Below, piece after piece: positions 1-64,000 of a DNA stretch of 64,000 nucleotides (position 1 is its first letter; each line of letters begins with the position of its first letter). The stretch comes from Yponomeuta sedellus (lineage: Eukaryota; Arthropoda; Insecta; Lepidoptera; Yponomeutidae): the NCBI GenBank assembly GCA_934045075.1, contig OW203722.1, forward strand, positions 1,829,001-1,893,000. Reading direction: 5' to 3'. A program made the translations under genes and the position numbers. The notes beneath the pieces are model-generated. The model made no database searches. It saw only the letters and a program-made list of their open reading frames with translations, and had not been told where the DNA came from.

Positions 1-357
1 CAAAGAGAGACGACATAAAAGCCCCTCCACCTGCTGCGATCAACTAAACTTACATCGACGGAGTACTCGCATGTCTGAAATGTGGCAGAACCTTTACAAA
101 AAAGGTAGGTTATGCGAGCGCACCAACAACGGGAATTGAAGTAGGTAGTCGCCGTGACCGAAATCGGTCGGGACTATCATCATCACCATAATTTTTTATA
201 TGGGTTACAATACTCGTCCGGCGTGACCATTACTCTTCGGCACCTTTACTGTATAGATCGCAAATCTCCGAAATGGTGGCACAGGTTGTTTTGTGGTCTT
301 TTGGACATCGCATTTGTCAATGCACATGTCATTCATGTGCATTGGGCGAAGCGCTCG

Positions 358-690
358 TGGCCTAGGCGAACCGAGTGATTGGCATCAATCACTTGAGTTA
401 AGCAACAACAGGCACGGTTTGGTACAGGATGGGTGACCGTCCCGTGACTACCGCTAGTGGCATTTTTCCGAGCGCTTCCGTGCTTCGCAAGACACGTTAA
501 GCCGTTGGTGCCGGCTGTCATGTAATGGCAGTCGTTAAGCCATGTCAGAGGCCTTAAGGGTGGCTTGATAACTTCTGACAGTAAGGCCCACCAATGTCTT
601 ACAATCCTCACAATCCCTTACAATGCAGGAAGAGACCCGTGCCCCAGCAGTGGGGGCATACCTACAAGGGTTGACAACGATGTAATTCAT
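358..690 (+). repeat. 5S rRNA-derived SINE (SINE3-like), copy 1
   Basis: Bases from about 385 to 445 resemble the internal promoter half of 5S rRNA: a GTTAAGCAAC block followed by a GGATGGGTGACCG block. A conserved body (TTCCGAGCGCTTCCGTGCTT, GGTGCCGGCTGTCAT) and a tail containing GAAGAGACCCGTGCCCCAGC follow. The same body and tail recur at 16868-17225, 26653-26905, 56430-56640 and 60865-61185. SINEs with a 5S-type head are the SINE3 class; the assignment is from motif resemblance. Confidence 0.6.
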
Positions 691-1039
691 GGACTTATAA
701 TGGAACAAACTACCGTAAAAGATTTTAGACGCTCTGTTACTCAAGGTTTGATGACAATGAAAGATGCTAGTCAGTAAACAAAGACTCTACTGATAATACT
801 GCAAAAGGTGGCCCTTTAAAAAGGCGCAGATCTGACTATTCCACTGTAGAAGACGTACGCTCTTCGATAAAAGAGGCCTGTTCGTGGAGAACAGGGGAAG
901 GTGTGAGGTGTGTAGTTTGAAGAAGATTCATTCGAAACCTTATAGTAAATGTTCGCATTGAAACGTGTTTTTATGTGTTAATGAAAATAAATAAATATTC
1001 ATGGACATATTACACAGATCTCGTTAGGTCTATACTAAG
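691..1039. other. No gene seen
   Basis: AT-rich sequence with only short open frames that look like chance. No recognisable domain, RNA or repeat boundary. Confidence 0.5.
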
Positions 1040-1225
1040 TACAACAAAATGTTATAGGTGCTAACTCGACGATAGGTTTAATACAATAAATACATACTTA
1101 GATAACATCCAAGACACGAGACAAACTAGAAAAGTTCGTTTCCTAGTTTGACCCGGCCGGGGATCGAACCCGAGACCATCGGTTTTACAGTCAGCGTGCC
1201 AAATCGCTGCGTCACCGAGGCCGTC
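1040..1225 (-). repeat. tRNA-derived SINE
   Basis: On the minus strand the stretch 1142-1224 reads like a tRNA, with a B-box GGTTCGATCCC and a matching A-box region, and continues into a non-tRNA body. The phrase AACATCCAAGAC in the body is shared with the SINE at 11575-11735. A true tRNA gene is unlikely because the arms pair poorly. Confidence 0.6.
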
Positions 1226-1311
1226 ATAAGAAAAAATGTTTTGTTGAATACCTCGAGGTTAATTGGTAATTTTTAATTAACGCATTAATTTAATTTTTAA
1301 GATAAGAACAT

Positions 1312-1432
1312 TCTTTATTGTACACCTGAGCACTTATTATAAAAACGTGTAATGATACAAAGTACAATTGGAGGCCTTATTGCTGAAAGCAATTTCTTCC
1401 AGACAACCTTTTGACGGAAAGTTGCTGAAAGA
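1312..1432 (-). repeat. LINE 3'-tail family, copy a
   Basis: The reverse complement of TTCTTTATTGTACACC and of a GGCCTTATTGCT...TTCTTCCAGACAACC block recurs at 8286-8425, 13558-13690 and 41020-41140. In the plus orientation each copy ends in GTACAATAAAGAATATT, like a LINE 3' UTR with a polyadenylation signal. Clade not determined. Confidence 0.5.
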
Positions 1433-1518
1433 ATTAAGAGAGACTGGTAGTCTGTGCAAATATGAATAAATTAATACAGTACTTAGGTACTTATATAAAT
1501 AACAATTAACTTAAATAT

Positions 1519-1563
1519 TTGACTTAAATATGTTAATTGATAAAATTAACATATTTAAGTCAA
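1519..1563. repeat. Perfect 20-bp hairpin
   Basis: Arms 1519-1538 (TTGACTTAAATATGTTAATT) and 1544-1563 are perfect inverted copies with a 5-nt loop. It is AT-rich and could be a small foldback element. Confidence 0.6.
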
Positions 1564-1861
1564 AAATAAGTAAAGTTATTTAAAATTTAGATTGTTTAAC
1601 ATTTAGATTGTCTACGTTCCAGAAGTTGATTTTTGTTTTTAATTATTTTTTGATTAAGTTTTAAGGTTTTTAGTTTGTGTTCCTTACTTTTAAGTAATTT
1701 TCCAGTGTTGCTATATTTAATGTCGAACGCTGTATACATTCCATTGGGTGCACAACAGACTTGTTATGTCAAATTTCAATTTCGCATTCTATTTGTGTAG
1801 CCCTGCCTATGTATCTTAATAAATAAATAAATAAATAAATAAACAATAATTATTACTAATT

Positions 1862-1950
1862 GGGGGACTATGGCCTAACCTTCCTGCGATGCAGGAAGAG
1901 ACCCGTGCCCCAGCAGTGAGGACATACAAGGGTTGATAACGATTAATAAT
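1862..1950 (+). repeat. 5S-SINE tail fragment
   Basis: Only the 3' tail of the 5S-derived SINE is present: GATGCAGGAAGAGACCCGTG followed by CCCAGCAGTGAGGACATAC. Confidence 0.55.
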
Positions 1951-2861
1951 GATTACTAGTCAATAGTGGAGTTAATGACTTTTGTAGTTTATATCAAAGT
2001 TCCTAACATTTGTAATAGCACGAAGTTCCTTACCTTTAAGACTAGGTCTTGGAAATAGTACCTACTTCTAGGTTAGGTATAGTAAAAATCTAAAAAAATC
2101 TGCGCGCCTCCTTTTACCTACCTTATTATAATAATAAAGCGGAAACTCTTTAAAATTCACTACCCCGGATGGAAAGGGTTAACGTATGATTGATCGATAG
2201 ACGGCGCTAACGCTAACCCTATCTGAATCACAGATGAAGGAGAGGCAACGGACCAAAAACTAAAGAAACCTGTCTGCATAGCGGATAGTATGCAGAGAGG
2301 TGTCTAGTTTCTGGTTTTCATATACTCTGTGTCCATGACCGTTGTTCCCTCAAGTTATTCTAGTGGTTATATACTCTTTGTTATTCCTTACCTATCGTTT
2401 CCAGAGGAGATTTTAATGAACCCAACTTTACCTAAGCTTACCTGGAGGCGAGTCTCTAAGATGCTGGAAAGCTGCAAAGAACACTTTATTAAACTAAAAA
2501 TCCCTATACTTGCCTCCTTGTATATATATTAGAAATATGTAAGTTTGATAAATAAACCACCAGCTGTTCTCTCTCGCAAAAAAACAATAGATACTCTATA
2601 AGCCTTTGAATTTAAGAAACCAACACAAATTAGCCATACCTAGGTACATCAACGTTAAATCTGCATAGTTCAGGTCCACATGCGATGGCAACTAAGAAAT
2701 ACAATAAATTACCGAAGTATATTTTAGAAAAGACGGTATATAATATATTTGTAAATAAATTAAAAGAATTAAAAACTGCTATTATACAATAAAAGAATTT
2801 ATGGAAGAAAGCCATAGGTACCTATTAATAATACATCAACCAGGGGTGGGAAACAGAAACA
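1951..2861. other. No gene seen
   Basis: AT-rich sequence. The small open frames on both strands show no recognisable domain. No repeat boundary was recognised. Confidence 0.45.
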
Positions 2862-5693
2862 ACGATACAGAATTTTAGTGAAATTTATATTTTCATAATT
2901 AAAACTGTTTTTATACGGATTTATGCTCGTTTATTACATTTTTACAATTTTCCAACGTTTCGGCACTTTTTCAGGTGCCGTGGTCCCGGATGACTGAGGT
3001 GACAGGTGTCTTTTAGAAATCATTAACGGTTAGTTTACTACCCTCGGCAAAAATTACAAAAGTTAATTATGAAGTTACGTTCCAAAATAGACAAACCAAT
3101 TATTTTTTATATAAAGTCAACAATATTGATTATTAGTACTTAATTGAAGTTAAAATTAAATTTATAAACTAATTTCTTTATATGAACTTAAAGATACCGA
3201 TTATTAATTGAAATTAAATTGATTTTTTATTATTTATTCTACAGTCACACTTCTAGCAAGGGGGTCTCATGCACTTAAGCACTGGTTCCCATGCTACCGG
3301 TATGTTCCAACCACGATCTCTATTAAAATTTGGATGCCGGCGGATCTCTATTGCCTCACGTATCATTCTAGGGAAGAAACGGTCTTCTCGGGCTAGAACT
3401 TTAACTTTATCGAAATGTATAAATTTTATTTTATTTTATTAGAGAAAACAAACAGTTATACAAAAAACATTTGCTTAACTTAAAGTTAGTATTAAGGTTA
3501 GTTACATGTATAACCAGCAGCGTTTTCTACAGTTTACAATATAAAAATATTAGAATACAATAGGCACAGGCAGTGTGAGAAATACATGTGTAGTAAACAA
3601 ACAAGTAACATGAATATCAATCATGTTAAGCTCTTTTCTAAACTAGATAAAACACAAAGCAGAAAAAAAAAACAACACAAACAACCGACCGAGTACGTAC
3701 ACTCCAAAGACAAATCACATCCATCATGTAAAATCACAGAATGGTAGATGCAACATGAGTTACAGATTTCCTAAATAAGCCCGGGGATAACATTAACAAA
3801 TCAATGTGATGCAAATACTCATTATAATTGTGCATTAGCCTATACAGTGGTGCTCGCTCACCAGCGTTAGTTCTACACCTCTTTGTTAGGAACAAGCGGT
3901 GGGGGTAGCCCTCACGAATCCGCTGCGAACCACTCGGAACTCGGTACGATATTTGGTTAACTAGCGAATTGGTATCAAATCTATTATGGCAAAGATTATA
4001 GAAAATCATGGAGTCCAGGAGAAACCTTCTACCCTTTAACGATATTACGGAAAATTTATCAAGTAAATTAATATACGATAATCGTTTATGGTAGCATTTG
4101 TAATTTACAGTACGAAGGAACTTACGCTGTACTGATTCGATCTGGTCACTATACTTGTTGTAGTAGGGATTCCATATCACAGTAGCATACTCCAACTGCG
4201 ATCTAACCAAAGAAGTATAGAGGTATAAATAAGTAGAGGGGAGTTTGAAGTTGTTACAGGCTCGCATAATAAAACCATAAAGTTGAAAGGCTTTGTTTGT
4301 GATGTGATCAACGTGTGCGTCAAATTGAAGCTTATTATCCAGCAAAACACCTAGATCTTTAATGACAGATACCTTTTGCAGTGGTTCTGTGTTTAAGTGG
4401 TATGTAAAGTCGATGACGTTAATTTTTTTTGTAAAGGTAATGGATTTACATTTTGATATACTGAGCTGTAGTTTATTTGTTAAGCAGTAATCGGACAAGC
4501 GATTGAGGTCTTGCTGGAGCTTGATGCAATCTTCATTGTTTGTAATCTTGCGATAAACTTTTAGGTCATCTGCATATAAGATGTATAAAGTGGTTGGTAC
4601 CGCTAAGTGTATGCTCGCTGACTGCAGATCTACCAGAGCGCTTATGTTTCACATCAGCGATATGTTCCTTCACCCGCTCAGCTATGGTACGCTTCGTTTG
4701 ACCAATGTACGAGGAACCACATTCACAGTCAAGCTTGTATACTCCTGCCTCTTGTAAGGGAATCCTGTGCTTGACACTTCGCATGAATTGGTGTATCTTT
4801 CTTGGCGGCTGGTAGATGGTTCTGATTGAGGCGCGTTTCAAAATACTCCCAATTTTGTCAGTCACTCCTCTCACGAAAGGCAGGTAGGCTGGAACTCGCT
4901 CGACTGTGTCCGGTTTGACACGTCCTCCGCGACGGACACGCGGAACTTGCAGCTTGTTTGCACGAAGTACTCGTTTGACATGCTGGAGTTCCGCAGGTAG
5001 ATGGTCCTTGTCGCAGATTCGGTGTGCCCTCTGTAACAGAGATTTTCCAACGGTAGACAACTGGCACGGGTGATGGTGAGACTCACCGTTTAGGTACCTA
5101 TCAGTGTGGGTCTTTTTCCTATAAACTGTATGTCCTAAGGTTCCATTTGGATTCCTGATGACTAAAACATCTAAGAAAGCTAAAGAACAATCTGCTTCTA
5201 ACTCCATTGTAAACTGGATCTTGTTGTTTATAGAGTTAAGGTGGTCTAAGAAAGCCGTTATTCCACTAGTAGGTAATATAGCAAAAGTGTCATCGACATA
5301 TCGCTTATAGAATCTTTGTGGGACGGGAGCAGTTCGCAGGGCTCGCTCCTCGAAGTCTTCCATGAAAATATCGGCTACAACGGGAGAAACAGGGGAACCC
5401 ATGGCTACCCCGTCTACCTGCATGTAAAACTCACCATTCCATACCAAGTAGCCAGTTGTTAGGCAGTGATCTAACAGCTCTGCATATTCCACAGGCAAAT
5501 CATGTTCATTGAGCCTTCTCTTAACAATCTCAATGCAATCCTGTATTGGAAGACAAGTAAACAAGGATTTAACATCGAAACTCACCATTGTTTCTTCACT
5601 AGTCAAATGTAGGTCATCAATTTGACTAGTGAAGTGGTAGGAATCCTTGACTTTCAAATCCTTGAATCCTGGATTTTCACTAAACTCATTCAA
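2862..5693 (-). mobile_element. Penelope-like element, 5'-truncated and interrupted
   Basis: The minus-strand frame 5693-4590 encodes a Penelope-type reverse transcriptase: FDVKSLFTCLP (motif A), GVAMGSPVSPVVADIF (motif B) and RYVDDTFAI (motif C). It then enters a GIY-YIG endonuclease domain (GVYKL and SYIGQTKRT, about residues 310-335 of the open part). The frame is cut at 4589 by a LINE insertion and resumes at 3423, where a KVLAREDRFFPRMIREAIEI segment typical of the GIY-YIG C-terminus runs to a TAG at 3253-3255. The tail to about 2862 holds GTGCCGAAACGTTGG, a phrase seen again near 15.3 kb. The N-terminus is missing, so the element is dead. Confidence 0.85.
3415..4589 (-). mobile_element. 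5'-truncated Jockey-type LINE inserted in the Penelope-like element
   Basis: The insert 3424-4580 is flanked by the 9-bp target-site duplication ATGTATAAA (3415-3423 and 4581-4589). On the minus strand it starts at the RT catalytic motif (LYADDLKVY, near 4575), continues through an open frame to 3734 with the post-RT region of Jockey/CR1-group LINEs (KDLGVLLDNKLQF, SLVRSQLEYATVIW), and ends in TAAAA repeats at 3424-3440. The 5' truncation, short duplication and A-rich end are hallmarks of target-primed reverse transcription. The exact clade within the Jockey/CR1 group is uncertain. Confidence 0.88.
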
Positions 5694-6689
5694 AAATTAT
5701 ATTCTTCAATTATTAGACTAAAAGTTAGCCGACTAATTTGTAAGGTATCTGTATTTTGGTTAGCCTTGCGATAGTTTTTTTATATCATAAACAAATTGTT
5801 AATTCGGAAAACTATGGTCTATTTCTTAACAACACTAAACGCTACGAGATGTAATTACACCACTTGATCAGCTACACGCTCGCTAGTTTCCCCGTAACAC
5901 TACGTAGGTACAGTTTATGCAATTACTTGTGCAATTTCGTATACAAGATTCTAACAAAATTTAAATTTGATGCCTTAACTATAGAAATTTTCTCGCCAGT
6001 TCATGAACTTAGTTTATAAAATTGGCAGTGTTTTATCTAATATAGTGTCCCAGGTTACTGCGTTTATAGGATAGTCTTTGACTAAAAGTCTACTTTACCA
6101 GATTCTTGCTAAATTGGACAAGTAAGGATAAACAGACTATAATGATAGATAACAGACTATAAAGATCCGACTGTTGAATACTGATGTACTGAATACACGC
6201 TGTGTAACATGTTGCATTACATCTCGTATCATTGGCCAGTACCTAGCTTTAGAGTAGGTACGTATCTATATTTCGCTCTGTAAAAGAGGATATTATTTAT
6301 TGAATAAACCAATGATCTCATTTGACTATCAAACGAGATATCTTTCGCGTAATTACATAAATTGCTTTCGATATGTCGCCGCCTAAAACCAGTTATTTTA
6401 TGTACAGTTGACAGCAGGCCCTTGGTTCTTATAACTACAGTTTCTAGTTTACTATTATAGTTCAATGTACGTTGCATAGCCGATTAATCGTCAGCGTCAG
6501 AATGACCCGTCAGTACTCGTATTATCGTCGGAAATTGTGATGAATTGAGACAAGGAGAGAAGTCTGTGACCGGTCAACCTGACGTCAGGATGTACGGTCG
6601 CCCTTAAATGTCGTTTCTCATCTAAAATATGATACACTTATGTGAGGCTGGTTCCATACTGCAATTTCCAAAATTGCAATTTTTAATTC
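5694..6689. other. No gene seen; MITE-like remnant at 5937-6125
   Basis: The remnant shares ATACAAGATTCTAAC and AAATTGGACAAGTAAGGATA with the MITE at 12690-12950, in the same inverted arrangement but degraded. Elsewhere no gene is visible. Confidence 0.4.
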
Positions 6690-7345
6690 CCTAGTCCGTA
6701 GCATATTAGAATATCTGGAATCCTCTTTATGCCACCCACTCCACACGCATAGAATCGATCCAGCGAGCTTTCACAAGGCATCTTGCGTTTGTGTCTCTGG
6801 GAATTAGTCATAGATCCTCATACGATGCCCGACTGAAGCACTTCAACATGTTACACCTGTGGAAGCGTAGACAGATGCTTGATTTAATATTCCTGAGCAA
6901 ATTAATTAATGGCCGAGCGATTTGTGAAGATTTAATTGAACGTATCGATTTTAAGGTTCCGAGACCCAACTCCCGACTGAAACTATCGGCAATTTTCTCC
7001 TTGCCCATCTGTAGAACTAACGTTCAATGCACCATTAAATAGGATGCTCCGAACTTACAACGAGTGCTGGAGTAAATTCAATTTGGATATTTTTCAAGAC
7101 AGCCTTGGCACTTTTAAGTCTAAATTAATTTTTAATATCTAAAAATTCTTATCTTACGTGTTAATAACATCTATATTATCACCGTATTGTAATATTACAT
7201 TTCTAGTTGTCTGCGTATAACTTAGTCTAAAAATGCTGTGTATACCTTTAATTGGCATAATCGCTAGCCCTAAGTCACTTTTAGTATAAGCTTTATCATG
7301 TTTGCGTGCTTGCTGTTGGTGTACCTAATTAATAAAATAAAATAA
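6690..7345 (+). mobile_element. Jockey-group LINE 3' fragment
   Basis: The frame from 6791 to 7042 encodes a post-RT LINE segment (HFNMLHLWKRRQMLDLIFLS). Upstream, 6690-6790 holds LVRSILEY-type coding in a shifted frame, and downstream a further in-family segment ends near 7140. The copy closes with repeated AATAAA-type units at about 7330-7350. Frameshifts and stops make it a dead 5'-truncated copy. Confidence 0.7.
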
Positions 7346-7644
7346 AAATACTGATTACTTTGTATCTACTTTGTAGCAACTCAAAGTGGTTATGGTTGCC
7401 CTAGTTTAGGGAACTCCCGGAAAATAGAGTTACCTACGTGATATTGTTATAGTAGAACCCTCACAGAGTCTGCGGAACCTTGGGGCTTCCCAAAGTGCAC
7501 TGAGACTTGAAAGGATTTTAAGCTTTGTATATATTATTTGCCTGCATGCTCTACTTATATTACAAATTTGTTACAACCTTACAGGGTCCATGTTACTAGT
7601 TAAGTATGAACTGTCCATGGTATTGGAATCTTATCTATCTATAA

Positions 7645-7960
7645 TCAGCCCACATCAACCCAGTGCTGGGCAAAGGCCTCCTTTTTATTGCGCCATTCCT
7701 CACGGTCCTGTGCTAATCTGATCCATCTCTGACCCGCAACCCTCACGATGTCGTCTGACCATCGTGTCGGTGGTCTGCCTACCAACCTCCTTCCCTCCCT
7801 TGGCCACCACTCCGATACTGCCCTGGTCCACCGGCCGTCTTCCCTTCTAGCCAAGTGTCCCGCCCATGTCCACTTGTCTGTGATACGGTATTGGAATTGT
7901 GGCGAGCATATGTCAACTCTGCGCGCGCACTACAAACTCCAATATTCCTGCATCGCGCAA
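7645..7960 (-). mobile_element. RTE-clade LINE C-terminal fragment
   Basis: The minus-strand frame 7854-7645 carries the RTE ORF C-terminal signature: GRPPTRWSDDIVRVAGQRW, then AQDREEWRNKKEAFAQHWVD. Coding similarity extends weakly to about 7960. It is a short truncated copy. Confidence 0.8.
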
Positions 7961-8019
7961 TCAAAGTGTTTCAATGACATACCATAAATATAACGTCCGA
8001 CTAACAATAGTTGGACCGG

Positions 8020-8115
8020 CCATCCCCAGGCATACGATCTGCCTGGCGGGAAATTTCCCTTTATAGTGGAAGAGCACGATCACCCGCTCTTCCCTATAGA
8101 ATAAATAAATAAAAA
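8020..8115 (+). repeat. LINE-like 3' tail with two hairpins
   Basis: Two hairpins (CCAGGCA/TGCCTGG at 8025-8045; AAGAGC/GCTCTT near 8070-8090) are followed by AATAAATAAATAAA. This looks like a retroelement 3' end; the family is unknown. Confidence 0.35.
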
Positions 8116-8285
8116 AGGGTGACTGAAATTGAGGGTGTTAGGCGGTGGGTGGGATGATCGTTTTGGCGGTACATATTAAGAGAGTAACTAGGGTGCCAAA
8201 AGGCGTCCGAGTCAGGTCTGCTTTCATCCGATCGTTGTATACTCAGATCATTTTGTGTTCTGAGGTTGTATATAATATTGTAAAT

Positions 8286-8430
8286 GTTTCAGAACCAAAG
8301 CAAAGGTTAAAACAATTGAAACAATTTCTGGAAGATATTTCTCTTAGTAATAAAGCCGCTAATTGCACTCTGTATCTTTACATGTTTCATAATACGCTCT
8401 CTGGTGTACAATAAAGAATATTCTTATCTT
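8286..8430 (+). repeat. LINE 3'-tail family, copy b
   Basis: Shares the TTCTGGAAGATATTTCTCTT, AATAAAGCCGC and GGTGTACAATAAAGAATATT blocks with copies at 1312, 13558 and 41020. Confidence 0.5.
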
Positions 8431-9066
8431 ATCTTGTCGCTCAACTCAATAGAGTTTTCCTGTAAGGAAATGTAGAGCAAGCTGCATAGTAAATGTAATT
8501 ACCAATAATGACCTACGGAGTCTATGCCCAACAGTAACAAAAGTCGCCTTTGGCTATGGTTATTAGGCACAAGAAGTTGCCTTAATTCACTTTTGGCCGA
8601 GAGTTTGTGATAAGAGCTGCTGTTCTTGATAACGCGAGAAAAACAATATTTCATATGAGTACGAAACTTCAGTCCTTCAAACTACCAAAATAAATCTTTG
8701 ATCGTTGCTTTAGAGTGCTTTATCCGACAGCGAGGCATTATCTTTTTTTTTTAATAAATTTTATACAACTTGACGTATTGGTTAAGTATAATTTATTGAA
8801 CGAGAAAAGAGGCAACTCGGTACACACATGGTAAAATCTCAGCTAGCAGTCGGTATCACATCAACCTTTCTATGAACTCTATTCGCTTACATTTCGTGCT
8901 ACTTCGCTGTGAAAATGCAAAGGTCGACTTCACTGTACCTATAAATACTCGTAACAGTCTGTCTGATACGACGACGCTAATTGCGTTTTAAATGTCAAAT
9001 GTCGCGACTTCCGGTACATTCTTTCTCCACACAATTGCCAATTTCTGACATTACGGGGCATTCACA

Positions 9067-9099
9067 GGGCACGAGACACGAAACTCGTGTCTCGTGCCC
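9067..9099. repeat. 15-bp perfect palindrome
   Basis: GGGCACGAGACACGA (9067-9081) is inverted perfectly at 9085-9099 with a 3-nt loop. Function unknown. Confidence 0.7.
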
Positions 9100-9700
9100 T
9101 ACCCAGGCTGTTGTTGATTCAACTTCTTTTGCTTTGAATTCGTTCGTAATTTAACTGAGTAAAATGCACAAATGCATTAAACAATAATAGTTAGATCTGT
9201 TAATGGTAGATAAGATTAGATTATAGTAGTTTTCTTGTGTTCTGTAGTAGTATTGTGGCTATGGGTGAAGGTACCACTCCGAGGCTGTAGTCTTGCAGTG
9301 AAGATAAGCATTGGTATACCAAGTTACTTGTGGAGCTAATTGTCAGAACTTGTAAAATTTTCAAAAGTCGGTCTTTTGACATTTAAAACGTGCGTCTCGC
9401 TATCGAATCACGTAAGTACTCTATCTATGGTGACGTGCGAATCGAAGGATACGAAGAATCGAAGGGATTTAAACTTTCTTACCTATCTGTATTACGTAGC
9501 TGATGTGATACAATCTCTACTATGTGAATAAACTTTAAAAAAATTTTTTTGTTTTTTTTGTACTATACTTCTGGTGCAATCAATGGGTGTTAATCATAGC
9601 ATTCAATAGGTACTCATATTTTACGAACTGCTTATTTTAATTTAACGGGAAGCCCCGAGTATTGAGCTGAGTGAATTTAACTCCTTTATCTTGGCTGAAG

Positions 9701-9708
9701 TATAAATA
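9701..9708 (+). promoter_or_regulatory. Candidate TATA box, possibly for GNMT
   Basis: TATAAATA lies about 107 bp upstream of an ATG at 9808 whose short open exon ends in a strong donor (GTAAGT at 9889). Transcription would start near 9730. The link to GNMT is inferred only from position and reading phase. Confidence 0.35.
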
Positions 9709-9807
9709 CGGTAGGACAAATCGAACTTCAGGACATTTGCAATGAGCATGACTTTTGAGTGAGTGTAGTATAGAGCCTCATTTCGCGAACCGCATCATAT
9801 CGGCAAG

Positions 9808-9888
9808 ATGACGGGCGCAAGCGCAGATCGATCCTTCGAACCGGCTCATTTGTCCACGGATTGCGAGGCTGTGAGGACCGCTCAGACA
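9808..9888 (+). other. Candidate first exon of GNMT (alternative N-terminus)
   Basis: An ATG at 9808 opens 27 codons with no stop, ending exactly at a consensus donor (CAGACA|GTAAGT). The acceptor TTACCTCCTAG at 11309-11319 precedes GNMT's own ATG by two codons (CGCAAG), and splicing 9888 to 11320 stays in frame. The product would be GNMT with a 29-residue extension starting MTGASADRSF. The extension has no recognised motif and may instead be 5' UTR with a fortuitous frame. Confidence 0.4.
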
Positions 9889-11319
9889 GTAAGTAGAGAT
9901 CTGTGCCTTATATCGTCTTAGAGAGATATTGTTGTGGAAAACGCTCGACTTGTGTTGTGAACTTGTGACTTAAATGTTTTAGTAACATTGTTTCCGTACT
10001 TTTGTGAGTAATTTAATTAAGTAGACGTACAACGTTTTGATTTACTTTATCAGTTCATATTATTTTACATAATTTAGTTTAATATTAGGTTATTTAGCTC
10101 TCACGTTTTATTCCAACTTTGGCGGAAGATAACATCAACAAATCATAGCATCAAATCAAGTGAACCTCAAGGCCTCAAAGAACCCGTTAATTAAACTTCG
10201 CACACACTGAAGCAACTATTACGTATGCCAAAGTGATAAGACTTGTGGTCTCTTCGCTGGCAAACCGATTAGTATGAAATCGGGAGGTCACCAGTGGTTG
10301 ATGCCACCACTTCCGGCTTTCGCGTCGCGTACGCGTATGATCGATCGCGAAAAAAACTGACGCAACACAACATGACATTGGTTAGGTAGTAAGTACAAGC
10401 TGCTATATTCACACGCAGTCACTCCCGTGGACTTGATAGTGATTAAGATAAAGACAAAACAGTTGCTAAAGCACAGATTATAGTAGGTTTCAGATGGTTT
10501 GAGGCCTTACAGCTGAGGCTACAAAAGTTCTAGCTTGTGTTTCATGTCTTCTGCGAGTAGGTAAGCTAATAAGTGCGTGAAAATTTCATTACCTCCGTCA
10601 CCTCTGATAAATTTGTGTTGGATACCTACAGCTTACGTGACATTATACAAATAAATACATAGGTAGGTACCTACAAATAATACCTATGTCAATGGAATAG
10701 GTTAATACACACATTATGGGTTTTAGGTGTATAAATTAAATATGGAAAGGATAAAAACAAAAAAAAATGCATTATATTCATTTTCGCTACCTATGTAAAA
10801 AGGTTAAATCTTTTTATTTTAAATAGTTGTCTTTTGTTATTTTTCACTTTGCATCTTCACCTAATTAAGATTTTTTAGTCAATGTTCTATTTTTATTATT
10901 AACTAGCTGACCCAGTGAACTTCGTACCGCCTAACGGTCGTTTCTTTATTTTTTTTTATTTTTCTCTCCGTAAGAACCACCCTCGTACTTCAAAGAATAT
11001 TCAGAAAAAAGAATTTGCGAAATTGGTTCAGCTGCTCTCGACATTTGCGCTTACCAACACATTCAGCGATTCATTTTTATATTATAGAGATAGAAGACGA
11101 GATTTGCGCTTACCAACACAGCGATTCATTTTTATATTATAGATACAATCCATTTACATCAATAAACTTAGGTTTGATTGCGGCCTTAACAATCTATAGT
11201 AGGTAGGTATATTATTTAAATCTATCAAACGTGATTAGTTATTGTATGAGGAATGAGTAACCGAATAATCCACCTGCACCTTAAAATTGGCTTGTGTGTA
11301 ACTCTCCCTTACCTCCTAG
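9889..11319. other. Intergenic or GNMT first intron; dispersed repeat at 10901-11150
   Basis: The repeat begins CTAGCTGACCCAGTGAACTT and ends with ATTCATTTTTATATTATAGA; an inverted relative lies at 55735-55918. The 3' part (TTTGCGCTTACCAACACA) is internally duplicated in tandem at about 11045-11145. The family is not named with confidence. No gene is seen in the rest. Confidence 0.5.
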
Positions 11320-11325
11320 CGCAAG

Positions 11326-14300
11326 ATGTCAGCAGACAAAGTATTCCACTCCCGGTCAGAGGGCATCCCGTCCGAGGGAGTTAAGGACCAGTACGCGGAC
11401 GGAAAGGCAGCTCGCATCTGGAAGAAGTTCATTGGAGACAGCAACGAAAGGACCCTCAAATACAAAGAGTTTCTGATCGGCCTACTGAAGAAACATGGCT
11501 GCCAGACTGTGCTGGACGCGGCCTGCGGGACTGGGTAAGTGCCGTGTTATAACATAAAATAACGTAACATTTACATACAGGCACATACATTGCTACTGGC
11601 CCCACACTAGGATACGACATCACAAATATGTAAACATCCAAGACCTGTGGTTTTTTTTTTGTCCCTAGCCGGGATTCGAACCCGGGATCTCTTGCATGGT
11701 AGGCAGATGCGCTACCGCTACGCTATAGAGGTCGTCGTGTTTTCTTTTGATGGACTTTTTTTCGATATTTTTTATATAAGGTTGTTTATTAATATCTCAG
11801 GGCTCAAGATTGCCAATCCACGGTGGGCACGCGTGCTAATATACTCTCTCTGAGAGAAGGCTTGTGCCCTACAGTGGGACGTTTATAGGCTGCATAAAAA
11901 AATAAAAATCAATACCGGCAGTCTTATTTTAAAAAGTAGAAGTCGAACCCTCTTAGAACCGAGATATAGCCGGTTAATATTAACAGCCTTCTAAAAACCG
12001 GCTTTACCTCCGTCTTACGTGTGATTTTAGTGTAATCTACTATTTAACCACTATTAACCACCACTAACCACTGTTTAAAGGAAATCTAAAATAGACAGGA
12101 AAATGTTACTTGAGGAAAATCGTGTGTAATAGACAGATTAACTCACTTCGGTTCTCAGACTCTACAGGGGCTTTGAATTGAGCGAAAACTTTCGTAAGCA
12201 ATACCTACACATCACTAACATATAAAAGTACAAAACTCTTCAAGAAGCACAAAGATGTGCTCTTTGCGGAAAGAAAATTTCCAGGTCGTAGCGAGTTCGA
12301 ACCTGCGCCTGTTTTCGCGAGCAAACATTGTTGCATCCCTATGTCCTGCCCCCATAAATCGACTTATATGATCTCCGAAATTCATAAACTGAGTCCGTCA
12401 TCAAATTCTGCCTAATTCTAGATTAGACGGCATGATTAGGCACATGCTATTGTGAGATATCAAACGAAAACAAAATAACGCTGACGTTTATATCCCAAGT
12501 GGTACAGATCGGTATTGAGAGTTTGAAATAGTGATGAAACATTGCTCTTATTAAGTAGTTATGAAGTCGGTTTCTGACGCGGTTGACTGGGCACCTTATC
12601 GACGTAGATTGATACGTCACGATACGGTATATTTTCTTGATGACTGACGGTAAAATTACGATGTCATAGCTGCGTATATTGCTTGTACCTACAGTCTATT
12701 TATTCTTACTTGTCCAATTTTGTAAACAAGATTCTACCCGTAAACTGTAACTTTTTAGTTCAAAACTGCCATATTTCCATAAATGAAGTAACTTGGAACA
12801 CTTTTTTAGATAACACGCTGCCAATTTTATAAACATAGTTCATGATAGTTCATGAATTTGCGAGAAAATGTCTAGTTTAGGCATCTAATCTGAATTTTAA
12901 GGTTAGAATCTTGTTTACTAAATTGGACAAGTAAGAATAAATAGACTGTATAGGTAGTCGGTACCTAACAGTAATGATTGGCTTCTTAGCTCGATTTGCT
13001 CGATTTGCAAGCTACACGCTCCACGCTAGAGTTCTGAATCTTTATTAGAGACAAACCGCTGAGTTTGAATAGTTTTCAGGCTAGTTGACAAGAGAAATAA
13101 TTTTGCTGCCATTCGGGAGAATTTTTATTCGATAGGTTATGTACAAACTGACTGTGACGTCATAAGACAGAGACGCGCGCGCGCAGACAAGATTGAACCT
13201 GTATAAATAAATAATTAGAGTAAATTAAGTAAATTAATGTTGACTACAGTTCTTTTAATGATAGGTATTATTCACTAAATGAACTTTAGTTATTCCGTCA
13301 TACAGTTTCGCCTAGTGTATGATCGCAGACCAACTGGCGCCGGAATCGCGCCGGCTAATATAACTTTTGTGAGCTTCCTCATTGTTCTGTTTATAATTTG
13401 TACTGACTGCCCCATTTATTGTTTGGTAAATAAACTTTATACATTATTATTTATTTTCTTTTATATACCTACGTACCTACCTATATTGTAATTTATATAA
13501 GTAGGTAGTGTATTAATATATTCATATTTGCACCAACTACCCGTCTCTTATTTCCTTCAGCAACTTTCCGTCATAAGGTTGTCTGGAAGAAATTGCTTTT
13601 AACAATAAGGCCGCCCATTGTACTTTGTATCTTTACATGTTTTATAATATGTGCTCTGGTGTACAATAAAGAATATTGTTATCTTATTTTATTTCTTAAG
13701 GCCTGCGCAGAAGAGGGACTTTTGTCCCCAAGAGACAAAAGTTCCTGAATCGTAAAAATCCTGTCCTCCGAGTAGGTACTAGTCGCGGACTCAACGCCTA
13801 CGGTGTGTGGTCATTTTTTTCCCCGGAAATTGAGTGAAGCGTACGCTATGGAAGATATTCTGAGGTTACATTGTGTTGCGTAATTTACATACATTTGAAA
13901 ATGAAAAGGCGTTTTAAAAGAAAACAACGAACTTTTTCCAGTCCAGTCTCTTGATGTCCTCGGTACCTTGAGGGGCTTTGTACGGGGTACTTTTAGTCCT
14001 TCGTGTGTGTTATTCGATACAATTCATAAGAGATCTATATCGACGGACAAAAAAGTACCCGGGGGATAGTCTCTCGTCTTATCTCAGGCCTTTTCTGGTT
14101 GAGTACCTAATAATATCACATCTTTCAACCCAACTGCATTTGTAATAGGTAACTTACATACCACCCCTAATTCCCTCAGGATTGACTCCATGATGCTAGT
14201 CGACGAGGGCTTCAAAGTGGTGTCGGTGGACGCATCCGACAAGATGCTGAAGCACGCGCTCAAGGCTCGCTGGGACAAGAGGAAGGACCCGCGGTACGAT

Positions 14301-17300
14301 GAATGGGGTAAGTAAAGCCCGGCTCCTAGTTCATAGAACTACAATCCACAAGTTTACTATGACAATTCGATGTAGTTTGAAAAGCAGCACTCGAGGCAAT
14401 GTAATGTCAATGTAAATCGCACTGGCATAATAAACTATGCATTGTAGTTTAATGGAACGCGGCCCTGCATGAATAAAAGGCGCAAGTAACGCGTTTTCTG
14501 GTGCGAAAATGTCAGAATTTGACAATAAATGGATTTACTGGAAAGTCGGCGCTACTCGTAACATCATACTGCAGGAGGACTTGCAAAAATGTTTTTATCT
14601 AATTGGAGAAAGTATTAAAATTCAGAAACATGGGAATGGGAAGCCAAAAAATTTAAATAATAGTGTTAAAAACAAATTACGACTAATACCTTTCATAAAA
14701 AAAGAAACCCTACCTACCTACCTACCTATGCCCAAGTAATTCTGGTGCTAAAGTACCTGCCATACAAATTGTGCGTAAACTATGACGTCTAAAGTTGCGC
14801 GTTACGAATTATAATGTTTGAAGAATAAATAATTATTTGAGTTATTATCCTTAGGTATTAGAAAACTTTATAAATACATGCAGGTTTACATTATGCGGCA
14901 AGCTCCCCATTACAATTTCTTAAAATTAAGCCTCCACCTTCCAGTGATCGAGGAAGCCAACTGGGAGACCCTACACCGGGACGTCCAGCGCTTTCAACCC
15001 GGAGCCACCTTCGACGCCGTCATATGCCTCGGCAACTCCTTCGCCCATCTGCTGGACGACTCGCCCGAACAGAGCCTTCAAAGGACCGCTTTGGAGAACT
15101 TCGCAAAGTGCCTGAAGCCCGGCGGACTACTGTTCATAGACCACAGGAATTATGACTCTATCATTGATAGTGGAGCCACTCCGGGGAAATCCATATACTA
15201 TAACGTAAGTGCACATTTACTCTAACCCCGATATACCGACAATAATTGACTGTACTCGCTACTTCAGTCTACCCGAGACCACGGCAACTGTAACGCTGCC
15301 GAAACGTCGGGAAATAAGATAATTACGTTTTACCTAATAAATAATCGCGGTTTGACTATGCATGAGTATCGCGAATCATTAAGAAATACTAATAATTTAC
15401 TTCTCAAACCGGGAGGGGGGGGGGGGCAATCTCTGTAATGCATAGTCATTCAATACATTAGTCCGCTAATGGTTGTTTCATTCACACTATCGGAATTATG
15501 ACTCTATTATTGATAGTGGAGCCACTCCGGGGAAATCCATATACTATAACGTAAGTCACGTAAGTGCACATATACTCTAACAGTCTTTTGGATATTCAAT
15601 TGCGGTAATGTTGCTGTGTGGTGTCGGCCTAGAGAATAGCACCAACCCAAATTCTTCCCGCGGGTGTCGTAAAAGGCGATTAAGGGACACAAACCGGGGA
15701 GTGGGCCGCAGCGCCCCCTGCAGTACAATTCCACCGAACTGCGATCCCCAACCCGTGGGGATTATGGGCATTACCCCCAATGATGGCACAACCTTGCGCT
15801 ATGGCGCTCATTAGGGGAGGGCTGTGTCCAGCAGTGGACTAATATAGCCTGAAGAACAAGAAGAATGTTAAAAAACCTATTTAGAGGCTAAAAATTTCAA
15901 CCCTTGCCGGGATTCGAACCCGCAACCTCTGGCTATCCGTGCCAGCGCTCTTCCAATTGAGCCAATGGGCGACTCACCGTGAAATTTCGAACCTCTTTAC
16001 ACTATTCTCTGTATTACGTACAGGCAGCGACATCTAGCTTAAGTAAATTGCATCACTTACAGCCCCGACTACCAACTTTGCAGTTAGGTTTTACATCGGA
16101 ACGATATCACATGATTATACTATTTTTTTTTATTTTTAATGCACTAACCCGTGCTAAGGACAAATTAAAAAAAAAAGAGTCGCCCATTGGCTCAATTGAT
16201 AGAGCGCTGGCACGGATAGCCAGAGGTTGCGGGTTCGGATCCCGGCATGGGTGAAATTTTTAGCCTCTAAATGAGTTTTTTAAATTTGTCCTTAGCACGG
16301 GTTAGTGCATTAAAAAAAAATAGTATTAGAAGAATGTTAGTCAGAGCAGACGGCCAACCTCCAGAAGTGGAGAGGCACAAACAGAAGATGATGAAGACTG
16401 GTATTTCAACAATTCGTTTGTTTACACCGAGACAAAAGCTGCATTAAACCAACGTAATATAGCTTAGTTGGTCTACTAAAAGCTTCTTGGATGAGCGTCC
16501 TTCAATTACCTAAATAGTTGTGTTTCTTTTTTTCTGGACGTTCTCTACCTATTTATATGTACACCGTTTTATTGTTCTCTGTTTTCAGAGAATTTGCTAA
16601 GCAGTAGGCACACTGCCTGGCAACAGCTCTCGGAAAACATTTGGCTTGGAAAACAAGTTCAAAAGGTTAAATAAGTACCTATCCGATCGGTTTATCATAT
16701 CAATCTAATATCAACATGTTTGTTGTTATTATAGGCGTGATATACAAATTTGGTTAGCGGTTTAAATTGTATAAGGGGCATAAACAGCTAGTTCAATATT
16801 TTATGGAGAATGTCAACATGAAATAATAATAATTAATTAGTTTATTTCATTAAACATAATCTATCATCAACCCATTATGTCCCCACCGAGAGGCACGGAT
16901 CTCTTCTCTAAGGAAGGTATATGCCATACTCCACCACGGGAGCCAAGACAGATTGGTGGATGCTTTAAGTGGCTGGTCTTAATGTCAGAAGTTTTTAAGC
17001 CGCCTTAAGGCCTCTGACTTGGCTTAACGACTGCTACCTATCGACGGCAACCGGCACGAACTGCTTGACGTGCCACTAGCTTTAGTGCTCGAAAAATGCC
17101 ACTAGCTTTAGTCATAGACGGTCACCCATCCATGCACTGAACGCGCCCTATGTTGTTTAACCTTCGTGATCGTTTAAGACCACTCAGGCAGCGGGGCTAC
17201 GAGCGATTAAACATAACATCATATTACAAATATTACGTCGGCGCCCCGAACAACTAAGCCAAGGCCTGTGATAGATAAGGCGCGTCTCCTGCTCATGTTT

Positions 17301-20300
17301 TTCATGAGGCATTAAAGAAAACAATCGAATTTCTTTCAGCAATACATTTAGTTGCTAGGGGATACAATATAAAAAAATTACATTGAGAACCGATTGTTTG
17401 GCGTAAACTTTTCTTCTTACAAGTTATTTAAGAATCAGGGCGAGTGTAAAGACGTTTTGACCACTCCGTGATTATGTATCCTCGCAAACTGTTATAGTCT
17501 GTTAGCTTTTAGAATGTAGGCTTCGGTTTTCGCCTAAAGCACACGAGTGAATACTACTTCCTGCACTGTATAAAACTTTTCTTCACTATTTTGAAAAGTT
17601 ATGTGTAATTGTCATATTACCTAGTACCGATATTTCTATTACACGAATATATCCGATTCTGTTCGATAGTTGCCGAGGTATATTCTAAAAGCTAACAGAC
17701 TGTCGGCTGATAGGTACGTATTTGTGATCTACCTATTCCGATTACTGGCGATACCATTAGCGAGAAAATGTATATTATGATATCGTTAACAACTGCTTTC
17801 CACGGCAATGGGCTAACATCCTTTAGGACCAACAATTTAGGTCACTGTTCATTATTGAATCTAGGTCTTAGGGCAATCTGGGTCCAGTAGGTATCTAGAT
17901 CCTAGATACTTGTGAAATGGATTCTTACAATGTCATCAACTCATCACATACACTAGCTGCGACCTTATAAATACCCGCGACTTTGTAATTTCCACTTTCC
18001 TAGTTTAACAGTGCACTGCGAACCGTTTTACATAATTTTTTTATATTTCGTCCGTTCTGTGGATTTCTTTTAAGTGTTAATGCAGAATGGGTGACGTAAT
18101 TTTAAATTTCATTTCAAAATTAAAGGACAGGATGGAAGAAATATAAACAACAGTGTAAAAAGGTTTGCACTCTTACACTGTGTATTTTTCCCGGATACCT
18201 AAATAGGAGCCTGTGTGTTCAGAGTGCTTAGTGCGAGTTTGACAGATCCAATCGAATAACTTTACTACCGCGTTAATCGAGCATTGAGTATTGAGTAAGT
18301 TGGTTAACTTACTACGAACGGTTGTTCGAACTGGCAAAACGCTGTCACAGTACAACTCGCACTCGCGTTTATTCGTGTTTTGGCTGGTAAACGTGTTCAC
18401 TTCTCAACGTAAACCATTACAACTCGCACGCACTCAGCAATTTTAATTTCCATACTTGTCGCTAGGTGGCGCTTCCTCGATGTCATAGAAATATGAGTTT
18501 ACGATCGAGTAGTTAAAAAAACTCGCACTAAGCACTCTGACTGTAACATATCTCAGTGATTTCATCCAGGGAGCCGATTGTCGCTCATGTGAACTGAAAG
18601 CGTAGACACAGAATAGTCGAAAGATTAGACATTTGTCGCATAAAAATCAGTTTCAACAAAGTCGTATACTTACGCAAATTGGCTAATAAATTTCGCTCGC
18701 TTTGAGGTGTAATAATATCGTAATCACAGAACATTAAAAAATCGTACCTATTCATAATTGGCTGTGTCGTTCGACTTTACGCCTTATAGTGGTATACGAA
18801 TTATTTGCTAATGAAGTGAGGATTGGCTTCCAGATCCCTTCAGTTGTTCTGGGGAGATAGAGTAACAAACAAACATCCATCCAAGTTTTCGCAATCATAT
18901 AAGTAACTAGTTTATTTATACCCATATTTATAGTAGATTTCCTTCTGTTCTAGTGCAAATATCCAGTGGACATAAAGACCTCGGTGCTGGTGACTGGCGG
19001 AAAGCCCGCGCTGGTAGCGCTGGACTACTGCATAGACGCCACGGCTGACGGCGAGATCAACGATCGGAGGTGAGCCTTTGGGGGTCTGGCGATAGAGCTC
19101 AATATCCTATGGCACATTCGCTAGATCTGATCAACCATATCATATCGTAAGGCTCGTGCTTCTGATGAAAGGTCTGTGTACCTATACCCGAGTTTCGTAA
19201 TGTTTTCGTTTTATAATAAAGTTTTTCGTCTCTAAAACTCAGAATTGGCACGTGGGATGCGTTTGAAGAAAAGGCCTTCTACAACGGAGCTTTCCATTGT
19301 ATTATTGAGTTTTTCGAGTTCTGTATTAGAAAACTGTGGAATTCCTAGTTAGCTAATTGATATTTATACTTATTAATAGATACTTAACGATAGGCCGTTA
19401 TTGCAGGTATATTATTTAAATATCTAATATTTCAAGTTATGTTATGTTTTTACTTTATTTTAGTATTTAAATTGTGGAACTTTTGTTGCTGACATTACAA
19501 TTTTTCCCAAAACCTGAATGCCCATAAACTCAAGCATGAATCCCCGGAGTTGTAAGCAGAGAACAGGGTGGGTATTACAAAGATTCACCTAGTTTCCCTC
19601 GCTGTCCCATCTCAAATTATCATCCTTTAGGTGTTAGTGTATTAGCCAAGATAATTTCTGTGGAACATAACATAACCTCACGCCTGTATCCCAGAGGAGA
19701 AGGCAGGCCAGACCAGGGGCCGCCACCAGCCACGATCCTGACAGATCACTTTCACTTCATCAACGTTCATTACTAGTCGCACGCCGGTTTCGTCTACTTC
19801 TTATCTTAAAAATCTATTTAGAGGCTAAAAATTCCACCCATGCCGGGACTCGAACCCGCGACCTCTGGCTATCCGTGCCAGAGGTCGCGGGTTCGAGTCC
19901 CGGCATGGGTGGAATTTTTAGCCTCTAAATAGGTTTTTAAAATTGTCCTTAGCACGGGTTAGTGCATTAAAAATAAAAATAGTATACTTTTTATCTTGTC
20001 TTTTGCTAATACCTACATCCCCTGTTTGGTCGACGTATGTCCGCCTGTGGGATTATATTTTAAAATTTATGTATAACAAAATCTCGCCGTCACCACACTC
20101 TACGAAGGTTTACAATAAAGAATATTCTTAGGTATCCTATCTTATCTCTCTCTCTCCCCCGCAGCGAATTTCGGCTCTGCTACTACCCGCACAAGCTCGC
20201 CCCCTTCACCGCGATGCTGGACGAAACATTCGGCGCGCGAGCACGGCACAGCATCTACGGGGACTTCCAGCCGCTAGAGCAGCTCGAGACGCCCGCCTTC

Positions 20301-20333
20301 TACATGCATGTCATGGAAAACCCCCGCAACTAG
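11326..20333 (+). CDS. Gnmt: Glycine N-methyltransferase
   Basis: Transfers the methyl group of S-adenosylmethionine to glycine, giving sarcosine and S-adenosylhomocysteine; a cytosolic enzyme that buffers the cell's methylation potential. Coding exons: 11326-11534, 14180-14307, 14945-15204, 18954-19069 and 20165-20333. All junctions are GT-AG and the phases join into 293 aa, close to the 295 aa of the human enzyme as I recall it. Visible signatures are the AdoMet motif LDAACGTG (about residues 63-70), [43 protein letters not shown] and [14 protein letters not shown]. The start at 11326 matches the family start and follows an acceptor at 11319, implying an upstream exon. Exon 3's end and donor are duplicated in intron 3. 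Introns are loaded with SINEs and MITEs. Confidence 0.95.
11575..11735 (-). repeat. tRNA-derived SINE in GNMT intron 1
   Basis: The minus strand of about 11662-11733 reads as a tRNA-like head with A-box TAGCGGTAGCGCATCTGCC and B-box GGGTTCGAATCCCGG. The body shares the AACATCCAAGAC phrase with the copy at 1040-1225. Confidence 0.65.
11805..11900 (+). repeat. SINE 3' half
   Basis: ATTGCCAATCCACGGTGGGC through GTGCCCTACAGTGGGACGTT and an A-rich end matches the 3' half of the SINE at 24381-24680 and the fragment at 62740-62880. Confidence 0.6.
12690..12950. mobile_element. MITE with ~45-bp terminal inverted repeats
   Basis: Terminal inverted repeats run 12690-12736 and 12904-12950; the left one begins TACAGTCTATTTATTCTTAC and the right one mirrors it with only small differences. 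TA flanks both ends, as expected for a Tc1/mariner-type target site. It has no coding capacity. A degraded relative lies at 5937-6125. Confidence 0.75.
12951..13557. other. GNMT intron 1, no gene seen
   Basis: AT-rich intronic sequence with a short CG/GCGC run near 13170. Nothing recognised. Confidence 0.5.
13558..13690 (+). repeat. LINE 3'-tail family, copy c
   Basis: Contains TTGTCTGGAAGAAATTGCTT, AATAAGGCCGCC and GGTGTACAATAAAGAATATT, as in the copies at 1312, 8286 and 41020. Confidence 0.55.
15146..15581 (+). repeat. Duplicated GNMT exon 3 end and splice donor flanking a Penelope tail fragment
   Basis: The last 59 bp of GNMT exon 3 plus the start of intron 3 (15146-15226) are repeated at 15492-15581, including the donor GTAAGT. 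The second copy carries one substitution in its exonic part and a 9-bp GTAAGTCAC expansion. Between them, 15227-15491 holds a Penelope-like tail (GAGACCACGGCAACTGTAAC, GCCGAAACGTCGG) and a run of G. Either a very long target-site duplication or a local segmental duplication fits. Confidence 0.8.
15600..15865 (+). repeat. LINE/SINE 3'-tail family B, copy 1
   Basis: Conserved blocks: GGTGTCGGCCTAGAGAATAG, TCTTCCCGCGGGTGTCGTAA, GGGGAGGGCTGTGTCCAGCA and GTGGACTAATATAGCCTGAA. Copies recur at 56775-57015 and 61255-61435. Probably the 3' end of a lepidopteran LINE. Confidence 0.55.
15870..16018 (-). mobile_element. tRNA-like foldback element, copy 1
   Basis: Minus-strand copy of the repeat carrying a 75-nt tRNA-like segment. 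It retains one 25-bp inverted-repeat end (15871-15895), the tRNA-like body with B-box-like GGGTTCGAATCCCGG, and the leader ending at GTAATACAGAGAATAGTG. The second inverted repeat is missing. Confidence 0.65.
16118..16325 (+). mobile_element. tRNA-like foldback element, copy 2, with long terminal inverted repeats
   Basis: Both ends carry the same ~45-bp sequence in opposite orientation (16118-16166 and about 16282-16325; core TGCACTAACCCGTGCTAAGG), flanked by TTA on each side. Inside, 16180-16254 is a 75-nt tRNA-like unit with a 7-bp acceptor stem (TCGCCCA with TGGGTGA) and an anticodon stem CTGGC/GCCAG. Confidence 0.7.
16868..17225 (-). repeat. 5S rRNA-derived SINE, copy 2
   Basis: On the minus strand the head reads GATCACGAAGGTTAAACAAC, then GGGCGCGTTCAGTGCATGGA and TGGGTGACCG, which closely follows the 5S rRNA internal control region. 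The shared body (GGTGCCGGTTGCC, GTCAGAGGCCTTAAGG) and the CCTTCC/AGAGATCCGTGCC tail complete it. This is the best-preserved 5S head in the window. Confidence 0.75.
17496..17701. mobile_element. MITE with 20-bp perfect TIRs
   Basis: AGTCTGTTAGCTTTTAGAAT at 17496-17515 is perfectly inverted at 17682-17701. It is 206 bp and non-coding, inside GNMT intron 3. Confidence 0.75.
18222..18537. mobile_element. MITE family M2, copy 1
   Basis: Ends are GAGTGCTTAGTGCGAGTTT and its inverse AACTCGCACTAAGCACTC. A second, highly similar copy lies at 30685-30991, so this is a dispersed family about 310 bp long. The open frame on its minus strand is a by-product. Confidence 0.85.
19809..19975 (+). mobile_element. 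Palindromic tRNA-like element in GNMT intron 4
   Basis: Arms 19811-19868 and 19878-19935 are inverted copies over 58 bp with one mismatch, around a 9-nt centre (CTATCCGTG). Each arm is the 3' half of the tRNA-like unit plus its inverted-repeat end. The usual TTAGCACGGGTTAGTGCATT tail follows on the right only. Only half of the tRNA-like sequence remains, mirrored. Confidence 0.85.
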
Positions 20334-20492
20334 CGTGGCTTTATAATGTACTTTGTTTCAAAACAATAATCTTACAATTAGGTACCTCGAGCCCGGTCTC
20401 GCACGTGAGAAATAGACAAAGATTCGCGCCCGCTCTTGTTGCGGCGATAAGAGACCGTTTTTTTCCATAAAAATATAAAATACTTATTTATC

Positions 20493-20650
20493 AAAACCTA
20501 TTTAGAGGCTACAAATTCCACCCATGCCGGGACTCGAACCCGCGACCTCTGGCTATCCGTGCCAGCACTCTTCCAACTGAGTTAATGGGCGACTCACCGG
20601 CGTCAGTGAAATTTCGAACCTCGTTAGCACGGGTTAGGGCATTAAAAAGA
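20493..20650 (-). mobile_element. tRNA-like foldback element, copy 4
   Basis: Minus-strand body with the inverted-repeat end (CCTATTTAGAGGCT), the tRNA-like unit and its leader. On the far side the plus-oriented tail TTAGCACGGGTTAGGGCATT appears, so the tail motif can sit at the leader end as well as the usual end. Confidence 0.65.
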
Positions 20651-20859
20651 ATATTTACTTAATCTGATGAGGATACGCCAAATTTAATATAACATAAAAA
20701 GTACGCTTTCCGGTGACCTCCGCACTAGGCGAACCTGTACCTATCGCACGGACCGTTGCAAATGCCGATTGCGATTGATGGGGGGGGGGACGTGTAGATT
20801 TTTTTTTGTTTTTGGGTTATCTTCTAGCTCTTGAGGGTGCAGGTACGTCTGACAATTTT

Positions 20860-21070
20860 GCTAAAAAATAAATTACTTCTACACAAGACGATAATTTGTC
20901 CTGGTCCTAAAGTAAGATGCCCTGTGCTGTGATGACCAGGTGAGGACGTCACAAACATGCGTCGTCTTTCCAATTCACTTTCATGCAAATTTTGAAGAAG
21001 GTACGTGACGAAACTCACACAGAGACGGGGCAAAGAGGGCTAACGCTTCAACGTCGCGGCTTATCCGCGT
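20860..21070 (-). repeat. SINE-body fragment
   Basis: AATTTGTCCTGGTCCTAAAG through GAGGACGTCACAAACATGCG is shared, with divergence, with 26905-26975. Probably the body of a tRNA-derived SINE. Confidence 0.45.
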
Positions 21071-22457
21071 CCTGGCCCCACGACCTTCCTGTGTGCCTCA
21101 GGCCTTTTAAATGTTGCGGGTCGGACTTACGCAATGAGGGTCCATACTGCCACATAATACCTAGTTAATACCAGTAATATTAAGTAGTTACCGATTTTTT
21201 TTATTGTTTCGTTTAGTTCGGGATCCTTAGTATGCTTACAATTCACACTAGGAGTTTTTATTACAATTATTTGTTGCATTATATTAGTATACTGTATAAT
21301 ATGCACTATGATCACACCATTATAATTGTTTTATAATTTTTAAGATAAAGGCAAAACAAAAAAAAAGTTTATCGTCCGACGCTACTTATTTCCTTACTTA
21401 TCGTATTTACTATTTCTCGTAAGAATTGTACCATAATTATTTATAAATTTATATAAATTATTGTAACACAACAGTAAAATTAATAAAACGTAGTAGGTAC
21501 ATGAAAATTATGACAATTTCAGCCAGCTATTAATGACTGTTCACGGGATCCAGTCTTTAAAAGGGAGTATATTTAGATATACTTTAAAAAGAGGTTTCCA
21601 ACTATAGCTTATGATCCTTATAGTCCTGCCTACAATGAATGGTAAACAAAAAAAAGTAATATACTTATCATTATTATCAGGGACGTTCTGAAATAAATAA
21701 GACGCAATAAATACCCAATGTCGAGAGATCTTTCTGGGTCTCTCTGGAATCCACACTGCATTTCAATGGTATTTACAAGTTTTTATAGTGTTAAGTTTTG
21801 ATTTGTTAAGTTTATCAACTGTTTTTCTAATAAATTATTTTTTTAATTAGCCTTGTTTGATATCCCATAGCCACATGGTACGGACTATGGCAGTTATTCA
21901 TAAACTTGCAGTTCTTAGTGAACCCAAGGAGCAAGGCCAACATCTTTGCTGATGCCCATAGGTCAATACCGTAAGTATAGTCTTGTAGACAAGTTAGTAA
22001 GTACCACTGCCCCACTGCTTATCAAATTCTGGGTTCACAACTTGACTAACACAACTACCAAGATCCATACTGAGCTACTCTCCATCCCATCCATCCATAC
22101 AGGCTTAAACACTGATGAATCAGGATGTTGTTGAGAATATAAATGAAGTTGTTTAGCAATATGCTACCTGCTACCATCATGTTTCTTGTTTGACATGAAA
22201 TAACTGTATCATCAAAAATATTCATAGTTAGAGCCTTAAAGAGTGTGCACAAGAGTCTGTTCTTCCTTTCGCTTCAAATATTTTACATCTTCATATTCAA
22301 GAGGATTTTTTGGCTGGCCTATTCAATTAACACAGTTTTGTATGCCAGGCAATTGTATAATCAAAACAAAAGCTTACATAAAATATATGGAATAATTTAA
22401 TGAAATTCAAACAACTTCAAACAAAATGTGTTTGTATTTAAATAAAAATATGAAAGG
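21071..22457. other. No gene seen
   Basis: AT-rich intergenic sequence between GNMT and the convergent Sec61 gamma gene. Short open frames only, with no recognised domain. Confidence 0.5.
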
Positions 22458-22463
22458 TTTTAT
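22458..22463 (-). terminator. Polyadenylation signal of Sec61 gamma
   Basis: AATAAA on the minus strand about 74 bp beyond the Sec61 gamma stop codon. Position and orientation fit the gene's 3' end. Confidence 0.6.
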
Positions 22464-22536
22464 TTTAACTAGATAGATTAGTGAATCAGAGTCCTTATAG
22501 TTATAATTAACATCTAATTAATTAACACTAGGTTGT

Positions 22537-23683
<1,147 letters not shown>

Positions 23684-23794
23684 TTTCTGAAAGAAACGGA
23701 TCCAATTAGTGCAACCACTTGGAAAAAGCTTCGCTTCGAACTTTCAGCACTAAAATTAGTTTTAAATATTTCAATTATTACAGCACTCACTTAC

Positions 23795-23900
23795 TTTGAT
23801 TTTGTTATAGTTATGCAGTAAGGACCAGAATAAAACGTGAAAGTGAGTTGAAAATCGAATTTCAATCGCAAATTGCGGGTGACAAGACGCAAACGTCAGC
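23795..23900 (-). other. Probable 5' UTR exon of Sec61 gamma
   Basis: A donor GTAAGTGAG on the minus strand (GT at 23794-23793) lies 108 bp from the acceptor just upstream of the start codon. The exon would extend from 23795 upward; its 5' limit near 23900 is a guess. Confidence 0.5.
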
Positions 23901-24261
23901 CACGTCCCTCGGCACGTCACTTAATAGTGATGGAAAAGCTATAGATTATGATTGTAATAATCTGAGGTTATGACTAGAACAGTCGACAAATAGGTACATT
24001 CGATTACTCTGCTTAATTATGTGCTAAGCAAACTAATTGAACTTTACTAAAATGTATAGGTTGGTGATAAAAAACAAAAAATGTAGAAAATCTTTTTTTT
24101 TTGTTCTTTTTTGCATTTTTATTTTTTGTCAATCCACCGTACATATTATGTTGTTGGATTGACAATATAAAAATATTCTTTAAAACCCAAAAAGCTGATT
24201 GGTATTCAATTTGTGGCCGTTTTTCTATAATATTATTCTTATTAAATACAACCTCCACCAA

Positions 24262-24350
24262 CACGGACTTGGCCCTCGTGATGAAGTATGGCAAACCTTC
24301 CTGCGATGCAAGAAGAGAACCCTGCCCCAGCAGTGGGGATATACAAAGGT
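24262..24350 (+). repeat. 5S-SINE tail fragment
   Basis: CACGGACTTGGCCCTCGTGA, then CCTGCGATGCAAGAAGAGAA and CCCCAGCAGTGGGGATATAC: the 3' tail region of the 5S-derived SINE. Confidence 0.55.
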
Positions 24351-24380
24351 ATAATCTCATCATCATCTTATTGAATTAAG

Positions 24381-24680
24381 AGCAGTGATAGCCCAGTGGG
24401 TAGAACAAAGGAGTCGGAACCGAAAGACCTAGATCGTATTCCCTCCCAGTGCGGGCCATACCAAAGACTTTGTTATTGTACATTGGTGAAGTTATACTCA
24501 CGATACCAGTCGCTGACGGTGGAAGAAAACATAGTGGGTAAACTTGAGAGTCTGAGGCGTTCAAATACCTCAGCGCTTGAAATTGCTGATCCGTGGTGGG
24601 CACGCGTGGTACTTAAGCCCATATATCCCCTCTTCTTGATATAAGGCCTATGCCCTGCAGTGGAATGTTTATACGCTACA
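24381..24680 (+). repeat. tRNA-derived SINE, near full length
   Basis: The head GTGATAGCCCAGTGGGTAGA resembles a tRNA A-box region; the body carries TCAAATACCTCAGCGCTTGA and GGTGGGCACGCGTGG; the end is CTGCAGTGGAATGTTTATAC and an A-rich tail. The 3' half recurs at 11805-11900 and 62740-62880. Confidence 0.7.
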
Positions 24681-24689
24681 TAAAAAATA

Positions 24690-25496
24690 TACATTAAAAT
24701 CTACTATAAAATAGAAGCAAGAAAATTTGTACAATAATTTCCGACTAAATAATATTGCGTTTTAGGTGATGCTAGGATATTTGGCAAATAGGACAATATG
24801 CAACTAAGACTTTTTGTCACTAGTAAGTTTTGCATTCTCAAAACGCTTATTGGAATAATTTATTAGTTTATTGTTACAATTACTAAAAAACTCTTTTTCC
24901 CATCCTAAATATACAATGAGTCCTCACATGGTTAACGGCGTACTTTTAATTTAAAAAAAATATTCTTTTAAATTACCCGGATTGATTCCGACCGATCAAT
25001 ACGGGAAATTTGCTTTATTAGAGATACATAATCTATAGATAGACATGGGCTCGTTTCCTAAAATTGATTATTTAACATTAAAGTGTGGAAATTGAGAGAC
25101 GACTGTCGATATTGTTTGATCACTTATGGAAGAGTTGTGAATTAATTTTGACTGTCAGTAGGCGTAGTGATCAACGGTCTAAAAATGTAAATCGTTTTTG
25201 TACCGGAAAAGCTTACGAAATATTAATCGATCGATTGTTCAAGCAAGCAAGGGTCATCTCTACAGAATTGCCACCACGATTTAAATTGTTCTGTGGCCAC
25301 CACAAAACGACCACAGAGCACAAACAGTTTACACCCACAGAACATTTACACTGGTTTAATTGTTCTGTGATTTACACCTTTTCGTTTTCGTCATTTCAAT
25401 AATGCGTTTAGTTTTCTGTTGGTTTTCTGCTGTGGTTTTCTGTTTGTGTGTAAAGAAAGAAAATGTCTCAGAACAATACCTAACTAAAGCTTTATT
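24690..25496. other. No gene seen
   Basis: AT-rich. The 105-codon frame at 25085-25402 has no recognised domain. A cluster of short TTCTGTGG/CCACAGAA motifs at 25270-25380 makes the area self-complementary. Confidence 0.4.
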
Positions 25497-25616
25497 GTGC
25501 GTTCACATTAACTTGACGCGTGAGAGAATTGGTAGTACTGATTGCTCAGTCGCCATCTTGCTTTCGGTACGATCGGCTACTAACTAGAGGATTAATCGTT
25601 TGTGTGAGTTTTAAAG

Positions 25617-25775
25617 ATGCCCAAAGTGGTCAAAAGTGCAAAAAGACAAACAATCCTTCAGGTTTATGCATTTTGTGAGAGGGAAGTGTCTGAAAAAAAG
25701 CTGATTGTTCCTTTGGAGCAAGTTCGGACTCAAGTTCCCGCCATGACAGTTACGTTTTTAGGGTGCCCAGTTACA
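25617..25775 (+). pseudogene. Transposase N-terminal fragment
   Basis: An ATG opens 52 codons starting MPKVVKSAKRQTILQVYAFC, with LEQVRTQVPAMT before the frame ends at TGA. It resembles the N-terminal DNA-binding part of a DDE-type transposase family common in Lepidoptera. The catalytic part is missing. The family assignment is from memory and tentative. Confidence 0.45.
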
Positions 25776-26652
25776 TGAAATTACTAAAGCCACGTTTTCA
25801 CGGTCTTAGGCTGACATTCAGAGACGAAAACTAAGCTAAGACCGGTCTCAGAAATGTCAAAATCACGTACTTAGAAATATTTCGTATTCAGAATCGAATC
25901 TTATCAAGTTGAGTATGAAATGATACTTAGCTAAGTGTAAGTAGCCAATATTGGTGACTTTACGTAAAATTAGATAGAACTGTCATCTGTCATTTGGTTC
26001 TCTTCACTTTGAGGTTACCTACCTTTTTGTCGTATTGTTTTGGTTGGAGTTTGTGATTAGCATTGTGTTTCCTACATCACTAAAAAATAATAGACAATAT
26101 AGATGACTTTCTTAAGAGAGGTCTTCTCTTAGCTCATAGCATGAGTCTCATGCTTAACTCCGGCTCCCGATCGAATGTGAATACGAAGATTTCGGCGCTT
26201 TACTAAGGCCAGTATTACAGAAGCGTACTCAAGCACCAATCTCTACTTAAGACTAGTTTTGAGTATGGATTTAATTTTAGAACGTTACTTGAGTCGAGAT
26301 TCATCAAGCGCGACTCAACTGAGTAATAGCTAATTCGAGAACGATACTTGGGTAGCAATCTCTACTTAAGTAAAGATCAAATCTGTATTTACTCAAGTGT
26401 GGTCGGAACCACGCTTGAGAGTCGATCGGCCAGTTATTATAATGTCAATTTGGAATGTTTATTGCAAAATTCGTATTCGTATACCTTGATTACTATGACG
26501 AAATAATTAATGATAGCAGCAGCCGCTTAGGCATTTAAGGGACGCTAAAGACCCCTACTGCATGGATTCTAATAAGTGTTTATGTGCAAAAACAATTACA
26601 TTAATATTGGGGTGATTTCATTGAAAAAATTTCACGCAACACAATCACTTCG

Positions 26653-26905
26653 CGAGCGCTTCCGTGCTTCGCAAGGTACGTTAAGCCGTTGGTGCCGGCT
26701 GTCATATAATGGCAGTCGTTAAGCCATGTCAAAGGCCTTATCGGCGGCTTGATAACTTCTGATTGTAAGACCCGCTACTGTCTTACAATCCTCCAGCAAC
26801 CCGGACTTGGCCCCCGTGGTAGAGTATGGCTTAACCTTTTTGCGATGCAGGAAGAGACCCGTGCCCCAGCAGTGGGGACATACAAGGGTTGATGACGAAC
26901 ACAAT
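26653..26905 (+). repeat. 5S-derived SINE, truncated copy 3
   Basis: Begins at CGAGCGCTTCCGTGCTTCGC, lacks the 5S-like head, and ends at CAGTGGGGACATACAAGGGT. It was inserted in the left arm after the palindrome formed, since the right arm lacks it. Confidence 0.65.
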
Positions 26906-27095
26906 CACTTCACCTGGTCCCAAACTAGGATATCCTGTACTTTGATAATCAGGCAAGAACGTCACAAACATGAAAGTACACCGAGACTGTGGTCACTTGT
27001 GCAAATATATAGGCCCACAGTGGGAATTGAACTCACAAGCTCGGTCTTGCTAACCAAGCGCCTTAGCGGCTAGGCCAACAAGACATTCACAAAGA
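26905..27095 (-). repeat. tRNA-derived SINE in the left arm
   Basis: The minus strand of about 27010-27088 reads as a tRNA-like head (TTGGCCTAGCCGCTAAGGCG; B-box GAGTTCAATTCCCAC). The body AACGTCACAAACATG links it to the fragment at 20860-21070. Confidence 0.6.
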
Positions 27096-27219
27096 GGAAT
27101 AAATAAAATAATCTGTAAAACAATCTCAGCTTTTTTATTGCTCATAAATTTGTAACATAATTGACACATATTCTATAAATCCGCTGTGTTGAAGTTGACT
27201 TTTTATCTTCCTCGTGGAG

Positions 27220-27740
27220 GATCCTCTCCACTGTGGTGAAGTTGAAGTTTTGTGTTCAACAAGCAGGTTCCTCTCCACTGCGATGAGGTTGAAGTTTTAT
27301 GTTAACCGAGCAGGTTCCTCTCCACTGCGGTGAGGTTCAAGTTTTATGTTCAACAAGCAGGTTCCTCTCCACTGCGGTGAAGTTGAAGTTTTATGTTCAA
27401 CAAGCAGGTTCCTCTTCACTGCAGTGAAGTTGAAGTTTTATGTTCAATGAGCAGGTTCCTCTCTACTGCGGTGAAGTTGAAGTTTTATGTCCAACAAGCA
27501 GGTTCCTCTCCGCTGCGGTGAAGTTGAAGTTTTATGTCCAACAAGCAGGTTCCTCTTCACTGCAGTGAAGTTGAAGTTTTGTGTTCAACAAGCAGGTTCC
27601 TCTCCACTGCGATGAGGTTGAAGTTTTATGTTCCATGAGCAGGTTCCTCTCCACCGCGATGAAGTTGAGTTTTTGTCTTCTACGAGGAGGACCCTCTCCT
27701 CTGCAGTGAGTTGACTTTTTATGTTCCACAAGGAGGATTC
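27220..27740 (+). repeat. 47-bp minisatellite, left arm
   Basis: About 12 head-to-tail units with spacing of exactly 47 bp for most; each holds GAAGTTTTATGTTCAACAAG and CAGGTTCCTCTCCACTGC. The inverted counterpart at 28975-29660 has about 15 units. Confidence 0.9.
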
Positions 27741-28390
27741 TTTCCACTATGGTGAAGTTCCTTGTTCTCATTTTTTCACATCTTGTTTCAAAACAGCGAT
27801 TAATGTTCAAATTAAACCACACCGACTATGTACAGATATTAGTAATTTAATAAACAGACAGACGTCAAGAGAATTATTTTATCGACATTTGTTACGTTCC
27901 GTTCTGTACTCAAAGCGAATAAATAAACAAGAAGCGTGAACGTTTAGCTTCCTTTAAATATACGGTTCATTACAAACTAATAACTAAATAAAGAAACTTT
28001 GAACATTTTATTTACGAATACATAAACATTATTTTAGTTTCCTCTGTATATTTGACATAATTTACTAAGTTTTATTGTCACGTTTTTGTAACATGCGTAA
28101 AACGGAGTAAAAATCAACACTTGTATTTTTCTTGTCATAGAAAACATACTTTGATCATAGACAATCTGATTGCAGTTCTGAATCTCTACTTAAGCAGTGA
28201 TTGGCTGATCTCCACTCAAGAACTGTTTGAAAATAAAGGGAGTGCTTGAGCATCGATTCAGTGCTCAAGTAATGATTGGGCGATCTGAGATCAATCTGTG
28301 CTTGAGCATCGTTCTGTAATACCGGCCTAAGTATGACTTTAGTTTACTTTGCTAAGACTGCTCTAAGCGTGAACTTGGGATTCGTCTCTG

Positions 28391-30110
28391 AGGCCGGTAT
28401 TACAGAACGATGCTCAAGCACAGATTGATCTCAGATCGCCCAATCATTACTTGAGCGCTGAATCGATGCTCAAGCACTCCCTTTATTTTCAAACAGTTCT
28501 TGAGTAGAGATCAGCCAATCACTGCTTAAGTAGAGATTCAGAACTGCAATCAGATTGTCTATGATCAAAGTTTGTTTTCTATGACAAGAAAAATACAAGT
28601 GTTGATTTTTACTCCGTTTTACGCATGTTACAAAAACGTGACAATAAAACTTAGTAAATTATGTCAAATATACTGAGGAAACTAAAATAATGTTTATGTA
28701 TTCGTAAATAAAATGTTCAAAGTTTCTTTATTTAGTTATTAGTTTGTAATGAACCGTATATTTAAAGAAAGCAAAACGTTCACGCTTCTTGTTTATTTAT
28801 TCGCTTTGAGTACAGAACGGAACGTAACAAATGTCGATAAAATAATTCTCTTGACGTCTGTCTGTTTATTATATTACTAATATCTGTACATAGTCGGTGT
28901 GGTTTAATTTGAACATTAATTGCTGTATTGAAACAAGATGTGAAAAAATGAGAACAAGGAACTTCACCATAGTGGAAAGAATCCTCCTTGTGGAACATAA
29001 AAAGTCAACTCACTGCAGAGGAGAGGGTCCTCCTCGTAGAAGACAAAAACTCAACTTCATCGCGGTGGAGAGGAACCTGCTCATGGAACATAAAACTTCA
29101 ACTTCACCTTAGTGCACAGGAACCTGCTCGTTGGACATAAAACTTCAACTTCACCGCAGCGGAGAGGAACCTGCTTGTTGAACATAAAACTTCAACTTCA
29201 CTGCAGCGGAGAGGAACCTGCTTGTTGAACATAAAGCTTCACCTTCACCGCAGTAGAGAGGAACCTGCTCATTGAACATAAAACTTCAACTTCACTGCAG
29301 TGAAGAGGAACCTGCTTGTTGGACATAAAACTTCAACTTCACCGCAGCGGAGAGGAACCTGCTTGTTGGACATAAAACTTCAACTTCACCGCAGTAGAGA
29401 GGAACCTGCTCATTGAACATAAAACTTCAACTTCACTGCAGTGAAGAGGAACCTGCTTGTTGAACATAAAACTTCAACTTCACCGCAGTGGAGAGGAACC
29501 TGCTTGTTGAACATAAAACTTGAACCTCACCGCAGTGGAGAGGAACCTGCTCGGTTAACATAAAACTTCAACCTCATCGCAGTGGAGAGGAACCTGCTTG
29601 TTGAACACAAAACTTCAACTTCACCACAGTGGAGAGGATCCTCCACGAGGAAGATAAAAAGTCAACTTCAACACAGCGGATTTATAGAATATGTGTCAAT
29701 TATGTTACAAATTTATGAGCAATAAAAAAGCTGAGATTGTTTTACAGATTATTTTTAGGGGTCTTCAGCGTCCCTTAAATGCCTAAGGGGCTGCTGCTAT
29801 CATTAACTATTTCGTCATAGTAATCATGGTTTTCGAATATATGAATTTTGCAATAAACATTCCAAATTGAAAACTTTAATAATTGGCTGATCGACTCTCA
29901 AGCGTGGTTCCGACCACACTTGAGTAAATACAGATTTGATCTTTACTTAAGTAGAGATTGCTACCCAAGTATCGTTCTCGAATTAGCTATTACTCAGTTG
30001 AGTCGCGCTTGATGAATCTCGACTCAAGTAACGTTCTAAAATTAAATCCATACTCAAAACTAGTCTTAAGTAGAGATCGGCGCTTGAGTACGCTTCTGTA
30101 ATACTGGCCT
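28391..30110 (-). mobile_element. Right arm of giant inverted repeat (TIR element copy R)
   Basis: Mirror image of 26206-28327 across a 63-bp spacer (28328-28390). The 72-codon frame at 28998-28780 is nearly identical to the one in the left arm, showing little divergence. The minisatellite here has about 15 units. Confidence 0.85.
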
Positions 30111-30234
30111 GAATGTCAGCCTTAGTAGACTCGGACCGAGCGCATCTTCTTAGTCAACTAAAAGTATAAGCCACTCGGATGGTAATGGTAGTTTACACAC
30201 ATTTTAGTGGATATGGATTTTTATTAATTTTTAA

Positions 30235-30432
30235 ACGCGCTTTGTTGTCTTATCGTCGAGCTGCAACAGCAGCAGGAAAAAAAGAAGACAAATTTGGACG
30301 CGTAAATGGATTTTAAGGCGTGACGAACTAGGTGCTTCGAATAATTTTATTCGACAAGTAAAAACGGAAGATGCAGTCACGTTTAAAAACCATTTGTGGT
30401 TAACAATTGAACAATTTCACAATAAATACTAA
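30235..30432 (+). pseudogene. PIF/Harbinger transposase N-terminal fragment
   Basis: An open stretch ending at TAA 30430-30432 contains IWTRKWILRRDELGASNNFI followed by FKNHLWLTIEQF. That pattern matches the region before the DDE domain of HARBI1-like transposases. There is no ATG and no catalytic part, so it is a relic. Confidence 0.5.
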
Positions 30433-30684
30433 TCCGATTCTTTTATTTTTTTCTTCCCCTTGATAGTTTTCCTCATTATTTAATGTACATACTCATAAAT
30501 ATATTGTGTAGACTAAACCATACGTTTTGCACCCCTTTTACTTTATGTCAAGTAACAAGAACATAACATGTGAATAAGCTTTTGGACATTAATCGGAAGA
30601 TGGTAAAACAAGCCCTCAATCCTTTTATTTTCCCCAAGTAATGGGAATGATTTCTTATTTAACATGGTAACACTAAACATATCC

Positions 30685-30991
30685 GAGTGCTTAGTGCGAG
30701 TTTGACAGATCCAATCGAATAACTTTACTACCGCGTTAATCGAGCATTGAGTAGTGAGTATGAGTAAGTTAACCGTTCGAACTGGCAAAACGCTGTTACA
30801 GTACAACTCGCACTCGCGTTTATTCGTGTTTTGGCTAGTAAACGTGTTCACTTCTCAACGTAAACCATTACAACTCGCACTCAGCAATTTTAATGTCCAT
30901 ACTTGTCGCTGGGTGGCGCTTCCTCGATGCCATAGAAATATGAGTTTACGTTAACGCGATCGAGTAGTTAAAAAACTCGCACTAAGCACTC
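30685..30991. mobile_element. MITE family M2, copy 2
   Basis: Second copy of the element at 18222-18537, with the same inverted ends GAGTGCTTAGTGCGAGTTT. It abuts the right TIR of the composite transposon at 30992. Confidence 0.85.
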
Positions 30992-31609
30992 AGTGCTACC
31001 AATTCTCTCACGCGTCAAGTTAATGTGAACGCACTGTAGTTATTATTCTGAGGAAAACAAGGGGTAGCAGTAACTTCGCAGCAACATTCGACTGTAATGC
31101 TGTCCTGCTTTCGTTAACCAACCTTCCAAAAGAAAAAAAGAGATGGCACTACGTTTATCAATGCACCGATTTCAAAGTGCGTACAGGCCCTACTGTCAAA
31201 CGCTACCGACTAGGGATAGGCCTAACTCTCCATCGATATCGATAGAAACGTTGAAAAAATGAAGACACCTTGGATTAAATCATGCAATTAATTAAAATAA
31301 ATTGCTTTGTATATGAGTTTGAAATCATGTTTTATCAAAATAAGTAAGAATAATTTAAAAAGCAACACTTTTTTATACAAAATAGTTTATTTACAATTAT
31401 ATTCGTCAACTTCAACATGATAATCCGTCTCAGATTTCTTCCTGAAGGCCTATGTTTCAGAATAGAATCCGAAACGACATCCATATTGACGTTACGTTCC
31501 TTCTTCCCATTTAGTAAAAATAAAGATTCAGCTAAGACCTTGTATTAAAAAGTTACCAAAACTTTAAATATAACATTGGCCTTTTTGCATCTACTTAATG
31601 AGATGATTT

Positions 31610-31975
31610 ATACAGCGTCTAGTGGCATCTTCACTAACACTAGATGGGTGAAGGGACCACTCCGACGCTGTAGTGCCTGGGACATGGTTTTTATAGATGG
31701 TGTAGGCTTGCCCAGCACCTATACCATCCTGACAGCTTAATCGGCCTAGCCCACAGGAAAGAATAGTCAATACGTGCGGAGCCAACCAAGCCGCGGGTTT
31801 CCTCACGTTGTTTTCCTTCACTGTTAGCGTGTGGTATTGCTACTGCAAATACGCAAATGTACGTAACTTTGAAATTAAACAAAGTCATTGGTACATGCCC
31901 GCACTCGGGATCGAACCTGGGGTTCTTGCTTGCGAGTCCATGGTTCTACCCACTGAGCTACCACCGCTTATACTC
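31610..31975 (-). repeat. tRNA-derived SINE, long copy
   Basis: The minus-strand head is at 31895-31972: GGTGGTAGCTCAGTGGGTAG (A-box region) and CAGGTTCGATCCCGAGTGCG (B-box). The body runs to about 31610 (GGGTGAAGGGACCACTCCGA). Short pieces of the same body appear near 9265 and 32985. Confidence 0.7.
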
Positions 31976-34137
31976 TACCAAAACTTTATACTCTATGTTT
32001 ATCTTGCAATGAAATTTGAAAAGGAAAATACTATTGCTAATATTGACTAGGAAAATCCATCTTCGACCGCAATCTGTCGCTAAAAGTTGCCAGCAAAATG
32101 TATTTAATTATCACAATATTATATTATTATTGCAAGTAATAACTCAGTAATTCGATGAATGCAGTAATTTCATGTGTCAAGTGATAAATTCTGATATTTA
32201 AATATGTTTCGTTGACAATTTTGGACAACAGGTATAGGGGTTGATGACCACATCAACGAAGGAATTTTCGAACGCAAGACTATAAGGATCATCAACTAGT
32301 CAGGCTGCAGTAAATTTGATCAAGAAAGAAGAATATGACCGTGGTATTGGCAGATAACAGACATTTTTGCTCACTTCCCATGTTCAGTACTGACCTGAAA
32401 ACAAACAGAAACTTTTAATAAAGGCGTACCTACAAAAGAGAGCTGCTTAAATAATAACATATTCCACTTTTAAACACTTTCGTTTTAGATCTCTTTATAA
32501 AAGCTATTTGGGTTACAAGCTACGTCTATTATTGACTGATCCTGATAAGTAATTACATACTTTGAAGTAAGGTACAATTTGCATCTATATAGTCAGATAT
32601 TTTTTGCAATAAGGTAATCACCACATAATTTATTAATTGTGAAACTAACAGCTTTGACGTCCATTCATTTAACATTTTGTTTTTACCTTTCAACCTTTCT
32701 TTATTATCTATGATATACACTGTTGGAGAGATGTTTTTTTGTGGGTAAGTCTATGGTAGTTTGTATTGTCGTTGGGTGAGATTTAAATTCAGGACAAACA
32801 TAAAACAGCTGATGGGGTTTGGAAAACAATTTTTTTACACGTAGAAGTCTTAATATAAGCAACATCGTGATGTGGAAAATTCGGGCTTATTTTTTTGATA
32901 TTATCAATTCTCATATCACACGGTTTACATATTACGATTTATAAATACGGAAATAACGATAAACTGTTAAATGAATTAAATGGATGAAGGCATCACTCGG
33001 ATGCTGTGTTGCCTGGGACACTGTTTGGATGTAGTAGACTTTACTAAAGAAGTATGGTAAAAGAAAAAAAAAATAATAAGTTTTCATAGTTATTCTCGTT
33101 ATGCTCGAATACAAAATAAACTCCTGTGAGCATCCTTATTTGTAAAAACATGTGATAAGTTTATATGAAAAGGTAGAGGTTCATATTCTGTAACAAATGT
33201 TTAACTTTCTCACCATTACTTCAATTTTTACTGGTCTAAGGTGGGCACCACATCTTCCTTCAGGCGTGTTCGCAATAAGTTTCTTCGTCCAAATCACTCG
33301 GGTCTAGTGCCTTGAGCGCAGTTTACAGTCGTTTTTGTCCTGTTTCTTATTTCTGCGTTTTTACGTGCTTTTGCTTCCATTTATCAATTTGGGAAAACTT
33401 GAACAAGAAGAAACAATGGATTCTGTACTAAGAAGGTGTGATGAACAAGTATCGACTATACTACTACTGAGGCGAATTTTCATCGACCATGCTTTTGCCA
33501 TCCCATCACTAGTACAACCTACAAATGGATTGGTTTATTTTCCTAATTTTAGGGCGTAGAAGGGTTCTTGAAGCAACAATTACGGTAATTTTGGTTAATG
33601 AGTAATTAGGAAGTTTATTTACAAAGTGATGTTTTATCCGTTGGTCCTTTTACGCGAGAAAACATAGGTTTTAGGTACTCACCTTTGGAAGTTCATATTA
33701 TAATCTCCGTTTTCTTTGTTTCTTATGTGACCTGTACGCTTAGCGTGGTCCGCTCGAGAAACGCCCTTTTCTATGCAAAAATGTCAATTTCTCTATCGAG
33801 TTCGAGATGTGCCCGAGACGTCTCGACTTTAGCATGGCCATCGCGATCGAGATGGAAAAGACCGAGACATGTCTACAAGCAGTAGCATGGTGACGCTGCC
33901 GAGATAATTTCGGTCGAGATAGACACTAATTTTGACATATGCGACCGACACATGTCTGGTACCCACGGAGGTGAAGACAAGGCCTCGAGAGCATATATTT
34001 GACAGAAAAATTACAAATTCTAATGTTTTTTTGGTTCTTGCTGTAATAGATATATTTTGTGTTGATAATGGGTTGTTGATTTGAATAAATAAGACTTGGG
34101 TCATCAATAGTCATCATGTTTAGAGGGTGGCGCAATC
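31976..34137. other. No gene seen
   Basis: AT-rich. Only short chance frames and a small SINE-like phrase near 32985-33025. Confidence 0.5.
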
Positions 34138-34138
34138 A

Positions 34139-35290
34139 TATGCTCTAAAGATGGGCGATTATGAATGATAAGAATAAAAAAAAGAATAAAAAGAATTTTA
34201 TTGCCTCATCAAAAACAACTTAAACAAAGTAAGACTTAAAATATATTATAAAATATTATAAAATAAGGCAAAAGGTAGTGGCTCAGCTGGTGCTGACCCG
34301 GGTCAGCCCCGGACAGCGCTGGTTTTCAACCACTGCCTTCTCCCTGAGATGTTGTACGGGAGTAATGTAAAGAGGGCTGTATCAATTAGGTAACTAACCA
34401 CTAATATAAGATCGATTAAAAACGAAACAAAACATCCGTTAAAATATGAGATAAAAAAAAAAATTTTTTTTCTTCTTAAATAAAAGGAGGTTACTAATGA
34501 TACTACCAATGATACGATGACAGCCATAGTCGAATGATATCAATCATTCGACTATGGCTGTCATTCCACTTAGTCGAATTAGACATCCAGTTTAGTAACT
34601 AACGTTCTCAAATCGCTAATCTAACACTACTTGTCGTCGACTCGTGTCGTTCCGCTGCAACTCGGGCCGACTCGGGATCATTCAAGCAGATGACGTATAC
34701 TAATTTGGTCGACTCGAGCAATTCCGCCGAGAATCGGAGCGATTCGGGATTCGGTGTTTTTTATCTTGCTTCCACTTTCATGCGACAAGCGAAATTCAAC
34801 CGTATGTCAAGGCGTTGAAAGTAAAACCATAAAATGTTGCGTGTAGCAACGACGTAAACCAATCCGAAAGTCCGCCATTGCAAAAAAATAAAAAGTTCAG
34901 TGTAATAGCTAAATTACTTTTGAAAATCTGAACTATTGAAGGCAGGAATACTTTTCTGTTAGTAGCGAATTAGTAAAGAAAAGAAAGTAACACGCACGAC
35001 CTTGAACAAAACAATTACAATCACACCTGAGTTGAACATTAAACTTTGACCTCGCCTTGCGGTCCTGCGAGAGCTAGATGGCGCCTTTCGCGCGTAAATT
35101 AGTGCCATTTTTCCCCTAGTAAGCAGGTACCATTCATGATACAATTTGATATTAGTGGTTACTAATTAGTGGTTTTATTCGATTATCAGGATTAGTGATA
35201 ACTAATATTGAAGTCGAATACGAACCTTAGTAAGTGGAAGATTAGTCGACTTATAATTTAATTCATAATCGCGCATCGCTAATATGCTCT
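34139..35290. mobile_element. hAT-like non-autonomous element with 8-bp TSD
   Basis: TATGCTCT is duplicated at 34139-34146 and 35283-35290. Just inside, the ends are inverted: GATGGGCGATTATGAAT (34151 on) and the inverse of ATTCATAATCGCGCATC (near 35261). An 8-bp duplication with short TIRs is the hAT pattern. It has no transposase. A perfect palindrome lies at 34516-34563, and a minus-oriented retroelement-like tail fills part of 34190-34400. Confidence 0.65.
34516..34563. repeat. 22-bp perfect hairpin
   Basis: ATGACAGCCATAGTCGAATG (extended to 22 bp) is perfectly inverted across a 4-nt ATCA centre, inside the hAT-like element. Confidence 0.8.
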
Positions 35291-35664
35291 TCAATTCTTT
35301 TCTATGGCACCCCTTTATATGTTTTTCACGAAAGTAAAAATTAGAAAATTACGCGCTGTAACGAAAATGACGTGAACGCGTTTTGTTACTATTATTGTAT
35401 CGCGCGCACACTAAAAAAATTAATGGTTCCGATTAGATGCTTGCGTCGGAACGAAACGCGGTTCTTAACTTTCTAGTGATGTTCGGCTATCGGTAAAAAC
35501 AGGTAATAATATTTACAGTGCTGCCAGGCAAAAAAAAACACTCCTATTTAATATGGCAATAATAACTTTTTGATAGACAAGACCGCACTCTTCGGGCTAT
35601 CTCGAGCGATCTCGAGTCTCGGTTGCCATGTTGGGACTTTAGACTTGTCAAGTCTCTCACTCGA

Positions 35665-37560
35665 CCAGCCTAGCGCAAGTAGGAACTTTGAAATTTTTGT
35701 TCGCATTTAGCCCCGTTTTAATGGCGGACATATTTTTGTCTCACTCTTTAATACTACTTACTCTTTCTTTGCTGTCAATGTCAAACTGAAAACATAACAA
35801 ATATGGCGGAACGCGGCACATATTAGAACGTTTTCTAGTTAAAATTTTTGTGTTTTAAGTTTGTTCAATATCTAGCTGTGTGTATCTTGTTGTACAGTGT
35901 TTAGTGATTTTCTTTTAATATTGGCATTGATCGGATGGTGTCGAGCTTGTGCCATTTGTAAAATAAGATGCAGCCGGTCAAAGGGTACCAAAAGAAAGTT
36001 TATGGGTAAATTTCCTAGGGATGAAGACCGGTAAGTATTTCTGGCTACAGTTTTTGTCATCTAGCACAAGAGCAAGATCATAAATTATGTTAAATAACGT
36101 AATTAATATACTATGAGAAAAATACTCAGATGTTTCAATGTCATAGTGATGTGCCATACACATATTCAATATCGATAAAAAAATATCTGATAAGTACCTT
36201 GGTCAGAATTACTACTCAGTGTATGACGGGTGAATTGCTGTAAGCCATAACAATGTTTCAACGATGCACTATTAGTGGCTGCATTGAATATTGTTTTTTT
36301 TTTAGATGCAGACAATGGGTGAAAATTGTGGAAGATCTTATATCGTATATCCCCATCGAAAAACTCCACCAACATAAATATGTTTGTAGAGATCATTTCC
36401 GGCCGAAAGATTTTTACAACTATTTTAAAAGGAAGCCGATTAAAGAAATGGTGAGTTGTGTTATAAACTTATAATGTACCTTTACTACATTTCATGAATA
36501 ATTATGTAATAAAACACAAAATACGCCTTGCTTTACGTCGAACATTTGAATATATTTTGCTCCGTCATTTAGAACGCAATATTATTATTACGTCTTAATA
36601 CGTAAATGACATACTTTGATAAACATTTTTTTACAGGGCTGTATCTTCTCTACTTATAAATGCGCCTCCTCTTCCTGATTACTTACTAGCTGAGTTTCCT
36701 TACCACGTAGCCACGTCGCATCACTTGAAACTGGTTAGTGATTGGAATTACTAAAATATTTTTTTTACTAATTTTTAACTTAAAATATTTTTTTATAAAA
36801 ATGTATTTGATAGTTACATAGTCAATTATGCAATTATGTGGTAAACAGGAACAAACTATTTTTTTTTCGGACTATTCTTGCAATTGTTTATTTTCAGATT
36901 CAGCTATACAAAAACCTATTAGTTGTCGAGCTTCACAAAACAACTCTGGTACGTAGACTTTTCATGTATCGCTGAAGTTTTTTGTAACTAGAGTTTGTTT
37001 ACTTTGATAAATTACAAAGTGTTATCATTTTCAGCACCTTGTACAGCAGCCAAAATATCAGCTGTTGCTATTGGTCCAGTAGGGTTTGACCACAATTATT
37101 GTGGCCTGGAATCTCAGCATATTTATCAGAACTATCCCGGTAAGTAGCATAGTTTACCAACAAATTAATAATCAATAACGACTCAACTTAACTTTTTTTG
37201 ACGATTTCAGCACCTGAATCCAAACCACCGATTGATGAAGTTCGCTCAGATTGGACACCTCTAAGGAAAAACCAAATAGCTGCTGAAATAAATTCAATAG
37301 ACCTTGACCACAATTATTGTGATTTGATAATCAATAATAAAATACTAATTTCACTTGTCGTTTTATTGAAAACATTGATTTTTATTAATTTTATTAGGCT
37401 AACTGCGGAGCCCCTGGATGAAAATTTATCGATATCGATAAATGTAGTACCAATGTAAGTGGACGTCCCTAATGCACAGACAAGTTGTTATGTTGGTAGC
37501 ACTTTTGACATTGCATTTTTGCTCTATTGGTTGGTATTGCTAACGGGGCTAAACTCATTA
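35665..37560 (+). pseudogene. THAP-domain gene relic, tandem copy A
   Basis: Two exons ending at 36030 and spanning 36306-36450 join to a THAP-type zinc finger: an early CRAC/CAIC cysteine group, GKFPRDEDRCRQWVKIVED, and the closing Cys-x2-His in KYVCRDHFRPKDF. THAP domains bind DNA. Further exon-like blocks with GT-AG edges are at 36637-36733, 36898-36948, 37035-37139 and from 37211; the last two repeat DHNYC. No in-frame ATG precedes the finger unless a 1-bp shift near MVS is assumed, and the exon 2/3 junction runs into TGA, so it looks broken. It could derive from a THAP-bearing transposase or a host gene. Confidence 0.55.
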
Positions 37561-39453
37561 CCAGCCTAGCGCAAGTAGGAACTTTGAAATTTTTGTTCGC
37601 ATTTAGCCCCGTTTTAATGGCGGACATATTTTTGTCTCACTCTTTAATACTACTTACTCTTTCTTTGCTGTCAATGTCAAACTGAAAACATAACAAATAT
37701 GGCGGAACGCGGCACATATTACAACGTTTTCTAGTTAAAATTTTTGTGTTTTAAGTTTGTTCAATATCTAGCTGTGTGTATCTTGTTGTACAGTGTTTAG
37801 TGATTTTCTTTTAATATTGGCATTGATCGGATGGTGTCGAACTTGTGCCATTTGTAAAATAAGATGCAGCCGGTCAAAGGGTACCAAAAGAAAGTTTATG
37901 GGTAAATTTCCTAGGGATGAAGACCGGTAAGTATTTCTGGCTACAGTTTTTGTCATCTTGCACAAGAGCAAGATCATAAATTATGTTAAATAACGTAATT
38001 AATATACTATGAGAAAAATACTCAGATGTATCAATGTCATAGTGATGTGCCATACACATATTCAATATCGATAAAAAAATATCTGATAAGTACCTTGGTC
38101 AGAATTACTACTCAGTGTATGACGGGTGAATTGCTGTAAGCCATAACAATGTTTCAACGATGCACTATTAGTGGCTGCATTGAATGTTGTTTTTTTTTTT
38201 AGATGCAGACAATGGGTGAAAATTGTGGAAGATCTTATATCGTATATCCCCATCGAAAAACTCCACCAACATAAATATGTTTGTAGAGATCATTTCCGGC
38301 CGAAAGATTTTTACAACTATTTTAAAAGGAAGCCGATTAAAGAAATGGTGAGTTGTGTTATAAACTTATAATGTAACACTTACTACATTTCATGAATAAT
38401 TATGTAATAAAACACAAAATACGCCTTGCTTTACGTCGAACATTTGAATATATTTTGCTCCGTCATTTAGAACGCAATATTATTATTACGTCTTAATACG
38501 TAAATGACATACTTTGATAAACATTTTTTTACAGGGCTGTATCTTCTCTACTTATAAATGCGCCTCCTCTTCCTGATTACTTACTAGCTGAGTTTCCTTA
38601 CCACGTAGCCACGTCGCATCACTTGAAACTGGTTAGTGATTGGAATTACTAAAATATTTTTTTTACTAATTTTTAACTTAAAATATTTTTTTATAAAAAT
38701 GTATTTGATAGTTACATAGTCAATTATGCAGTTATGTGGTAAACAGGAACAAACTATTTTTTTTTTCGGACTATTCTTGCAATTGTTTATTTTCAGATTC
38801 AGTTATACAAAAACCTTGTCGAGCTTCACAAAACAACTCTGGTACGTAGACTTTTCATGTATCGCTGAAGTTTTTTGTAACTAGAGTTTGTTTACTTTGA
38901 TAAATTACAAAGTGTTATCATTTTCAGCACCTTGTACAGCAGCCAAAATATCAGCTGTTGCTATTGGTCCAGTAGGGTTTGACCACAATTATTGTGGCCT
39001 GGAATCTCAGCATATTTATCAGAACTATCCCGGTAAGTAGCATAGTTTACCAACAAATTAATAATCAATAACGACTCAACTTAACTTTTTTTGACGATTT
39101 CAGCACCTGAATCCAAACCACCGATTGATGAAGTTCGCTCAGATTGGACACCTCTAAGGAAAAACCAAATAGCTGCTGAAATAAATTCAATAGACCTTGA
39201 CCACAATTATTGTGATTTAATAATCAATAATAAAATACTAATTTCATTTGTCGTTTTATTGAAAACATTGATTTTTATTAATTTTATTAGGCTAACTGCG
39301 GAGCCCCTGGATAAAAATTTATCGATATCGATAAATGTAGTACCAATGTAAGTGGACGTCCCTAATGCACAGACAAGTTGTTATGTTGGTAGCACTTTTG
39401 ACATTGCATTTTTGCTCTATTGGTTGGTATTGCTAACGGGGCTAAACTCATTA
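37561..39453 (+). pseudogene. THAP-domain gene relic, tandem copy B
   Basis: Head-to-tail duplicate of 35665-37560, nearly identical over 1.9 kb. The THAP exons end at 37926 and span 38203-38347. The exon-like block corresponding to 36898-36948 lacks 6 bp, which keeps its frame. Scattered single-base changes and poly-T length differences are the rest. The copy has the same frame problems as copy A. Confidence 0.55.
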
Positions 39454-39552
39454 CAAAAGCATATAGGGAGGTCCCGTCTCTTATTTATATGCTCTGTGCT
39501 CATTACAAAAGCATATAGGGAGGTCCCGTCTCTTATTTATATGCTCTGTGCA
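39449..39552. repeat. 52-bp tandem repeat, two units
   Basis: CATTACAAAAGCATATAGGG with GAGGTCCCGTCTCTTATTTA is repeated once at a 52-bp step, right at the end of duplicated copy B. Confidence 0.85.
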
Positions 39553-40049
39553 CTCGACATCGAGAGAGAGTCAAAACGTCCATGCTAACTGAACTGCAGC
39601 CACGATGCACTTTTCACCTCATTGTGCATTTATTGTACAATATCCCAGGGTAAGTTGTTTGCACCAAAATACTTTAGTTTTTCAATTTTCTAAAATAATC
39701 CGACGACGTCTTCACAGATTTTGCACTTGCGATAACCCGACTAAATTTGAAAACATTCAGAGTGCTGCCACTATTGTAAGTTGCATTACTATCTTAATTT
39801 GGACTCTTACTCAGGGCATTAGGGCATCGTTTTGACAATTAGGCCTGTACGCTGTCACGTGACCATCGTTTCCTCTATTGGTTTTAATTGTTCTGTGCAG
39901 CTGATCGTGTTTTGTTTAGTGAAGGAAGGAGTTCAGGGCGGGATGGCGGAAAATAAGAGGGCAAGTTTTTTAAAATTTTATTTATGAAATTAATTGCCTT
40001 TGAATATCTACCCTTTTTTACTTAAAGGGCTCTCCCCACGCTTTCTACG
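39553..40049. other. Probable 5' leader of a truncated LINE or short exons; unresolved
   Basis: Short open pieces (from an ATG at 39604; another at 39943) end near GT-like sites but no protein is recognised. The segment leads directly into the LINE ORF1 fragment at 40050. Confidence 0.3.
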
Positions 40050-40680
40050 ATGGGTGAGAAAAGTGGGGGCAAACAACCCCCCAAGCGAAAAATGGACACC
40101 AATGACACCGGTGAGGAACCATGCAGCAAGCTGAATGCTAAGTTTGTGCGAACAAATAGAGGCCTGTTTAAGGATTATCATCCAACGTATAACGACGACA
40201 ACTTACCTGAATACCCGGTACTGGTATCAAATTCGGACAAGTCAAAAATCAGCATTGTTTTCGTGAACAAAGGTCTCCAAACTATGACGGGAATAAAGTA
40301 TATCAAACCCATTGGGCAAAACTTTGTCAAAGTAATTTTTAATACGAAGAACCAAGCAAACACGTTTATTTTGGACAAGGACTTGCAGGCCAGAAACGGT
40401 TGGGCAGCAAAAGTTCCTTTTGACACTATTGAGCGCCAGGGCATTGTTCGAGTTCCGGTGGAGCTCACAGAGGAGGAGCTCTTACAAGACATGACATCGA
40501 CTGCAGAGTAATAGGCGTAAAGAGGTTCTCCAAGCGGCAGTTGAATGGCAGTTTCACTCCATTAAGGACGGTTTTGGTAACATTCTTAAGTTCTCATCTC
40601 CCAGACCACGTAACCTGTGATCGCTTGTGGTTTGATGTAACCTTGTTCTGTGGAGGAAAATGTTGAAAAATCTTTGAACG
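40050..40680 (+). pseudogene. Non-LTR retrotransposon ORF1 (gag-like) fragment, frameshifted
   Basis: 153 codons from 40050 begin MGEKSGGKQPPKRKMD and contain GIKYIKPIGQNFVKVIF, the domain that precedes the zinc knuckles in I/Jockey-group ORF1. After the stop at 40511 the coding continues in another frame (VIGVKRFSKRQLNG, PDHVTCDRLW) to about 40675 and then ends. The intact element at 44747-50390 has the matching region in its ORF1, but this copy is a different, diverged family member. The zinc knuckles are absent. Confidence 0.75.
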
Positions 40681-41019
40681 TCAATTACATAGCCAGTTCG
40701 TAACATTTTTAACGTTTTTGTTTACATATAAGACTACTAACAGTTTTTATGCCTCAACTAAAATTCAATGGTTACGCTTGCAAAAGTCGTAACTAGCGAT
40801 TTTGGAAATGCTCACTGTCGGATGTGTTCTTTTCTTTAAAAAAATATATAATTTGGTTAAGTTTGTTTTTTAGTTTTGTTTCCAATTATAATTTGATGTT
40901 TCCAATCTTCCAATGAGTAAAAGTTAAAATTCTCGAGTTTACTCCCCCTATTATGTAAACGTCCACAATATTGTGTTGTTCGTCTTAAAGTTTCTGAAGT
41001 GTCTTTTCTTCACTTTGAA
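40681..41019. other. No gene seen
   Basis: AT-rich sequence with nothing recognised. Confidence 0.5.
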
Positions 41020-41140
41020 ATTCTTTATTGTACACCAGGAAAAAATCAAACATGAAAGTATTATAAAGATACAGGACAGTTGCGGCCTTATTGCTTAGAG
41101 CAATATCTTCCAGACAACCTATGATGGAAAGTTGCTGGAA
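41020..41140 (-). repeat. LINE 3'-tail family, copy d
   Basis: Inverse of the GTACAATAAAGAAT end and of GGCCTTATTGCTTAGAGCAA, as at 1312-1432. Confidence 0.5.
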
Positions 41141-42250
41141 CAAAAATGAGACGGGTAGTTGTTGCAAATATGAATATTGATATATGTACTTATACAGCTA
41201 GGGAGCTTAAAAAATCAAAATAAATTTATAGTCTCTAAAGTCGGTAGATACTTACTCAATTGTTCCCCAGTTAACCACGTTGTCTTATTTATAACTGTTC
41301 GAAAAATTGAGCAATAATTTTAATCTTTCGCAAGTGTTTATGTTTCGTTGAAATTGTAAATGAAAATATTAACAATGAAAATATTCCATCTAGGGCTTCC
41401 ATCAATGTTTTATTTTCACAAATATAAATGTAGGTTTTCAAGATTTATTGTTTTTTTTTTAAATAATCATCAAAGTAATTTTGAAAGGAATATTTTACGA
41501 TTTTTTTTGGTACTTATAATTTGTCAGCCTATTACTCGGTTAGGTAACTTCTAAAGCCTACATGGCCGTGATAGTTTTCCTTTTAGGTTCATTGTAAGTG
41601 CTGTTTTTTCTCTCGTTTTTATAATAAACCATTTAGCCAGAAGATACAAGATACGCCTTAATCTGCTTATAAGAACTTTTATAACTGAATAACATGCTTA
41701 TAAGAACTTTTACTCACAATACATAATTTTTCAAACGACCAATGCATCTTCTGGGTGTAGGCGTGGTAACCTAACAATTTTTTTAGGACTTTCCTCCTGT
41801 TTTTTGGCGTGATTGATTTGTATATTTTCCAAATTTAAGATTTCTAGTAGGTACCTACTAAACTTGTCATCTCTTTGTTAAGCTGCGGACAGACAGACGG
41901 AGAGATAGACGGAGTGTAAGCGAAACTATAAGGTTTCTTTATTGATTACGGAACCATAAAAAGAGGAATATTAAAGATTTTGAATGACCTTTTACAAGTA
42001 ATCACAGGAAACGTAATGAAGAATGTTAACTAATTTTCATTATTATCACTCCATTCTCTGTCTAAAATAAAAATACTAGTGAAAGAATTACGTCGATACG
42101 TTAATTAGTTTCCGATTTAGAAGTAAAACAAGATGTAACCGTACGACGCGGGCCGCCGATTACGCTGTGACGTCATCGCACAACACGCTCAGAGTCCGCT
42201 CGTAGTCGTGCGCCCGTGCCGTCAAAATTATACCTAAATACTTTTAAAAA
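41141..42250. other. No gene seen
   Basis: AT-rich sequence. GGACAGACAGACGGAGAGAT near 41890 is a simple-sequence-like stretch of a common insect repeat. No gene. Confidence 0.45.
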
Positions 42251-42745
42251 TGTCCAATCCAAATACTAGGAAATCATGTGTTGTGCCTAAATGTAAAAAT
42301 ACAACTAATGATTCGCCGGAAAAGTTTAGTTCCAAAACACGTTAAAATGCGATAAATATGGATATTTATAGAGTTTTAATAAAACCATATTATATTAGGA
42401 TAATGATATTTTATTATTTTTGTCAAAAATATTTTCCTTCCAAAACTTTACACATTTTTCAAAAAGATCATCACAATATTTTTTCTTATAAACTACTTCA
42501 TGGGGACCCATGCACATCAACATTCCTTGAGGTTTCAATGTCAACGTGTGCAATACAAAATAGGGCTTTACTTTGTCCGGTGATTTCCATTTGTGTTTGT
42601 ATCTGAGCATAATATTTTTTGCCTAGTTTACCTTTACCATAATACGTAATAAAAGTGTTTGCCTTGGTTGGACACTTTACTTCTATAACGCAGTCCTCAG
42701 TAAGCCCGTCAGGCGAGACACCTATCAGGCCACTCATTCTTTAAA
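42250..42745. mobile_element. Relic with THAP finger (+) and YqaJ-type nuclease (-), ISL2EU-like
   Basis: On + an ATG at 42250 opens a THAP-like start (Cys-x4-Cys in SCVVPKCKNTTNDSPEKF) that stops after about 31 codons. On - the frames 42737-42498 and 42610-42395 overlap in different phases and encode part of a YqaJ-type recombinase/exonuclease: GVSPDGLTEDCVIEVKCPTK, then YYAQIQTQMEITGQ. The pairing of a THAP transposase with a convergent YqaJ nuclease is known from ISL2EU elements of the PIF/Harbinger group. Both genes are fragments here. Confidence 0.6.
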
Positions 42746-42979
42746 AAAGGCCAGATTCCACTATCTCTATAAAGTGTATCTTTGCGACTTCCTATAAGAC
42801 ATCGTTTTCTAATATTTTTCCTCTTTTGATAGCATTCGTAGCACAACACAGATAAGAAATATTCGCATATCGAGTCGATGAATGAAAACGTTCCCTTTCA
42901 TTATGTTGTTCAATAACCTAACAAAGGTGGAATATGCAGAAATGTAGTGGCTACTTGTCAAAATTCAGGAGATTTTACT

Positions 42980-43345
42980 AAATTCTACAAATAAAACAGT
43001 AGCTCAGGAGATAGCGCTTAAAAAATTAATAACTGGCAGACTGTGGGTCAATTATACTCAAAAAGCTTACAGGGCTCTCCGCGTTCAGTACAACAATGCG
43101 TTCAGGGCGCTGATGGGGCTGCCTCGCCACTGTAGCGCCTCCGGCATGTTCGCGGACGCGCGAGTAGATTGTTTCTACGCGATCATGTGTAAGCGTGGCG
43201 CGTCACTAATGAGCAGGGTGCGGGGCAGCGCCAACAGCGTCCTAGCGATAATCGCGGCGCGGGTCGGTCAACTCCGCATACATCAACCACTGCTGTAGGC
43301 TTCAGGTCGCACGCAACAGGCCTTGACGTATGCAAATAAATAAAA
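42980..43345 (+). mobile_element. LINE RT C-terminal fragment
   Basis: The frame around 43070-43299 encodes YRALRVQYNNAFRALMGLPR and FADARVDCFYAIMCKR, the post-RT region of a non-LTR element, ending at TAG 43297-43299. A CAAATAAATAAAATC tail follows at about 43332. 5'-truncated; clade not assigned. Confidence 0.65.
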
Positions 43346-43519
43346 TCTTCGGTTGGTGGGTAAAGTTGGGGGCGGCGGAGTAGGCGTTGGGGTGTATGCA
43401 TGGGGGCACTATAGGAGCCCGGTTGGACGCAAAACAGGAAAAAAAAAATCCTTTAAAAAATTTTTTAAGACAAAATTTTTTGCAATTTGTTTAAATTTTT
43501 TTTTGTTCTTGCATTGTGT

Positions 43520-44575
43520 AGGGGCAATCTTAGGCAGCAAAAAAGGTCCCGTGTCGGTGCCGTAAAACGCAGCGTTTCCGAGTTACGAACGAAAAATCAC
43601 TCGTAAATTTTATGTGTCGGGAAGCAGTAGCCATGTAGCCTTGGGGGTTGAAATTTTTTTACTTTATTTTTGGCCGGGGATGAGTCAGGTAGGTCAGGGA
43701 GCAAAAAAGGTCCCGTGACTCGGTGCCGTAAAACGCACCGTTTCCGAGTTACGAACGAAAAATGAAAAATCACTCGTCGTAAATTTTATGTCGGGAAGCA
43801 GTAGCCATGTAGCCTTGGGAGTTGAAATTTCTTTACTTTATTTTTGGCCGGGAATGAGTCAGGGAGGTCTTAGGGAGCAAAAAAGGTCCCGAGACTCGGT
43901 GCCGTAAAACGCACCGTTTCCGAGTTACGATCGAAAAATGAAAAATCACTCGTAAATTTTAATTTTTTTACTTTATTTTTGGCCGGTAAATGGGTCAGGG
44001 AGGTCTTAGGGAGCAAAAAAGGTTCCGTGACTCGGTGCCATAAAACGCACCGTTTCCGAGTTACGATCGAAAAACGAAAAATCACTCGTAAATTTTATGT
44101 GTCTGGAAGCAGTAGCCATGTAGCCTTGGGGGTTGAAATTTTTTTACTTTATTTTTGGCCGGGGATGAGTCAGGTAGGTCAGGGAGCAAAAAAGGTCCCG
44201 TGACTCGGTGCCGTAAAACGCACCGTTTCCGAGTTACGAACGAAAAACGAAAAATCACTCGTCGTAAATTTTATGTCGGGAAGCAGTAGCCATGTAGCCT
44301 TGGGGGTTGAAATTTTTTTACTTTATTTTTGGCCGGGAATGGGTCAGGGAGGTCTTAGGAAGCAAAAAAGGTCCCGTGACTCGGTGCCGTAAAACGCACC
44401 GTTTCCGAGTTACGAACGAAAAACGAAAAATCACTCTTCGTAAATTTTGATGTGTCGGGAAGCAGTAGCCATGTAGCCATGGGGGTTGAAATTTTTTTAC
44501 TTTATTTTTGGCCAGGAATGGGTCAGGGAGGTCTTAGGGAGCAAAAAAGGTCCCGTGACTCGGTGCGTAAAATTT
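43520..44575. repeat. ~170-bp tandem array, about six units
   Basis: Core CGTAAAACGCACCGTTTCCG occurs at about 43561, 43727, 43903, 44039, 44212 and 44388, with steps of 136-176 bp. Units also share GTAGCCATGTAGCCTTGGGG and GGGAGCAAAAAAGGTCCCGT. The last unit is cut off near 44570. It appears non-coding; the small open frames inside are by-products. Confidence 0.9.
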
Positions 44576-44929
44576 GGCAGACCTAGTAACATTCTTCATT
44601 ATATTGGATAAGAAATTCTTGTAACTTTTGAACTTTACTCACGGTACTTTTAATTAACCAGCTCTGGCAACACATTTTTTGTCAAAGCTGTCAAATAAAA
44701 TGGTAACCCACAGAACATTCTGTGATGGTATATAACAGTTTGTATGGAAAAAAGCGCGGGAAACGTTTAATTAGGCGGGCGTATTTTTTTGGTGAAGAAT
44801 TTCAAAATTATTTTAAAATAGGATTTTAAGATCAGTTCCTTATATTTTTGTAATATATTGTAGATTAGTGTTTCTTTTATAGTTTTTGTATATACTTTCT
44901 GTACTTCTGGTAAGTTTTATTGTTATTTT

Positions 44930-46531
44930 TTGACTGGTTCTATGGAGGAGCCGCCCGATCCGGGGGGCACAGTCCCCTCGGTCGGCGTTAATATAACTAT
45001 CCCTAGTATCACAATAAATAATGAATCCACTGGAATGGACACTGACGGATCCATTAGATCCGAAAAAAGAAAAAGGACAAGGGCGCAGCGCAAGGTCTGC
45101 AGACATTGTAATAAAAGAAGGAAGCACGGTTCAGGTTCAGATAAGGTTAATGTATGTGGATGTGATAGCGACGACAATAAAAAAACGACTATTTGTGCAA
45201 TGCCGGATTCACAAGAAGCTGCGTCCCATGTGGACGCAGGTTCTTCTGTGTCGCATGTTTCAGCAATACCCGTGACTCTGCCTCTTCAGTCTCTTCAGGT
45301 TGGCAGGACTCTGTACGAATCGACTGATGCCTCCCCGTACATAATCCATCTTCAAAAAAGTTCGACTGAGGATTTACCTTCTCCCACTCTCCACCCAGTA
45401 TCGTTTGGTCATTATATGAAAAGACGAGGATTTAAAAATGTTATTAACGGTAGTGTTAAACGACTGAGCAGAAGCAAATTGAGCATTTCATTTTCGGACT
45501 CTAATGACGCTAATTTGTTCTTGTTGGACCCTGATTTAACTAAAAATAATTTCAAGGCTTTCATCCCATCTTTTAACATCACAAGGATGGGAGTTGTCAG
45601 GGGAGTCCCAGCAGAGTGGACACCTGAAGAGGTTCTTGACAATATTTCTGTGCCAATTGGTTGTGGTAAAGTACTGAAAATTAGAAGGTTTAATTACAAA
45701 ATACATGGCCCAACCCCTACATGGAAACCCTCACAGACTGTTGTGTTAACATTTGATGGTCAGGTGTTGCCTAAAAGAGTATTTCTGTGCTACAATGCTC
45801 TACCTGTAGAGCTCTATTCATACCCTACGGTGCAATGTTTTAATTGTTGCCGCTTTGGCCATACGAAGACAAAGTGTAATTCTGCACCAAGGTGTTATAA
45901 GTGTGGCCAGAGTCACTCAGGTGACTCCTGTCATATAGAAAATGATGATGCAGTGTGTTTGTCATGTAGTGGAAGTCATTTCGCCACAAACAAGTCCTGT
46001 CCAGAATACGAACGGCAGACCCGGGTAAAACTTTATATGGCACAAAATTGTGTCTCATACTCGGAAGCGATTAAGTTACATCCTCCAGTGAATAAGTCCT
46101 ACAGTGATGTATTATCCACTGCACCAACATCTAATTCCTCTTCTCATTTCCTTCCATCGTCAATACCATCTCTTCAAAAAATTAACTCAAACTCACATAA
46201 AAAAACGGTCTTTCGTAAACCGTCTACCCCAAAAACGTCGTCTACAGGATACGATCGCGCCGTCCATAGATCTCTTACTTCTGATTATGATCCTCCATCT
46301 CCTTCAAATGGCTGTGCCCTACAAGATAAAGTCAAGGACTCCGGGGAAAACAATACGAATATATTAGAATTGATCTCAAGTTTAATTCAATTAATTTCAA
46401 AATCTTTCACTAACAGTAATAACTCATTACCGTCCAACGCTGCCTCTATTATCCAAATTATAAATTCTTTAACCAAAAATGGCCAACTTAGGCAAGATCC
46501 TGCAGTGGAATTGCCGAAGCATAACAAGTAA
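44930..46531 (+). CDS. LINE ORF1, gag-like nucleic-acid-binding protein
   Basis: 533 aa; packages element RNA and acts as a nucleic-acid chaperone in this class. The first ~130 residues are low-complexity and polar, with a basic run KRKRTRAQRK near residue 46. Residues ~155-300 form the domain before the knuckles (HYMKRRGFKNVINGSVKRLS, FIPSFNITRMGVVRGVPAEW). Three zinc knuckles follow at about residues 301-360: CFNCCRFGHTKTKC, CYKCGQSHSGDSC and CLSCSGSHFATNKSC. The tail is Ser/Asn-rich. The first in-frame ATG is not certain, but 44930 gives a sensible leader length. It overlaps ORF2 in a different frame. Confidence 0.9.
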   Translation: MTGSMEEPPDPGGTVPSVGVNITIPSITINNESTGMDTDGSIRSEKRKRTRAQRKVCRHCNKRRKHGSGSDKVNVCGCDSDDNKKTTICAMPDSQEAASHVDAGSSVSHVSAIPVTLPLQSLQVGRTLYESTDASPYIIHLQKSSTEDLPSPTLHPVSFGHYMKRRGFKNVINGSVKRLSRSKLSISFSDSNDANLFLLDPDLTKNNFKAFIPSFNITRMGVVRGVPAEWTPEEVLDNISVPIGCGKVLKIRRFNYKIHGPTPTWKPSQTVVLTFDGQVLPKRVFLCYNALPVELYSYPTVQCFNCCRFGHTKTKCNSAPRCYKCGQSHSGDSCHIENDDAVCLSCSGSHFATNKSCPEYERQTRVKLYMAQNCVSYSEAIKLHPPVNKSYSDVLSTAPTSNSSSHFLPSSIPSLQKINSNSHKKTVFRKPSTPKTSSTGYDRAVHRSLTSDYDPPSPSNGCALQDKVKDSGENNTNILELISSLIQLISKSFTNSNNSLPSNAASIIQIINSLTKNGQLRQDPAVELPKHNK

Positions 46532-49500
46532 AAAGTCTGACCTGATTTATTTACTTAATAAGTACAAACCCTCTATATTTACTCTTTCAGAGACATGGTT
46601 GAAGCCAGGGTTTTCTTTTAAAACCACTGGTTATGCCTGTCTTCGAGAAGACAGAGATGATGGGTATGGTGGAGTGGCCATTCTCATCAATAAGTCATTC
46701 TCATTTTCTTCTTATCCACTCCCTTCTCACAGCAACGACATTTCTATTGTTGCTGCTATTGTAAATAATATTTGTATAGTTGCTGTATATTTTTCTCGAC
46801 CATCTGTAAATATTTTAAGAGAAATTAGTAATATAATTAGTATTCTCCCAAAACCGTTTTTGGTGATGGGAGACTTTAACTGTCAACATCAAGCATGGGG
46901 TAGTTCTTTTACTTCTTGCTATGGGGAACAATTACTAGACATCATTCAGTCCAATAATCTTTGTATTTTAAATAATTGTTTACCAACCCGTCATACTAAG
47001 CCTGATGAAGGAATTAGTGCCCCTGATTTAACTTTTTGCTCTCCGAATCTTGCTTTGTCTTTAAATTGGTATCCTCTTCCCTCATCGTATGGCAGTGATC
47101 ATTTTCCTTTAGTTATTTCATTTCCAAATAGTAAACCTTGTGTTTCAACATTTAAACCCCGTATTAAGCATAGGTTAAGTAATGCAGATTGGACTTCTTT
47201 TAGGGAATGTGTGGAGCTAAAGGTCAGAGATTGTGAATCTCTATGTAGCTCAGATGCTGAGATGTTTGCTAAGCTTTTGATGGAGGCTGCTGATCAGACA
47301 TTTCCTCTTAAAAATGGTGCTTCTGGCAAAATCCCTTCTCCTCCTTGGTGGGATGCAGAGTGTTCAGAGGCTGTAAAACAGAGAAAGATAGCTGAAAAAA
47401 TGTATTGTGATGAAATGACACCAGAGAATTTTGACACTTATTTGGAAGTATCTCGAATTACTAAAAAACTTTTGAAACAGAAAAAATATGAAGGTTGGCA
47501 AAAATTTTGTACTTCTATTTCACCAAATACTCCTCCATCTGCTGTTTGGAAAAACATAAAAAGGTTTAGGTCAGCCTTCAATAATTCTAACACTCCCAAA
47601 ATGTCCCTTTCCCTAGCTGATGAGTTTATGGACCACCTAGCCCCTCCCTCTGTTCCAGAACTAAAATCTATTTCTCCCGGTTGTCATATTGCACATAGTC
47701 GGTCTGATTTAAACTCTCCTTTCACCTTAGAGGAATTAAAAGGGATCCTCTCTCATGCTAGGGATTCTGCACCAGGAGAAGATGGTATTCCTTATTCTTT
47801 CATAGTTAATCTTAGTGATTCTACTCTACTAACTTACCTAGAATTAATTAACTCCATTGTTATTTCAGGTAATATTCCTCTCTCCTGGAAATCCCAAACC
47901 ATTATTCCAATTTTAAAATCTAATAAGCCTTCTGCTGACCCTTCGTCTTACAGACCCATTGCTCTATCCTCTGTTCTAGTTAAAATTGCTGAATACCTTG
48001 TCAAAATTCGTCTTGAGTGGTTCATTGAGAGCAACAATCTTTTATCTCCTTCCCAGTATGGGTTTAGAAAGGGGAGAGGTACTATTGACAGTCTAAGTGT
48101 CTTCACAACTGATATTCGTCTAGCTTTCTCTAATAATAATTCAGTTCTTGCAGCATTTCTTGATATCCGTGCTGCCTACGACAGTGTTCTTGTGTCAGTA
48201 CTGGAACAAAAACTTCATTTATTAAATGTTCCCAACATCCTTGTAAATTTTATTGTAAATATCCTTTCAGAAAGGATCATTAATGTGTATATAGATGATA
48301 ATAAAATATCTAGATTAGTTTGGAGAGGTTTACCACAAGGCTCGGTTCTCTCTCCCTTATTGTACAATATATATACTTACGATCTAGACTCTTCTCTAGG
48401 TAGTTCCGTAGATGTATTGCAATATGCAGATGATCTTCTTATTTATACCACAGGTCACTCAATAGATTCAATGTCTTCATCTTTAACTGCTTCCCTTTCA
48501 CTACTTCAGGGCTGGCTATCCACTAATGGTCTTGACCTTTCTGTTGACAAAAGTACTGTAGTCTTGTTTTCAAGACTGAGAAAACGACCAGACTTTTGTG
48601 TTCAGTATAATTCCACTCCTATCCCTGTAAAAACACAAGTAAAATTCTTAGGAGTTATTTTAGACAGTCATCTTTCAGGACTCCCTCACTGTGAATACAT
48701 TGCAGCCAAGTGTGACCGCTTGATAAATATTATCAGATGCCTCTCTGGGGTTTGGTGGGGTGCTCATCCTTTTTCATTGAGGCTGCTCTACAATGCTTTA
48801 ATCAGAAGTGTTCTTGATTATGGAACCTTTTTGTTGGAGCCTGGTAGTGCTGCTGGTTTAAAGAAATTGGATGCAGTGCAGTCCAAGGCCTTGAGAATTA
48901 TCTTAGGGGCCATGAAATCTAGTCCTATTAATTGTTTACAAGCAGAGTGTGGAGAGCCACCTCTCAAGTTAAGACGTCAATACCTTTCTGATAGATTCTT
49001 CGGTCGATGTTTGCAGCTCTCTGATCACCCTTTGCATGGCAAATTACAGCGTCTTTCAGAGTTGGTTGTGTCATCCAAATATTGGTCTCACAGAGGTATC
49101 CCTTGTCTAGTTCAAAGTTTCTTGAAGTTTAACGCCATTAAAGCTCCATGCCATAATTCTAACATGCTTCCTATTTTTAATTGTCCATATAATTCATTAG
49201 TTCAAGTTCCTAACGTCTGTCTTGATTTAGGTATTTCAAAATATGACGTATGTCAAAATAGTGATTTCAATAACCTTTTAAATGACCAATTCCAGGGGTA
49301 CCACACCATCTTTACAGACGCTTCAAAACACACTAAAACAAATAGTTGTGTAGGCGTAGGTGTGTTTCATTCTCAATTTAAAATAGTTCAAAAAATTAGA
49401 CTTCCCCCTGAATCTTCGGTATTTACTGGAGAATGCTTTGGACTTCTAAAGGCAGTGGAATATGTACTTTTGATGGGTCTGCGAAGTACACTGGTACTGT

Positions 49501-50174
49501 CAGATTCCTTAAGCTCCCTTCAGGCTCTAGTAAAATTTCCATTTTTCCGTCTAAATCCGCCAATAATTTTTGAGATACGTAAATTATTACTCCAATGCTC
49601 TGAGAGAGGCTTCATAGTTAGTTTCGGATGGGTCCCTTCCCATTCCGGTATAGTTGGAAATGAAAAAGCAGATAAACTTGCCAATGAGGCTGTGGAGTGT
49701 GGGGATCTATTTCCATTTCAAAATTATTCTACCGATCTCACCACTCTGCCCAGGGTTTATCTCCGGGAGTCCTGGGATAAAATCTGGGCAGAGGAATGCA
49801 CAAAAGGCATGCATTATCGCAGAGTACAACCCGTTATTTTGTCAAAGCCCTGGTTTTGTCGCGCCGATGCCAAGTTCAGTAAGAAGGTTACTTCAACCTT
49901 GATTCGCTTGCGTTTGGGCCATACTTCAACTCCGGCCCACCTTGCTAAGCTTGGCATTACGCAGAGTCCTGCCTGTACTTGTGGGGCTGAGGTGGCAGAC
50001 ATAAATCATTTGCTATTTTCCTGTCCTGATTTAGATCGTTCTTCCTTTCTTTCTTCCCTAACTTCCCTCGGTGTTTCTTTCCCTTCCTGTGCATCCTGCC
50101 TATTATATAATTTCGATGTAAATATTTATAAATGTATTGCTAAGTATATAAGTAAAAATGATATAAAAATTTAG
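46479..50174 (+). CDS. LINE ORF2: APE endonuclease, reverse transcriptase, RNase H
   Basis: 1231 aa. The N-terminal apurinic-type endonuclease has ILQWNCRSITSKKSDL, SETW (about 38-41), VMGDFNCQHQAWGS and GSDHFPLV. The reverse transcriptase carries SYRPIALSS, YGFRKGRGT, AFLDIRAAYDSV, RGLPQGSVLSPLLYNIY and the catalytic QYADD near residue 648. An RNase H domain follows with all acidic positions visible: FTDAS (about 945), TGECFG, LSDS and SHSGIVGNEKADKLANEA. The C-terminus has a Cys/His cluster, CTCGAEVADINHLLFSC. No stops or frameshifts are seen. RNase H separates it from Jockey proper and points to the I-group. Confidence 0.93.
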   Translation: MANLGKILQWNCRSITSKKSDLIYLLNKYKPSIFTLSETWLKPGFSFKTTGYACLREDRDDGYGGVAILINKSFSFSSYPLPSHSNDISIVAAIVNNICIVAVYFSRPSVNILREISNIISILPKPFLVMGDFNCQHQAWGSSFTSCYGEQLLDIIQSNNLCILNNCLPTRHTKPDEGISAPDLTFCSPNLALSLNWYPLPSSYGSDHFPLVISFPNSKPCVSTFKPRIKHRLSNADWTSFRECVELKVRDCESLCSSDAEMFAKLLMEAADQTFPLKNGASGKIPSPPWWDAECSEAVKQRKIAEKMYCDEMTPENFDTYLEVSRITKKLLKQKKYEGWQKFCTSISPNTPPSAVWKNIKRFRSAFNNSNTPKMSLSLADEFMDHLAPPSVPELKSISPGCHIAHSRSDLNSPFTLEELKGILSHARDSAPGEDGIPYSFIVNLSDSTLLTYLELINSIVISGNIPLSWKSQTIIPILKSNKPSADPSSYRPIALSSVLVKIAEYLVKIRLEWFIESNNLLSPSQYGFRKGRGTIDSLSVFTTDIRLAFSNNNSVLAAFLDIRAAYDSVLVSVLEQKLHLLNVPNILVNFIVNILSERIINVYIDDNKISRLVWRGLPQGSVLSPLLYNIYTYDLDSSLGSSVDVLQYADDLLIYTTGHSIDSMSSSLTASLSLLQGWLSTNGLDLSVDKSTVVLFSRLRKRPDFCVQYNSTPIPVKTQVKFLGVILDSHLSGLPHCEYIAAKCDRLINIIRCLSGVWWGAHPFSLRLLYNALIRSVLDYGTFLLEPGSAAGLKKLDAVQSKALRIILGAMKSSPINCLQAECGEPPLKLRRQYLSDRFFGRCLQLSDHPLHGKLQRLSELVVSSKYWSHRGIPCLVQSFLKFNAIKAPCHNSNMLPIFNCPYNSLVQVPNVCLDLGISKYDVCQNSDFNNLLNDQFQGYHTIFTDASKHTKTNSCVGVGVFHSQFKIVQKIRLPPESSVFTGECFGLLKAVEYVLLMGLRSTLVLSDSLSSLQALVKFPFFRLNPPIIFEIRKLLLQCSERGFIVSFGWVPSHSGIVGNEKADKLANEAVECGDLFPFQNYSTDLTTLPRVYLRESWDKIWAEECTKGMHYRRVQPVILSKPWFCRADAKFSKKVTSTLIRLRLGHTSTPAHLAKLGITQSPACTCGAEVADINHLLFSCPDLDRSSFLSSLTSLGVSFPSCASCLLYNFDVNIYKCIAKYISKNDIKI

Positions 50175-50517
50175 TTTATTTATGTTTTTATTGTATATAA
50201 TCTTTTTTTATTGTTCCTAATGTTATTATTACCTGATTTAAAATACCTTTTTACAAATTCCGTTCAATTTTCCTTTCATTAAGTTCCGTTTCCTTACCTT
50301 TAACCCTTAGTCCCAGTAGTCTACGATAACTTGACACTGGCGTAGGCACAAACCGTGCAGAGCCAATAATTCAAAAAAAAAAAAAAAAAAACAGTTTGTA
50401 TGTACTGTACGCCTCCTTCTTTCTAAGTAAAGAAAAGAAAGAAAGTTCCCTAAAAATAAGTAGAAATTCTTGTTGTCTTAGGCTGCTATTTAACGTAGTC
50501 AAGACAAGTAAGCTGCC

Positions 50518-53500
50518 ATGTACGCGGTCGAAAAGAAGTACGAGATTGAAATGAAGTTGAAAAAGGTATGAAAAACAGCGAAAACACTAACTCAGTCTCT
50601 AAATTCTCCAATCAGAAAATTTTATTTCCATGAAAAATTAAAATTTTCACCTAAATCCTATTCTAATCAAGTACATCCGCCTTACACAACAAGCTATGCT
50701 AACGCTAAAAACGTTCAAAATTGACACAGGAGATGTACAACGTTCAAGAGCTAAAAGCGGCTGCGGGGCGGAGTTCCGCCCTTGCTGGGGACGTGTGTAA
50801 TGTGCTGGGCGCCTGCGAACAACGGCTGCAGCAGCTGGAGACTGCTGTGCTGCCACTATATGGGGACACTGCCAGACTGCAGCATATTTATGAGAGTGAG
50901 TTCCTTTGACACACAATTATTGGAATATCTATGATTAGATATCTGTGGGTTCCCCTTCAACAATAAGTGGTAGTCACACTGAATCCCAAAGTATGTGTGG
51001 AGTATCCCTTTTGGGATGAGCACTTGAAATTGTGGGATGGGCTTATCATTATCAATTAAACTGAATATGACAAGTGTAGTTTATGAAGATCTGTTATTAC
51101 TGTCATTCTACCTGTTAATGGTGCTTAGTTACTGGCATTAGGAATGGTGCAACTGATCAATTGAGGGTTAAGATTATTGGATGATAAAAACTGCATTGTA
51201 GTCCTTGTAATGAATTAACCTTTAATGAATTAATTTATCGCCAGACATGGAACGCACTGTGAAATCCCTGGAACATGTGATTAATTTCTACATGATGTCA
51301 CGGGAGTTTGCCGACCTCATCCAGTCAGGGCCACACACTTCTACGCCTGACTCACTCACTGGTTATCTAGAGGTAGGTTTGTTCACTCTGCTACTATGTG
51401 ACTGGGTTTATAATTGTTAATTTTGTGAAATAAAAAACTTAAAGTTGTGCTTTGTGAAATTTTGTCCTTTTTGTTTCAGTCTTTGGATAAACTAGCCGAA
51501 GCCCAAACTTATTTCAACAAGAACAACCCGCAAAGTGTTGAATTGGAGAATATTGTAAGTTCATTTTTTACATTATACTTTAGGTGTCCTATTGACACAC
51601 CACAGGATCTACGCTCTGAGTTTACCCTGTCCTATGTTGTATTTATGTGAATTGTTCATGTTTTCTATGTATGTACATATTAGTAGTATGCCTTTTCTTT
51701 CCTGTGATGTGTTAATTTGTTCCAATAAATGTCTTTCTTTCTTCTTTCTATGTGCTAGTTTTGGTTGTCTGACTGTTTAACCAATTTTTTTTATGAATGT
51801 ATTCCAATACTTCACCATCAGTAATGCCTGTAGTTAGTTAGTAAGTAACAGCTTTTGTTTCTTCTATTGTTACTGTATAAACTTACAAGACTTTTTGTTC
51901 CATTTAGTCAGCTGTTAGTCCAAAAACTTTTGTTTGGTTGCATAATTACATTATAAACCCCGTACACTACATTTCTTGCATATACTTCGCATTTGGTAAA
52001 ATATTACTAACAAAAATATTTCAAACAAGTCCCAGGTGACTTATTTGGGGCTGGTCTTCGAAAAGAATTTCACATTTACTGAACATGTTAGAGCTGTAGG
52101 CGAAAAAGCTCGCTTGAATTTTTACTCCTTAGCTAGGATCTCTAAATCCACATGGGGTTTACGTTTTCCAGTCCTGAGAACTATCTACAAAGCCACTTAC
52201 GTGACTAGTGTGTGCTACGCTGCTCCTGTTTGGGTAGATAGGACTACCCTGGTGTCGGTTAGACACAAAATACTGCAAACCCAGCGCATGGCACTAATAT
52301 TTCTTTGTAAAGCTTACCGCACAGTCAGCACTGATGCGTTACATGTTTTAGCTGGCGTGTGGCCGATTGATCTGGAACTGCAAAGACGTGCGAGTAACTA
52401 CTTTCAACTCCGCGGCATGTGCTGGGAGGATTTTGGTCTTGGAGATAGGCAACGTACCGGTTTTCTTTTTGACTTCGAATCGGTCTCTATAACTCTTCTT
52501 TCAGAATGGCAGAAAAGATGGGCCGCTAGTACCAAAGGCAGGCATCTGTTTCAGTTCTTTCCATCAGTACTAGATAGACTAAAAGCATGCTGGATGGAAA
52601 TTGACCACCAGGTATCGCAGTTCCTCACCGGTCATGGCAACTTTAAGGGTAAATTGCACAGTTTGCAACTGGTGGAGAGTCCGTACTGCGAATGCTCGGA
52701 GACTGAACAGACGGCACACCATATCCTTTGGGAGTGTCCATTGTGGGATGAGAGGCGTTACACTATGCTTTCACATATTTACTGCAACCTGAATGGCAGG
52801 GCTGGTCCTGTTTATTATGAGGACCTTGTAGCGAATAAAAAAAATTTCATGGCATTTAAAAAATTCTGTCACCATTACTATTGGCACTCTACGATAAAAT
52901 AACTTAACTGTAAATATAACCGTATTTTAAAGTTTTCAAGTGCTTTTAGCATACTATGTTTCCCTTCCTTTTTTCATACTATTACACTGTTCTTTTATTA
53001 ATTTGTTATGTACCTCTAGAACCTTTGTTAGTCATACTATCGCAAATTGGCATGTATTTTATGTTTTTGATCCTATGTATTAGGAGTTAAAACATGGAAA
53101 TAAATAAATAAAAAAAAAAAAAAAATATTACTAATTTTAGAACCAGCTATACAACACTGGAGTGCAGAAGCTGGAAGGCGCATTCGAGGAGCTCCTAAGT
53201 CGAAATACGCGGCCTCTCTCCCCTACCACAATCATGGATATGATTGCTTTGGAAGAAGGTATCTGTCACAAATATTAGCAAACTAGTCTGAGTAAAACAT
53301 TGTTTTTTTTTTCTCTTTAGGTCTGACCACGACTTTGGTGAAAAAAGTATGAGTAGAGTACCTACTCTGTAGACTGTTTGGAGATTGGAGATTAATAAAT
53401 TGCAAAGGACTATACAAGAGTAAAAATTACTTGAGATAAAAAATTGCAATTCAGATAACATTAAGCTCTCCTATTTGCAACATTTTTATGCAATAAAGAA

Positions 53501-56500
53501 TTTTAATAATAATAATAACATTTTTGAAATGGAGCCTCAGCATTAATGCTGTTTTTCATTCTTAACTGGTATTTCGTTATTTTTTTATAGATAAAAACAA
53601 TTAGCCGCGAAATTAGATAATTAATACATAAGATACAATGCACCTCCCAAACCTATAAAATTGTACTACACAGAGAGTCATTCCAGTCAATTCCACAGCG
53701 AGTAAGACAAGCAATAAAAGTTACACAAATACATTTTGAACTGTGGCAACCGAGTTAGAAAATCCATATTTTTTTACTCAATTTTACATAAGATATTTGT
53801 TCTTGGTCGATCGTGCACTTAGACATTTTGACTCCAGACACGAGCGTGGAAAGCGTAAGCGTGAGCGCAAGCGGCAGCGCATCGAGCGGGGGCGCGTCGC
53901 TGGAGGCCATGCGGGCCGCCGCGGCCTGGCTCAGCGGCGCGGGCCGGCCGCCGGCCGCAGCGCTGCAGCGACTGCGAGCGCCCGCCGCCAAGACCTCGCT
54001 CACGGCCTTCCGGGACTACCTCAGGACGCGCTCCGTCGCCGCATCGCCGCTTATGGTGAGCGCTTTAGGGCCTATCTGAAGACATAGAGACGATTATGAG
54101 TTCTTTGGAAACTATTTGAGGATGTGCGGTGAGCGCTTTCGGGCTCAGATCTCGCTCACGACTGCCTCAGAACGCGCTCCGTCGCCGCGTCGTCGCTTAT
54201 GGTGAGCGCTGTAGGGACTACTTACCTTAGGACACAGAGATGAGCACTTTAGAAACAACTTGAGGACGCAGTGAGCGCTTACTGCCTTAGATCTCGCTCA
54301 CGCCTTCCCGGGACTACCTCAGGACGCGTCTCGTCGCCGCGTCGCCGCTTATGGTGAGCGCTTTAGGGACTACTTACCATTACCATAAGACACAGAGATG
54401 AGTACTTCAGAAACTACTTGAGGACCTGGTTGGTGAGCGTTTATGGCCTTAGATCTCGCTCACGGCGTTTCGGAACTACCTCAGGACGCGTCTCGTCGCC
54501 GCGTCGCCGCTTATGGTGAGCGCTGTAGGGACTACTTACCTACCTTAGGACACAGAGATGAGTACCTTAGAAACTACTTGACCGGAGAGCGCTTTTGAGC
54601 TCAGGTCTCGCTCACGGCCTTTGCGAACTACAAAACTCGCTCCGTGGCCGCGTCGCCGCTTATGGTGAGTGTTTTTAGGCTCAAAACTAGCCGAGACTAC
54701 CTGAGGACGTGCTCCGTCACCTGGTCACCGCTCATGGTGAGCACTTGTAGACTCAATACTCGCTCACGGTCTTCTGAGACTACCTGAAGATGCGGTATGT
54801 CGCCGCTTATGGTGAGCGCTTTCGGGTTCATTACTCGCCCACGGCCTTCAGGGACTACGGTCATTGGTTTCATTGCTGTTACAGTAGGCGTTCTCAAAAC
54901 TCTCTTACTGTCTACTGGGGCTAACTGTAAACGCGGTTCGTCGCCGCTTACGGTGCTTTAGGGACTACTTGAGGACACAGAACGATGATTAGTACTTTAG
55001 AAACTAATTACCTGAAGACGCGGTTAGCCCGAAAGCGCCTCAGATCTCGGTCACGGCCTTCAGGGACCACTTCAGGACGCGGTTTGTTGCTCCGTCGCCG
55101 CTTATAGTGAGCGCTTTAGAAACTTAATGAGGACTTCCTTCTGTTTCATCGCTCAAGTCTTTACCCAGATGTTTGTTATTTTCAGAGAGCCAAGAATAAC
55201 CTGAACCGGTCAGATAGCACCAAGAAAACGAGTAAAATTCAAAAAGTGTGAGTATGAATCCTTTTACCCTTTACCTTTTCTGGGTGTTTCAGAAATATGC
55301 TTAATAGAAATAAAGAACTTTTATTACTAAAAACCTATTTAGAGGCTAAAAATAATACAGAGAATAGTGTAAAGAGGTTCGAAATTTCACTGATGCCGGT
55401 GAGTCGCCCATTGGCTCAATTGGTAGAGCGCTGGCACGGATAGCCAGAGGTTGCGGGTTCGAATCCCGGCATGGGTGAAATTTTTAGCCTCTAAATAGGT
55501 TTTTAAATTTGTCCTTAGCACGGGTTAGTGCATTAAAAATAAAAATAGTATAATTTTATTATTAAACCAATTATGTAACATGGAACATGTAAGTCAGACG
55601 ATACATTACATTTATTTTAATACATTTTGGTGTTTACTCTAGCGTATGTATGATATTTTTCTATATTTCGAAGTCGGAGTCGATACAAAGACTAACCTTC
55701 TAATATTTAGACCGATTATTCATCTTCTATATAATATAAAAATGAATCGCTGAATGTGTTGGTAAGCGCAAATCTCGCGAGCAGCTGAACCGATTTTGCT
55801 AATTCTTTTTTTAGAATATTCCTTGAAGTACGAGGATGGTTCTTACGGAGAGAAAATTAATAAAAAATTAAAGAATCGACTGTTAGGCGGTACGAAGTTC
55901 GCTGGGTCAGCTAGTTAATAATAATAACATCAACACAACACAATTAAAATATATATTTTTATCAAATTATCTTCTTTTCAGCTTGCGCGGTAACAAGATA
56001 GTGCAAAAGGCGACGCAAACATTAGAGCAATCGACAGGGCTCGCGATCGGATCGCGCCGTGGCATGAACGATTCTTGTGAGTGAAATATAGAATTCTACC
56101 TACTTTGTTTAGTACGAGTATATTTAGAACCGGCCGACGTGTTTATTTCATGTAAAATTAAGATATCTTTCTGACGTAGCATTCTTCTTGACAACAGACT
56201 CCATGGATAACATTTTCTAATAACTTTCAACTGCCGTTTAACTGGAAAAGAAAATTAATTATATCAGAATCCTATGGATTGAATTCACCCAGTGAGCCAC
56301 AAAAAGGAATTAAATTAAAGCCTGATATGCTTCCGTTAATTCATCAACAAGCCTTTCTAAGCACGCTAAAATTATTAAAGTGATTCGGGGTGCTAACTCG
56401 CGCCACCAATGGAAAAAAAATCATTACTGGTTCATGATCATGTCCCCACTGCTGGGGCACGGGTCTCATCCTGCATCGCAGGAAGGTTAGGCCATACTCC

Positions 56501-59500
56501 ACCACGGGGGCCAAGTCCAGGTTGGTGGCTTACTGTTAGAAGTTATCAAGCCGCCCATAAGGACCGACGGCTTTACGTGCCTTGCGAAGCACGGAAGCGC
56601 TCGGAAAAATGCCACTAGCGGTACTTACTGGTTTTACACTAAGTTTTTGACATGAGAAATCTTCACAACTGTGACAACTATTTTTAGAATCAATAATCAA
56701 GGACTTTAACCACGAATAGCAACCCGAAGCGCTAATAAAGTTAATTCGGTAATAAAGTGGTCATAAGCTGAGCAATATGCTGTGTGGTGTCGGCCTAGAG
56801 CATAGCACCAACCCAATTCTTCCCGCGGGTGTCGTAAAAGGCGACTAAGGGACACAAACCGGGGGGTGGGCAGCAGCGCCCTCTGCAGTACAATTTCACG
56901 CATGCCCAGCGTGGGGATTATGGGCATTACCCCCTATGATAGCACAACGTGACGCTCTTTAGGGGAGGGCTATGCCCAGCAGTGGACTAGTATAGCCTGA
57001 CGACGACAACGAAGCTGAGCAACTTTGTCTCCCTATTTAGATACGGAGGAGCCGGGCGGCGAGATATTAGACGAGTACGAGGCTGAAGCCACCGGCGAGC
57101 TTGCGGCCTGTCTTTGCCGCATCGCGCGGGCCGAACAAAGGTACTTCGTGTGCTGGTACAATGATATGCTTTCTTACAGTGCCACTACAAAGTGTCCTTA
57201 TTTACTTTCTGTGCTGTTACAAAGATATGATTACATACTTACTTCCAGTGCCACTACAAAGGTACCCTTAATATTTTTGTGACGCTACAAATGTACTCTT
57301 ATGTACTTCCTGTGCTGGTACAAAGGTACGGTTCCAGTGCCGCGACATATTTACCCATATCAATAAAATGTGAAAATTACTTTGCTAAATTCCGCCAAAA
57401 ATCACAGAAGCACCTTACAAGTTCACTTGTGAGCCTGAGAATGCTTCGTGTTAAAGGCGAAACGCGTCGCGTATTTTCTCACACAAGTATTGGTGCCGGT
57501 GGTGGTGTGTTCGTATCTTGCTTCTGCTAGAAAATGTGGGAGGGAGGGCGGTGCATTAACATGGTGCGTGTGGGATTTTTTGCGGAATTGAGCAACGTAA
57601 TTTTAAAAACCTATTTAGAGGCTAAAAATTCCATCCATGCCGGGATTCGAACCCGTGACCTCTGGTTAACCGTACCAGCGCTCTCCCAACTTAGCTAATG
57701 TAACGTTGTACATAACGTACATAAAATAAATATATATCAATGTAATTTATTCAGTATTCCATACAATAAAGTTACTTATATTTACTGACTTCTTGTGGCG
57801 CTACAAAGATAACCTTCGTTACTTCTTGAAGGCTCCCATACTTTCTGTGAAACTGCAAAGGTACCCTTACTTACTTCTTGTGGCATTAAAGCCCAGCGTG
57901 GGTGGGTGGCTTGTTTAGCGTTTTCTTCCATTTCCCTCCAGCGACCTTCGTTTCGATACTATAGCGTGTTAATCGTTATACCAACGGGCAGTAAGAATTT
58001 TGTTTTCATCATTGCAGATACCTTCTGGGTTTAGTACCTTTACCCCGCCTGCCGCAGCTGCTGATGGCTGTTCTGAAAGACTGCTTCGCCATACTGGCGG
58101 CGGATGTGGAGGTAAGCTTGCGTTCACTTAATACTCAATAATTTATTGCATTCGACGAGTATATACAGATGATATTTATCAGAATAAAATATAGATCTTT
58201 GTGGACCCTATAGGGCACCAAACATTATAAATTATAGGAGGCTTTTTTATGATTTATTCGTATGTTCCGTGCGCTTGCGTTTCGTTCTCAGCTTTTACGT
58301 CTGGCTGTTTCTATTGTGCAGTAGACAGTACATTAATGTATTCATTGCCTGATTTCATTGATTCTTATCTTTGGTTATCTCAATGACAGTCCCATATTAT
58401 AAATTTTGTCAATTTGATCACGAGGGTCGTGATTCTCGGCAGTTGGTGGTAAAAATTACTTTTAACATGACCGAGAGAAGAGGATACGATCTTTTTGCAT
58501 CGGTGACGCTTAGAATATGTTACGGGGTCTTCTTAATTATCGGTTTTATTTATTTAATGACAGGGTAATTTGCAGCGAAATCAGTAACATAAAAAATTTA
58601 ACATTTACGAAAACCTACAGATTTCTACGAAATTACTTGTATTTTTTTATTATCTTTGGGCAGAGATTCGAGTATTGTACGTTTTAAAGTTTTTTATATC
58701 ATTAATACAAACAAAAGAAAAGTTTCAAATAAATAACTTTAACTTATGAAAAATTATTGACCAGAAGTGTTCTATAAAAATAACGCTAAAAAAAAGAAGT
58801 TAGTCTCATTGTGTGGCGTGTGTGCGTGTGTGTGCATACGTGTGTTTCTTTGTGCGCGTGAATGTATGTGGTGTGTATGTGGGTGTATGTATGTTTACTG
58901 TATATTGTGCAGCCCCACGACCCGAGTCCTGGGGTCAGCCGATGGCCGGACCGACGGTGGCATCGGCACGACACCCAGTTCCCATACAACGCCGCAGTTA
59001 ACGTAGGAGACGAGATGCCGCGCCGGAGCCACCGGCATCCGATGTGCGACCTTCCAATTTTACGGTGGCACCGGCACGACACCCAGTTCCCATACAAAGC
59101 CGCAGTTAACGTAGGAGACGAGATGCCGCGCCGGAGCCACCGGCGTCCGATGTGCGACCTTCGCATTGTACGTCCGCAGAAAGCGTGCGCGCGCTGGCGC
59201 CGCGCCTGCGCCCGCTGCGGCGGCCGCGCCGGCGGCGGCTGGGCGCTGCTGGCGCGCCTGCAACGGCTGCAGCCGGACGTCGAGAGGGCGCTCGCGCCCG
59301 CGCCGCCCGCGCCCTACGCCGCCATCGTCACCAGCTGCCAGCTGCAGGTAAGTGCGCCCGCGCCTTACGTCGAGAGCGTAACTCGCATCCAGGTGCAAGT
59401 GAGTGCGCCCGCGCCTTACGCCCCGCTCCTGACTGGTTGCCAGCTGCAGGTGAGTGTCCCGCGCCCTGCGCCGGGATCGTCGCTAGCTGCCAGCCGCGCG

Positions 59501-62500
59501 TGAACACCTGACAGGTGCAGGTGAGTGTCTCGCGCCTTATGCCGCGCTTGTCTCTAGCTGCCAGCTGCAGGTAAGTGCCCCGCGCCCTACGCCGCGATTG
59601 TGACCAGCTGCCGGCTGCAGGTTAATGCGCCCGCGCCTTACGCCGCGCTTGTGACTAGGGCATCCAATCCCGGTATTCCGAGATCTCGTTATTCCGGGAT
59701 CCCGCATCATTTTTCAGTCCCGCACAATGCGGGATTACATGCGCGGGATCCCGCGGGATTTGCGGGACTGATCTGCAGCAAAGAAACACCCTCCTACCAA
59801 ATCAATTCTATTGACTCCATCATAAAAAAAAGATGACTTTGTATGAATCTGGAGGTACACTAGGCAAATATTTATCTTTGTCATACAATGCACTTAAATG
59901 CATTCCGCCCACTAGTGTAGAAGCCGAGAGGGCTTTTTCAGCTGCCGGATATTTAGCTTCACATATTCGCAGCAGCCTGGCAGATGATACATTAGATACA
60001 TTATGTATCTTACGAAAACATTTCCAAAAAAAAAAATATGTCATTATAATCGTACTTCTTGCTTGATTTGATAATTAAAACTAATAAAGCTATGTTGATT
60101 TTTATTTCTTTTGTATCCTTCAATCCTTACACTATATTTACTAATATACAATTTAATGTACCACATACACACTTGCGGGATCCCGCCAATACCGAGATCC
60201 CGCGGGATTGACAAAATTTCAATCCCGCAAATACCGAGATCACAAAAATGCTGCGGGATTGGATGCCTTACTTGTGACCAGCTGCCGGCTGCAGGTGACT
60301 GCGGCGGGCGCTGCTGGCACGCCTACTGCGGGTTGTACCTCTTAGCAGCAGAAGTTATCTATTTGTGTAGTCCTTTAGGGGCTGGTTTAGCTCCCTAGCG
60401 GCTGGTATGGTTCCCGTTGGCAGTCGTAGCTCCTTAGCAGCTGAATTAGCTCCCTAGTGGCTTGTGTAGCTACTAGCCCAAGTAAAGTCTTTAGTAGCAA
60501 GATTAGAGCTCCTTCGCGATAGATTAGATTTTGATGTGACCTTGGGCGACAAGTGTAGCAAATAGCGGCTACTGTAGCCCCTATCAGCAAGTGTATGTAC
60601 CTCCTAAGTGACAGTTATAACTCACAAACGACTGATCTAGCCTTTTAGCAATAAGTGTAGCTGCTAACGGGGCGGTTGTAACCCCTATTGGCAAGGGTCG
60701 GTATATATTCTAGCGGCAGGTATATTCCTTTGCGACAGGTGAAGCCGCAACAAGAAGTAGCAACAGTCGTAGCGACAAACGTACCCTCTAAATTCTCAGT
60801 GTACGGAAGGAAAGAGAGGAAAGCTATTCGACTCTCGATCTACCGCGCTGTAGATTTTTTTTCCGAGCGCTTCCATACTTCGCAAGGCACGTTAAGCTGT
60901 CGGTGCCGGCTGTCATGTAATGGCAGTCGTTCGGCGACGTCAGAGGCCTTATGGGCGGCGCGATAACTTCTGACAGTGAATCTCGTCACAATCCTTAAAA
61001 AAATTGGATTTGGTCCCCGTGGTGGAATTTGGCCCAACTTTCCTGCGATGCAGGAAGAGACCCGTGCAGATGGGACGTACGATATCAATCCCTTGTATGT
61101 CCCCACTTCTGGGGCACGGGTCTCTTCGTGCAGCGAAGGAAGGTTAGGCCATACTTCACCACGGGAGTCCGGGTTGGTGGAGGATAGAGGATAGGGTTGA
61201 TATCAAAAGAACTAAAACATGCAAAATTAAACCTAACCGAGCTTATTTTTCCTAATCAGCAGCGCCCCCTGCAGTACTATTCCACCAAACTGCGATCCCC
61301 AACCCGCATGCCCAGCGTGTGAATTATGGGCATTACCCCCCCCCCCCCCCCCCAATGATGGCACGATCTTGCGCTATAGCGCACATCAGGGGAGGGCTAT
61401 GTCCAGCAGTGGACTAATAATAGCCTGAAGAAGAGGTAGAAGAGCTAAATGTTTAATCGATTAAGGCTCCAGTACGTATGGTCCCTTACCCCGCCCGTTT
61501 GGCCGCAGTGCGTCCGCTCGCTGGAGGAGTGGGTGGAGGGAGCGCGGGGCGCGGGGGGCGCGGGCCCGCCCGACGGGACCGTGCACCAGCTGGCCGCCGC
61601 CGCGCTGGCCTTCCTGCACCAGCTGGCGGAACACGTGCACACGCTGGGTGAGTGGGGGCGGACACGTGACACGCTGGGTGAGTGGGGGCGGACACGTGCA
61701 CACGCTGGGTGAGTGGGGGCGGACACGTGACACGCTGGGTGAGTGGGGGCGGACACGTGCACACGCTGGGTGAGTGGGGGCGGACACGTGACACGCTGGG
61801 TGAGTGGGGGCGGACACGTGCACACGCTGGGTGAGTGGGGGCGGACACGTGACACGCTGGGTGAGTGGGGGCGGACACGTGACACGCTGGGTGAGTGGGG
61901 GCGGACACGTGCACACGCTGGGTGAGTGGGGGCGGACACGTGACACGCTGGGTGAGTGGGGGCGGACACGTGACACGCTGGGTGAGTGGGGGCGGACACG
62001 TGACACGCTGGGTGAGTGGGGGCGGACACGTGACACGCTGGGTGAGTGGGGGCGGACACGTGCACACGCTGGGTGAGTGGGGGCGGACACGTGCACACGC
62101 TGGGTCAGTCTAGTAATGGTCACCAGCTGGCTAAGCATGTCCATAATTATGCTGAGTGAACTTAGTGTTGTTCAATCAGTGGCTGACGAAAATGATGGTG
62201 TATCTCCGCAGGCCCGGCGCTGGCGGCGGAGCCCGCCTACATCCGCGCCGCCAGCCAGATACTGGGGGCGCAGGACAGAGACGCCGTCATGCTGTCTATT
62301 TACATGCGTGAGTTATAAATAAAGTATACATTGATAAACGTGGCCTGAAAGTTTAATAGATAATTAAATCACGTACATTTTCAACACCTACATTGATGTT
62401 TCTACATCGAGTTTATGTTACATTTATATTTGTTATAAACGTTGTTTATGAAATTATATAGCAATACCACTGGCTAACTGTGGGGGAAAACTTTGTGGGC

Positions 62501-63062
62501 CAATCGGAGTGTCTAAGCCCCAGTTTCTGGTACACTAACAATTATTAACATAACAAAAATTATAACAACAATAAAAAATAATAATAAAAAAAAAAAAAAT
62601 AAAAAAAAAGCCGTTAATCTACTGCTAACAGCTAGCTATCAGTTGGCCAAAGTGCGTACAAAAAATATATATTTGACAGTTGTGAACAGTAGATTAACAG
62701 ATTGTTAGTGTACGAGAAACTGGGCGTTAGGCGTTCAACTACCTCAGCGCTTGAAATTGCCAATCCGCGGTGGGCACGCGTGATAATTAAGCCCATACTC
62801 TCTCTCTCTCTCCCTCCCTCTCTCTCTGAGGGAAGTCCTGTGCCCTGCAGTGGGACCTATATAGGCTACATAAAAAGAAACTTGTTAATATTCATGTGCG
62901 AATAAAACCTGCTAATTGAAATTGAAACTAATAAGACCTCTCGTATGCTTCGCAGGAAAAGTACTGGCTCAGCTAAACGTCGCTCTCAGAAGTACAAGCG
63001 AGCAGTATCCAGAGGCGCTGAAGGCTATATTCCTGCTCAACAACACGTTTTATTTACTACAG
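50518..63062 (+). CDS. Exo70: Exocyst complex component 7 (Exo70), 3' end outside the window
   Basis: Subunit of the exocyst, the octameric tether that docks secretory vesicles at the plasma membrane; Exo70 binds phosphoinositides. Exons: 50518-50565, 50730-50895, 51245-51372, 51480-51554, 53141-53258, 53823-54055, 55186-55247, 55982-56076, 57041-57140, 58018-58111, 59180-59347, 61509-61647, 62212-62307 and 62956-63062. Phases are consistent throughout and give 543 codons. Conserved stretches include ENMERTVKSLEHVINFYMMS, PDGTVHQLAAAALAFLHQLA and PEALKAIFLLNNTFYLLQ. The C-terminal part, roughly 150-170 aa by family length, is missing at the window edge. Exons 6, 11 and 12 are very GC-rich, and their introns open with tandem copies of the exon end. 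Introns hold an R1-type LINE, SINEs and a hAT relic. Confidence 0.93.
52011..53134 (+). mobile_element. R1-clade LINE 3' fragment in Exo70 intron 4
   Basis: A 13-bp duplication AAAATATTACTAA (51998-52010 and 53122-53134) brackets the insert. The frame up to 52902 encodes the end of an R1-type ORF2: VTYLGLVFEKNFTF, SVCYAAPVWVDRTT, ALHVLAGVWPIDLELQRRAS, and the closing Cys/His motif (PYCECSETEQTAHHILWECP). A 3' UTR and A-rich tail follow. 5'-truncated, same strand as Exo70; the tail lies directly against the acceptor of exon 5. Confidence 0.88.
54056..55115 (+). repeat. Degenerate tandem copies of Exo70 exon 6 end plus splice donor
   Basis: The last ~60 bp of exon 6 (CTCACGGCCTTCCGGGACTA to CGTCGCCGCTTATG) and its GTGAGCG donor recur through the intron. 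Donor-like GTGAG sites preceded by the TTATG/TCATG context fall at 54202, 54354, 54516, 54665, 54736 and 54812, with weaker copies near 54950 and 55106. Early steps are about 150 bp and later ones shorter and more decayed. Confidence 0.88.
55329..55560 (+). mobile_element. tRNA-like foldback element, best copy
   Basis: A 25-bp perfect inverted pair (55329-55353 and 55480-55504; left begins AAAAACCTATTTAGAGGCTA) encloses a 75-nt tRNA-like unit at 55404-55478. The acceptor stem TCGCCCA/TGGGTGA is 7 bp, the D stem GCTC/GAGC, and the anticodon stem CTGGC/GCCAG has a 7-nt loop ACGGATA. Position 33 of the loop is C rather than T and the T stem is imperfect, so it is not a normal tRNA gene. The common tail CCTTAGCACGGGTTAGTGCA follows. 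Confidence 0.8.
55735..55918 (-). repeat. Dispersed repeat related to 10901-11150
   Basis: Shares TGAATGTGTTGGTAAGCGCA and TACGAAGTTCGCTGGGTCAG with the 10.9 kb copy in opposite orientation. Possibly a LINE or DNA-element end; not named with confidence. Confidence 0.5.
56430..56640 (-). repeat. 5S-derived SINE, truncated copy 4
   Basis: Inverse of the shared body and tail: CCACTGCTGGGGCACGGGTC through GCACGGAAGCGCTCGGAAAA. The 5S-like head is absent. It lies in Exo70 intron 8. Confidence 0.6.
56775..57015 (+). repeat. 3'-tail family B, copy 2
   Basis: GGTGTCGGCCTAGAGCATAG to GCAGTGGACTAGTATAGCCT; same family as 15600-15865. It ends about 25 bp before Exo70 exon 9. Confidence 0.55.
57606..57705 (-). 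mobile_element. tRNA-like foldback element, copy 6 (partial)
   Basis: Inverse of the inverted-repeat end and most of the tRNA-like unit (CCTATTTAGAGGCTAAAAAT, GGGATTCGAACCCG). It carries more changes than the other copies. Confidence 0.6.
58955..59171 (+). repeat. ~108-bp tandem duplication just upstream of Exo70 exon 11
   Basis: Two adjacent copies share CGGCACGACACCCAGTTCCC and GCCGCGCCGGAGCCACCGGC; the second ends eight bases before the acceptor of exon 11. The reading frame stays open through both copies into exon 11, but no Exo70 similarity is seen, so it is taken as intronic. Confidence 0.8.
59348..60310 (+). repeat. Tandem copies of Exo70 exon 11 end plus splice donor
   Basis: The last ~45 bp of exon 11 (GCGCCCTACGCCGCCATCGT to CAGCTGCAG) and its GTAAGT donor are repeated at steps of about 50-70 bp. 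Donor-like sites follow at 59399, 59450, 59521 and 59571, then weaker ones at 59621 (GTTAAT) and 60294 (GTGACT). The array was later split by a hAT element at 59656-60270. Confidence 0.88.
59648..60278 (+). mobile_element. hAT element, internally deleted, with hATC remnant
   Basis: The 8-bp duplication CTTGTGAC (59648-59655 and 60271-60278) flanks a 615-bp element with TIRs TAGGGCATCCAATCCCG and TAAGGCATCCAATCCCG. The frame 59833-60066 encodes the C-terminal hAT dimerisation domain: IPPTSVEAERAFSAAG and RSSLADDTLDTLCILRKHF. The catalytic part is gone. Subterminal regions are dense in CGGGATCCCG motifs. Confidence 0.92.
60311..60860. other. Exo70 intron 11, no gene; TAGC-rich degenerate repeat
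   Basis: From 60335 to 60720 phrases such as TAGCTCCCTAGCGGC, GTAGCTCCTTAGCAGC and TTAGCTCCCTAGTGGC recur every 20-30 bp, a decayed short-unit tandem repeat. Nothing coding. Confidence 0.5.
60865..61185 (+). repeat. 5S-derived SINE copy 5 with an inverted tail
   Basis: The + body 60865-61065 runs from CGAGCGCTTCCATACTTCGC to GAAGAGACCCGTG; from about 61098 the inverse tail appears (CCCACTTCTGGGGCACGGGT, AGGTTAGGCCATACTTCACC). The two tails form a head-to-head inverted pair of about 70 bp. Confidence 0.6.
61255..61435 (+). repeat. 3'-tail family B, copy 3, with a C21 run
   Basis: CAGCGCCCCCTGCAGTACTA to CCAGCAGTGGACTAATAATA; a run of about 21 C sits at 61337-61353 where the other copies have a few C. 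It ends about 75 bp before exon 12. Confidence 0.55.
61641..62107 (+). repeat. 30/31-bp minisatellite built from Exo70 exon 12 end and donor
   Basis: The end of exon 12 (CACGTGCACACGCTGG) plus GTGAGTGGGGGCGG is repeated head to tail. GTGAGT occurs at 61648 (the real donor), 61678, 61709, 61739, 61770, 61800, 61831, 61861, 61891, 61922, 61952, 61982, 62012, 62042 and 62073; a last site at 62104 is GTCAGT. Units of 30 bp have GTGACACG and units of 31 bp GTGCACACG. The copies are nearly identical, so the expansion is recent or homogenised. Confidence 0.97.
62740..62880 (+). repeat. SINE 3' half with CT microsatellite
   Basis: TACCTCAGCGCTTGAAATTG, GGTGGGCACGCGTGA, a (CT)n run at 62799-62828, then CCTGCAGTGGGACCTATATA; same family as 24381-24680. 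Confidence 0.65.
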
Positions 63063-63944
63063 GTAAGTAACCAAAAATGCTTTTATACCTTTGTATCGCC
63101 GTAAACGATCAAATTAAACGTAAATAATGAGATAACAAACGCAGAACTTATAAAATGATCTACCCAGAATATTTTAAAATTGAAGGGGGTGGTTAAGTGA
63201 AAACGCCAATTGAGTAGCAGAAGTAAATCCTTGTATTGATTCGTTTTACATATAACTGTACATAGGTAGGTTTTTCCTATCGACATATGTTTTGACAGAC
63301 ATTGCTGTCCCTATAGATACTGTGAGAAATCACTAGAGGTCCTGCAGTTAAGCTGGTCGCGTCTAGTGTCCCTAACCTGACGTTACTGGTTAGACCAGCA
63401 GTAAAGCCGGTCCTGCCCAGCGCAGTCTTCTAGTTGAGCCCTAGTCCAGACGTTACTAGATAGACCAGCAGTTAAGCCTGTCTTGTCCAGCGCGGTCGCT
63501 AGCTAAGTGATCTTCATGATGCGGTGCGGCTCCTTATATTGGGCTCTGGCGGCCGTTGCTTGTTGGTGGGGCGCAGCGGGAGGGCGACGAGCGAGAACGA
63601 TAGTCTGTGTGCGAGCGAGAAAGTATTCGGGCCCATGCGCAAATGGTTCTCTTGTTACAAAATAAAAAATTCAATATTTTTGAAGGATACACAAAAGTAC
63701 AAGATAAATGAAAACAATCGTCTGCGTAGCTCGAGTAGCGCACTCTCGAATGGTTAATTGATGGTAATGGAATCTATTCGATTGCTATAGACTAGTATTT
63801 CTTAATGATTCGCGATACTCATACATAGTTAGTTATACATTAAACGGGTCTAATTGCGATTATTTATTAGGTAAAACTTAACGTAAACGAAGTGTGTGTT
63901 GGAAAAATTTCTGCGAAAAATTTAAAAATTTAAAGTGGCTACCC
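63063..63944. other. Exo70 intron 14 start, no gene seen
   Basis: Contains a loose duplication at about 63340-63510 (GTTACTGGTTAGACCAGCAG and GTTACTAGATAGACCAGCAG). No exon-like block recognised. Confidence 0.45.
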
Positions 63945-64000
63945 ACAATAATTGACTGTACTCGCTACTTCAGTGAACCCGAGACCACGGCAACTGTAAC
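63945..64000 (+). repeat. Penelope-type tail fragment at the window edge
   Basis: CAATAATTGACTGTACTCGC and GAGACCACGGCAACTGTAAC match the piece at 15235-15293. The remainder lies outside the window. Confidence 0.55.

Follow-up and report, generated by a model that had tools for sequence, protein, structure and literature searches.

Why should several introns of a single gene start with an array of tandem repeats that copies the 3' end of the preceding exon along with its splice donor? This question is raised by a window of 64,000 nucleotides of Yponomeuta sedellus DNA, which contains a lepidopteran Exo70 (EXOC7) gene that was modelled with 14 exons and a start codon at 50518. The exon set is the first listed of 128 combinations that survived an open-frame filter. 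The frame of this model stays open with the first donor of each array, and the model is collinear with lepidopteran relatives.

Repeat arrays at Exo70 splice donors

A preliminary description of the locus had proposed that introns 6, 11 and 12 start with tandem copies of exon end and donor, that these share one architecture but differ in sequence, period and age, and that the source exons are GC-rich. All three arrays were recovered in register with exon tail and donor (Table 1), their differences were borne out, and exons 11, 12 and 6 proved to be the three most GC-rich of the 14.

Table 1 Features of the Exo70 locus in window coordinates. Slashes in motifs mark the exon-intron border.
Feature	Positions	Strand	Description	Basis
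Exo70 exon 6	53838..54055	+	exon-proximal donor ATG/GTGAGC	gene model, collinear with lepidopteran relatives
Array 1	53991..55124	+	tandemly repeated exon 6 tail (~65 nt), donor and intron head	TRF, alignment
Exo70 exon 9	57041..57140	+	donor CAAAG/GTACTT	gene model
Weak fourth array after exon 9	57134..57869	+	decayed ~32-bp repeat TACAAAG/GTACCCTTA...	
Exo70 exon 11	59180..59347	+	donor CAG/GTAAGT	gene model
Array 2, left part	59304..59655	+	units of ~51 bp made up of the exon 11 tail (44 nt), donor and intron head	TRF, copy alignment
Presumed hAT-like element, 615 bp	59656..60270		inserted into an array-2 unit	
Array 2, right part	60271..60310	+	remainder of the split unit, past the element	
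Exo70 exon 12	61509..61647	+	donor CTGG/GTGAGT	gene model
Array 3	61625..62109	+	16 units of 30/31 bp including the exon's own	TRF, unit listing

The arrays have diverged to different extents, and downstream copies are decayed. Array 1 is longer than first noted and covers nearly all of the 1130-bp intron 6, up to about position 55124. TRF reported a period of 162 at 53991-54581 and, with looser settings, a period of 152 with 7.5 copies over the full extent of the array; successive donors are spaced 146, 152, 162, 149, 72, 75, 141 and 154 bp apart. Its intronic copies contain deletions and match the exon 6 tail at 80-92% identity over the aligned parts. The copies closest to the exon are the most exon-like, a trend that was weaker in longer alignments.

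Array 2 comprises about eight copies with a period of about 51 bp (TRF: 50/51, 59304-59658), and here the copies closest to exon 11 are the least exon-like. It is interrupted by a 615-bp element, which we take to be hAT-like, with terminal inverted repeats TARGGCATCCAATCCCG and an 8-bp target-site duplication CTTGTGAC; the array resumes beyond the insert with one further copy. Since the empty site of the element restores an array unit, aligning to the adjacent one, array 2 is older than the insertion.

The units of array 3 are near-identical and consist of 23 exonic nucleotides plus donor GTGAGTGG. Their spacing alternates strictly between 30 and 31 bp over the first seven steps, and GTGAGT is present in 15 of the 16 units, including that of the exon, the last unit carrying GTCAGT. 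None of the 15 intronic copies is identical to the exon copy.

The repeat after exon 9 holds the donor but only about six exonic nucleotides, and it is interrupted at approximately 57340-57795 by an insert that is in part SINE-like. In addition, TRF with looser settings detected three minisatellites in Exo70 away from junctions, at 58954-59172, 60365-60477 and 63362-63502.

Tandem arrays are prone to misassembly, and one lancelet repeat of a related kind is reported to have been aberrantly assembled in a genome draft (PMC3087553). However, collapsed or duplicated reads would hardly produce the diverged copies of arrays 1 and 2 or a transposon with its target-site duplication inside the latter, and an assembly artefact thus has a negligible probability. 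An incorrect copy number is conceivable in array 3 alone.

Recurrence at donors and acceptors

Donors were scored by aligning 60 nt of exon and 20 nt of intron against the next 400 bp. The scores of arrays 1, 2 and 3 were 124, 94 and 79, respectively, compared with 35 for exon 9 and 14-18 for the ten other donors. Relative to 500 first-order Markov resamples per intron, z was 50.6, 23.7 and 14.2 for donors 6, 11 and 12, and 8.1 for exon 9. With exonic bases only (300 resamples), the respective values were 32.4, 13.9, 6.7 and -0.7. None of the 13 Exo70 acceptors showed recurrence over shuffles, so that three strict cases and one weak case among 14 donors stand against 0/13 acceptors.

For a placement test, seven arrays were counted in the Exo70 introns. 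Omitted were two weak repeats within exon 11 (46 bp with 66% matches, 9 bp with 60% matches), rows that were AT-rich or both short and low-scoring, repeats belonging to the presumed hAT-like element, extra fragments of a 20-bp array, and rows lying beyond the gene. Random placement of the seven gave an expectation of only about 0.4-0.5 donor-spanning arrays, with P of about 0.006-0.008 for at least three and about 0.0003-0.0005 for at least four, varying with the unit length assumed for array 1. These P values are post hoc, because the gene was chosen for this pattern. That caveat, and the three arrays off the junctions, leave some room for the view that GC-rich minisatellites unrelated to exon borders happened to arise three times in one gene. 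Nevertheless, the low expectation and the fact that the repeats are exon sequence in donor register, as the exon-only z values reflect, make such a coincidence quite improbable. Some donor-side bias may exist.

Outside Exo70, a high donor score of 129 (with borders a few bases off) was obtained for exon 3 of GNMT, placed at 14944-15204 by tblastn. The end of this exon, its donor and about 22 intronic nucleotides (15146-15226) are repeated at 15492-15581 with 88% identity. Because the copies exactly flank a 265-bp piece, parts of which recur at 63793-64000 and near 3000, a long transposon target-site duplication is at least as likely, and the case was not counted with the Exo70 arrays. Acceptor scoring found junction repeats at 0/4 GNMT acceptors.

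Related repeats in lancelets and humans

While the shared architecture, the differing ages and the GC-rich source exons of the preliminary interpretation stood, its statement that no such exon-end and donor amplification had been described was wrong. Repeats of this kind have rarely been noticed but are already known from lancelets and two human genes. Among the closest counterparts are the amphioxus "mirages", reported from Adh, the globins BflGb6 and BflGb9, TnC and PGBD5 as minisatellite-like tandem duplications across exon-intron boundaries, many with splice signals and with units of 10-72 bp in Adh3 and 150-160 bp in the globins (PMC3087553, PMC3902484). According to these reports, mirages lie at both 5' and 3' boundaries, vary between haplotypes and somatically, are unstable in length, are spliced normally according to their authors, and have cluster-boundary units that are excluded from homogenisation (PMC3087553, PMC3902484).

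The Exo70 arrays are likewise boundary-spanning minisatellites with splice signals, and their unit lengths are bracketed by those of amphioxus. Copies of exonic plus intronic sequence occur at the real junctions of donors 6, 11 and 12, and many repeats with splice signals in arrays 1 and 3. Concerted evolution that spares the edge units was evident in array 3 only, where the exon copy and the last copy differ from a homogenised core; a distinct exon copy is what an escape of edge units from homogenisation would produce. In contrast to the lancelet cases, the Exo70 arrays occupy the donor side only and recur across several introns of a single insect gene; location at both boundaries is, however, a reported property of mirages rather than part of their definition. 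Haplotype and somatic variation is a lancelet feature, whereas Exo70 is known here from one sequence.

In humans, the 31-bp VNTR of CBS, designated c.1444_1467+7(16_21) (PMC2630376), comprises by its name 24 exonic and 7 intronic nucleotides in 16-21 copies, much like the 30/31-bp unit, 23 exonic nucleotides plus donor and 16 copies of array 3. Unlike in Exo70, it is a single array that is polymorphic in people, and the likeness drawn here is one of architecture. The 25-bp VNTR of ABCA7 is a C-rich minisatellite whose first GT is the donor of exon 18; splicing is reported to be canonical at this first donor, retention of one unit is among three alternative events, and longer arrays accompany more skipping of exon 19 (PMC5954066). 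It thus resembles Exo70 in that the first of the arrayed GTs serves the exon, but it would lack copies of the exon tail, since the array is said to begin at the GT.

Two further reports describe other parallels. In humans, internal tandem repeats located where exons meet introns are also minisatellites (mean unit 30 bp) that alter introns, but vary between segmental-duplication paralogues and are linked to new introns (PMC2812944). Intron gain through tandem duplication of proto-splice sites likewise duplicates exon sequence with splice signals, but creates new introns within coding exons (PMC2891723), whereas the Exo70 copies are intronic and leave the frame unchanged.

Origin and persistence of the arrays

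In our preferred reading, to which we assign a probability of about three in four, the Exo70 arrays are mirage-type minisatellites that arose by tandem duplication across the 5' splice site and are carried along as tolerated bystanders. Replication slippage or unequal exchange, a plausible common cause, would have produced a tandem duplication of a short segment straddling this site (exon tail, GT and intron head), whose copies would then have expanded and homogenised as ordinary minisatellites, independently and at a different time for each donor. GC-rich exon ends probably favour the founding duplication or its expansion. The arrays would persist because copies past the exon-proximal donor are intronic and the first donor still yields a normal mRNA; an equivalent duplication inside an exon would alter the protein. 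We infer that tolerance acted as the filter and that the first donor is the one used in vivo. The donor-only pattern is not what a pure tolerance filter predicts, and the mirages reported from lancelets flank both sides.

The preliminary description had also considered selection for donor redundancy, with spare donors retained as back-ups. GT is indeed present at the donor column in 8/8 aligned intronic copies of array 1 and in all seven aligned array-2 copies that cover it, the donor 9-mer of array 1 has an identity of 0.917 where the mean over the unit is 0.754, and many downstream donors pair with U1 at energies as good as that of the real one. However, across the three arrays, splicing at 26 of the 30 downstream donors would lead to a premature stop, and at one it would shift the frame with no stop appearing within the modelled exons, leaving three that are in frame and open. 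Nor are the donors clearly better conserved than their surroundings, as 14% (array 1) and 51% (array 2) of windows matched or exceeded the conservation of the donor 9-mer, which is not significant. Selection for redundancy is therefore unsupported and in our view very improbable.

If confirmed, tandem duplication with tolerance would extend mirage-type repeats beyond lancelets and humans to insects, with several in one conserved gene, and would provide a natural series of fresh, middle-aged and decayed arrays for studying how introns lengthen. It would also offer material on how the spliceosome chooses the first among many equal donors, and on whether duplication affects donor segments more often than acceptor ones.

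A process specific to the donor side might instead duplicate 5' splice-site segments repeatedly; it could be linked, for example, to transcription, to R-loops or to pausing of the polymerase where exon ends are GC-rich. In its broadest form, this would be a recurrent lepidopteran amplification at GC-rich exon ends and not at acceptors, by which introns grow from their 5' end, with Exo70 as a hot spot (exons 6, 9, 11 and 12 here, exon 10 in Operophtera and Ostrinia). The donor/acceptor asymmetry fits such a process, as does the finding that, by GC content of the last 60 nt, exons 6, 9, 11 and 12 rank as the top four, while no acceptor-side repeats occur at exons 11, 12 and 13, whose 5' ends are no less GC-rich. 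Yet the sample is small, post hoc and from a single gene, the unit after exon 9, with a GC content of 0.34, is AT-rich, the arrays share no polarity (exon-like copies are exon-proximal in array 1, with the reverse in array 2), and mirages are reported from both sides of lancelet exons (PMC3087553). Both the process and its lepidopteran generalisation thus appear unlikely.

Folding of single strands gave no signal in favour of a donor-side process either. Ten pieces were folded as DNA, one or two per array, and none of the seven queries from the four donor arrays exceeded shuffles (z from -0.93 to 1.42). Secondary structure was accordingly rejected as a trigger, all eight donor-related pieces (seven from arrays, one from GNMT) lying within an absolute z of 1.5. 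The two other pieces, a 108-bp unit and a 20-bp array, had z of -0.24 and -2.04, respectively.

A donor-side process also fits the predicted Exo70 proteins of two other moths, Operophtera brumata and Ostrinia nubilalis, in which the end of exon 10, a further exon, is repeated; the search used exact seven-residue words with at least four different residues. Arrays of this kind may mislead gene prediction too, as both of these protein models hold repeated exon pieces.

Gene model and recurrence of donor regions

The gene under study is a lepidopteran Exo70 (EXOC7). Two of five exon-derived pieces matched Pfam Exo70_C and Exo70_N in a profile search, and the solved structure 2pft ('Exocytosis Protein') gave a single weak match (E 0.0015). 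Among 7992 candidates scored, 62 proteins matched the draft protein at E ≤0.001; the named best matches, grouped by name, are Exo70/EXOC7 of moths and butterflies. Exon borders were placed by aligning 22 of these proteins and by tblastn with five of them. The model used, the first listed of 128 open splice combinations, has 14 exons with an open joined frame and is collinear with the relatives. It agrees with the exon numbers 6, 11 and 12 of the preliminary description, according to which the introns behind these exons open with tandem copies of the exon end and donor (arrays 1, 2 and 3, respectively). Array 1 occupies intron 6 almost entirely.

Features in the window
Feature	Position	Details
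Array 1	53991-55124	begins 65 nt before exon 6 end; period 152, 7.5 copies
Array 2		begins 44 nt before exon 11 end; period 51
Array 3		begins 23 nt before exon 12 end; 16 units, 30/31 bp
hAT-like element	59656-60270	615 bp; terminal inverted repeats; 8-bp target-site duplication CTTGTGAC
108-bp unit	58954-59172	two copies (94%); directly upstream of exon 11 acceptor, exon not reached
20-bp tandem repeat	60365-60477	intron 11 interior; possibly decayed onward to ~60780
70-bp unit	63362-63502	two copies; downstream of exon 14
GNMT exon 3 end and donor, duplicated	15146-15226 and 15492-15581	265-bp transposon-like piece between
47-bp arrays	27190-27759 and 28960-29670	opposite orientations
Satellite-like array	43528-44572	periods 136-309 bp
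Long reading frames	44864-50171	LINE-retrotransposon look (by eye); directly upstream of Exo70 start
Reverse-transcriptase-like fragment	52000-52899	intron 4 (by eye)
SINE-like repeat	55407-55510	tRNA-derived; copy 55407-55475 above Rfam tRNA threshold
Pieces similar to SINE-like repeat	57599-57700, 15868-15967, 16185-16286, 19803-19881, 19878-19944, 20482-20587	

For each of the 14 Exo70 donors, a junction piece (60 nt of exon and 20 nt of intron) was scored against the following 400 bp. The recurrence scores were 124, 94 and 79 for exons 6, 11 and 12, 35 for exon 9, which is followed by a ~32-bp repeat, and 14-18 for the remaining 10 donors. The mirror test, which covered 13 acceptors and one further position, yielded scores of 14-21. 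Because other kinds of arrays are common, 2.8-6.8% of the positions sampled across the whole window reached the scores of these four donors. When each of the 13 Exo70 introns was resampled 500 times with a first-order Markov model, the donors of exons 6, 11 and 12 had z values of 50.6, 23.7 and 14.2 and that of exon 9 reached 8.1; no other donor exceeded 1.4 and no acceptor exceeded 2.0. With exonic bases only, z was 32.4, 13.9 and 6.7 for exons 6, 11 and 12 and −0.7 for exon 9. Thus, exons 6, 11 and 12 are strict cases, and the array behind exon 9 contains the donor but hardly any exonic sequence.

Ages of the arrays and fate of the copied donors

The units of array 3 are nearly identical to each other. 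Those of array 2 share 72-89% identity with the exon unit, and the copies in array 1 share 80-92% with the exon 6 tail, in both cases over aligned parts. Close to exon 6, successive donors of array 1 are spaced by 146-162 bp; the spacing is 72 and 75 bp in the central part and 141 and 154 bp in the part farthest from the exon. One unit of array 2 is split by the hAT-like element, which contains a reading-frame fragment that appears to resemble a hAT transposase C-terminus. As the joined flanks recreate an array unit, array 2 is older than this insertion. Exon-likeness is highest near the exon in array 1, a trend less clear in longer alignments, but lowest near the exon in array 2, so that the arrays share no polarity. 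The 20-bp repeat of intron 11 has, as far as seen, no visible relation to the exon; it was the sole folded piece with a z near −2.

Selection for donor redundancy had been proposed as one explanation of the copies. Together, the three arrays contain 30 donors downstream of the exon-proximal ones. Three of these (59399, 59450 and 61678) keep the frame open, one shifts it with no stop within the modelled exons, and 26 lead to a premature stop. Donor 9-mers showed no significant excess of conservation over the remaining 9-mers of their units, with a non-significant lean in this direction in array 1 (0.917 vs 0.754). These results argue against selected redundancy and favour extra copies that would be tolerated while splicing presumably uses the first donor.

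Known counterparts, GC content and placement

The preliminary description knew of no comparable system, a view contradicted by published work on amphioxus and human genes. Amphioxus 'mirages' are tandem repeats across exon-intron boundaries. Their units measure 10-72 and 150-160 bp, and many of the repeats contain splice signals; according to the authors, splicing is normal and length is unstable (PMC3087553, PMC3902484). In human CBS, a 31-bp VNTR, c.1444_1467+7(16_21), joins 24 exonic to 7 intronic nt, is present in 16-21 copies and strikingly resembles array 3 (PMC2630376), and human ABCA7 has a 25-bp VNTR starting at a donor (PMC5954066). These precedents place the Exo70 arrays in an already known kind. 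Limited insect-directed searching of the open-licence literature found no insect reports of such repeats.

The source exons had also been described as GC-rich, and the strict cases are indeed the three most GC-rich of the 14 exons; together with exon 9 they are the four with the highest-GC 3' ends. The GC-rich 5' ends of exons 11, 12 and 13 lack such repeats, and the exon 9 repeat unit is AT-rich (GC 0.34). Random placement of the seven counted Exo70 arrays predicts 0.42-0.49 donor-spanning arrays. The probability of at least three is ~0.006-0.008, a post hoc value for a gene chosen for its pattern, and that of at least four, which counts exon 9 only loosely, is ~0.0003-0.0005, likewise post hoc.

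GNMT, other species and surrounding repeats

In GNMT, which also lies in the window, recurrence was found at one of four donors and at none of four acceptors. Since the two GNMT copies flank the transposon-like piece exactly, they may represent a long target-site duplication, or else a tandem duplication; the second copy carries an extra small duplication at GTAAGT. Two of the 62 Exo70 relatives contain internal repeats of 7-residue words; of the 2111 GNMT relatives found, the 120 listed contain none. By eye, the predicted Exo70 of Operophtera brumata (P0047) contains the exon 10 end, complete or in part, at least five times, in some instances followed by an apparent translated intron and a shifted-frame copy, and that of Ostrinia nubilalis (P0001) contains this end three times. 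These repeats are possibly array copies absorbed by gene prediction; their units, seen in gene predictions and not in DNA, may also be whole exons.

Elsewhere in the window, the two 47-bp arrays are perhaps arms of one repeat element, and the family of the repeat at 55407-55510 is, in our reading of its sequence, SINE-like.
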